Of a DNA stretch of 36,863 bases, positions 1 through 36,863 are shown piece by piece (position 1 is the stretch's first letter; each line of letters opens with the position of its first letter). Source of the DNA: Gemmatimonadales bacterium (GTDB taxonomy: Bacteria; Gemmatimonadota; Gemmatimonadetes; Gemmatimonadales; GWC2-71-9); assembly GCA_013694695.1 (NCBI GenBank), contig JACDBX010000028.1, positions 1 to 36,863 of the forward strand, read 5' to 3'. Under the pieces are notes generated by a model. The model did not search any database and was not told where the DNA came from. It was given only the letters and a program-made list of their open reading frames with translations. The position numbers and the translations under genes were made by a program.

Positions 1-633
1 GTGATAGGTACCCGCACCTTCGGCAAGGGACTCGTGCAGACCCAGCGAGTCCTCTCGAATGGCTGGGCGCTCAGCCTAACCACCGGAAAGTGGTACACAC
101 CCAGCGGCCGATCGATTCAGGCCGACCACAAGGGCTTCGGTGATGAACGGTTCGTCGAATCAGACAGCGTTGGAAAGCGCCCGGTGTTCCGCTCGTCCGG
201 TGGGCGGGAAGTGCTTGGTGGAGGAGGCGTCACCCCCGAGGTTGCCATCACTGCGGATTCTGTCCTGAGCGGCGAGCGCGAACTGGCGCAGGCACTCGGC
301 ACACGAGCCGCTGAGTTCCACGAAGCGATCTATGAGACCGCCCGTTCGCTTCGGCCGGCGATTCAGGGGGGATACACGTTGCAGCCGGCGTGGCGCGACT
401 CGCTCTTCGTCCGCCTGCAGGTCGCGAATCTTCCGGTAACGCGAGCGCAACTCGATGCCGCGCAACCCGTCATCGATCGGCTGATCGATGCGCAGGTCGC
501 CGGCCTCGCCCTCGGGGATTCCGAGGCGTTCCGGCGCCAGGTGCCGGTCGACGCAGCGATGCAGGAAGCGCTGAGGTTGCTGCGGGCCGCCCCGGATCAG
601 CGATCGCTGATCAGGCAGGCACCCGCGGGTTGA
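1..633 (+). CDS. S41 family (C-terminal processing) peptidase, 3' fragment
   Basis: The reading frame is open at the left edge, so the GTG at position 1 is probably an internal valine of a longer gene. The visible 210 residues begin with GTRTFGKG, the block that carries the catalytic lysine of S41 serine proteases. The nucleophilic serine would lie about 25 residues upstream, outside the window. It is followed by the family's usual WALSLTTGKWYTPSGRSIQ strand and a GVTPE motif. The rest is a helical tail without recognised motifs. S41 proteases are exported enzymes that trim C termini of periplasmic proteins; the PDZ and N-terminal parts cannot be seen here. The gene ends 54 bp before a convergent operon, with no clear terminator between them. 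Confidence 0.85.
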   Translation: MIGTRTFGKGLVQTQRVLSNGWALSLTTGKWYTPSGRSIQADHKGFGDERFVESDSVGKRPVFRSSGGREVLGGGGVTPEVAITADSVLSGERELAQALGTRAAEFHEAIYETARSLRPAIQGGYTLQPAWRDSLFVRLQVANLPVTRAQLDAAQPVIDRLIDAQVAGLALGDSEAFRRQVPVDAAMQEALRLLRAAPDQRSLIRQAPAG

Positions 634-687
634 GGCGCCGCGGCGTGACGTGCAGACTCGTGTCGCGCCGCAGCTGGAAACAAATGA

Positions 688-1263
688 TCACTCGCGTTCG
701 CTGCGCGGAAATCGTCGCATCCATCGCTCGACCTCGACAAGCCAGCCCCGGATGAACTTCCGGGTCGATTCATCGGTCACCTTCCCGTCGACATCGATCT
801 TGTCCTGCGCGCGTGCGACCAGCACCTGCGGCTGGGGCATGGCTGGCGAATTGAGGGCGGCGAGCGTCTGCCGCAAATGTGATTGCGAACGGGTGGTGCC
901 GATCGTGCCGTCGGACGCACCCAGCATCGCCGACGGAACGCCCTGCAGGCCGTGCGGGGCGGGGCCGCGGGACAACCAGTCGATGGCGTTCTTCAGCCCA
1001 CCCGGCATCCCGTGGTTGTACTCGGGCGTGGCGATGACGATGCCATCGGATGCCCGGATCTGACGCTGCAGTTCCCGCACGGCGTCGGGCGGCATGTCGT
1101 CGACCTCAAGGTCCCCATCGTACACCGGGAGGTGACGAATCTCGAGACGGCGGAAGATGAGGCCGGATGGCGCGAGGTCAGGGATGTTGTCCAGCAGCGC
1201 GGTGTTGAACGATCCGCGGCGAAGCGAGCCCGAGATGGTCACGAGATTGAGTGGGGCGGTCAT
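688..1263 (-). CDS. NAD(P)H-dependent FMN reductase / quinone reductase family
   Basis: A 191-residue flavodoxin-fold protein. The FMN phosphate loop GSLRRGSFN (residues 12-20) and the flavin-binding stretch PEYNHGMPGGLKNAIDW (80-96) are diagnostic of the NADPH-dependent FMN reductase family (ChrR/azoreductase-like), and the length is normal. The ATG is preceded by AGGA at good spacing. Family members perform two-electron reduction of quinones, azo dyes or chromate using FMN and NAD(P)H. The gene lies 7 bp downstream of a VOC-type ring-cleavage dioxygenase, so the two probably form one operon. That pairing resembles quinone-detoxification loci such as the mhq genes of Bacillus. The role is inferred from that context; the actual substrate is unknown. 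Confidence 0.87.
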   Translation of the reverse strand: MTAPLNLVTISGSLRRGSFNTALLDNIPDLAPSGLIFRRLEIRHLPVYDGDLEVDDMPPDAVRELQRQIRASDGIVIATPEYNHGMPGGLKNAIDWLSRGPAPHGLQGVPSAMLGASDGTIGTTRSQSHLRQTLAALNSPAMPQPQVLVARAQDKIDVDGKVTDESTRKFIRGWLVEVERWMRRFPRSERE

Positions 1264-1270
1264 GATGTTC

Positions 1271-2173
1271 CTATGGAGTTGGCAGCGGTGTGAGGCGCTG
1301 CTCGATTTCGACGCGTCGCGGCTCGAACGCCGGTGGCAGGATCAGGCGGGTGCCAAGTTCTTCGAGTGGTGAATCGATGGTGAATCCCGGCCCCTTGGTC
1401 GCGAGTTCGTACAGCACGCCACCGGGCTCACGAAAGTAGATCGACCGGAAGTAGAATCGTTCAACGATCGGGCTCGAGCGGATCCCGGCCTGCTGCAACC
1501 GCTCCAGCCACACCTCGTGCTCGTCGTACTCCGTGGCCCATGCGACGTGGTGGACCGTCCCGGCCCCTGGCCGAGCCGGAAGGTCGGGTGCAGGGTCGAA
1601 GGCGATCGTCCCACCCCTGGTGACCCCACGCACCTCCCACGTCCACTCGCCGGCGCCGGCCCCACCCATCACCTCCTCGAGAACGCGCTTCGAGCCCTCG
1701 CGTTGCCCGTACGCCCTGACCCCATCGAACCCGGTCAGGGCCATGTCGCGCGGGATGTCGGGACGCTCGGCAATCAGGGGAGGGTCGCGGGTGTCCCGGA
1801 TCACGATCTCAAGTCCGAGCCCCTCCGGATCGCTGAACCGGAGGGCCGGTCCCGCACGCTCTGCCGCGATCCCCTTGGCGCCCAGCCGGGCCTCCCAGAA
1901 CGACAGCGCCTCCTCGGTGGCCACCCGGAACGAGATCCGGTGGACCATCCCCGCCCCCGCCCGCCCGGGCAGGGCCCCGGGGTACTCGAAGAAGGTCAGG
2001 TCCGAACCCGGCGAGCCCAGCTGGTCGGCGTAGAACAGGTGGTAAACGTACGGGTCGTCCTGGTTGACCGTCTTCGCCACCAGGCGCAGACCCATCACCC
2101 GGGTGTAGAACTCGAGGTTTATGGCGGCATTGCCGGTGATGCAGGAGATGTGGTGAATGCCGTCGAGGAGCAT
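1271..2173 (-). CDS. VOC-family ring-cleaving dioxygenase (MhqO-like)
   Basis: A 300-residue protein made of two glyoxalase/bleomycin/dioxygenase (VOC) modules. Module one begins LLDGIHHISCITGNA (His8 region). Module two carries TVHHVAWAT (about 206-214) and GVLYELATKGPGF (Glu256). Two histidines and a glutamate in these places fit the 2-His-1-Glu metal site of type I extradiol dioxygenases. The frame extends another 69 codons upstream, but the conserved family start is the ATG at 2173; the upstream part reads as non-coding leader. MhqO-type proteins open hydroquinone or catechol rings and protect against quinones. The FMN reductase follows 7 bp later. A glyoxalase activity cannot be excluded. 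Confidence 0.85.
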   Translation of the reverse strand: MLLDGIHHISCITGNAAINLEFYTRVMGLRLVAKTVNQDDPYVYHLFYADQLGSPGSDLTFFEYPGALPGRAGAGMVHRISFRVATEEALSFWEARLGAKGIAAERAGPALRFSDPEGLGLEIVIRDTRDPPLIAERPDIPRDMALTGFDGVRAYGQREGSKRVLEEVMGGAGAGEWTWEVRGVTRGGTIAFDPAPDLPARPGAGTVHHVAWATEYDEHEVWLERLQQAGIRSSPIVERFYFRSIYFREPGGVLYELATKGPGFTIDSPLEELGTRLILPPAFEPRRVEIEQRLTPLPTP

Positions 2174-2212
2174 GGCGGGACCGGTCGGTTTGGGGAGGCC
2201 CCGAAGGGGGCA

Positions 2213-2241
2213 TTGCGCGAACTTGACGGATGTAGCATAAT
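2213..2241 (+). promoter_or_regulatory. Putative cspA promoter
   Basis: TTGCGC at 2213-2218 and CATAAT at 2236-2241 are separated by 17 bp, a sigma-70-like arrangement. Transcription would start near 2248 and leave an unusually long leader of about 220 nt before the cold-shock gene. The same -35 form (TTGCSC) is found before both tRNA genes in this window. A closer TTGAC match at 2223 has the wrong spacing to any -10. Confidence 0.45.
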
Positions 2242-2247
2242 ACGGCT

Positions 2248-2470
2248 TGCGATTACCAACCCCGTGAGGGGTAGGAACGGTTTCAGGAACGTCGAAGGGG
2301 GCTGGCGTTCGCGTCAGCCCCCCCGTTGTATCCCATCGCAGCAGCTCTTTCGGCAAACCGTCGTCTGGACTGGAAACCACCCCAGCGTGAGGGGAAATTT
2401 CACGAGCATCTGTAGTCGGTCAGCACGGCATCGTCCGGACTCCGATTACACCTTAAAGGAGTAGGACAGC
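2248..2470 (+). promoter_or_regulatory. Long structured 5' leader of cspA
   Basis: No gene is seen in this stretch; it looks like a folded mRNA leader. CCCC-GTGA-GGGG at 2260-2271 forms a small hairpin with a GNRA loop. An 11-bp hairpin with a TTCG tetraloop lies at 2297-2322. A second CCCC...GGGG pair occupies 2380-2394. A near-repeat (TCGTCTGGACT, then TCGTCCGGACT) sits before the ribosome site AAGGAG near 2455-2461. Cold-shock mRNAs in E. coli have long, thermally switching leaders. That this one behaves the same way is inference. Confidence 0.45.
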
Positions 2471-2683
2471 ATGCGTACGACCGGCACTGTGAAGTGGTTC
2501 AACGACGCGAAGGGCTTTGGCTTCATCACCCCCGAGAATGGCGAAAAGGATTGTTTCGTTCATCATTCGGCGATCCAGGCGCAGGGCTTCAAGAGCCTCG
2601 CCGAGGGCGAGCGGGTGGAGTTCGACATCGTGCAGGGCCAGAAGGGCCCGGCGGCAGAGAACGTCGTCAAGCTCGGCCGCTAA
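2471..2683 (+). CDS. cspA: Cold-shock domain protein (CspA family)
   Basis: A 70-residue single cold-shock domain of standard length. It starts [18 protein letters not shown]1 is KGFGFI (14-19) and RNP2 is FVHHSAI (29-35). Both bind single-stranded RNA/DNA in this OB-fold family, which melts mRNA secondary structure at low temperature or during growth changes. The start is fixed by AAGGAG about 9 nt upstream and by perfect agreement of the N terminus with the family. It is monocistronic: a long leader precedes it and a strong TTCG-loop terminator follows. Cold induction is suggested by the leader but not shown; many Csp paralogues are not cold-induced. Confidence 0.96.
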
Positions 2684-2691
2684 GGCCTAGC

Positions 2692-2754
2692 GTCGTGGCT
2701 TAGCCACGACACACGAACAGCCGGCTCATCTTCGGATGGGCCGGCTGTTTCGTT
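2692..2754 (+). terminator. Rho-independent terminator of cspA (two hairpins)
   Basis: First hairpin: GTCGTGGC at 2692-2699 pairs with GCCACGAC at 2703-2710 around a TTA loop. Second hairpin: a 15-bp stem (2716-2730 with 2735-2749, one G-T pair) closed by a TTCG tetraloop and followed by TTTCGTTT. This is a textbook terminator. Confidence 0.9.
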
Positions 2755-2761
2755 TCACCCT

Positions 2762-2817
2762 GTTCTCCGTTCTCCATCATCCGTTCTCTAGTCTCTAGTC
2801 TCTAGTTTCTAGTCTCC
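2762..2817. repeat. Degenerate heptanucleotide tandem repeat, eight units
   Basis: Eight back-to-back 7-bp units run from 2762 to 2817: GTTCTCC, GTTCTCC, ATCATCC, GTTCTCT, AGTCTCT, AGTCTCT, AGTTTCT, AGTCTCC. They fill the gap between the cspA terminator and the stop codon of the convergent gene. Pyrimidine-rich heptamers in an intergenic gap recall the STRR elements of cyanobacteria. No function is evident. Confidence 0.75.
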
Positions 2818-2819
2818 GT

Positions 2820-3491
2820 CTAGCTCCCAACAATGAATCCACACCCCTCTTCCTGCGCCCGCAGCACCCCGAAGAATCCTGACGGCTGCAGGATGATCCC
2901 CGGAATCAGGAACCCGAGCGCTATCTCCCGAGCCTCCTTTGCGGTCCGCTTCACTTTCTTGTCCTCGCTGCGAACCTTGTAGACCATCTGGCCGAACGCC
3001 AGGTCGCACGCCAGGATTATCCCGCCGCTCGACAGGAAGCTGGTGATGTTGTAGTTCGCCCACGGCCCCTTCGCGTCGGGCTCGGCCTTCTCGACCGGAT
3101 TGGTGGTCAACCACTTCTTCTTCGAATCCTTGGCCTCGAGTTCCTTGCCGATCTCGAATCGATCCCAAAACGCGGTGTTCATCGCGAGGGCGATGCCTTT
3201 GTGCCGTATCACGATGACCGGGGTCGAATCGGTCTGGTCGATCCCGTACATCTCCGCGAGTTGGTCGCGCCACATTGCCGCGCGGAACACCGCCCCACCC
3301 TCGGAATACTCGGGCGAGTCGAACACAGCGCGGTGTTTGCCACGAATACGGTCGACCCAGGACATGTCGTACTTGTCGGATACCGGCTTCGGGAGGCGCG
3401 GACTGCGCTCGGCGGCGAGTGGTGCCGCACCCGCTGCGGCCAGCGCGCCGACTCCGAGTGCGCCGAGAAACCTGCGACGGTCATGTGACAT
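2820..3491 (-). CDS. Tat-exported protein of unknown function (possibly DsrE-like fold)
   Basis: A 223-residue protein with a clear twin-arginine signal: DRRRFLGALG (residues 4-13), an alanine-rich hydrophobic stretch, and probable cleavage after LAAE near residue 28. Mature parts such as VIVIRHKGIALAMN and ACDLAFGQMVY, together with a C-terminal glycine-rich segment (GCGFIVGS), resemble secreted proteins related to the DsrE sulfur-relay fold. No conserved cysteine pair supports sulfur chemistry, so the function stays open. Tat export suggests folding or cofactor loading in the cytoplasm. The ATG is preceded by AGGAG at 9 nt. The gene sits alone, downstream of the CPXCG gene on the same strand. 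Confidence 0.7.
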   Translation of the reverse strand: MSHDRRRFLGALGVGALAAAGAAPLAAERSPRLPKPVSDKYDMSWVDRIRGKHRAVFDSPEYSEGGAVFRAAMWRDQLAEMYGIDQTDSTPVIVIRHKGIALAMNTAFWDRFEIGKELEAKDSKKKWLTTNPVEKAEPDAKGPWANYNITSFLSSGGIILACDLAFGQMVYKVRSEDKKVKRTAKEAREIALGFLIPGIILQPSGFFGVLRAQEEGCGFIVGS

Positions 3492-3540
3492 GCGGAGTGG
3501 CTCCTGAAGTGAGGTGCAACAGCGGGGCGGCGGCGGCCGC

Positions 3541-3795
3541 TCAGCCCTCGTCCAGCGTGACTTCGGCGTGTCCGTCTTCCTCGTAGTGCACTTTCACCCG
3601 CCACGGGCGGCAGCACACTTCGCAGTCCTCGACATAGTCCTGCGCCGTCCCGCCACCGGGATCGAGGGTGATCGTGATCCCCTCGCCGCACCACGGACAC
3701 GTCACGTCGGCCTCGGTGTCGAGATCGTCGTTCGGCTCCCTGTCGGCCTCGTAGCCCTCGTCGATGGCGTCTTCGTCATCGTAGCGATCGTTCAT
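3541..3795 (-). CDS. CPXCG-motif cysteine-rich small protein
   Basis: An 84-residue acidic protein. The first 30 or so residues are almost all Asp/Glu/Asn. Then come CPWCGE and, about 30 residues later, CEVCCRPW, forming a four-cysteine zinc-ribbon-like knuckle. This is the signature of the small CPXCG cysteine-rich family (about 60 residues), found widely as conserved proteins of unknown role. The final segment is WRVKVHYEEDGHAEVTLDEG. The frame continues upstream without family resemblance. ATGs at 3795 and 3801 are both possible; 3795 was preferred because GGGG lies at a better distance. A possible -10 (TAAGAT, minus strand, 3824-3829) lies upstream. Confidence 0.75.
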   Translation of the reverse strand: MNDRYDDEDAIDEGYEADREPNDDLDTEADVTCPWCGEGITITLDPGGGTAQDYVEDCEVCCRPWRVKVHYEEDGHAEVTLDEG

Positions 3796-3859
3796 TCTCA
3801 TCCCCGTCGAAATGGTCGCCCCAATCTTACACGACGACGCCATTTTCGCACGAGGTTGG

Positions 3860-4834
3860 TCAGCGCGCGTACCCGATCCCGTCGGGCACCTGCCCCGTCG
3901 CCATCCACCGCGCCACAGTCCCGGTGCGCAGGTCGATCTCGGCGACCTCCGCACTCGCCGACATCGTGACCCATGCGCGATCGCCGGCCGGGGCAACCAC
4001 GATCCCGAATGGCCTGCGCTTCCCTCCCTGTGACGAGCTGAGGTCCACGCGCGTGCGAATGGCTCTGGTCGTGGCCTCGATCAGCCAGATCTCGTCGCTC
4101 TCGGGGTTCGTGACGATCGCGAGTGCCGCGTCCGGCGTGAACGCGATCCGGTATGGAAAGCCCGACGTCTGCACCGAATCGATCACCTGGCGTGAGTTCA
4201 AGTCCACCACGAAAACCAGACCGGTGTTGTTGCTGCCCAGCCATACGGTCCGTCCATCGGGAGCCGCGGCAATGGCCTCGGTCTGGGTACCGACCTTGAT
4301 CACGACCGGATCGCTCCCGCCCGCGAGGTCGATGATCGACAGCGTACCGGGCTGGATATTGGCGGTGTAGGCCGTCTTCGCATCGGGTGAGAGCGCGACC
4401 ATGTGCCCGAGCGGCTGGCCGACCGCGTGCTCGGCGGTCACGGCACCGGTGACGGCGTCGATCAGCACGATCGCCCCGCCCCGCTCGGCAGTCACGACAA
4501 CCGTGCGGTTGTCCGGGAGAAAGGCAATTCCATGAGGACGCTGGTGATCGCCAAACGGATGGGTGGCGAGAACGCGGCGAGTGCCGACGTCGATAACCGT
4601 CAGAGTGCGGCCGGCCAGCTGGGCCCCATAGTCGGTTACCACCGCCAGCTTCCCGTCCGCCGAGACAGCGACCTCGTGCGGGCCATCGCCCGTCGGGAGA
4701 ACCGCCACCGTCTTGCCATCGGCCAGCGAGATGATCGACGCCGTGGCGTCCTGCTTGTTGGTGATGACGAGCGACTGCGCCGCGATCGTGCCGGAGGGCA
4801 CGATGAGCGCAGCGGCGAGAACCAATCGAACCAT
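3860..4834 (-). CDS. Secreted YVTN/NHL-type beta-propeller protein
   Basis: A 324-residue protein with a Sec signal peptide (residues 1-19, ending TIAAQ). It contains about seven repeats of roughly 43 residues in the pattern hydrophobic strand, sxDG/PDxx, hydrophobic strand, NxxxxxxxxID. Examples are VAVSADGKLAVVTDYG, VALSPDAKTAYTANI and AAAPDGRTVWLGSNN. This is the YVTN beta-propeller class, which often binds ligands or proteins in the periplasm or at the surface. It is the last gene of the Ynj-type cluster, 56 bp after the esterase, a gap large enough for its own start signal. No catalytic residues are visible. A ligand-binding or scaffolding role in the uptake system is inference. Confidence 0.82.
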   Translation of the reverse strand: MVRLVLAAALIVPSGTIAAQSLVITNKQDATASIISLADGKTVAVLPTGDGPHEVAVSADGKLAVVTDYGAQLAGRTLTVIDVGTRRVLATHPFGDHQRPHGIAFLPDNRTVVVTAERGGAIVLIDAVTGAVTAEHAVGQPLGHMVALSPDAKTAYTANIQPGTLSIIDLAGGSDPVVIKVGTQTEAIAAAPDGRTVWLGSNNTGLVFVVDLNSRQVIDSVQTSGFPYRIAFTPDAALAIVTNPESDEIWLIEATTRAIRTRVDLSSSQGGKRRPFGIVVAPAGDRAWVTMSASAEVAEIDLRTGTVARWMATGQVPDGIGYAR

Positions 4835-4890
4835 GGAACCTTCCGGACTGGAGACGGCGGTCCCTACGCGCACTGGCCCGACTGGGATTC

Positions 4891-5721
4891 TTACTGGCCG
4901 GCTGGGGAGCCCGGCGGCACGGGAAAGAGCCACCTCACGGCGCGCAGCGCTGCCGGGTGGAAGATCGTCGCATGGCCTTCGGTGGGCATCGCGTCGAGGC
5001 GCCACCGCACCCGGGGCCCAGCTCCTGCCCCGAGACTGTCCGCAAACTCCCGGGCCAGGGTCGCAATGCCGGGCTCCCCGCTGTGGGCGATGTACAGCGT
5101 CGCGATCGATCCCGGACGCGTACGCATCACCCTCCCTGATTCGGCGACGAACCCGTTGTCGTTCCACCAGAGGCTCGGGTCGACTGCGATGTAGGTGCTG
5201 AACGCCGACGGCTCCAGCAGGAACGTCTCCACCACGAATAGTCCGGCGAGTGATTCACCGATGATCGCCCGCTCGCCGGTCGCGGGCACGCGCCGTTCGA
5301 TCTCGGGAATCAATTCGGTGCGCAGGAAGGCGCGGAACGCCGCTGATTCACCAACCCGTGGCGCAATCGCGCTGTCGCGCGCGCTCGCCGTCGGACCGGT
5401 GAGGTCCCGCCGCCGCTGGGTGTTTTCGATGCCAACGACGATGAACGGGCGCATTGTGCCATTGCCGACCGATACCTGCACCAGCCCGGCGATGTGCAGA
5501 AAATCCTCTGCGATGCCGCCGTCGAGGAGGTACAGCACCGGAAGCCGCGTCCCCGGCGGCGCGCCCGGTGGCGTGTAGACATTGATCCGTCGGAGCTCGC
5601 CGAGCACCGCAGACTGCACAGTGAATGTTGAACCGATCGCGAGGGGCTCCTGTGCCAACGCCCGATCGGGGGAGGCAGCCCCCATCATGAGTCCGGCGAG
5701 CACAGCATGCAGCGGGCGCAC
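4891..5721 (-). CDS. Secreted alpha/beta-hydrolase, IroE/enterochelin-esterase-like
   Basis: A 276-residue putative esterase. The GTG at 5721 was chosen because GAGG lies 5 nt upstream and it opens a signal peptide (through DRALAQ, about residue 24). Landmarks: strand PVLYLLDGG (61-69), nucleophile elbow IIGESLAG with Ser157, the family block DPSLWWNDNG (181-190) and a C-terminal EGHATIFHPA with His250 or His255. These match the trilactone-esterase-like group (IroE, Fes-related) but also other acyl esterases. It starts 7 bp after the anti-sigma gene, in an operon with a TonB receptor. A role in cleaving an imported or surface-bound ester ligand is plausible inference. It could equally be a general periplasmic esterase. 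Confidence 0.82.
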   Translation of the reverse strand: MRPLHAVLAGLMMGAASPDRALAQEPLAIGSTFTVQSAVLGELRRINVYTPPGAPPGTRLPVLYLLDGGIAEDFLHIAGLVQVSVGNGTMRPFIVVGIENTQRRRDLTGPTASARDSAIAPRVGESAAFRAFLRTELIPEIERRVPATGERAIIGESLAGLFVVETFLLEPSAFSTYIAVDPSLWWNDNGFVAESGRVMRTRPGSIATLYIAHSGEPGIATLAREFADSLGAGAGPRVRWRLDAMPTEGHATIFHPAALRAVRWLFPVPPGSPAGQ

Positions 5722-5728
5722 GGTCACC

Positions 5729-5971
5729 TCATGAAATGTGGGGAAATCCGAGATCGATAATGCGTTGCTCCAGTATCCTGAGCTGCTCCGCGTCAGCATC
5801 AGCTGCGTGCCCGCGACGCAACGCGTCGCCGAGCGCCCGGAGCTCGCGGGCGTAGCGGCGGCAGTCACGACACAGGAGCAGGTGAACGCGCAGCATCATG
5901 CCCGACATCGGCTCCCCGCCGCCTTGAGTCGCGCTCGCGACGCGCCGCGCCACGTCCCTACACGTCAGCAT
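5729..5971 (-). CDS. Small zinc-type anti-sigma factor
   Basis: An 80-residue soluble protein with HLLLCRDC (His30, Cys34, Cys37), the HxxxCxxC zinc site of ZAS anti-sigma factors. Cys4 may be another ligand or redox partner. There is no membrane segment, so it would act in the cytoplasm, perhaps responding to redox or metal like RsrA/ChrR. Its ATG lies inside the end of the ECF sigma gene (14-nt overlap), a translational coupling typical of a cognate sigma/anti-sigma pair. The C-terminal half is helical and charged. The pairing is strongly supported by position; the signal it senses is unknown. Confidence 0.8.
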   Translation of the reverse strand: MLTCRDVARRVASATQGGGEPMSGMMLRVHLLLCRDCRRYARELRALGDALRRGHAADADAEQLRILEQRIIDLGFPHIS

Positions 5972-6620
5972 CGTGCCGCCCGCTGATGCCGCGCGCCTCG
6001 AGGCATTCCCGCAGTCCGTTGCGAGCCCGGAAGAGCAGCACCCCAAGATTACCCGGGGTGACATCGAGCACCCGACAGATCTCGTCGGTGGTGAGGTCAT
6101 CGATTTCAGCGAGCACGAACGCGTGGCGACGGCGCTCGGTGAGGCCGGCAAGGCATTGGCCGATCCATGCGCGGACCCGTTGGGCATCGGCGCGGGCGTC
6201 GGGAGCGCGCGGCCCGCGGCCCCAGCGACCGATCGCGGTGAACCGGGACTCGACCACCTGGTCGATCGCATCAGTCTCATCGTCCCGGTCCGCAGTGCGC
6301 CGAAGCGACGCCGCCTTCTTGCGCATGATCCCGTACAGCCATGTCCGCACCCGTGACCGCCCATCGAAGTCGGCGGCCCTCGCGATGAAGGTGAGCATCG
6401 TCTCCTGGACGACGTCCTCCGCAAAATCCGCCGACATCCCCCACGACCGGCAGACCCGCAGCAGCATGCCGATATGCTCGCGCACAAGCTGCTGCAGCAC
6501 CAAGGGATCCCGGGCGCGAATCCTGGCGGTGAGCAGCGGGTCCTCGCGCATCATGCGATCAGGGGTCACGCCATGAAAGTTAATGCTCGGGACGATCCGG
6601 GCTTCGACTACCCCGGTCAC
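5958..6620 (-). CDS. ECF-type RNA polymerase sigma factor
   Basis: About 220 residues. Region 2 is visible as FAEDVVQETMLTFIARAADF followed by SRVRTWLYGIMRKKA. Region 4 is LTERRRHAFVLAEIDDLTTD followed by EICRVLDVTPGNLGVLLFRA, with its helix-turn-helix. No region 1 or 3 is present, so it belongs to the ECF group. The GTG at 6620 overlaps the ynjF stop as GTGA with AGGA 8 nt before it. An ATG at 6554 would also give a full region 2 and is a real alternative. The downstream zinc anti-sigma gene overlaps it by 14 nt. It probably directs transcription of this cluster and perhaps of itself; no matching promoter pair was found by eye. Confidence 0.88.
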   Translation of the reverse strand: MTGVVEARIVPSINFHGVTPDRMMREDPLLTARIRARDPLVLQQLVREHIGMLLRVCRSWGMSADFAEDVVQETMLTFIARAADFDGRSRVRTWLYGIMRKKAASLRRTADRDDETDAIDQVVESRFTAIGRWGRGPRAPDARADAQRVRAWIGQCLAGLTERRRHAFVLAEIDDLTTDEICRVLDVTPGNLGVLLFRARNGLRECLEARGISGRHDADV

Positions 6621-7222
6621 AGCTCCCGTCCTGCCCACGCGAGCCGCTGAATCGTGGTGACCGCTACCAGCGCCGACATCACCCCAAGCGTGACTGCGGT
6701 GGCGCCCGGGACCGCAATCGCGACCGCGAACAGCACCACCGTTTCGGTGCCTCCTACGAGTCCGGCCGGCATGGTGACCTGCGTCACCTCGCCGGTGGAT
6801 GCCGCGCCGCGGCCCCTCCGCTCCAGCACCGCGGCGAGATACATCCAGCTCGCCGCATTGACGTAGAACGTGCCAAGCAGCACGCCCACGGTGAGTGCGA
6901 GGTCCGGTCGCGCCAACGCAAGGGCCAACGGGATCGCCGCGTAGACAACGAAGTCACAGATGATGTCGAGATAACCGCCGAAGTCGGTCGACTGCCCGGT
7001 CTCCCGTGCCATGCTGCCATCGAGACCGTCGAGGAAACGATTCATCAGCCACATCACGAGCGCCGTGCCCGTTGCGCCGCGCGACAGCGCGAGTGCGGCA
7101 CCGAGTCCGACCAGTAGCCCGGCCATGGACACAGCTCCCGGTCCGACGTGCCGGCCAACGCGGCGGGCGAAAGGCGCGAGCAGCCGGTCCTTCCATCCCC
7201 GAAGCCAGTGGTCAAGCATCAT
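6617..7222 (-). CDS. ynjF: CDP-alcohol phosphatidyltransferase, YnjF-like
   Basis: A 201-residue polytopic inner-membrane protein. It has the complete CDP-alcohol phosphotransferase signature DGLDGSMAR...GGYLDIICD (about residues 65-90), including all four aspartates that bind the metal and CDP. The N-terminal MLDHWLR and the later GGTETVVLFAV match E. coli YnjF as recalled from memory (206 residues). YnjF is likewise encoded beside ynjBCD. The substrate alcohol is unknown; phosphatidylglycerophosphate-like products are usual for the family. It overlaps the ynjD-type gene by 11 nt (a second ATG at 7219 is equally possible) and the sigma gene by 4 nt, so it belongs to the same transcript. Confidence 0.88.
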   Translation of the reverse strand: MMLDHWLRGWKDRLLAPFARRVGRHVGPGAVSMAGLLVGLGAALALSRGATGTALVMWLMNRFLDGLDGSMARETGQSTDFGGYLDIICDFVVYAAIPLALALARPDLALTVGVLLGTFYVNAASWMYLAAVLERRGRGAASTGEVTQVTMPAGLVGGTETVVLFAVAIAVPGATAVTLGVMSALVAVTTIQRLAWAGREL

Positions 7223-8249
7223 CAGTTCCGGGCACGAAATGAATTACGGAGGGATCGATCACGAGCCCGACCGTCGCCCCCCGACTCGGCACGGGCCGCG
7301 GCGCGAGGGCCTCGAGGGTCACCGACCCGCACTGCACGATGATGCTCGGATGTCGAAGGTGTCGGTGCAGCTCCACGACCTCGCCGAACACCCCCGCCTG
7401 TTCGTCGCCGGTAGCCACCGTGACCGCATCAACCGCGAACACTGCCACCACCGGTCCGTGCGGCACGGCACCACCGACCGGCAGTCGCCCCATGGAAGAG
7501 CAGAACGCCCCGTCTTCCACCCGACCCGTGATCCGGTTCGGGATGCCAAGGAAGGCCGCGATCGCGACCGTGGCCGGTGCACGGAACAGTTCTTCCGCCG
7601 GAGCCACCTGCGCAATCCTGCCACCCAGCAGGACCGCCACGCGGTCCGCGAGCAGCACCGCATCATCCAGGTCATGGGTCGCGATCAGCATGCCGGTGCC
7701 ATCGAGGTGCGTCCGAGTCAGGACCTGCCTGACATCCTGTCGCAACCCGGGATCGAGTGAGGCCAGTGGCTCGTCGAGCAGCAGCATTTGCGGGTTCGCC
7801 GCGATCGCGCGGGCCAGTGCAACCCGGTGTCGCTGGCCTCCGCTCAGCGCCCCCGGCCTGCGGCCAGCAAGCTCCGACACCTGCACCGACGCGAGGAGTT
7901 CGGAGACGCGGCGCGAGATGTCATCCCGGTCGATGCCACGCAACCGCATCGGGAACGCAACATTGGCGGCGACATCAAGGTGCGGAAAGAGCATTGGGGT
8001 CTGGTGGAGATATACCGCCCCTCGCGATTCCGGCGGATCGTTCGTCACGTCGCGCCCCCCAACCACCACGCTGCCGTTCACCACGGGTTCGAGTCCCGCG
8101 ATCGCCCGAAGCAGCGTTGTCTTCCCGGCACCCGACGGCGCGAGCAACACGACGCGCTCTCCCCTCGCGACCGCGAGCGTCACGTCGGTCAGCCCGGCCA
8201 CGCTGCCGAAGTTGACCGCCATGGAGTCGAGTCGAAGGGCGACGGTCAT
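7212..8249 (-). CDS. ynjD: ABC importer ATPase, YnjD-like with C-terminal TOBE-like extension
   Basis: A 345-residue nucleotide-binding subunit. Walker A is APSGAGKTT (37-45), the signature LSGGQRHRVALARA begins at 135, Walker B is MLLLDEP (around 155-161) and the switch histidine is His192 in ATHDLDDA. Residues after about 260 (LGIPNRITGRVEDG... to the end) form a TOBE-like regulatory domain as in PotA/FbpC/CysA. E. coli YnjD is only about 217 residues, so this protein is longer. The ATG at 8249 overlaps the upstream permease stop as ATGA. It would power the import pathway formed with the two permeases and the YnjB-type lipoprotein. By sequence alone it could serve iron, thiamine or polyamine import. 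Confidence 0.9.
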   Translation of the reverse strand: MTVALRLDSMAVNFGSVAGLTDVTLAVARGERVVLLAPSGAGKTTLLRAIAGLEPVVNGSVVVGGRDVTNDPPESRGAVYLHQTPMLFPHLDVAANVAFPMRLRGIDRDDISRRVSELLASVQVSELAGRRPGALSGGQRHRVALARAIAANPQMLLLDEPLASLDPGLRQDVRQVLTRTHLDGTGMLIATHDLDDAVLLADRVAVLLGGRIAQVAPAEELFRAPATVAIAAFLGIPNRITGRVEDGAFCSSMGRLPVGGAVPHGPVVAVFAVDAVTVATGDEQAGVFGEVVELHRHLRHPSIIVQCGSVTLEALAPRPVPSRGATVGLVIDPSVIHFVPGTDDA

Positions 8250-9043
8250 GGCAGTACCAGCTCCACATTCCTGAGTGCCAATCGCATCAGCCCGAACGCT
8301 GCAAGGGGCGGGATCACGAGGAGCAGCGATCCTGTCGCCGCAAGCTGGTCCTGTCCGGCAACCAGATAGTCGATCACTTCGAGCGGCAGGGTGCGAACGC
8401 TTCCCCCGCCTGCGACGAGCGTCAGCGCCACCTGTCCCCATGACACGATGGCCCCCAGCAAAAGTGCCTCGAGCAGTTCGCGGTGCATCATCGGGATGGT
8501 CACTCGGCGCAGGACGTCAAACCTGCCAGCTCCCAGCGTCCTGGCTGCATCCTCGTGGCCTCCCTCGCGCACCGTGAAGATTCCGAGGAAATAGAGCGTG
8601 GTGTACCCGCATGCCGGAACAACGTGTGCGACGAAAACACCAACGATCGAACTCCCCAGCCCAGCGCCCAGTAGCGTGGCATGCAGCCCGGTTGCCAAGG
8701 CCACTGGCGGTGCTGCCACCGGCAGGAACGCCGCGCCGGCACCGATCACTCGCCGCCACCCGGTCGCAGCAGCGATCGCCGACCCGGCGAAGGCGCCGAA
8801 CACCATTGCGGCAAGCCCGGTGGCCAGCGCCAGCGCGGCACTGGCCAGTAGTGCCGGTCCGAGGAGGGCACCAGTGCCCACGACGTTGCGCCAGCTCGCG
8901 AGGCTGAACGTTCCCGGCAGCAATGCAGGAAAGAACCAGTCACTGCCGATGGATGCGAGGCCCAGGATCGCGAGCGGCATTGCCGCCGAAAGGAGCAGGA
9001 GCGGCAGGAGTCCGCGCCGTAGCATCGCCGGCACCGACGTCAT
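8246..9043 (-). CDS. ynjC: ABC importer permease, C-terminal half of a split YnjC
   Basis: 265 residues with about six hydrophobic helices. The EAA loop is EDAARTLGAGRFDVLRRVTIPMM, which docks onto the ATPase. It overlaps the preceding permease and the following ATPase gene by 4 nt each (ATGA). E. coli YnjC is a single protein of about 510 residues with two permease halves. Here the halves are separate genes in the same order, so this one corresponds to the second half. It sits in the inner membrane with the other permease. The substrate cannot be read from the sequence. Confidence 0.87.
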   Translation of the reverse strand: MTSVPAMLRRGLLPLLLLSAAMPLAILGLASIGSDWFFPALLPGTFSLASWRNVVGTGALLGPALLASAALALATGLAAMVFGAFAGSAIAAATGWRRVIGAGAAFLPVAAPPVALATGLHATLLGAGLGSSIVGVFVAHVVPACGYTTLYFLGIFTVREGGHEDAARTLGAGRFDVLRRVTIPMMHRELLEALLLGAIVSWGQVALTLVAGGGSVRTLPLEVIDYLVAGQDQLAATGSLLLVIPPLAAFGLMRLALRNVELVLP

Positions 9044-9882
9044 GTGGCGCGTCGATCCCGGGCGCGTGCCGCCTCGTGTAGTGCCACCGCACCGATGCCG
9101 ACGACCAGCCCGATCAGCACCAGCACGTGTGCTTCACCCCGTTTCGCGACACCGACATCGGTGTAGCGCTCCATCGTAAGCAGCGGCAGCGCCAGCGGGT
9201 CGCTTGGCGCGAGCAGCACCGTCGCCTCGTACGTGCCGGCGACGAATGCGAACACCGCGACGACGGCGGGCATCAGGCCGCGCCACAGCACCGGCCACGT
9301 GACCGCCCAGAAGACAGCCCGCCCGCGGGCACCCAGGGTTCGTGCCGCTTCCTCGAGCGCTCGGCCCCGATCAGCCAGGAGCGAGAATGCGATCAGTGCA
9401 AGAAAGGGAAACTCCTTCCACGCGAGTACCACGATCAGCCCGATTCCCCATTGGTCGTAAATGAGTGCGGGCATCGCAGCGGGTTGGTCGATCCAACCGG
9501 CCATGAATGCCCCGCGCGCGAGCAGCCCGCTCTGTCCGAGTACCAGCACGCCGAGTACCCCGGCCGCAAGATGGGAAAGAGGTAACGGCATCACCGCCAG
9601 CAATCGCGCCACCCCGCTGGAGCGGGTGCCCGGACGAAACAGCGCTGCCACCACCACTGCCGCCATCGTGGCCAGCGCGGTCGCCGCCGAGGCGACCCAG
9701 AGCGACCATCCGAGCCCCCGGAGGAGCTGGGGATCGTCGAACGCCGATGCCCATGACGCGGTGGAAAATCCCGTTGACCCCGGGCCCAGCAGTCCCACGC
9801 TTGCAAGCGCGCTGTATGCAATCCCGATCAGCACCGGAGTCGCCACCAGGAATGCAGCCAGTCCGGCGCCGCGTCGTATCAT
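9040..9882 (-). CDS. ynjC: ABC importer permease, N-terminal half of a split YnjC
   Basis: 280 residues with roughly six transmembrane helices. The EAA loop is EEAARTLGARGRAVFWAVTWPVL, giving the coupling helix to the ATPase. The start ATG overlaps the substrate-binding lipoprotein stop as ATGA, and its own stop overlaps the second permease. It is similar in design to its neighbour but not closely alike in sequence, so the pair should form a heterodimeric channel. Order and sizes match the two halves of the long YnjC protein of enterobacteria. Confidence 0.87.
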   Translation of the reverse strand: MIRRGAGLAAFLVATPVLIGIAYSALASVGLLGPGSTGFSTASWASAFDDPQLLRGLGWSLWVASAATALATMAAVVVAALFRPGTRSSGVARLLAVMPLPLSHLAAGVLGVLVLGQSGLLARGAFMAGWIDQPAAMPALIYDQWGIGLIVVLAWKEFPFLALIAFSLLADRGRALEEAARTLGARGRAVFWAVTWPVLWRGLMPAVVAVFAFVAGTYEATVLLAPSDPLALPLLTMERYTDVGVAKRGEAHVLVLIGLVVGIGAVALHEAARARDRRAT

Positions 9883-11114
9883 CGTGGCGTGTTGGCGCGG
9901 ATCGTCCGGCGCCAGTCGTCGGTCAGGCGTTCATGATATTCAGGATCGACTTCGGGGCGTGCGTACCGCCGGAGCGAATCAGGCGAGAGTGCGTGCGGGT
10001 CTCTTGCTTGCGCCGCAAAGCGACCACGCCAGGGCTCAGGGAGCCGCGAAACATCCAGGACCGAACCGTCAGCCCACACCTCGGGGCGCAGCTTCTCGAG
10101 TTGCGCCTCGGGTGAGAGCAGGAAATCGGCAACCACCATCGCACCCGCCGGATTCCGGGCGTTCACGGGGATACCGAGGTAGTGCGCGTTCGCCAGCATC
10201 CCGTCCCTGAGGAGGAGGGGCCGTGCGGTCGCCGGCAGGATGCCCTGGCGCACCTTCGAGATCACCTCGTTCTCGTTGTTCGACATCGAGAAATCGATCT
10301 CCCCGTTCGCGAAGAGCCGGTGCAGCTCCGCCACGCCGGCGGGATAGGTGGCGCCGAGCCGCCAGAAACCCGCGCGATGCCGAGTGACCCAACCGAGGAC
10401 CGAGTCGCGTCCTGCCGCGTACGCAGTGGAATCGAATCCGCCCTGGAAGCGCTCGACACCACCACCGAGCGCGTACATCAGGATCTTCAGGAACGTCATC
10501 CCGCTGAACGACTGGTCGTGAGTGAACCGCCCCGGATGCGCGTCGATCCATGCGCCAAGCTCGGCGACGCTCCGTGGTGGGTCGGGAACGCGCGCACTGT
10601 CGTAGATCAGCGCGTACTCGACCTGCCCCCACGGAGATTCGTAGCCACCGGGGTCCTGCTCGAAATCTCGGGCAATGATCACGGACGCGGTGTCGATGTA
10701 CCGCGCGTTGGGAAGCCGGTCCGCCCACGGCCCGAGCAGCAAATCCTCACGCCTCAGGCTGGCGAACGTGGCGCCATTGATCCATAGCAGGTCGCTGCTG
10801 CCCCGAGCGCCAGCCTCCCGTTCGGTGACGAGCAGGTTCACCATTCCCGGTCCCTGCCCCGGGACGACCTCGAGCGTTATCCCGAATCGTTCAAGGAGCC
10901 GCGGCGCCACCCATTGGTCGATGAAGGCGTTGATCGACGGATCGCCGCGCCACATCCTCCATGTCACCGTGGATCCGCGCGCCTGCGCCAGCACACTGTC
11001 CCACGGCTGCGCGGCGATCGCGCGGGACGTCGGCTCCGGCGCGACACGGTCGCACGCCATGACCAGGGCACCGCAGAGCAGTGCCGGCAACTGCAACCAC
11101 CGCCAGCCCCGCAT
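9879..11114 (-). CDS. ynjB: YnjB-like substrate-binding lipoprotein of ABC importer
   Basis: 411 residues. The ATG at 11114 opens a lipoprotein signal ending LVMAC, with the lipid-bearing cysteine near residue 22. An ATG at 11132 would add six residues and overlap the receptor gene. The mature part has the landmarks of the YnjB family (COG4134): VTWRMWRGDPSINAFIDQWV, DLLWINGATFASL, LGPWADRLPNARYID, GYESPWGQVEYALIYD and HPGRFTHD. It should capture the ligand in the periplasm and hand it to the two permeases. KEGG lists Ynj as a putative thiamine system, but the ligand has not been settled to my knowledge. It lies 7 bp after the TonB receptor stop, linking outer- and inner-membrane steps. Confidence 0.9.
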   Translation of the reverse strand: MRGWRWLQLPALLCGALVMACDRVAPEPTSRAIAAQPWDSVLAQARGSTVTWRMWRGDPSINAFIDQWVAPRLLERFGITLEVVPGQGPGMVNLLVTEREAGARGSSDLLWINGATFASLRREDLLLGPWADRLPNARYIDTASVIIARDFEQDPGGYESPWGQVEYALIYDSARVPDPPRSVAELGAWIDAHPGRFTHDQSFSGMTFLKILMYALGGGVERFQGGFDSTAYAAGRDSVLGWVTRHRAGFWRLGATYPAGVAELHRLFANGEIDFSMSNNENEVISKVRQGILPATARPLLLRDGMLANAHYLGIPVNARNPAGAMVVADFLLSPEAQLEKLRPEVWADGSVLDVSRLPEPWRGRFAAQARDPHALSPDSLRRYARPEVDPEYHERLTDDWRRTIRANTPR

Positions 11115-11121
11115 TCCCGCG

Positions 11122-14022
11122 TCAGAAGACATAGCGCGCCGACAACTGCACCTGCCGTGGCCTGCCCGGCGAACGCAACACGATCGGGTCGCCCGGGCGT
11201 CCGGCCTGGGTCCGGCTACCGCCGCCGGGCACGCCATTGGCATAGTTGCCCCACTCGGTCGCGTTGAGGACGTTGAACACATCGGCCCGCAGCTCGAGAA
11301 GACTGGCGCCCACCCCCATCAGGTATGTCGCGCCGGCACTGAACTCAAGAAAGTTGGGCAGGCGCTCGTCATTCCGTCCGACCCCGACGAACCGATCGAG
11401 GTTGCCGACGAACCCCTCACCGAATATCGGACCCGATCCATCGAGGTCGAACGTGCTGAACGATCCATCGGGGTTAGTCCGGCCTGCGACGCGGTTCACC
11501 GGCTGCCCGGTCTGCCAGTCGCCGATCGCAGCCAGACGCAGCGAGCTCCCCACCGTGTACACGGCACGAAGCGTCACCTTGTGTCGCCGGTCGTTGATGG
11601 CGTCGGCCCATTCACTCGTGCTGCATGGTACGCCGGTGATTGCGTCGCGGAAGTCTTCGCCGAAGCAGTTCGCCTGGGTCGCGTTGAAGTTGATGTCTTC
11701 GGTGTCGTTCTGCGCCCGCAACCAGGCCCAGTTGCCATCCAGTGACCACGCCTCGCCGAATTGCCGGCGGACTGTGGTCACGAGTGCCTGGTACCGTCCT
11801 CGGCCAGCCGACTGCGTGGTCGTCAGGCGGCGGAACGACCCGGTTGCGGGCGCCACGGGCCGCGAGCCGTCACCGAACGTCACGCCGCGCGCCACGCTGT
11901 CTGCAACGCCGAGCGGGCGGGCGATGGCATTGAGGTCGACCGATCGCGGAAGTCTGCGCGTTTCAACCCAGGTGGCGTCGACTGTCACCGCCCAACGCGC
12001 GCCGACCTGCGCCTGGAACCCCACTGATGCCTGATAGCTCAGCGGCTGCGAAAGGCCGAGCGCAAACAGTGCGCGTTCCTCGTGCGCGGGAAGTTCGCCA
12101 CGCCGGGCCTGCAATGCCTCGCGCGTGAGCCCCTGCCCGAATGCGGGCGCACTCGCGCCCTGGAAGCTCACGACCGCATTGCCATCGGGTCCGAACTGAA
12201 CCGCATCGGAATAGATCGCGTACGGAAGCTTGCCGGTGTAGATGCCGGCCCCGGCGCGGATCACGGTCGTGGGCGTGCGGTACCAGTTCACCGCGAGGCG
12301 GGGCTGGAAGTTGTCGAGATCGGGTGAGCTGGCTCCCCGGCTGGTGATGTCGTCGTAATCCCAGCGGATCCCGGCCACCACCGCGAGCGAAGGAGTGACG
12401 CGCCATTGATCCTCGACGTACGCCCCCAGGAGTGTCTGGGTGAGGTCGACCTGCTGCTGGTTGGCATCGATCGTATAGCGCTGGACACGGACATCGGCCG
12501 GGATGTCGTCGATCGAGAGGAACTCACCGCTGGCCCGGATGTTACCATCGTTGAACACCGTGTATGAACCATTGGGGTTGGTGCTTGCACCCGACAACTG
12601 GAACCAGCTTCGCGTTGCCTCGGCACCGACCCGGATCGTGTGCCCGCCACCAATCACCGACTCGAACACGTTGCGCAACTCGAACTGGCGTTCGGTCTCG
12701 TCGAACACGAAGTTGCTCGAGCCGACGATCGCCTGTACGCTGGAGTCGGGCGCAACGATGGTGACCTGCGGACGAGTGAAGTCGCTGCGAGTGGGCGGGA
12801 AGTACCAGCGGAAGGTGCCGAACTGTGCCGAGATGGTGTTGCTGGCCTGGCCGCCCCGCAGCGCCGTCCTATGAGTGAGCGCGGTCAGGCTGCCGATCCG
12901 CCGGGTGGTGATGTCGGCCTCGGGAACGACAAGACCACTCCCCGCCCCCGCGCGATCGGTGTTGCTGTAGGCCACGCGCAGCGTCGTCGTCTGCGTCGGG
13001 GACCATCCATGGTCGATTCGTCCAAGGCCCCGAACCTTCTGGCGCCGCTCCACCCCCGTGAACTGGGTCTGCGCAGTCGATCCGATGCGAGCTTCGTCCT
13101 CCGACGAGTACTCCAGCGCGACTGACGCGAAGGTCCTCCCACGGGCGATGGGACCGGCGGCGCTCGCTCCCAACTGGACCCGCTGGAAGCCCTCCGGATC
13201 GACGCCCGAGGGAAGCTGCTTCGGCGCCGCGTCGAATGAGATCCCGAGTGGCCCATCCCTTCCCGGCCGCGACATTGCGAACACATCCCCGCTCCATGAC
13301 GCTCCTCCCGCGCGGGTTTCCTGGTTGACCACTCCGTATGCGCTCGGGCCGTGGGTCACCCCGTACGTGGACGTGAGCACCTCGAGACGACGGAGCCCGC
13401 TCAGTGGCAGCTCGACCCGCGGGCCACCCAGGAAGCCTTCGGTGTTGTTGAGTCCGTCAACGAAGTACTGCGAATAGAGGCTGTTGCCGCCTGCGATCGA
13501 GAGCGGCGGCGCGTCGCCGAAGAATCCCGTCGCCTGTGCAACACCGGGCAGGTTGAACGCGAGACTGAGCGCATCGCGAGCGTCGGACGGAAGCGCCTGC
13601 AGTTCATGTTCCTCGAGCGCGCCACCGAGCGCGGCATTCTCGGTGTTGAGCAATGGGCGGGTGCGACCGGCCACCACGGTCACCGCGTCGAGGACGAAGA
13701 GTGGGCGCATGGTCACTCCGACCTCGCGACTCGCGCCGCTTGCGATCGCCCCGATCGAGATGTCCAACGGCGTGTAGCCAACCGCGCGCACCATGAGCAC
13801 GACCGGCATGCGTGCCACCACCGCAACACGGAACCTCCCCTGGAGGTCGGTGGTGGTGCCATCGCCAGCGCCAGAGGTCACTCGCGCGTCGTGCAGCGGG
13901 GCGCCTGCCTGGCTTCTCACGACGCCCGACACCACCGCTGTCGCCTGCGCGATCGCGCTTGCAGAGGGGAAGGCCGCACCGGCGATCACTGCCACCATCC
14001 ATTTCGACACCGTCCACCGCAT
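11122..14022 (-). CDS. TonB-dependent outer-membrane receptor with carboxypeptidase-regulatory-like N-domain
   Basis: 966 residues. The ATG at 14022 has GGGGAG 6 nt upstream and begins a Sec signal peptide (1-26, ending SAIAQA). Residues about 30-115 form a carboxypeptidase-regulatory-like beta-sandwich (VVSGVVRSQAGAPLHDARV, TTTDLQGRFRV). A plug region follows (about 125-235, with SIAGGNSLYSQYFVDG and LRRLEVLT). The remainder is a beta-barrel ending in the aromatic SARYVF typical of outer-membrane proteins. No cysteine-rich or TonB-box sequence stands out. It probably imports a bulky ligand using TonB energy. As first gene of the YnjB-C-D-F and sigma/anti-sigma cluster, it is the likely outer gate of that system. 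Related receptors transport siderophores, cobalamin, glycans or peptides. Confidence 0.92.
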   Translation of the reverse strand: MRWTVSKWMVAVIAGAAFPSASAIAQATAVVSGVVRSQAGAPLHDARVTSGAGDGTTTDLQGRFRVAVVARMPVVLMVRAVGYTPLDISIGAIASGASREVGVTMRPLFVLDAVTVVAGRTRPLLNTENAALGGALEEHELQALPSDARDALSLAFNLPGVAQATGFFGDAPPLSIAGGNSLYSQYFVDGLNNTEGFLGGPRVELPLSGLRRLEVLTSTYGVTHGPSAYGVVNQETRAGGASWSGDVFAMSRPGRDGPLGISFDAAPKQLPSGVDPEGFQRVQLGASAAGPIARGRTFASVALEYSSEDEARIGSTAQTQFTGVERRQKVRGLGRIDHGWSPTQTTTLRVAYSNTDRAGAGSGLVVPEADITTRRIGSLTALTHRTALRGGQASNTISAQFGTFRWYFPPTRSDFTRPQVTIVAPDSSVQAIVGSSNFVFDETERQFELRNVFESVIGGGHTIRVGAEATRSWFQLSGASTNPNGSYTVFNDGNIRASGEFLSIDDIPADVRVQRYTIDANQQQVDLTQTLLGAYVEDQWRVTPSLAVVAGIRWDYDDITSRGASSPDLDNFQPRLAVNWYRTPTTVIRAGAGIYTGKLPYAIYSDAVQFGPDGNAVVSFQGASAPAFGQGLTREALQARRGELPAHEERALFALGLSQPLSYQASVGFQAQVGARWAVTVDATWVETRRLPRSVDLNAIARPLGVADSVARGVTFGDGSRPVAPATGSFRRLTTTQSAGRGRYQALVTTVRRQFGEAWSLDGNWAWLRAQNDTEDINFNATQANCFGEDFRDAITGVPCSTSEWADAINDRRHKVTLRAVYTVGSSLRLAAIGDWQTGQPVNRVAGRTNPDGSFSTFDLDGSGPIFGEGFVGNLDRFVGVGRNDERLPNFLEFSAGATYLMGVGASLLELRADVFNVLNATEWGNYANGVPGGGSRTQAGRPGDPIVLRSPGRPRQVQLSARYVF

Positions 14023-14069
14023 GCACCACTCCCCGAAGATGACGTGCGTAGCAACCGCGACCGGGCGGG

Positions 14070-15536
14070 TCATCGCGTGATACGAAACCACAGCCCGAGT
14101 ACCCACCGCACAAACGGCGTGAGCTTTCGACGTCGCCACTGATCCGCCGCCTTCCGATAGGCTTCGGCGAGCGTCGGGTACGGATGGATCGTCCCGCCGA
14201 TCCCCCCAAGGTCCACGCCGTTGGTGATTGCCAATGTCGCCTCCGCAATGAGGTCGCCGGCGTGCGCCCCCACGACGGTGGCCCCGACCAGTCGCGCCGT
14301 ACCGCTCGCGAGGTGCAGCCTGACGAAACCGTCGGTCGTTCCATCGAGCACCGCGCGGTCGACCTCGTCCCACTGCACCGTGACGGTGTCAATGGCGACG
14401 CCCTCCCGCTCCGCAGCGGCGGCGGTGAGGCCCACCTGCGCGACCTCGGGATCGGTGTAGGTGCACCATGGGATGACCAGTGAGCTCGCTCGCTGCCGCC
14501 CCGGGAAGAGCGCGTTGGCCACCACGATACGCGCCTGGAAATCGGCGACATGCGTGAACTGATGACGGGACGCCACGTCGCCTGCGGCGAAGACCCGGCG
14601 ATTGGTCGTGCGAAGGTGATCGTCGACCTTCACCCCATCCTTGTCGACCTCAATCCCGGCGCGCTCGAGTCCCAGACCCTCGACATTGGGCGCCCTGCCC
14701 GCGGCGACGAGGAGTGCGTCACCGTGCGCGGTGCCGGAGTTACCGTCACGATGGAAGCTGGCACTGACGCCGTTGCCGCCGGACACGCGGTCGATCGTCA
14801 CCCCGAGTTCGAGCGTGACACCATCGCGGCGTAGTGCCGCAGCAAGCAGTTCCGCTCCGTCCGGATCATCATGGGTGATAAGGCGCGGTTCGCGATCGAG
14901 GATCGTGACGGTGCTGCCCAGCCGTGCCATCGCCTGCGCCAGTTCGCAGCCGATCGGGCCGCCCCCGATTACCAGCAACCGCGCCGGAGCTTCGGTGAGG
15001 TTGAAAATGGTTTCGTTGGTGAGGTGCGGGACCTGATCGAGCCCGGGAATGGGCGGTGCTGCGGGCCGCGCGCCCGTTGCGATCACTGCCCGGCGGAAGC
15101 GCAGCGACTGTCCGGCAACGGTGATTCGGTCCGGTCCGTCGAACGCCGCCGTGCCAAGGAAGACGTCGACGCCAAGATCACGAAATCGGGAGGCGGAATC
15201 GATCGAACTGAGGTCTGCGCGAATGCGCCTCATCCGCGACATCACTGCACCAAAGTTGCGCTCACCTGATCGAGCTCCGGCGAGCAGTGCCTTCGATGGC
15301 ACGCACCCCACGTTGAGACAATCCCCACCCATCAGGTGCTTCTCGATCAGCGCGACCCGCGCGCCCAGGCCGGCAGCCGCTGCAGCGGTGACCAGTCCCG
15401 CCGTGCCGGCGCCGATCACGACCAGGTGATAACGATCATCGGGAACCGGGTTCACCCAGTCAGCGGGATGCACGTTGGCGATCCGCCTGGCATCGTGCTC
15501 GTCGATGATCGTCACGGGAGTTGACTGATGTGTCAT
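14070..15536 (-). CDS. FAD-dependent pyridine-nucleotide disulfide oxidoreductase, mercuric-reductase-like
   Basis: 488 residues. The FAD-binding fold is VVIGAGTAGLV (39-49), the redox pair GGDCLNVGCVPSKAL has Cys73 and Cys78, the NAD(P) site is GGGPIGCELAQAMARLG, and AAGDVA binds FAD. The C-terminal HPYPTLAEAY supplies the catalytic His451. It lacks the N-terminal heavy-metal domain and the terminal Cys-Cys pair of true MerA, so mercury reduction is unlikely. A basic, aromatic tail follows (RRRKLTPFVRWVLGLWFRITR without its last residue is the core). About 36 residues precede the FAD fold. It overlaps the TVP38-like gene as ATGA; the two domains are fused in other bacteria. The electron acceptor is unknown. 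Confidence 0.9.
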   Translation of the reverse strand: MTHQSTPVTIIDEHDARRIANVHPADWVNPVPDDRYHLVVIGAGTAGLVTAAAAAGLGARVALIEKHLMGGDCLNVGCVPSKALLAGARSGERNFGAVMSRMRRIRADLSSIDSASRFRDLGVDVFLGTAAFDGPDRITVAGQSLRFRRAVIATGARPAAPPIPGLDQVPHLTNETIFNLTEAPARLLVIGGGPIGCELAQAMARLGSTVTILDREPRLITHDDPDGAELLAAALRRDGVTLELGVTIDRVSGGNGVSASFHRDGNSGTAHGDALLVAAGRAPNVEGLGLERAGIEVDKDGVKVDDHLRTTNRRVFAAGDVASRHQFTHVADFQARIVVANALFPGRQRASSLVIPWCTYTDPEVAQVGLTAAAAEREGVAIDTVTVQWDEVDRAVLDGTTDGFVRLHLASGTARLVGATVVGAHAGDLIAEATLAITNGVDLGGIGGTIHPYPTLAEAYRKAADQWRRRKLTPFVRWVLGLWFRITR

Positions 15537-16249
15537 GTGACAAGCTCCCCGGCGGACGCGGTTAGGGCACGCTTGGCGATTCGCGTGATGATCACGGTCA
15601 CGACGACCGTTGCGACAAACCCGACCGCAAGCAGTGCGTAATACGCCGGTCCCCGCGCCGGCGCGCCGCCCGCCGCAAGTTCGCTCAGGTCGCCGACCAC
15701 CTTCCCGGCATAGGTATACGCGATGGTTCCGGGAATCATGCCGAGCGACGCGACCACGAAATCGACCAGCCGGATGCTCGTAAGACCAAGCAGGTAGTTC
15801 AGCAACGTGTAGGGGAAGACGGGAGAGAGCCGAATGAGGAAGACCACCTTCCGGCCATCGGCGCCCAGCGCGGCGTCGAGCGCCCGGAATCGGGACGAGT
15901 TGGCGAAGCGGCGCTCCAGGGGCGCGCGGGCAAGGTAACGGGCGACGAGAAATGCCGCCGTCGCGCCGAGCACTGCCCCGACGAACACATAGATCGAGCC
16001 AGCGACCACACCGAAGACTGCGCCGGCAGCCAGGGTCAGGAGCGACCCGGGGACCATGAGGATCGCAGCCACCACGTAGGCGAGCACAAAGACCGCCGGC
16101 CCCAATGGCCCAAGACTCTCGATGCGTGCAATCACGCCCGGTACGAACGCCGCGAGCTGTCGCCCACCCAGCAGAAGAGCCGCAATCACCGCGATCGCCA
16201 CGATGCCAATCACCCACCGGCGTGTGGCGGACTGATCCCCACGTTTCAT
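15533..16249 (-). CDS. TVP38/TMEM64 (SNARE-associated/DedA-type) membrane protein
   Basis: A 238-residue polytopic membrane protein. It has an N-terminal helix (about 15-35), a helical core with VPGSLLTLAAGAVFGVVAGS and the conserved re-entrant motif VFLIRLSPVFPYTLLNYLLGLTS, split here around FPY. The family pattern F-x-x-R-x-x-P-x-x-P is matched by FLIRLSPVFP. VTT-domain proteins are lipid scramblases or transporters. The ATG at 16249 has GAGG 6 nt upstream. It is cotranslated with the FAD oxidoreductase (4-nt overlap). It follows the tRNA-Gln terminator; only a weak promoter-like pair (TTATTC, 16 bp, TAATGA at 16354-16327) lies between. It may be the true first gene of the long downstream run. 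Confidence 0.87.
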   Translation of the reverse strand: MKRGDQSATRRWVIGIVAIAVIAALLLGGRQLAAFVPGVIARIESLGPLGPAVFVLAYVVAAILMVPGSLLTLAAGAVFGVVAGSIYVFVGAVLGATAAFLVARYLARAPLERRFANSSRFRALDAALGADGRKVVFLIRLSPVFPYTLLNYLLGLTSIRLVDFVVASLGMIPGTIAYTYAGKVVGDLSELAAGGAPARGPAYYALLAVGFVATVVVTVIITRIAKRALTASAGELVT

Positions 16250-16352
16250 GAACCCTCGGATCTGATCAGGCCTGCGAGCACGACGGACCGTGCCCGTCCA
16301 TGAGATGATTGCGCTGACCGCCGGAATCATTACACCCGCATGGAGATCGAAT

Positions 16353-16385
16353 AAAAACCGCCCCGCACCTTGCGGTGCCGGACGG
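16353..16385 (-). terminator. Terminator downstream of tRNA-Gln
   Basis: On the minus strand a 12-bp stem (16374-16385 with 16358-16369, one mismatch) closes a GCAA tetraloop and is followed by TTTTT at 16357-16353. It ends the tRNA-Gln transcript 17 nt after the tRNA and separates it from the TVP38-like gene. Confidence 0.85.
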
Positions 16386-16402
16386 TCGGTGTGTCGCCTG
16401 AT

Positions 16403-16474
16403 TGCCCCTCTAGGGCTCGAACCTAGACTCTCCTCATCCAGAGTGAGGCGTGTTGCCAGTTACACCAAGGGGCA
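16403..16474 (-). tRNA. tRNA-Gln (anticodon CTG)
   Basis: 72 nt. The acceptor stem TGCCCCT/AGGGGCA, a D-arm with GGTGTAACTGGCA, the anticodon stem CCTCA/TGAGG around CTCTGGA (anticodon CTG, reading CAG) and the T-arm with GGTTCGAACC are all visible on the minus strand. The 3' CCA is not encoded and must be added after RNase Z processing. A promoter and a terminator flank the gene. Confidence 0.95.
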
Positions 16475-16495
16475 GCGGTGCTGTCGGGACCGGCC

Positions 16496-16524
16496 AACCT
16501 AGCCAAATCGGTGGCTCGGCGCAA
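16496..16524 (-). promoter_or_regulatory. Putative tRNA-Gln promoter
   Basis: Minus strand: TTGCGC (16524-16519), 17 bp, TAGGTT (16501-16496). The predicted start lies about 15 nt before the mature tRNA. The -35 hexamer is identical to that before cspA. Confidence 0.55.
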
Positions 16525-16537
16525 TTCGGGGGCCGGC

Positions 16538-18058
16538 TCAAGCGGCCGCGGTGAGGCCCGGTGAGGACATCGCTGGCAGCCCCGAAAATGTCGCCTGGAC
16601 AGCATCCACCGCGACCGGGCAGAGATGTCCGATGGCGACGAGCCGATCGAGGACCGCAAACGCCTCGTCCGTCGACATTCCCGCCCGGTATGGACGATCG
16701 GCCGACACCGCCTCGGTCACGTCGGCGGCTGCCAGCACCCGCGCCATCGGCCCGAGTTCGGCCTGCTTGAGGCCGAGGTGATAGCCGGTACCGTCGAGCC
16801 GTTCATGATGGGCGGCCGCGGTCGCCGCAAACTGGCGAAACCGCGAGACCCGCTTCAGGATCTCGAGCGTGAACCGGGTGTGCTGCCGCATCGATTCCAT
16901 TTCGGAGTCGTCGAGCGCGGACGGCTTGTCAAGGATGGTGTTTGAGACGCCGAGCTTTCCGATATCGTGAAGCAGCGCCGCCCGGTTCAGGGTCCGGATG
17001 TCCCCCGGTTCGAATCCCATCCTCTGGGCGGCTGCCACCGCAATCAATGCCACATTCTCCGAATGCTGCGCCGTGAACGGGCTCTTGGCGTCGATCACCC
17101 GCGCGAACGCCTGCGCCACGATGTCGAGGCGATCATCATCTGCATAAACCGTCATCTCGCCGGGCTCAAGCGCGCGCACCGCTGCCAGGTCGTCGGATTC
17201 GCGGAGGCGCGCCCAGAACTCCTGGTCATCCTGGAACACGTCGAGGCAGTCGACCAGCACCGGGTCGAACCACCGCCCACGGCGAGCGTGCGCCATCTCG
17301 TACGCGGTTCGCACGTCAAAGGCATTGACGAACACCTCGACGGTCTGGGCGAGCGACGCGATGCGGCCGACGATCGGGATGTTCGTGCCCCGAAGGCCCT
17401 GGGGCATGCCCGCGCCGTCCCAGTGTTCATCAAGGCCGCGAATCGCGTCCGACGCGCCGCGGGGCAACCCGATCATCTGCGCGATGTCGGCGCCGCGTTC
17501 GCAACGGGTCTGCGTGAGCGCGCGTCCGCTGCCCTTTTCCGTCACGCCCATCATGAGGGCATGCCACGCGCGGGCCAGGCGTGACCTGCCTGGCACCGAG
17601 TACCTGAAGGCGTACCGCGCGGCCTCGGTGGTGGCACTCCAGTCGGTGAGCCTGTGCGCGTGCTTGAGCAGGCGATCGTCGGCCCCGAACATCGTGGTCA
17701 GTCGCGCCGCGTTGCTCGAGCAACCAAGATCCTTGAGCAGGAGCCCGTAGAAGAGCCCGCTTCGCTGCTCGTCGGAAAGGCCAAGTGTGGTGGCGATGCG
17801 CATCCCGATCATTGTCGAGCGCGTCGCATGGCCCATGGGTTGGCCCTCGGTGATGTCAAGCGCGTGCGAAAGCGCCGCCACCACCTCGGAAAGCCGGACC
17901 GGATCTCCCGTCGTGACTGCAACGGGGTTTGTGGCGCCCGCGCGCCCGCCGTCTGTTCCACCATCCTGGCCGGAACGGGGGCGAACGGCGGGCGCCGGGG
18001 TGCTGCGGAAAGGGCTGGGCGGCGCCGACTGCTCGGTGATGCGAATGCGACGAGACAT
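16538..18058 (-). CDS. Double HD-GYP-type phosphohydrolase, copy 2
   Basis: 506 residues. The C-terminal domain (about 310-490) is HD-GYP-like: QHSENVALIA, LLHDIGKLGVSN (His364-Asp365), RQHTRFTLEIL and HHERLDGTGYHLGL (417-430), where the usual GYP is GYH. An N-terminal domain (about 55-290) repeats the plan in degenerate form: GHATRSTMIGMRIA, LLLKDLGCSS (Lys109-Asp110 instead of His-Asp), then LDEHWDGAGMPQGL. HD-GYP enzymes hydrolyse cyclic di-GMP; here only the second domain keeps the metal ligands, so the first is probably sensory. The first 50 residues are Pro/Arg-rich and probably disordered. No Shine-Dalgarno sequence is seen. It follows its paralogue by 18 bp. Confidence 0.88.
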   Translation of the reverse strand: MSRRIRITEQSAPPSPFRSTPAPAVRPRSGQDGGTDGGRAGATNPVAVTTGDPVRLSEVVAALSHALDITEGQPMGHATRSTMIGMRIATTLGLSDEQRSGLFYGLLLKDLGCSSNAARLTTMFGADDRLLKHAHRLTDWSATTEAARYAFRYSVPGRSRLARAWHALMMGVTEKGSGRALTQTRCERGADIAQMIGLPRGASDAIRGLDEHWDGAGMPQGLRGTNIPIVGRIASLAQTVEVFVNAFDVRTAYEMAHARRGRWFDPVLVDCLDVFQDDQEFWARLRESDDLAAVRALEPGEMTVYADDDRLDIVAQAFARVIDAKSPFTAQHSENVALIAVAAAQRMGFEPGDIRTLNRAALLHDIGKLGVSNTILDKPSALDDSEMESMRQHTRFTLEILKRVSRFRQFAATAAAHHERLDGTGYHLGLKQAELGPMARVLAAADVTEAVSADRPYRAGMSTDEAFAVLDRLVAIGHLCPVAVDAVQATFSGLPAMSSPGLTAAA

Positions 18059-18076
18059 GACTTTGGGGGAAGCCGT

Positions 18077-19606
18077 TCAGATGCTGACGAGCGACGTCGA
18101 GTCGCCGTGCTCGGTCTGCTCCGCGGGCGTCCCCGGCAGTCCATGAAACCATCCGGTCAGGGCCGCGACCGCGACACCACAAAGTCCACCCGAGGCGACC
18201 ATCGCATCGAGTTGCGCCATCACGCCATCGAGCGGCAGCCCCGCGCGGTACGGCCGATCCGCCGACAGCGCCTCGCAGACGTCCGCGGCGGCGAGGATCC
18301 GTACGGACATGCTGAGTTCGTCGCCCTTCAGACCGAGATGATACCCGCTCCCATCCACCCGCTCGTGATGCGAAGCGGCGATCAGCGCGAAGCGCTGGAA
18401 CCGGTTGACCCGCCGGAGGATGTCGAAGGTGTAGACGGTGTGACGGCGCATCTCGACCTGCTCAACCGGGTTGAGAGGCGCGGGCTTGTCGAGCACAGCG
18501 TTGCTGACTCCCAGCTTGCCAACATCGTGGAGCAGTGCTGCGCGGCGGATCGCTCGCACGTCCCGTTGCGGCAACCCAAGCTCCCGCGCGGTCCGCGTGG
18601 CGAGGAAGGCCACATTCTGGGAATGCCGTGCCGTGTACGGACTCTTGGCATCGATCACCTTGGCGAACGCCTCGGCCACGGTGTCGAGCCGGAGCTCGTC
18701 GGCATACACGACCCGCTGGCGCGGTTCGCAGCGAGCGAGCGCCGAGAGCGCGTCGGCGCTGCGGAGTTCACCCCAGAATGCGGTGTCGTCCCGGAACGCG
18801 TCGAGGCAGTTCACGATGGTCGGGTCGAACCAGCGGCCGCGACGGGCGTGCGCCACCGCGTATGCGGCATCAACGTCATACCTGTGCTCGAACACCTCGA
18901 CCGTCTGGGCCAGGCACACGATCCGTGACAACACCGGGATCGCGTCGGCGCGCAGTCCGTGTGGCACGCCATCACCGTTCCAGTGCTCGTCGATCGACCG
19001 GATCGCCTCGCAGGTCGCACCAGGCATCGCCAGCATCCGGGCAATCGACGCACCGCGCTCGCTCCTGGCGCGCGCCATGTCGTGACGGGCGATGCGTGAC
19101 TGAGATCCCGACCGCAATGCTCGCCAGCCTCGGGCAAGTCCGGAGCTGTCGCGGCGCGAATGCTTCATCGTGTATCGTGCGAGGTCGACCCGGTCGGTCC
19201 AGTCGATCAGGCGATGTGCCTTCTTGAGCGCTCGATCATCTCCGCCGTACAGCGTGGTGAGCTGCGCCGAGGTGCTCGAGCAACCGAGGTCCTTGAGGAG
19301 CAGGGCGTAGAAAAGTGCACTGCTGTCCTCCTCGCCCAGCCCCAGCATCGTGGCGATCCGCATCCCGATCATCGTGGTCCGGACCGAATGCCCCATCGGC
19401 TGGCCATCGGCGAGGTCGAGGGCGTGGGACATCGCCCCGACCACGTCGGTCAGGCGTATCCCGGCGTACGCTCCGTGCCCACGCTGCGGCTGGGCGACAG
19501 CCAGGCGATCGCCGAGTGCACTGCTTTCTCCACGGGCCCAAGGAGCGGCAACCGTGATCTTGCTGGCGGGGGCGCGGCGGAGGACCGGGCGGGCGTCATC
19601 GTGCAT
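18077..19606 (-). CDS. Double HD-GYP-type phosphohydrolase, copy 1
   Basis: 509 residues, similar along its length to the next gene. It shares GHSVRTTMIGMRIATMLGL, LLLKDLGCSS (Lys105-Asp106), IDEHWNGDGVPHGL and HARRGRWFDP. The second domain has LLHDVGKLGVSN (His360-Asp361) and HHERVDGSGYHLGL (413-426). As in the other copy, the first domain lost the HD pair and the second reads GYH in place of GYP, so this is a distinct subfamily rather than decay of one copy. Cyclic di-GMP hydrolysis is probable but unproven. The ATG at 19606 lies only 14 nt after the U-tract of the tRNA-Ala terminator and has no Shine-Dalgarno sequence. The frame upstream of it runs into the tRNA and is not coding. Confidence 0.86.
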   Translation of the reverse strand: MHDDARPVLRRAPASKITVAAPWARGESSALGDRLAVAQPQRGHGAYAGIRLTDVVGAMSHALDLADGQPMGHSVRTTMIGMRIATMLGLGEEDSSALFYALLLKDLGCSSTSAQLTTLYGGDDRALKKAHRLIDWTDRVDLARYTMKHSRRDSSGLARGWRALRSGSQSRIARHDMARARSERGASIARMLAMPGATCEAIRSIDEHWNGDGVPHGLRADAIPVLSRIVCLAQTVEVFEHRYDVDAAYAVAHARRGRWFDPTIVNCLDAFRDDTAFWGELRSADALSALARCEPRQRVVYADELRLDTVAEAFAKVIDAKSPYTARHSQNVAFLATRTARELGLPQRDVRAIRRAALLHDVGKLGVSNAVLDKPAPLNPVEQVEMRRHTVYTFDILRRVNRFQRFALIAASHHERVDGSGYHLGLKGDELSMSVRILAAADVCEALSADRPYRAGLPLDGVMAQLDAMVASGGLCGVAVAALTGWFHGLPGTPAEQTEHGDSTSLVSI

Positions 19607-19622
19607 GGGCAGGACAGGGGGC

Positions 19623-19657
19623 AAAAACGATGCCCGCCACCGGGAGGGGTGACGGGC
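19623..19657 (-). terminator. Terminator downstream of tRNA-Ala
   Basis: Minus strand: GCCCGTCACC (19657-19648) pairs fully (one G-T) with GGTGGCGGGC (19641-19632) around a six-base loop, followed by ATCG and TTTTT (19627-19623). It lies 3 nt after the tRNA and directly before the first HD-GYP gene. Confidence 0.85.
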
Positions 19658-19660
19658 AAA

Positions 19661-19733
19661 TGGAGCTGAGGGGGATCGAACCCCTGACCTCACCGATGCG
19701 AACGGTGCGCTCTCCCAGCTGAGCTACAGCCCC
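19661..19733 (-). tRNA. tRNA-Ala (anticodon CGC)
   Basis: 73 nt. The acceptor stem begins GGGGCTG, the D-arm contains GCTCAGCTGGGAGAGC, the anticodon arm is CACCG-TTCGCAT-CGGTG (anticodon CGC, reading GCG), and the T-arm has GGTTCGATCC. The discriminator base is A. CCA is not encoded. The RNase Z gene needed to mature such tRNAs is the next gene upstream. Confidence 0.96.
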
Positions 19734-19746
19734 GTGAAGGGGGCCA

Positions 19747-19776
19747 AACATAGGCCAGAAAGGCGTTTCAGGGCAA
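19747..19776 (-). promoter_or_regulatory. Putative tRNA-Ala promoter
   Basis: Minus strand: TTGCCC (19776-19771), 18 bp, TATGTT (19752-19747). The predicted start is a few nt before the mature tRNA. The -35 abuts an inverted repeat (GGTCAGCC/GGCTGACC, 19798-19777) that spans the rnz stop codon and may act as an rnz transcript end. Confidence 0.5.
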
Positions 19777-19778
19777 GG

Positions 19779-20726
19779 TCAGCCTGGCTCGGCTGACCCG
19801 CCGGGCGCATCGTCGTCGCAATGCCGTACCTCGATCACCATGCCATCGCGCCCGATCGTGGTGTCAGGAAATACCGCCCTCGCCTCCGCCAGCAGCTCCG
19901 GCGCCTCGCGATTGTACCGAGCCGAGATGTGGGTCAGCACCAGCCTCGCTACGCCCGCGTCGCGGGCGGTGGATGCCGCGTCGTGGGCCGTGCTGTGGAG
20001 GGTTTCCCGCGCCCGCAGGCGTTCATCCGCACCGAATGTGGCCTCGTGAATCAGGAGGTCCGCCCCCCGGGCAAGTTCAGTGATCGCGCTGCACGGCGCC
20101 GTGTCACCGGTGTACACCACCCGCCGTCCCGGTCGTGGCGGCCCAACGAGATCGGCGGCGGTGACATTCCGGCCGCCCTCGCCCTCGACCGTTTCCCCGC
20201 GATGGAGGCGGCCCCAGAGCGGCCCCTCGGGCACGCCGAGCTGGCGCGCGGCCTCCGGATCGAAGCGCCCCAGTCGGTCGCGCTCGGCGAGCGCATAGGC
20301 GACGCACGGGCCCTTGTGCAGGGATTCACCGACGATGATATCGTATTCGCCGCGCGGCAGCACATCCCCGGGAGCAACCTCGAGAATCTCGACCGGGAAC
20401 TTCATCCGTTCCATGCCCAGGTCGACCAGCGCACCGAGATGGCGGTTCGCGCCGCGCGGGCCGTAGAGCACCAGCGGTGCAGTGCGCCCCTGCAGCCCGA
20501 AGGTGCGCAACAGGCCGGCGAGGCCCAGCGTGTGGTCTGCGTGGTAGTGGGTGATGAACACGGCGTCGAGGGTGAAACCGGCGTTATGGCGCATCATCTG
20601 TCGCTGGGTGCCCTCGCCACAATCGAAAAGGAGGTGCTCCCCCTCACGCTGCACCATCAGCGCCGAAACGTTGCGATCGACCGTTGGCACGGCCGCACTG
20701 GTGCCGAGCAGCGTGACCTGGATCAC
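19779..20726 (-). CDS. rnz: Ribonuclease Z (tRNA 3' endonuclease)
   Basis: 315 residues of metallo-beta-lactamase fold. The motif is [11 protein letters not shown], with His60, His62, Asp64 and His65; later landmarks are [14 protein letters not shown] and LTHISARY. These fit the short-form ElaC/RNase Z, and the length is normal. The GTG at 20726 overlaps the folE stop as GTGA, and the N terminus [12 protein letters not shown] matches the family. RNase Z cleaves tRNA precursors 3' of the discriminator base when CCA is not encoded, which is the case for both tRNAs here. It is translationally coupled to folE; the tRNA-Ala promoter overlaps its 3' end. Confidence 0.95.
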
Positions 20727-21280
20727 CGCGACCCGTGAACGAGCTGCATGAACTCCTCGCGGGTGCGCGGGTCTTCGAGGAACGCCCCCCGCATCGCAGA
20801 CGTGATCGTTCGTGAATCCTGCTTCTGTACCCCGCGCATCATCATGCAGAGATGGGCACCCTCGAGCACCACCCCGACTCCGAGCGGGTGCAGCGTGGCC
20901 TCGAGGGCGTCGGCGATCTGGTCGGTCATCCGCTCCTGCACCTGCAATCGGCGCGCGAAGACGTCGACCACCCGGGCGAGCTTCGACAGCCCGACGATCC
21001 GACCGTCGGGGATGTACGCGACATGCGCCTTTCCGAAGAACGGCAGCATGTGATGCTCGCACTGCGAGTAGAACTCGATGTCACGCACCATCACCATGTT
21101 GTGATGGGTTTCCTCGAAGAGTGCGTCGCCGATCACCCGCTCGGCGCTCAGCGCATACCCCTGCGTCAGGAACAGAAGCGCCTTCTCGACTCGCTCGGGC
21201 GTGCGCACCAGACCGGCGCGATCGGGGTCCTCTCCGATCTCGACCAGGATGTTCCGGACGTGTTCCTGAAGCTTGCTCAC
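20723..21280 (-). CDS. folE: GTP cyclohydrolase I
   Basis: 185 residues. The conserved zinc and active-site blocks are present: [12 protein letters not shown] (Cys74, His76, His77), [32 protein letters not shown] and [11 protein letters not shown] (Cys145). It converts GTP to dihydroneopterin triphosphate, the first step of tetrahydrofolate or pterin biosynthesis, as a cytosolic decamer. The start is GTG with a G-rich ribosome site (GGGGGGGAAG) directly upstream. It overlaps rnz by 4 nt. No other folate gene is in the window. Confidence 0.97.
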
Positions 21281-21306
21281 CTTCCCCCCCTGCCCCGATG
21301 AAAGAC

Positions 21307-21328
21307 GGACGGCCCCGGAGGGCCGCCC
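21307..21328 (-). terminator. Possible terminator after mlaD
   Basis: A stem of seven pairs with one mismatch (21328-21321 with 21314-21307, loop CTCCGG) lies between mlaD and folE, followed only by GTCTTTC on the minus strand. The T-tract is weak, so this may be partial. Confidence 0.4.
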
Positions 21329-21360
21329 AAACGTAACGCCGCCGCCGCGCGCCGTTCGCG

Positions 21361-22242
21361 CTAGAACATCTTCACCGTGATCCCGATCTTGCCCGGGTCC
21401 TTTTTCATCTCTTCGATCAGGGCCGCGGTGGCGGCCATGGTGCGCCGGATCTCGTCGTAGAGCGTTGAGTCACTCGCCAGCCGGCCGAGGGTACCCTCGC
21501 CGCGCTGTATCTTGGCGAGGAGCGAATCCAGCCGGGCACTCGTGGCGGCAACGCGCTGCGCCATGTCGGACGCCGAGCGCATTGTCGAATCCAGCCCCGC
21601 GTTGATTGCCTCAGCGTCGAGCTGACGCAGCGTGGAGTCAAGTCGGGCACTCACCGCCTGCAACGAACGCATCGTGGCGGGCAGTTCCGCCGTGGGACCG
21701 CGCCGCGGGTCGGCGAGGTAGGCCATCAGGCGATCGGTGCTGTTGAGCGTACGCCGGAGGTCGACGATCATCGCCGTGTCGAGCATCCGATTGAGCGACA
21801 ACATCACTGTGTCGGCGCGCGCCGCCAGCCCTGCCCCGACATCGAACAGCCCCGGTCGGCTAGTCCCCACCAGCGTGTCGGCCTCGGTGAGCGGCGCGCC
21901 GCGGCCCGGGTCGAAGTCGATCACCATGTCGCCGAGCATGCCCACGGATACCAGTGCCGCCTTGCCATCCTTGGTGGGTTGCACACTCTTGGCGTCGTAG
22001 GTGAACGTCACCAGCACCCGTCCCACGCTGAGCAGCTCGATGTCCTCGACCCGCCCGATGGGCGCCCCGGATACCTGTACCGGCGCGCCATTCTTGAGCG
22101 CCCCGACGTCTTCGTAGAGCACTCGCACGTGATCGGCGCGGCCGATCGACTTCCCCCGGAGCCACGTGGCCCCGAAGAAGAATGCGGCGACGCCAAGGAG
22201 GACGAGGCCCCCGACCGTTATTTCCTTCTGATACGAGTGCAT
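21361..22242 (-). CDS. mlaD: MlaD/MCE-domain substrate-binding subunit
   Basis: 293 residues. An N-terminal membrane anchor (about 8-27) is followed by the MCE domain: [29 protein letters not shown] and [18 protein letters not shown] (about 37-115). The rest is a long alpha-helical region with repeated SxRLDSxL segments, which may form the needle-like bundle seen in some MCE proteins, and an amphipathic end (KIGITVKMF). It follows mlaF by 13 bp with AGGA before the ATG. MlaD rings hold lipids in the periplasm for the MlaEF transporter. No mlaC or mlaB gene is nearby. Confidence 0.9.
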
Positions 22243-22255
22243 CGTGTCGGTCCTC

Positions 22256-23002
22256 TCAGATGGGCTCGAGATCGAAGTCGCGCTCCAGGAACGCGCGCAC
22301 CTCGGGGTTGGTCGATTCGTGGAAATCCGCGGGTGTGCCCACGGCGATCACCTTGCCGCCAGTCAGCAGTGCAATCCTGTCGGCGGTGCGGAACGCGCCG
22401 CGCACGTCGTGCGTGACCATCACGCCAGTCACCCCGAGGTCGTCATTGAGCCGACGCACCAGCGCATCGATGATGTCGGAGTTGACTGGGTCCAGGCCCG
22501 AGGTCGGCTCGTCGTAGAGCACATACTTGGGCTTGCCGGCTATAGCCCGAGAGATGCCGACCCGCTTGCGCATGCCCCCCGACAGCTCCGACGGCATCTT
22601 CTTCGCCGTTTCGGGGGGGAGGTTGACCACCTCGAGGCACTCGGCCACGCGTTCCCGGGCGTAGTCCGGGTCACCAAATTCGTCCGGATCGGTCAACCCG
22701 AGTCGGATATTCTCGAAGACATCCATCGAATCGAAGAGTGCGCCGTTCTGGAAGACATAGCCGATCGTCCGGCGAAGTTTCGACAGCGGCTTGCGGCCCA
22801 GCCCCTCGACATGCTGGCCATCGACGATCACCTCGCCGCGGTCCGGTCGGATCAGCCCGATGATATGCTTGAGCAGCACGCTCTTGCCGGTACCCGAGGG
22901 CCCCAGCAGTGCCATGGTTTCGCCGTCCTCGATGTTGAGCGTGACACCGTCGAGGACCACCTGCGAGCCGAAGCGCTTGGCTACATCTCGAATCTCGATC
23001 AA
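22256..23002 (-). CDS. mlaF: MlaF-type ABC ATPase
   Basis: 248 residues. Walker A is GPSGTGKSV, the signature LSGGMRKRVGISRAIA, Walker B YVLYDEPTSGLDP and the switch histidine is in VTHDVRGAF. GMRKRVGISRA and DEPTSGLDP are typical of the Mla/Mkl branch that powers lipid transport with MlaE. The start is a TTG overlapping the mlaE stop as TTGA. No later ATG would keep the first strand (IEIRDVAKRFG). Confidence 0.92.
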   Translation of the reverse strand: MIEIRDVAKRFGSQVVLDGVTLNIEDGETMALLGPSGTGKSVLLKHIIGLIRPDRGEVIVDGQHVEGLGRKPLSKLRRTIGYVFQNGALFDSMDVFENIRLGLTDPDEFGDPDYARERVAECLEVVNLPPETAKKMPSELSGGMRKRVGISRAIAGKPKYVLYDEPTSGLDPVNSDIIDALVRRLNDDLGVTGVMVTHDVRGAFRTADRIALLTGGKVIAVGTPADFHESTNPEVRAFLERDFDLEPI

Positions 23003-23787
23003 TGGGTGAGCAGCAGCTTGGCGAGGAGGAGGTCAAGGAGCAGGATCAGCACCGAGCTCGTCACGACCGCCCCTGTCGTCGACTTGCCCACGCCTTCGGC
23101 GCCCTGCCGTGTCGTGAAACCGCGGTAACACGAGACAAGCGCGATCGCGGCGGCGAAGCTGAACGCCTTGATGACTGAATACCACGCGTCGAATGGCCGC
23201 CAGAAGATGCGGGCGCCGTAGGCGAAGTCCTGGTCGGTGATCGGCAGCGACTGCTTGGCCGCGAACCACCCCGACGCCACCGCTACCACATTCGCGAAGA
23301 TCACCAGTACCGGGATCATCAGCAGGCATGCCAGCACCCGCGGAATTAGGAGGTGACTCGATGGCGCACGGCCCAGCGACTCCAGCGCATCGATCTGCTC
23401 GGTCACCCGCATCGTTCCGAGTTCGGCGGCATAGCGGGCACCGATGCGTCCCGCCAGGATCAGTCCCACCAGCACCGGGCCGAGTTCGAGCACGATGGTT
23501 TCCGTGACCAGCGAGCCCACCACGTAGATCGGGATGTTACCGGTGAACTGGTAGCCTGCCTGCAGCGCGGTCACCGCTCCCGCAAACGAGGCGATCAGCA
23601 GCACGATGAACAACGAGCCCACGCCGATATTGGCGGCTTCGTCGATCGCTCGCGGCATCCAGATGCGCACTTCGGTCAAGCCGCGCCCCATGTCGGCGAC
23701 CATGTTCGCGAATCGACCCACCGAGGCGAGGCTGTCGAGCACGCCGCGGCCGACCCATAGCTGGACTCGCTTGATCGCCGAACTCAC
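22999..23787 (-). CDS. mlaE: MlaE-type lipid ABC permease
   Basis: 262 residues with five or so hydrophobic helices. Family landmarks are ALQAGYQFTGN, LGPVLVGLILAGRIGARYAAELGTMRVTEQIDAL (split at GRIGARYAAELG), LESLGRAPSSHLLIPRVLA and STTGAVVTSSVLILLLDLLL. The GTG at 23787 gives the usual length; a TTG at 23820 would extend it by eleven residues into the divergent mutY promoter zone. MlaE forms the inner-membrane dimer moving phospholipids with MlaF, fed by MlaD. The direction (import or export) is not visible. Confidence 0.92.
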   Translation of the reverse strand: MSSAIKRVQLWVGRGVLDSLASVGRFANMVADMGRGLTEVRIWMPRAIDEAANIGVGSLFIVLLIASFAGAVTALQAGYQFTGNIPIYVVGSLVTETIVLELGPVLVGLILAGRIGARYAAELGTMRVTEQIDALESLGRAPSSHLLIPRVLACLLMIPVLVIFANVVAVASGWFAAKQSLPITDQDFAYGARIFWRPFDAWYSVIKAFSFAAAIALVSCYRGFTTRQGAEGVGKSTTGAVVTSSVLILLLDLLLAKLLLTH

Positions 23788-23814
23788 GCCAGCTGACCTG
23801 CTCGACCCACGGTC

Positions 23815-24537
23815 ATGCAACCTCTATCTTGGGAGTTCGTGAAACCATCGCCCGCTCCAACCGCCCAACAGCGCAAGAAGTTCAAGCGCCAGCTCATTTC
23901 CTGGTTCCGTCGTCATGGCCGCGACCTGCCCTGGCGCCGCACCCGTGACCCCTATCGCGTCCTCGTCGCCGAGTTCATGCTCCAACAGACGCAGGTGAGC
24001 CGGGTCGAGGGATATTGGCCCCGCTTCCTCGCCACCTTCCCCTCGATTCTCCACCTCGCCCGCGCGACGCCCGCACACGTTCGTGAATCATGGGCCGGGC
24101 TTGGCTATTACCAGCGGGCCGCCAACCTCCACCGGCTGGCACGCGAAGTGGTGACGAACCATGGTGGCGAACTCCCACCTGACGCGGCCACATTGGAATC
24201 CCTCCCCGGCGTGGGAACTTACACCGCCGGCGCCGTCGCGTCGTTCGCATTCGAGCTCCCCGAACCCGCAATCGACACCAATGTCGCCCGTGTCCTGCGG
24301 CGGGTCTTCCATCCCGAGATTGCGAGCGGACGGGCGGCAGACCGGGTCCTGCACGGTACGGCCAGGGCGCTCGTTCCCCGGCGCGGTCGCAATGCCTGGG
24401 TCACCAACCAGGCGCTGATGGAGCTGGGGGCACTGGTCTGCACCGCCCGGGTGATGCGTTGCGGGGACTGTCCGGTGCTCTCGACCTGCCGAACCGGGCA
24501 GGCAAACCCTGTCCGCCTGACTCAGCCCCCGCGGTAG
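23815..24537 (+). CDS. mutY: MutY-like A/G-specific adenine glycosylase lacking the C-terminal domain
   Basis: 240 residues counted from the ATG at 23815. The catalytic glutamate is Glu53 in AEFMLQQTQV, the helix-hairpin-helix is LPGVGTYTAGAV (130-141) and the catalytic aspartate is Asp154 in IDTNVARVLRR. The iron-sulfur cysteines are 209, 216, 219 and 225 (C-x6-C-x2-C-x5-C). Tyr136 in the hairpin loop favours MutY over endonuclease III. The usual C-terminal NUDIX-like 8-oxoguanine reader (about 110 residues) is absent. A GTG at 23839 is an alternative start (GGGAG just before it, TATCTT at 23825). The gene overlaps the convergent membrane-protein gene by 16 nt. Confidence 0.9.
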   Translation: MQPLSWEFVKPSPAPTAQQRKKFKRQLISWFRRHGRDLPWRRTRDPYRVLVAEFMLQQTQVSRVEGYWPRFLATFPSILHLARATPAHVRESWAGLGYYQRAANLHRLAREVVTNHGGELPPDAATLESLPGVGTYTAGAVASFAFELPEPAIDTNVARVLRRVFHPEIASGRAADRVLHGTARALVPRRGRNAWVTNQALMELGALVCTARVMRCGDCPVLSTCRTGQANPVRLTQPPR

Positions 24538-24977
24538 AGCGCGCCAGCAACGAGTGCGATCGCGCCGAATACCCCCGCAACCGCGCCCATTGCCGCCAGG
24601 CGCCGACGCGCCGCATCGAAGGCGGCACCCGTGGTACCGAGCGGCTCGAGGCGGCTGAGGCGTGCCGCAGCCGGCATCGCGCCGAGCAGCGTGACCAGTG
24701 CCGCGATGAGGCCAAACCCCTGCATCACGCCGAGCCATGCGGCGACCTCTCCCGAAAGCCGCCCGTAGAGCCCGAAGGTGAGGAACAGCCCGGACATCAC
24801 CGTGACAACCGAGCCGGGGCCGATCAACGTCCGATACAGCATCGCCTGCACATCCGCGATCGCTCCCCAGAACGCGCGGTCAAGCGAACGCATTACGACA
24901 CCAGAGACCATGACCGCCATCCCGCCGCCCAGCCACGCCACGAGCCCGATGAAATGCAGCACGCGCCAGGTCGTCAT
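24522..24977 (-). CDS. Small integral membrane protein (DUF2269-like)
   Basis: 151 residues with four hydrophobic helices. It begins TTWRVLHFIGLVAWLGGGMAV; the histidine-containing first helix and the overall plan resemble DUF2269-like or copper-resistance-D-like four-helix membrane proteins. Helices two and three cover about 47-65 and 80-103. No catalytic residue is recognised. It overlaps the DUF2203 gene by 4 nt (ATGA) and is last in the nadE run. Its function is unknown. Confidence 0.75.
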   Translation of the reverse strand: MTTWRVLHFIGLVAWLGGGMAVMVSGVVMRSLDRAFWGAIADVQAMLYRTLIGPGSVVTVMSGLFLTFGLYGRLSGEVAAWLGVMQGFGLIAALVTLLGAMPAAARLSRLEPLGTTGAAFDAARRRLAAMGAVAGVFGAIALVAGALYRGG

Positions 24978-25414
24978 GCGTCACTGCCGACGTGCAAATC
25001 CTCAAGCGGGCGCCGACCCGGAAAACCGCCGTCCACCTCATGCCAGTGGGTCACGCCGGCTTCACCGTGCTGCCAGCAGAGGTACACCACCCGGCCCTCG
25101 CGCAGCGACGGAAAATCAACAAGGCCATGCTCGAATCCCTTGAAGTGACATCCAACCTGCTCGAGCTCGTCGAGGCATGACTCGATCTCGCCTGCCAAAT
25201 GCCCGGCACGCTCACGCGCGATCCGGGCCTCATCAGACTCGTGCTCGGCGGTGACGCCATCCTGCTCGAGCTCGTACGCGCTGATCGCCTCGCGCCATTG
25301 CGGATGAAGGTCCACGATGTCACGGACGATGCGGCTGACCAGCGGCAGTGCGGCGTTGGCTGAGGCCGTCGTGAACAGCCGTCCCTCGCCCGGTCCGTTC
25401 GAAGCGTCGCTCAC
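24974..25414 (-). CDS. DUF2203 family protein
   Basis: 146 residues. The GTG at 25414 has GGAGG 6 nt upstream; the longer frame lacks support. The N-terminal FTTASANAALPLVSRIVRDI leads into a helical hairpin. The diagnostic end is GLVDFPSLREGRVVYLCWQHGE followed by THWHEVDGGFPGRRPL. This is the DUF2203 signature, whose role is unknown. It overlaps the next gene by 4 nt and starts 1 nt after the patatin gene stop. Confidence 0.85.
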   Translation of the reverse strand: MSDASNGPGEGRLFTTASANAALPLVSRIVRDIVDLHPQWREAISAYELEQDGVTAEHESDEARIARERAGHLAGEIESCLDELEQVGCHFKGFEHGLVDFPSLREGRVVYLCWQHGEAGVTHWHEVDGGFPGRRPLEDLHVGSDA

Positions 25415-25415
25415 G

Positions 25416-26258
25416 TCATCCCTCCGGCAGTGCGGCGTGATCCCGTATCGCCTTCCGCATCTCGGTGTATCCCTGCTCGGCCCACGTCGCTGCTCGTTCC
25501 ATTGCAAAGGTGGCGCCGCGGTCGCTCACCGGTCGCACCCACACCAGCGGCGGCAGGTTGCCGCGCAGCTGCCAGCGCTCACGCAACAGCTCGGTGGTGC
25601 CTGCCATCAGCCATCCCTGGGCGGAGTCGGTCGCCTGGATCAGGGGCGGCGGAAGATGCACGACCGGTCCGGATTCGTCGAACCCCGGTCCGACATCGAT
25701 CGCGATCACCCGGTCACAGGGCACAGTGGCTGCGACGGTGAGCGGCACGACGCCCCGCAAACCACCATCGTAGAAGCGACGCCTCCCCAGAACAAACGGC
25801 GGGAAATATGGGGGGAGCGCATACGAGGCAGCGAGTGCGTCGAGCAGGGGTGCGTCCACACCGCCCTCACCGAACACCACCTCCTCACCGGTGTCCGCGT
25901 CCACCGCCGTGACGCTGCACGGGGTCTGCAATGCGCCGAACGAGCGCGCGCTGAGGAGGTTGGCGACCGTCCGGTGGAGCGCTGACGATTGCAACAAGCC
26001 GCGATTCCACAACCCGCGCAATGCGGCAAAACGCACCGGCACCAGCACGTCCTCCCGGCGGACCGACAGGAATCGTGCAAGGATCTCGTCGGGACTCTCC
26101 CCAGCGGCCAGCGCGGCGGCGAGCACCGATCCTAGCGACGTGCCGATCCACCTCACGGGCTTGATGCCCGCCTCGGCGAGCGCGCGCGCGGCGCCGAGAT
26201 GGGCCGCGCACTTCGCGCCTCCGCCGCCCAGCACGACGACAACGCGTTCGCCGGTCAC
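25416..26258 (-). CDS. Patatin-like phospholipase
   Basis: 280 residues. The glycine-rich oxyanion loop is GGGGAKCAAHLG (11-22), the nucleophile lies in GTSLGS (Ser41), and the dyad aspartate is Asp164 in DGGLRG. These are the Ser-Asp dyad landmarks of RssA/patatin lipid acyl hydrolases. Lysine replaces the usual arginine in the oxyanion loop. No signal peptide is present, so it acts in the cytoplasm or at the inner face of the membrane. The GTG start overlaps the thioesterase stop as GTGA. The association with a thioesterase suggests acyl-chain turnover, which is an inference. Confidence 0.9.
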   Translation of the reverse strand: MTGERVVVVLGGGGAKCAAHLGAARALAEAGIKPVRWIGTSLGSVLAAALAAGESPDEILARFLSVRREDVLVPVRFAALRGLWNRGLLQSSALHRTVANLLSARSFGALQTPCSVTAVDADTGEEVVFGEGGVDAPLLDALAASYALPPYFPPFVLGRRRFYDGGLRGVVPLTVAATVPCDRVIAIDVGPGFDESGPVVHLPPPLIQATDSAQGWLMAGTTELLRERWQLRGNLPPLVWVRPVSDRGATFAMERAATWAEQGYTEMRKAIRDHAALPEG

Positions 26259-26722
26259 TTCCCGGTGTGTTCCTGGCGATACCGCTCGGCCTCTTCGTAA
26301 CGGTGGCGCTCCTCCGCGGTTTCGGCGACCAGTCGGGGCACCCGCATCGGTCGGCCATACTCGTCGATCGCCACGAACACCACACGCGCCGAGTGGGTGT
26401 TGTGCTTCTCGCCGGTGCTGGGTTTCTCGGCGTGCACCTGGACCGTGATGTCCATCGAGGAATTGCCGACGAAGTCGACGGTGGCCAGACAGGTGACGAG
26501 CGACCCGACCGGTATCCGCTCGCGGAAATCGACGCGATGGATCGACGCTGTCACAGCCCGGCCGCCACAGTGCCGAATCGCGGCAATCGCAGCGGCCTGG
26601 TCGACGAGCGCCATGAGATTGCCCCCGAAAAGGTCGCCGAGGATGTTCGACATGTGCGGCATGACGAGCGTGGAAATCTCGCCCCGCGAATATGACATCG
26701 GGCGCTCACGTGGCAACGGCAT
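26255..26722 (-). CDS. Acyl-CoA thioesterase (hotdog fold, YciA/BACH-like)
   Basis: 155 residues. VMPHMSNILGDLFGGNLMALVDQAAAIAA is the classic hotdog helix, with the catalytic aspartate in LMALVDQA and the Asn in NILGDLFGG. RVDFRERIPVGSLV and NTHSARVVFVAID follow. It hydrolyses acyl-CoA thioesters in the cytosol. The ATG at 26722 is 3 nt after the nadE stop; an ATG at 26698 (MSYSRGE) fits the family equally well. A charged helical tail closes the protein. Confidence 0.9.
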   Translation of the reverse strand: MPLPRERPMSYSRGEISTLVMPHMSNILGDLFGGNLMALVDQAAAIAAIRHCGGRAVTASIHRVDFRERIPVGSLVTCLATVDFVGNSSMDITVQVHAEKPSTGEKHNTHSARVVFVAIDEYGRPMRVPRLVAETAEERHRYEEAERYRQEHTGK

Positions 26723-26725
26723 CGG

Positions 26726-28489
26726 TCAGTAGTCCAGGGGTCGGAGGTAGTACTCGCCGATCGCGGTCTGGCTGAGCATCGCGACACTCGGCAGGCTGCG
26801 CTTCCAATGCGTGGAATCGAGTCGCGTCCGCACGATTCCGATCTCGGTTTCCAGATACCCCGCATCCGCAATGGCGTCGTCGCGGTGCCCATGCAACACG
26901 AGATCAAGAATGGCATCGGCGCGAGCATAGCTGATACCGAAATCGCCCTCGTCGGTCTGGCCCGCGATGAGATCGGCTGACGCCGGCTTGTCGACGATGG
27001 CGGCGGGCACGCCAAGGTGCCGTGCCAGCTCCCAGACCTGGGTCTTGAACAGGTCACCGAGCGGGTTGACAGGCGGTGCATCGTCCGCGTGCCACGTGAA
27101 GTAACCGAGCAGCCGCTCGCTCTTGTTGCCGGTCCCGAGCGGGAGCGCGTTCGCCGATGCACCGGTGTCGAACAGCGCCAGCATCCGCACCCGCGCCATC
27201 ACGTTGCCCAGTCGCGACGGGGTCGGCGGCTCGGTGCTCGAGGCGGCATACCCATCCACTGCCGCCGATATGTCGATGGTGTGTTCGGTTATACCGACTG
27301 CCTCGGTCACCAGGCGCGCGTGGGCGAGCGAATCGGGATGCGAGGTGCGATAGGGCATCCGCACCGCGATCACGTTCCCGGGACCGAGCGCCTCGGCGGC
27401 GAGCCAGGCAGACACCGCGCTGTCGACTCCACCCGACAGGCCGATGACGACCTTCGAGAATCCGCGGTCGCGCTGCACCTCGTCGCGAATGAAATCGACG
27501 AGCCAACGGCGGGTGAGTTCAGGGTCTATCTCAAGCATCGGCGTTGGCGCCGGTGCGCGCAATCCCGACGGATTCGAGCGTCGTGACACGACCGGCGGGG
27601 CCTGGCCGCGCTCGCGCTGCAGCGAGTCGATCAGATGCGGCAACCGCTGCTGAAGGTCCGCCAGGAGCGGTGAGGCGGCACGGATACGGGCGATCTCACC
27701 CAGATCGATCACCTGCGACACCAGCGCCTCATCGAACAGCGGCGCACGCGCGATGATATCGCCGCCGGGTGATGCCAGCAGCGAGCCGCCGGGAAATGCC
27801 TTGCCGCCCTCGAAACCGACCAGCTGCGCCAGCGCCGCATAGACGCCGTGTTCGCCAGCGATGTCGCGAAGCAGGCGCTCCCACCTCGCGAGCGATTGCG
27901 GCTGCCCTGGGTGGAGCGGATCGGGAGCGATACCGCGGGCCGGGCTCGCGGCCACGATCGCGATGAACTGCGCACCATCGAGGGCCGCGATCATCGGCGT
28001 GATCGAATGCCACGCATCCTCACACACCAGAACCGCGGCGCGGCCCAGGGGGGTGTCGAACGCCCTCACCTCCGTGCCCGCCTCGACAAACCGCTCTTCG
28101 TCGAACACGCCGTAGGTCGGCAGGAAGATCTTACGGTGCACGTGGCGGATGCCGGAGTCAGGTCCGCCGAGACCCGACCAGAGCGCCGAATTGTGAAGGT
28201 GATCGCGCCAGAGTTCATAGAACCCGAGGCATACTTCCATCGGCGGCGCACCCGAGCGTGCGTGACATTCCACCAATTCCCGGTGGAGTGTCTCCGCGCT
28301 CACTGCGTGGTCGCGCACCCCGCCCTCGAGGAAGTATCCGGTCAGGATCGCTTCGGGGAAGATGACCAGGTCGGGTGCCACGGACGGGGCAGCGAACCCG
28401 GCGAAGTATTCCTCGACCCGGGCAAGGTTTGCCGTGCGGTCGCCCTTCTCCGGCCTGAACTGGCACAGCGCCACCGTGATCGCGGTCAT
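26726..28489 (-). CDS. nadE: Glutamine-dependent NAD+ synthetase
   Basis: 587 residues with two enzymes in one chain. The N-terminal glutaminase of nitrilase fold carries Glu46 (FPEAILTGY), Lys120 (HRKIFLPTYG) and Cys156 (VLVCEDAWH). A linker of about 20 residues leads to the C-terminal synthetase, whose ATP-pyrophosphatase loop is LSGGVDSAV (351-359); GTGNKSERLLGYFT and KPASADLIAGQTDE are further landmarks. Ammonia from glutamine is tunnelled to convert NaAD to NAD. A promoter-like TAGATT lies only 5 nt before the ATG, hinting at a leaderless mRNA. It is first of five coupled genes. Confidence 0.96.
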   Translation of the reverse strand: MTAITVALCQFRPEKGDRTANLARVEEYFAGFAAPSVAPDLVIFPEAILTGYFLEGGVRDHAVSAETLHRELVECHARSGAPPMEVCLGFYELWRDHLHNSALWSGLGGPDSGIRHVHRKIFLPTYGVFDEERFVEAGTEVRAFDTPLGRAAVLVCEDAWHSITPMIAALDGAQFIAIVAASPARGIAPDPLHPGQPQSLARWERLLRDIAGEHGVYAALAQLVGFEGGKAFPGGSLLASPGGDIIARAPLFDEALVSQVIDLGEIARIRAASPLLADLQQRLPHLIDSLQRERGQAPPVVSRRSNPSGLRAPAPTPMLEIDPELTRRWLVDFIRDEVQRDRGFSKVVIGLSGGVDSAVSAWLAAEALGPGNVIAVRMPYRTSHPDSLAHARLVTEAVGITEHTIDISAAVDGYAASSTEPPTPSRLGNVMARVRMLALFDTGASANALPLGTGNKSERLLGYFTWHADDAPPVNPLGDLFKTQVWELARHLGVPAAIVDKPASADLIAGQTDEGDFGISYARADAILDLVLHGHRDDAIADAGYLETEIGIVRTRLDSTHWKRSLPSVAMLSQTAIGEYYLRPLDY

Positions 28490-28552
28490 GCGGTAATCTA
28501 CCTTCGCCGGCCCACGGCATATATTCCCCCGATCACATCACGGAGAAGTCGC

Positions 28553-29020
28553 ATGACGATGCACGACGCGCTCAGGGACGCCCCCAACATCGGGTCGCCG
28601 CTGCCATGGCTCGCGACGGCCGGTCAACCCACCGCCGAGAATCTCCAGGCCGCCCGGGATGCCGGGGCCGAGGTCGTGATCGACCTCAGGGATCCGATGG
28701 AACCGCGCCAGTTCGACGAGGCAGCGAAAGTCCGCGAATTGGGCATGACGTATATCAACACACCCGTCAATCCGGGGAGCCTCGATGATGCAACCATGGA
28801 TTCGGTACTCACCGCGATCCGTGAGAACGCCGAGCGACAGGTGCTGCTGCATTGTGCCAGCGCAAACCGCGTGGGAGGCGCCCTCATCCCGTACTTCATC
28901 CTTGACCGCGGGATGGATGAGCAGGCGGCAATCGATGCGGCGATGGCCGCGGGGCTCCGCAACGCCGGGCTCATGGAATGGGGTGTTGACTACGCGCGCC
29001 GAAAGCAGGCCCCCGGCTGA
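28553..29020 (+). CDS. Protein-tyrosine-phosphatase-like protein with shortened P-loop
   Basis: 155 residues. The start ATG has GGAG 7 nt upstream; the frame extending further back is antisense to nadE. The fold order suits the DSP/PTP-like group: LATAGQPTAENLQAA, VVIDLRDPMEP, YINTPVNPG and the P-loop VLLHCASANRVGG. Cys101 and Arg106 are separated by four residues, whereas the usual loop is C-x5-R. Similar HCxSxNRVG loops occur in phosphatase-like proteins related to DUF442. Activity is therefore uncertain. A TATATT at 28520-28525 may be its -10. A strong terminator follows. Confidence 0.8.
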   Translation: MTMHDALRDAPNIGSPLPWLATAGQPTAENLQAARDAGAEVVIDLRDPMEPRQFDEAAKVRELGMTYINTPVNPGSLDDATMDSVLTAIRENAERQVLLHCASANRVGGALIPYFILDRGMDEQAAIDAAMAAGLRNAGLMEWGVDYARRKQAPG

Positions 29021-29044
29021 CAAGGGCGGAATGGTAGAACGCAG

Positions 29045-29073
29045 AAGGCCGACGTCCATGGGATGTCGGCCTT
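29045..29073 (+). terminator. Strong hairpin terminator, probably bidirectional
   Basis: A 13-bp stem (29045-29057 with 29061-29073, one G-T pair) with a 3-base loop ATG, followed by TCGCG on the plus strand and CTGCGTTCT on the minus strand. It separates two convergent genes and could end both. Confidence 0.8.
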
Positions 29074-29096
29074 TCGCGTGCTTCACCGGTGTTCAC

Positions 29097-30677
29097 CTAG
29101 TTGTTGGGGCGCCTGGATCGCGGTGCCGATTCCGGCGCAGGGGACGATGACTGCGGCGCCGGGGGCTCTGCTCGCGGTTGTGGCTGTGGTTGCGGTGCAG
29201 GCCGCTCGGTACGAGGCGCTTCACGCTGCGGCGTAGGTGCTGGCCGCGGTGCCTCGCGGGCTGGCGCGCGTCGCGCGGTTGGTTCGGCGCGCGGTGTTTC
29301 CCGCGGCGCCGATCGGACTGGCCGCTGCGGCTCCGCGTTGGGTTCGGGACGCGGTGGCTCACGGTACACCGGACGGTCGCGCGACGGTTCGTCGGGACGC
29401 GCTGACTCCGGCTCGGCACGCCGCGTCGCCGGCGGCAACTCGCGGAAAATCGGACGGCCGTCAGGCACGACGGTACGTTGTCCAGTGGCCTGGCGATCCA
29501 CCGATGGCAACGTGACGGCACGTTCCTCGTCACCACTGGTGTTCGGCTTCCTCGAGCGGCCACTGCCGCTCGACGGTGCCGGCGTGGATGGCCGTGCGGT
29601 CGGCTGCGGCTGCCGTTGAGGTTCCCGCTGCGGCTCCCGATTCGCTGGTGCCTCACGCGGCGCCTCCGCTCGACCGGACCGCCCGCTGGTGCTCGTCGGC
29701 CGCGAGGCCTCGGCGGTGGTGTTGCGCACTCGCGAACGCCCGTCGTAGCTCTCCTGCGGAACGGATCGCGGGGAGGGGCGAACGTTTCCACCGAGATCGG
29801 GCGTGAATGACGAGGGCACTCCTGCGAGCCCCTGCTGTGGTCGTGACCGGTAGCCGTAGGGCGCGAGGGTTGCGACCGGCCGCGGCCGCGTTGGATACAC
29901 CACGATTGGCCGGTAGGGATCGTAGCCACGGTAGCCATAACCGTAACCGTAGGGATAGCCGTAGCCGTACGGAGAGCCATAGCGGTAGTGGCCGTACCCT
30001 GCGTCGCCATAGAGCCACGGATCGTACCGATCGTACCAGCCATACCCGCTACCAACCCGGATGCTGACGCCGGTCCCGATCGGGTACCCGCAGGCGAGGC
30101 AGTCGTAGTAGGGATCATAGCCGTAACCGCCGCCCGCATACGACCGGGTTCCATGCACCCGATAGCCGACGATGTCGTAGTCAAAGCGATCAGAGGTCGT
30201 CATGCGACGAACGATCGATGACAGCTCCGCCTCGGGATCGTCATCGGAGCGGAGGCGCAGCATTCCATAATCCCACTGGTCATTGGCCACGTAGTCGTGG
30301 AACACCATGGGGGAACGCGACAGTGCGGCGTAGATCAGGCCTGTTCCGTCGATGTCGTCGGCAAGGAAGGTGCTGCGCTCTCCCCGGCCGCGGATTTCGT
30401 AGCGCCGACCGCCTCGCACGTATGCATCGACGTCGTGATCGATCGGGAAGAGAACGCGAACCCGACCATCACCATCGACCCGAAACACCACCAGGTAACC
30501 ATCCGAACCGGGCTCGACCTGCACGCGCACTTCATTGCCGGGCGTGTAATCGCCACCGTTGAGAGAAATTCGGACCGAGGGAAGTGCCTGATCCTCTGCG
30601 CTCACCCCGATCGGGGGGCCCGAACCGGGGTCGGACAAGGCAGGGGCGGTGACAAGTGCCAGGAACAGGGCGAACAT
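29097..30677 (-). CDS. Secreted DUF4384 protein with Tyr/Gly-rich and Pro/Arg/Glu-rich tail
   Basis: 526 residues. The ATG at 30677 has GGAGG 6 nt upstream; a short signal peptide follows (about 1-15). Residues about 33-110 are a DUF4384-type beta domain: SVRISLNGGDYTPGNEVRV, GYLVVFRVDGDGRVRVLFP and RGGRRYEI. Residues about 180-265 are tyrosine/glycine-rich (GYGYDPYYDCLACGYPIG and a run of YGYGYPYGYGYGYR). From about 285 to the end the chain is almost only Pro, Arg, Glu, Ala, Gln and Ser. DUF4384 is often found with kinases or secreted surface proteins; its role is not known. The two low-complexity parts suggest a flexible envelope protein. Confidence 0.8.
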   Translation of the reverse strand: MFALFLALVTAPALSDPGSGPPIGVSAEDQALPSVRISLNGGDYTPGNEVRVQVEPGSDGYLVVFRVDGDGRVRVLFPIDHDVDAYVRGGRRYEIRGRGERSTFLADDIDGTGLIYAALSRSPMVFHDYVANDQWDYGMLRLRSDDDPEAELSSIVRRMTTSDRFDYDIVGYRVHGTRSYAGGGYGYDPYYDCLACGYPIGTGVSIRVGSGYGWYDRYDPWLYGDAGYGHYRYGSPYGYGYPYGYGYGYRGYDPYRPIVVYPTRPRPVATLAPYGYRSRPQQGLAGVPSSFTPDLGGNVRPSPRSVPQESYDGRSRVRNTTAEASRPTSTSGRSGRAEAPREAPANREPQREPQRQPQPTARPSTPAPSSGSGRSRKPNTSGDEERAVTLPSVDRQATGQRTVVPDGRPIFRELPPATRRAEPESARPDEPSRDRPVYREPPRPEPNAEPQRPVRSAPRETPRAEPTARRAPAREAPRPAPTPQREAPRTERPAPQPQPQPRAEPPAPQSSSPAPESAPRSRRPNN

Positions 30678-30849
30678 GGACAACCTCCAGGCCGACGGAC
30701 ACAGAAAAGGACACGCCCCGGAAGTTCCAGATTCGTGCCACGCTGGAACCCAGCATGAATGCGGGTTCGGCGGTGCCTGGCGCGACCTGGTGTCCCGAAA
30801 TGTGGACACGTGGGCCTCGGGCGCGACACACCCGGCGGCCCGGCAACTA
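30678..30849. other. 172-bp intergenic region
   Basis: No gene is seen. It holds two weak hairpins: GGAACC (30739 area) with GGGTTC, and GTGTCC-CGAAATGT-GGACAC near 30790-30810, neither with a T-tract. The ribosome site of the DUF4384 gene is at its left end. Confidence 0.4.
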
Positions 30850-31251
30850 TCAGATCTCGCGCCCCTTGGTCCAACGGTGCCAGTACATCCGGAGTTCCGT
30901 GAACTTGCCGTCCTGCGTCTCGGCGAAGAACGCGCCCCGCGCCTCGACCCAGTCGCCGGTGCGGCGGCGGCGGAAACTGAGCTTGAACTCCGTCGAGAAC
31001 CACGGACCCGCAGAAAAGATCTCGCCGACGGTGAAGGTGGCCTCCGACTGGTTGTACGGGAGGTCCGCGGCCCATTGACGGATGGCATCGAGCCCGGATA
31101 CCGGCGCGGCGAAGGGCGTCTCGATCAGCGTGGCGCCCTCGGCAAAGAGCGCGACCATCAGGTCGGGCTTGCCACGGCTCCACGCCGCGGCAAAGCTGTC
31201 GGCGATCTCGCGCGCCACGGCGCGCATGCTTTCGGGATCAGGGATCGTCAC
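30850..31251 (-). CDS. SnoaL/NTF2-like protein
   Basis: 133 residues of the cone-shaped NTF2/SnoaL fold. The N-terminal helix VAREIADSFAAAWSRGKPDLMVALFAE is split by the typical GKPD turn, followed by LIETPFAAPVSGLDAIRQW and four beta strands ending TELRMYWHRW. Such proteins are small isomerases, hydrolases or ligand-binding modules; no catalytic set is certain here. It begins 4 nt after the kinase stop and should be cotranscribed with it. Confidence 0.8.
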   Translation of the reverse strand: MTIPDPESMRAVAREIADSFAAAWSRGKPDLMVALFAEGATLIETPFAAPVSGLDAIRQWAADLPYNQSEATFTVGEIFSAGPWFSTEFKLSFRRRRTGDWVEARGAFFAETQDGKFTELRMYWHRWTKGREI

Positions 31252-31255
31252 GCCG

Positions 31256-34135
31256 CTACCGGGACGCGCCTTCCGCCGTCAGCCGGACCAGCGCATCACG
31301 CGCCTCGGCCACCCGCGTCGCATACGCGGTGTCGGCCCGCTCCCAAAGTCGCAGGAACTGTCCGTATGCCGCGGTCGCCTCGGCAGGGCGCCCGGCGGCC
31401 TCGTGGGCGCGCCCGAGATACAGTTGTGTGATGGGGAGGAACCCGACCTGGTCGGAAAATCCGTCGCGCAGGCGCCGGATGCCAGCTTCTCGAGTGGTTG
31501 GGCGTGCCACCTGTATCATGGCCAGGCGAAGCGACACGGCGTTGGAAAACGGAGTCACGCCGATTCCGCTCGGAACACGCAGGCCTGCTTCGGCGCGGGC
31601 AAGCCCGCGAGCAGTATCACCCTGAGCCACGATGGCGAGGCCTCCCAGCACTGCGAGTGGTCCTGACAGAAATGCGGGACGCGCAGAATCGGGCATCGCC
31701 TGCGCCCTGGCAACCTCCGCCGCAGCTGTGGTGCCGTCGCCCATGTCCACCGCCATGAGGGCTCTGATGAATGCGACAAAGGCGTTGTTGGCAGGGGCCC
31801 GCGCCAAGCCGGTCATGAATGTCTGGCGCTGGGGATCGCTCAGAAGCCCCGCGTAGATCCGCAGCGTCCCGGCCATCTCCCGCATCGCCGGATTGATCTG
31901 GGTGACCGTGTCCGCAATTGCCTTCGCGACCCGGATCTGGCCCAGTCCGTCGTACAGCGCCGAGAGCGCCGCGAGGCCGTTGGCCCTCTGCGGCTCGGGA
32001 ATCCCGCTGGAAAGCGAATCCAGCATCACCCCGAGCGTGGCTGCGGTTGCCTCTGGCGCCATCATCCGGCGCGCGATCGCCGACATCACCACGCCGCTCG
32101 GGCCGTAGCGGGAGATCATCTGGCGCAGTGCGCTGTCGACACCCTGCACAGCCAGAAGACCGGCTCGGGCGCGGCGAAGTTCGTCGGCAGCGCCGGCACG
32201 GTCGAAGACCGTCATGTAGCGTCGCTGCGCGGCCGAATCACCCGCCAGGAGTGCCATCTCGAACGGATGAATGGCGGCGGGAGTCAGCGAGGAGTCAATC
32301 TCGAGGACCCGGTCGAACGGGGCCGTCAAGTCGTCACGAGGTCGCGGGATCATGTGCTTGGTGTGGTACTGCGACTCGCCCAGCAGGTACCAGCCGTCGG
32401 CGTCCTGGGGGTGGCGCGCAGTGTAGGCGCGCATCGAGTCGGAGGCAGCAACGTCACCGCGCTGGAACATCTGGTACGCCACCAGGATGCTGCGCACCCG
32501 CTCAGGCAGCGCCGCGGAGTAACGCACTGCATTGGCGCTCGCGATGCCCGCCCGCGGATTGTTGTATGCGCCGATCCATCCCATCGTATTGGCCAGCTTG
32601 TACCACGCCAGCGCGAAGGTCGAGTCCGCACCGACTGCACGCTCGAACGCCACCTGCGCCGAGTCCCATTCCCCACGCCGGTGGAATCGCTCGCCATCGA
32701 GGTACGCACGGATCGCCGGCATCGACGCCGAGGTGATTCCCGAGGAATTGGCCGACGGCAACGGCTCCCGCGATTTCCAGATATTGCGGAGCACGCCGAC
32801 GGCGAGCTGGTCGGCGAGGTTGAGGATCGAATCGGCGGGACCGTCCACCTGCGCGCGAGCGAGCTGCTTTCCCTGCAGGTCGTACAGTTCGGCGGTGAGG
32901 CGGGCGCTATTACCACTGGCCACCACGCTGCCAGTCAGCACCGATGCGGCCTTCACGCTCCGGGCGACTGCAATCGCACCATCGAGGCCCGGCTGTCCGC
33001 CATCGGCGCGGCGCTGCCATTCGCGCATCACCTGGCGTGACGGGATGGTGCGGATCTCGCCGACCCCGTCGAGGCTGCCGCCGAGGAGGTCGACCATTCC
33101 CTCGCCGAGGCCCTCGACCGCCGCGCCGCTCGTGGTGAACGGCACGATCGCGATCGTCTCGGCGCCCGAAACGATGTTCGTGCTCGGCGCGGCAATGAAG
33201 ATCACCCAGATCGCGGCGGCAGCGGCAACGACCACCGGGAGCACGACTGCGAGCCGCTTCCATCGCCGGCTCTCGCGCGTTGCAGCAGCGGCGCCGCTGC
33301 TCCCGCTGGTGAGCGCGTCGGCAAAATCCAGGATGGTCGGGAACCGCTTCTCCGGCTCCTGCTGCAGTGCGCGCTGCACCGCGGCATCAACGTCGGCCGG
33401 GACATCGTGAACAACGCTGGAGAGACGGGGTCGGGCGCCGGTGAGCACCTTGGTGAGTAGCGCCTGCATGGTGGGGGCCGTGAACGGCTGGCTTCCCGTC
33501 ACCATTTCGAAGAACACGCAGGCGAGCGAGTACTGGTCGCTCCGGGCGTCCACCACGTCGGCGGTCGCCTGTTCCGGACTCATGTAGGCCGGCGTTCCGA
33601 TTGCCATGCCCGTGCCCGTGAGCGCGGCGTCAGCGGAGCGCGATGCGTCGATCGCACGGGCGATGCCGAAATCCGCCACGACGGCGTGCCCCCCGGAGAG
33701 CATGATGTTCTCCGGCTTCACGTCGCGATGCACAATTCCGTGCGAATGCGCATACGCCAGCGCACTCGCGGCCTCTCGCATGATGGTCGCGGCGCGCTCC
33801 GTTGGAAGTCGTCCCTCGCGCCGGAGCAGGTCGCGCAGCGACTCGCCCTCCACGTACGGCATCACGTAATAGAGGCAGCCGTCGGCCGAGCCTGAGTCGT
33901 AGACAGGCACGATGTGCGGATGCTGCAGGCCGGCCGCGAGCTCGATTTCGCGCAGGAACCGGTCGGTGCCGAGCGAGGCTGCGAGCTCGGGACGCAGCAC
34001 CTTGATCGCCACCTTGCGATGGTGCTTGCGGTCTTCAGCCACGAACACTGTCGCCATGCCGCCCTCGCCGATCTGTCGATCGACGTCGTAGGCATGCTGT
34101 ACCGCGGCGCGTAGTCGCTCAAGGGTGTCTGACAT
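31256..34135 (-). CDS. Transmembrane Ser/Thr protein kinase with C-terminal TPR-like region
   Basis: 959 residues. The N-terminal PknB-like kinase domain (about 15-275) has the glycine loop GEGGMATVF, Lys45 in VAIKVL, the catalytic HRDVKPEN (Asp138), DFG (155-157) and GTPAYMSPEQ. All catalytic residues are present. One transmembrane helix lies at about 295-316. The outer half begins with a region like adenylate-cyclase-type or TolB-like sensors (ETIAIVPFTTSGAAVEGLGEG, about 330-450), then TPR-like helical repeats to the end. This design is abundant in Gemmatimonadota and Acidobacteria. The ATG at 34135 was preferred; one at 34159 adds eight residues. The SnoaL-like gene follows immediately. 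Confidence 0.92.
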   Translation of the reverse strand: MSDTLERLRAAVQHAYDVDRQIGEGGMATVFVAEDRKHHRKVAIKVLRPELAASLGTDRFLREIELAAGLQHPHIVPVYDSGSADGCLYYVMPYVEGESLRDLLRREGRLPTERAATIMREAASALAYAHSHGIVHRDVKPENIMLSGGHAVVADFGIARAIDASRSADAALTGTGMAIGTPAYMSPEQATADVVDARSDQYSLACVFFEMVTGSQPFTAPTMQALLTKVLTGARPRLSSVVHDVPADVDAAVQRALQQEPEKRFPTILDFADALTSGSSGAAAATRESRRWKRLAVVLPVVVAAAAAIWVIFIAAPSTNIVSGAETIAIVPFTTSGAAVEGLGEGMVDLLGGSLDGVGEIRTIPSRQVMREWQRRADGGQPGLDGAIAVARSVKAASVLTGSVVASGNSARLTAELYDLQGKQLARAQVDGPADSILNLADQLAVGVLRNIWKSREPLPSANSSGITSASMPAIRAYLDGERFHRRGEWDSAQVAFERAVGADSTFALAWYKLANTMGWIGAYNNPRAGIASANAVRYSAALPERVRSILVAYQMFQRGDVAASDSMRAYTARHPQDADGWYLLGESQYHTKHMIPRPRDDLTAPFDRVLEIDSSLTPAAIHPFEMALLAGDSAAQRRYMTVFDRAGAADELRRARAGLLAVQGVDSALRQMISRYGPSGVVMSAIARRMMAPEATAATLGVMLDSLSSGIPEPQRANGLAALSALYDGLGQIRVAKAIADTVTQINPAMREMAGTLRIYAGLLSDPQRQTFMTGLARAPANNAFVAFIRALMAVDMGDGTTAAAEVARAQAMPDSARPAFLSGPLAVLGGLAIVAQGDTARGLARAEAGLRVPSGIGVTPFSNAVSLRLAMIQVARPTTREAGIRRLRDGFSDQVGFLPITQLYLGRAHEAAGRPAEATAAYGQFLRLWERADTAYATRVAEARDALVRLTAEGASR

Positions 34136-34216
34136 GTGCCCGATGGAAGGGAGACTCATGGAATGTAGCCAGCGATGGGTGGCGGACGCGACCGGGATCT
34201 GCCCGGGTTGGATGCG

Positions 34217-35665
34217 TCATCGACCGGAATCGTTGCCCGGACGACGGACCCAGGTCTCGAAGAAGCCCAAGCCACGGTCGGAAACCGGATCGCCGGCCGC
34301 ACGCCCCGAGATGGCCCACGCCCCACGCATCTGGAGAAAGACCCGTCCAGGACCCCCGGTCCCCAGGCGGGTGGCCTGCACATCGAGCACTCTGATGTCG
34401 ACTTCGACCGTGTCGGCGCGCCGAGTGCCGACGATCCGCAGTGACGCGGGCGCGCGTACACCTGGTTCGCCCTTCACGGCGAGCAAACCGTCTGCCTCGA
34501 CCCGCGAGAATCGATACACCTGGCGCACCCCGAGAGAATCGACCAGCGCCAGGAAAAACGGTGCGTTCGACTCCGGTTCGAGGCTGTCGGACTCCAGCAC
34601 ACCTCCGTAGATGAGTGAGTGCTCGGCGCCCTGCCCAGTCCCCCACTCCCAGGTGATTCCCCGCCATACCCCCCAGTTGTGATCGTGGTACGCGGGCGCG
34701 CCGGAGACAGCACGACACCGGCGGCGGACACAGAATTGTCCGGTGGCGCTCGCGGCGAGCGCGGGCACCACATACCCCGAGGTTACACGATCGTCGCGCA
34801 ACTCGACCGGTGGGAAGTATGCGTGCCGCCGGGGCATGACATGCAGGTCGAACGACGCACCGTCCACCGAACCCCGCAGGTGATACACGCCGTTGCGCTG
34901 GGTGACTCCGGCCGGGCCGACAGAGAGGTCGGCGTGCAGAGTGTCGAACTGTACCCCGACCCGCGGTACGTCCTGCACGAATCGCTCGTGACCAGCAGTC
35001 GTGCGACGCGTGACAAGGACCTGTCCGCCCCAACGATCTGACGTCATGTCGCCGCCGACCAACAGCGTGATGTACCACCATTCGTCAGGCGACACGACGA
35101 TGTTGAAATAGTGCCACTCGCCCCAGGTACTGTCGCCCACAGCGGGAAGGTGGAAGTGATCGATCTCGTCGTAGAACTGCTGGGGGGCCGGCGCCGACCA
35201 TTCCGCATCACGCGCGCGGTTGCCCCACTGCCCAGCCAACACGACCAGCGGCGCGCCCGCGAGCGCCGCAACGGTGGGCAGGTCAGCACCGGCACGTACG
35301 GTCCACGTGGTGTCGCGGACCGTGAGGCCAATGCGCTTTCCCTCCAGGATCGGCGATACCGCGCGCACCACCGTGGCGTGCCGCGGTCCCCCGAGCAATT
35401 GGCGGGTGACAAACCTCGCGCGGTCGATCCCGAAGAACATGCCGGTCATGCCACCGGTGCGAAGTGCCTCGACATCGACCCCCTCCGGCAGCACGGTGAG
35501 GTCGCCACCACCCACCAGCGAGACATCCCGGGACTGGGTCAGCATCGCATCACCGACGGAGAGCAGCACGATCATCACCGCCACACCAATGGCGTATCCT
35601 GCGAGCAGCACCAGCGATCGTCCGGGTCGGACCAGGAGGTGTCGGAGCGCAAGCGTCGCACGCAT
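34217..35665 (-). CDS. FtsX/MacB-type N-terminal anchor fused to AttH/CrtC-like lipocalin domain
   Basis: 482 residues. Residues 1-150 look like the start of a LolC/MacB permease: ALRHLLVRPGRSL, one membrane helix (about 17-38), then GGGDLTVLPEGVDVE and RFVTRQLLGGPR. Instead of three more membrane helices, residues about 160-480 form a beta-rich domain with EWHYFNIVVSPDEWWYITLLVGG (split at SPDEWW) and the hallmark AYHDHNWGVW (325-334). This block is typical of AttH and hydroxyneurosporene hydratase CrtC. The gene overlaps the ABC ATPase stop by 1 nt (TGATG). AttH proteins are encoded with attEFG transporters. A tethered lipid- or polyketide-handling domain is inference. Confidence 0.8.
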   Translation of the reverse strand: MRATLALRHLLVRPGRSLVLLAGYAIGVAVMIVLLSVGDAMLTQSRDVSLVGGGDLTVLPEGVDVEALRTGGMTGMFFGIDRARFVTRQLLGGPRHATVVRAVSPILEGKRIGLTVRDTTWTVRAGADLPTVAALAGAPLVVLAGQWGNRARDAEWSAPAPQQFYDEIDHFHLPAVGDSTWGEWHYFNIVVSPDEWWYITLLVGGDMTSDRWGGQVLVTRRTTAGHERFVQDVPRVGVQFDTLHADLSVGPAGVTQRNGVYHLRGSVDGASFDLHVMPRRHAYFPPVELRDDRVTSGYVVPALAASATGQFCVRRRCRAVSGAPAYHDHNWGVWRGITWEWGTGQGAEHSLIYGGVLESDSLEPESNAPFFLALVDSLGVRQVYRFSRVEADGLLAVKGEPGVRAPASLRIVGTRRADTVEVDIRVLDVQATRLGTGGPGRVFLQMRGAWAISGRAAGDPVSDRGLGFFETWVRRPGNDSGR

Positions 35666-36336
35666 CAGGCCTTGATCCGTCCGTCCAGCATCCTTACCAC
35701 CCGCTGCGCCCGCTCGGCGAGGTCTTCATCGTGGGTGACCACCACCATGGTCATGCCGTCGTCGTTCAGTTTCTGGAAGAGGTCGAGAATCGCGCGCCCC
35801 GTCGCCATGTCGAGCTCACCGGTCGGTTCGTCGGCGAGCAGGATGGCCGGCCGGTTTGCCAACGCGCGTGCAATGGCCACCCGCTGCATCTCTCCGCCAG
35901 AAAGTTCCGTCGGCCGGTGACCAGACCGCGCGGCGAGCCCCACATACGCGAGCAGCTCTTCCGCGCGCTGCCTGCGTTCCGTCGACGGCACGCGCATCTC
36001 GGCCATCGGCAGCTCGACATTCTCCCGTGCAGTCAGCACCGGCAGCAAGTGGAAGCGCTGGAAGACGAAGCCGACCTGCTCAAGGCGCAGGCGCGTGAGC
36101 TGCCGGTCGTCCAAGGTGGCAAGCGACCTGCCCTGGACCCGCACCTCGCCACTCGATGGGCGCTCGAGTCCGCCAAGGAGCGTGAGCAAGGTCGACTTCC
36201 CGGAGCCCGACGGACCAGTGACGGCGACATACTCCCCTGCCCGTACGTCGAGCGACACGCCGCGCAACGCCTCGACAAGGTGGCCCCGCAACGCGTGCGT
36301 CCGTGTGACGTCGCGAGCCTCGATGATCGGCGTCAC
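35665..36336 (-). CDS. LolD/MacB-type ABC ATPase
   Basis: 223 residues. Walker A is GPSGSGKST (41-49), the signature LSGGEMQRVAIARAL, Walker B ILLADEPTGELD and the switch histidine lies in VTHDEDLAERA. GEMQRVAIARAL and ADEPTGELD are characteristic of the LolD/MacB/FtsE branch (mechanotransmission exporters rather than importers). The GTG at 36336 overlaps the permease stop as GTGA with AGGAG 9 nt upstream. It would energise the flanking FtsX-type permease and perhaps the AttH fusion. Confidence 0.94.
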   Translation of the reverse strand: MTPIIEARDVTRTHALRGHLVEALRGVSLDVRAGEYVAVTGPSGSGKSTLLTLLGGLERPSSGEVRVQGRSLATLDDRQLTRLRLEQVGFVFQRFHLLPVLTARENVELPMAEMRVPSTERRQRAEELLAYVGLAARSGHRPTELSGGEMQRVAIARALANRPAILLADEPTGELDMATGRAILDLFQKLNDDGMTMVVVTHDEDLAERAQRVVRMLDGRIKA

Positions 36337-36863
36337 AGTGCATCGCTCCTGAGGGTGGCGGCCACGGGGGCGTGCATCGCGCGCCACGCCGGCGCCAGCC
36401 CCGCCACCACGCCGGTGATCAACAGTGCCACCGCGGCCCGCAACAATGATCCCGGTTCGGCGACGAAGAACGAAATTGATGCTGGAAGCCCCGGGAACGA
36501 CGTCAAGATCGCGTCGAGCCAGCGCGCGGTGACGATACCAAGCCCAAGTCCTGCCACGCCTCCCGCAACGGTGAGTGCCAATCCCTGCTGCATCACGTGC
36601 AGAAAGACGGATTCACGTGCCACGCCGATCGCCCGCAACGTCGCGATCACCCCGATCTGTTCGTTGACGGTGATCGCGAGCAGCGTGCCCACCAGGAGCA
36701 CGGTCACGACCAATGCGATCAACCCAAGGATCAGCGACAGCTGGCGGAAGTACGACAATCGCGCGCGGAACTGCACCACCATCTCTCCCACGCTGCTGAC
36801 TCCCACTTCCGGGATGCGCTCGCGAAGCCGACCCGCCACGACCGCCGCCGCGCTGTCGTCGGT
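36333..36863 (-). CDS. FtsX/MacB-type ABC permease, 3' fragment
   Basis: The frame is open to the right edge, so only the last 177 codons are visible. They contain three membrane helices (LSLILGLIALVVTVLLVGTL, a central VAGGVAGLGLGIV and AAVALLITGVVAGLAPAW) and the family ending PAWRAMHAPVAATLR. The segment RAIGVARESVFLHVMQQG is the usual FtsX-domain loop. The N-terminal helix and periplasmic domain lie outside the window. It overlaps the ATPase gene by 4 nt. Confidence 0.88.
   Translation of the reverse strand, partial: TDDSAAAVVAGRLRERIPEVGVSSVGEMVVQFRARLSYFRQLSLILGLIALVVTVLLVGTLLAITVNEQIGVIATLRAIGVARESVFLHVMQQGLALTVAGGVAGLGLGIVTARWLDAILTSFPGLPASISFFVAEPGSLLRAAVALLITGVVAGLAPAWRAMHAPVAATLRSDAL

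What the first reader, a model, noticed from the sequence alone, without database searches (positions are those of the whole stretch)
3860..14022. Ynj-centred trans-envelope uptake cluster with its own sigma/anti-sigma pair and secreted esterase
Seen: ten minus-strand genes from TonB receptor to YVTN propeller, with stop/start overlaps or gaps of at most 7 bp through the first nine. Known: YnjB/C/D/F are neighbours in E. coli, where the ligand is unsettled. Not known to me: their coupling to a TonB receptor, an IroE-like exported esterase and an ECF/ZAS switch. Inference: the receptor brings in a ligand (perhaps ester-linked), the esterase processes it in the periplasm, YnjBCD imports it, YnjF links to the membrane, and the sigma pair senses it.
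Basis: partly seen in the sequence, partly recalled or inferred. Interest (0 to 1): 0.78.

Follow-up and report, generated by a model that had tools for sequence, protein, structure and literature searches.

The report
TonB-coupled Ynj uptake and lipid module
This bacterium carries a conserved gene set that seems to bring an unidentified molecule through both membranes and pass it to a membrane-lipid enzyme and a redox enzyme, and in related bacteria one complete inner-membrane importer has been swapped for another, which gives a new way to find out what the long-unexplained Ynj transporter carries.

Summary
The ten-gene observation is confirmed, but its boundaries are wrong. Two more genes upstream belong to the unit: a VTT/DedA-family membrane protein and a MerA-like FAD disulfide reductase. 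The TonB receptor-YnjB-permease-permease-YnjD linkage is real and conserved. Of 21 YnjB-bearing genomes among 395 Gemmatimonadota, 18 have this receptor orthogroup on the same contig beside ynjB, and two more support it across contig breaks. Plasmids of Alteromonadales carry the same set with a receptor that shows no BLAST similarity, so the coupling probably arose twice. The receptor orthogroup occurs in 38 genomes: 19 have YnjBCD, 17 have a sodium:solute symporter instead, none has both, and two are undecided. On the receptor tree this is one swap. CDP-alcohol phosphatidyltransferase, VTT protein and FAD reductase recur on both sides of the swap. The window's esterase, beta-propeller and own sigma/anti-sigma pair are not conserved at the locus; their relatives lie elsewhere. 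Other ECF/anti-sigma pairs, with RsrA-like (thiol-redox) anti-sigmas, do recur at the locus in two genera. Best reading: TonB-coupled import of an organic solute feeding phospholipid head-group chemistry, tied to thiol redox. Linkage is shown; ligand and reaction are inferred.

The parts
15533..16330 (-). VTT/DedA-family (TVP38/TMEM64-type) membrane protein
   Evidence: PF09335, 95.9 bits. Recurs at the locus in both importer types. Fused to the FAD reductase in annotated plasmid loci of Alteromonadales, Rhodobacterales and Klebsiella.
14070..15536 (-). MerA-like FAD/NAD(P) disulfide oxidoreductase
   Evidence: PF07992 and PF02852. Motif GGDCLNVGCVPSK, Tyr in the C-terminal YPT motif, no C-terminal Cys pair. 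Recurs at the locus in both importer types.
11122..14022 (-). TonB-dependent receptor (CarboxypepD_reg, plug, OMP_b-brl_4 barrel)
   Evidence: Orthogroup of 38/395 genomes, one copy each at the threshold used, 46-65% identity.
9879..11132 (-). YnjB substrate-binding protein
   Evidence: NF008633, 375.7 bits against cut-off 203. AlphaFold2 mean pLDDT 86; best fold matches are SBPs of the PotD/FbpA/FutA type.
9040..9882 (-). ABC permease 1
   Evidence: PF00528 just above its cut-off (27.3 against 26.4). Annotated YnjB loci of Klebsiella and Alteromonadales have one long permease gene in this place.
8246..9043 (-). ABC permease 2
   Evidence: PF00528, 37.6 bits. Same order in the other loci with context.
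7212..8249 (-). YnjD ATPase, 345 aa
   Evidence: PF00005, 105.8 bits. Same order in the other loci with context.
6617..7222 (-). YnjF, CDP-alcohol phosphatidyltransferase
   Evidence: PF01066. Complete motif DGLDGSMARETGQSTDFGGYLDIICD. Nearest solved relatives include inositol-phosphate transferases.
5958..6554 (-). ECF sigma factor (start may be GTG 6620); same transcription unit possible, not conserved at the locus
   Evidence: PF04542 and PF08281. Relatives of 46-52% lie elsewhere with their own anti-sigma.
5729..5971 (-). 80-aa anti-sigma, HxxxCxxC, no membrane segment; not conserved at the locus
   Evidence: NF052368, 40.5 bits, below its cut-off of 50. Hydropathy scan.
4891..5727 (-). 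exported PF00756 esterase, IroE-like; neighbour, not part of the conserved module
   Evidence: Relatives unlinked to the module.
3860..4834 (-). exported YVTN beta-propeller; neighbour, not part of the conserved module
   Evidence: TIGR02276 repeats. Absent from the other loci held.

Best explanation
Genes 16330-6617 are one functional module. SHOWN by conserved linkage: an outer-membrane TonB receptor, an inner-membrane importer (YnjBCD, or in a sister clade a sodium:solute symporter), a CDP-alcohol phosphatidyltransferase (YnjF), a VTT/DedA protein and a FAD disulfide reductase. INFERRED: the receptor brings a scarce or bulky organic molecule into the periplasm. It, or a part released from it (in other genomes perhaps by the exported DUF547 protein), is carried inward by YnjBCD. 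YnjF joins the imported alcohol to a CDP-activated lipid. The VTT protein, whose eukaryotic relatives are phospholipid scramblases, moves the product between leaflets. The FAD reductase, often fused to the VTT protein, keeps a thiol/disulfide or other redox-active part reduced. In some genera an RsrA-like anti-sigma may tie expression to thiol stress. The esterase, propeller and the window's own sigma pair are neighbours, not core parts.
For: Linkage: YnjB in 21/395 genomes; the receptor lies directly upstream on the same strand in 17 of 18 loci compared, divergent in the 18th, and receptor and YnjB distances correlate (Mantel r=0.67, 0/5000 permutations). Swap: receptor orthogroup in 38 genomes, symporter orthogroup in 17, all among the 38 and none with YnjB; one change on the receptor tree, SH-aLRT 99. 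Around symporter-type receptors a CDP-alcohol transferase is found wherever the downstream side is held, and VTT, FAD reductase and DUF547 in many with enough sequence. Second origin with a receptor of no BLAST similarity: TonB - VTT/FAD - DUF547 - YnjBCD - CDP-alcohol transferase - fatty acid hydroxylase. Transferase motif complete. Lipid-related neighbours: lysophospholipid acyltransferase, MlaD, fatty acid hydroxylase. Redox-related neighbours: MsrA/B, CMD, rhodanese, RsrA-like anti-sigma. COG0398 DedA proteins as putative phospholipid scramblases, most often fused to this reductase fold: PMC10127716.
Against: No ligand evidence. Fold neighbours of YnjB include polyamine, iron, thiamine and sugar binders. 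No riboswitch at the loci searched. Several YnjB loci have no nearby TonB receptor (plasmid loci of Rhodobacterales, Bacillota, Enterobacteriaceae), so the receptor is not universal. The window's congener G336 has no ynjF, VTT or reductase in the stretch held, and G356 has receptor and YnjB without permeases beside them. The symporter matches SSF weakly (44-58 bits), so its substrate class is unsure. Nothing shows directly that YnjF uses the imported molecule, and lipid synthesis alone does not explain the redox enzyme.
Confidence: 0.42

Rival explanations
1. Metallophore or metal uptake with reductive release: the receptor and YnjBCD import a chelate, and the MerA-like flavoprotein reduces the metal (for example Cu or Fe) to free it; YnjF and VTT repair or adapt the membrane.
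For: The receptor of the Alteromonadales loci has a siderophore-receptor-like plug. YnjB folds near FbpA/FutA as well as PotD. The flavoprotein is closest to mercuric reductases and keeps their YPT-region tyrosine. A Klebsiella plasmid copy lies near a bufferin maturase, a family linked to copper (from my own knowledge).
Against: The importer can be replaced by a sodium:solute symporter, a family not known to carry chelates (my knowledge). No C-terminal Cys pair in the reductase. It does not explain the conserved phosphatidyltransferase.
Confidence: 0.2
2. A membrane-anchored thiol shuttle: the imported molecule is itself redox-active, YnjF anchors it as a lipid, the VTT protein moves it between leaflets and the fused disulfide reductase re-reduces it.
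For: VTT and disulfide reductase fused in several groups. MsrA, CMD and rhodanese neighbours. RsrA-like anti-sigma in two genera.
Against: No such lipid is known to me; nothing shows that the ligand carries a thiol.
Confidence: 0.13
3. One reading: the receptor imports an ester-linked (siderophore-like) ligand, the esterase cuts it in the periplasm, and the sigma pair senses it.
For: Gene order in this window; the esterase resembles IroE-type enzymes.
Against: Esterase, propeller and this sigma pair are absent from the other Ynj loci held, with relatives elsewhere. No STN domain reported on the receptor; anti-sigma has no membrane segment. Esterase scores 31.6 against the 222 cut-off for enterochelin esterase.
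Confidence: 0.04
4. Three neighbouring but separate functions (uptake, phospholipid synthesis, redox defence) kept together by co-regulation or shared transfer, with no common substrate.
For: Patchy distribution: 21 of 395 genomes, 2 of 10 in the genus. YnjBCD lacks VTT and reductase genes beside it in some annotated loci.
Against: Much the same core in Gemmatimonadota, Pseudomonadota, Bacillota, Fusobacteriota and a Synergistales MAG, and it survives replacement of the importer.
Confidence: 0.21

Closest known systems
E. coli ydjXYZ-ynjABCD operon with ynjE and ynjF (ydjXYZ-ynjABCD listed as FNR-activated, PMC3688515; ynjA-ynjD listed under the BaeR regulon, PMC2731931)
   Same: VTT/DedA proteins, YnjB, YnjC, YnjD and a CDP-alcohol transferase in one neighbourhood (Klebsiella copy annotated).
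   Different: No TonB receptor and no MerA-like reductase in that stretch; extra CMD and rhodanese; one long permease gene; shorter ATPase gene.
TonB-dependent receptor plus ABC importer systems (siderophore, heme, B12 type)
   Same: Receptor and ABC importer encoded together.
   Different: The ABC importer is of the YnjBCD (PF13416/PF00528) type, it can be swapped for a sodium symporter, and lipid and redox genes travel with it.
COG0398 DedA proteins fused to pyridine nucleotide-disulfide oxidoreductase (PMC10127716)
   Same: Same two domains, separate here, fused in other loci of this module.
   Different: The section read names the fusion but no uptake system; here it is tied to a receptor and importer.
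SigR/RsrA redox sigma system
   Same: Anti-sigmas at the locus in two genera match TIGR03988.
   Different: All score below the curated cut-off; the window's own pair is another type.

Membership tests
YnjBCD ABC importer | YnjB-family substrate-binding protein | tested here: met
   NF008633, 375.7 bits against cut-off 203
YnjBCD ABC importer | Two permease domains and an ATPase next to YnjB | tested here: met
   PF00528 twice, PF00005
TonB-dependent receptor | Plug and beta-barrel domains | tested here: met
   PF07715, PF00593, PF25183 over cut-off
CDP-alcohol phosphatidyltransferase | Catalytic motif DxxDGxxAR...GxxxDxxxD | tested here: met
VTT/DedA superfamily | PF09335 domain | tested here: met
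   95.9 bits
COG0398 DedA subfamily | Assignment to this subfamily rather than another DedA group | not tested
   No subfamily model was run; inferred from the TVP38/TMEM64 annotation of relatives
Mercuric reductase | C-terminal vicinal cysteine pair (from my own knowledge) | tested here: not met
   Tail ends ...LGLWFRITR, cysteines only at 73, 78, 197, 358
FAD disulfide reductase | CxxxxC redox motif with FAD and dimerisation domains | tested here: met
Enterobactin/IroE-type siderophore esterase | Score over the curated enterochelin esterase cut-off | tested here: not met
   31.6 against 222; PF00756 alone is met
Fec-type cell-surface signalling | Signalling (STN) domain on the receptor | tested here: not met
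   No such domain among the Pfam matches of the receptor at E 0.001
Fec-type cell-surface signalling | Membrane-spanning anti-sigma | tested here: not met
   80 aa, no hydrophobic segment
SigR/RsrA | Anti-sigma over the TIGR03988 cut-off of 62.5 | tested here: inconclusive
   41-50 bits for g97 and g16 anti-sigmas; window's anti-sigma not matched
Sodium:solute symporter (alternative importer in relatives) | PF00474 over cut-off | tested here: met
   44-58 bits against 22.8; transport and sodium dependence not testable here
Any ligand class for YnjB | Bound substrate | not testable with these tools
   Needs binding assays

The most novel reading that the evidence does not exclude
A membrane-anchored redox lipid cycle: the cell imports a redox-active alcohol through TonB and YnjBCD (or a sodium symporter), YnjF builds it into a phospholipid, the VTT protein moves that lipid between leaflets and the adjoining or fused disulfide reductase re-reduces it, giving reducing power to the periplasmic face under thiol stress.
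Probability: 0.1. Interest if true: 0.92.

Novelty: new variant of a known kind. Interest (0 to 1): 0.62.

Why it matters
The papers found here leave the YnjBCD ligand unassigned (one calls the system uncharacterised). The module links it to an outer-membrane receptor, to phospholipid synthesis and to a redox enzyme. The single, clade-wide replacement of the ABC importer by a sodium symporter, with the rest kept, is a natural experiment: whatever is imported should be something both transporter types can carry, which favours an organic solute over a metal chelate. That makes the ligand question testable.

Tried and rejected
Riboswitch clue to the ligand: none at the 15 sources searched. Solved relatives of YnjB and of the receptor by sequence: none. 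Fold search of YnjB: too broad to choose a ligand. Literature: no paper found joining TVP38 with TonB or DUF547; YnjBCD mentioned only in passing in those read. SigR-type promoter motif near the RsrA-like pairs: no excess over shuffled sequence. Clean insertion site in congeners: flanks downstream of the HD-domain gene are not alike, so no empty site could be shown. Sigma genes of this type are 16 per 2.8 Mb in this genome, so a lone sigma pair near a locus is weak evidence; only the repeated, mutually similar pairs in two genera were given weight. The DUF547 search of the own genome is uninformative because no control genome rang.
Full report
WHAT IS THERE. The window is one contig of a Gemmatimonadota genome (G000:C65; loci with close YnjB relatives are named Gemmatimonadales/Gemmatimonadaceae MAGs). 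Starts can be chosen so that gaps through the first nine are at most 7 bp, but the sigma start is open: GTG 6620 overlaps ynjF by 4 bp, while ATG 6554 leaves 62 bp. Two further genes upstream run in the same direction: a VTT/DedA protein (16330-15533) and a FAD disulfide reductase (15536-14070), which overlap by 4 bp; the reductase ends 47 bp before the receptor.

CONSERVED LINKAGE. YnjB (NF008633) was found in 21 of 395 Gemmatimonadota genomes. Wider sequence was fetched for 19 of them; genome-contig loci L023-L030 partly repeat the same contigs and were not counted again. At E 1e-80 the receptor is present in 19 of the 21. In 18 of these it lies on the YnjB contig beside ynjB (places). In the 18 loci compared in detail it is directly upstream on the same strand in 17 and divergent in L047. 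In G183 receptor and YnjB sit at the ends of two different contigs. Of the two YnjB genomes outside the 19, G256 shows only a receptor fragment at its contig edge beside ynjB and G303 shows none. Receptor and YnjB distances correlate across 18 loci (Mantel r=0.67, 0 of 5000 permutations as high; shared ancestry not removed).

WHAT IS NOT CONSERVED. No other Ynj locus held has the esterase, the propeller or the window's sigma/anti-sigma pair. Esterase relatives of 49-61% identity stand alone in seven loci examined. Sigma relatives of 46-52% occur in five genomes where no YnjB was listed; four are seen beside a similar small anti-sigma. In G190, of the window's own genus, the sigma relative lies about 2 kb from a VTT-reductase pair, a single suggestive case.

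A SECOND KIND OF IMPORTER. The receptor orthogroup is in 38 of 395 genomes. Around the receptors without YnjB lie a CDP-alcohol transferase, VTT, reductase and DUF547 genes and a PF00474 sodium:solute symporter. That symporter orthogroup is in 17 genomes, all among the 38 and none among the 21 with YnjB. So 19 receptor genomes have YnjBCD, 17 have the symporter, and two (G267, G269) have contigs cut inside the receptor. On the receptor tree the symporter-type rows are one side of a branch (SH-aLRT 99), nested among ABC-type rows under midpoint rooting, with the window, L048, L023 and L045 near them. The order in L128, DUF547-VTT-reductase-receptor-CDP-alcohol transferase-symporter, matches the window's VTT-reductase-receptor-YnjBCD-YnjF with the importer exchanged and placed behind the transferase. 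The two transferase types differ (30-37% to the window's).

OTHER PHYLA. Annotated plasmid records show the same companions of YnjB: Metabacillus (MsrA, MsrB, TVP38, FAD oxidoreductase, YnjBCD, CDP-alcohol transferase), Klebsiella (TVP38 twice, CMD, YnjBCD, rhodanese, CDP-alcohol transferase), a Klebsiella plasmid with fused TVP38/FAD oxidoreductase and a bufferin maturase nearby, Ilyobacter, Rhodobacterales, Deinococcus with a lysophospholipid acyltransferase. A Synergistales MAG has VTT, YnjBCD, YnjF and a reductase. Pseudoalteromonas and Catenovulum have TonB receptor, TVP38/FAD oxidoreductase, DUF547, YnjBCD, CDP-alcohol transferase and fatty acid hydroxylase. BLAST finds no similarity between that receptor and the window's, so the link to TonB probably arose twice.

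ENZYMES. The CDP-alcohol transferase motif is complete in the Gemmatimonadota, Alteromonadales and Synergistales proteins; most others keep the same residues with a spacer one residue shorter, and L060 has AQ for AR. Its nearest solved relatives include inositol-phosphate transferases, at weak scores. The reductase keeps CxxxxC and a tyrosine in the YPT motif, as in the mercuric reductases it aligns with, but lacks their C-terminal cysteine pair (the pair as a hallmark is from my own knowledge). YnjB was modelled (pLDDT 86); best fold matches are polyamine, iron, thiamine and sugar binders, so the fold does not name the ligand.

REGULATION. ECF sigma plus anti-sigma pairs sit at the locus in genus g97 (ABC type, between VTT and receptor) and in part of g16 (symporter type, behind the transferase). 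Those sigmas are 43-51% alike between the genera and their anti-sigmas match RsrA at 41-50 bits, under the 62.5 cut-off. The window's own sigma is another type (29-32% to those and to L048's). A SigR-like promoter motif is not enriched. Redox control is therefore a lead, not a result. The window receptor shows no STN domain and its anti-sigma no membrane segment, which argues against Fec-type signalling.

MECHANISM. Shown: a conserved set of receptor, exchangeable importer, CDP-alcohol transferase, VTT protein and disulfide reductase. Inferred: an organic solute is imported and used for lipid head-group chemistry, with a redox step; the VTT role rests on relatives described as phospholipid scramblases in PMC10127716. 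The symporter swap favours an organic solute over a metal chelate, but the symporter's SSF match is weak. I give the full chain 0.42 and the conserved module itself about 0.9.

NOVELTY. No paper found in the searched library joins these parts. The library lacks most subscription journals, so prior description elsewhere is possible.

Noticed in passing
L031:6127-9621: ynjF and the receptor gene form one open reading frame with no stop between them; in the related locus L035 the two are separate. May be a sequence error or a lost stop.
   Followed up: partly
L056 (Klebsiella pneumoniae IncR plasmid) and similar plasmids of E. coli, Salmonella, Citrobacter and Providencia: A plasmid-borne copy of the module (fused TVP38/FAD oxidoreductase, YnjBCD, CDP-alcohol transferase, sigma factor) lies near a bufferin maturase in L056; near-identical YnjB hits occur on plasmids of several enterobacteria, a number of them from milk, veal or cattle.
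   Followed up: partly
L028/L034 (G356): Receptor and YnjB side by side with no permease or ATPase gene found next to them.
   Followed up: partly
L099 (G190), 4690-12131: In a genome of the window's genus without YnjB, a SigR-like sigma, a relative of the window's sigma, a CMD gene, a reductase fragment and an intact VTT-reductase pair lie within about 8 kb.
   Followed up: partly
window 16402-19733: Two paralogous HD-domain genes (57% identical) lie between tRNA-Gln (16402-16474) and tRNA-Ala (19661-19733), next to the module.
   Followed up: no
L041:3675-4279 and L036:18497-19101: Arrays of five tRNA genes near the Ynj locus in two related genomes.
   Followed up: no
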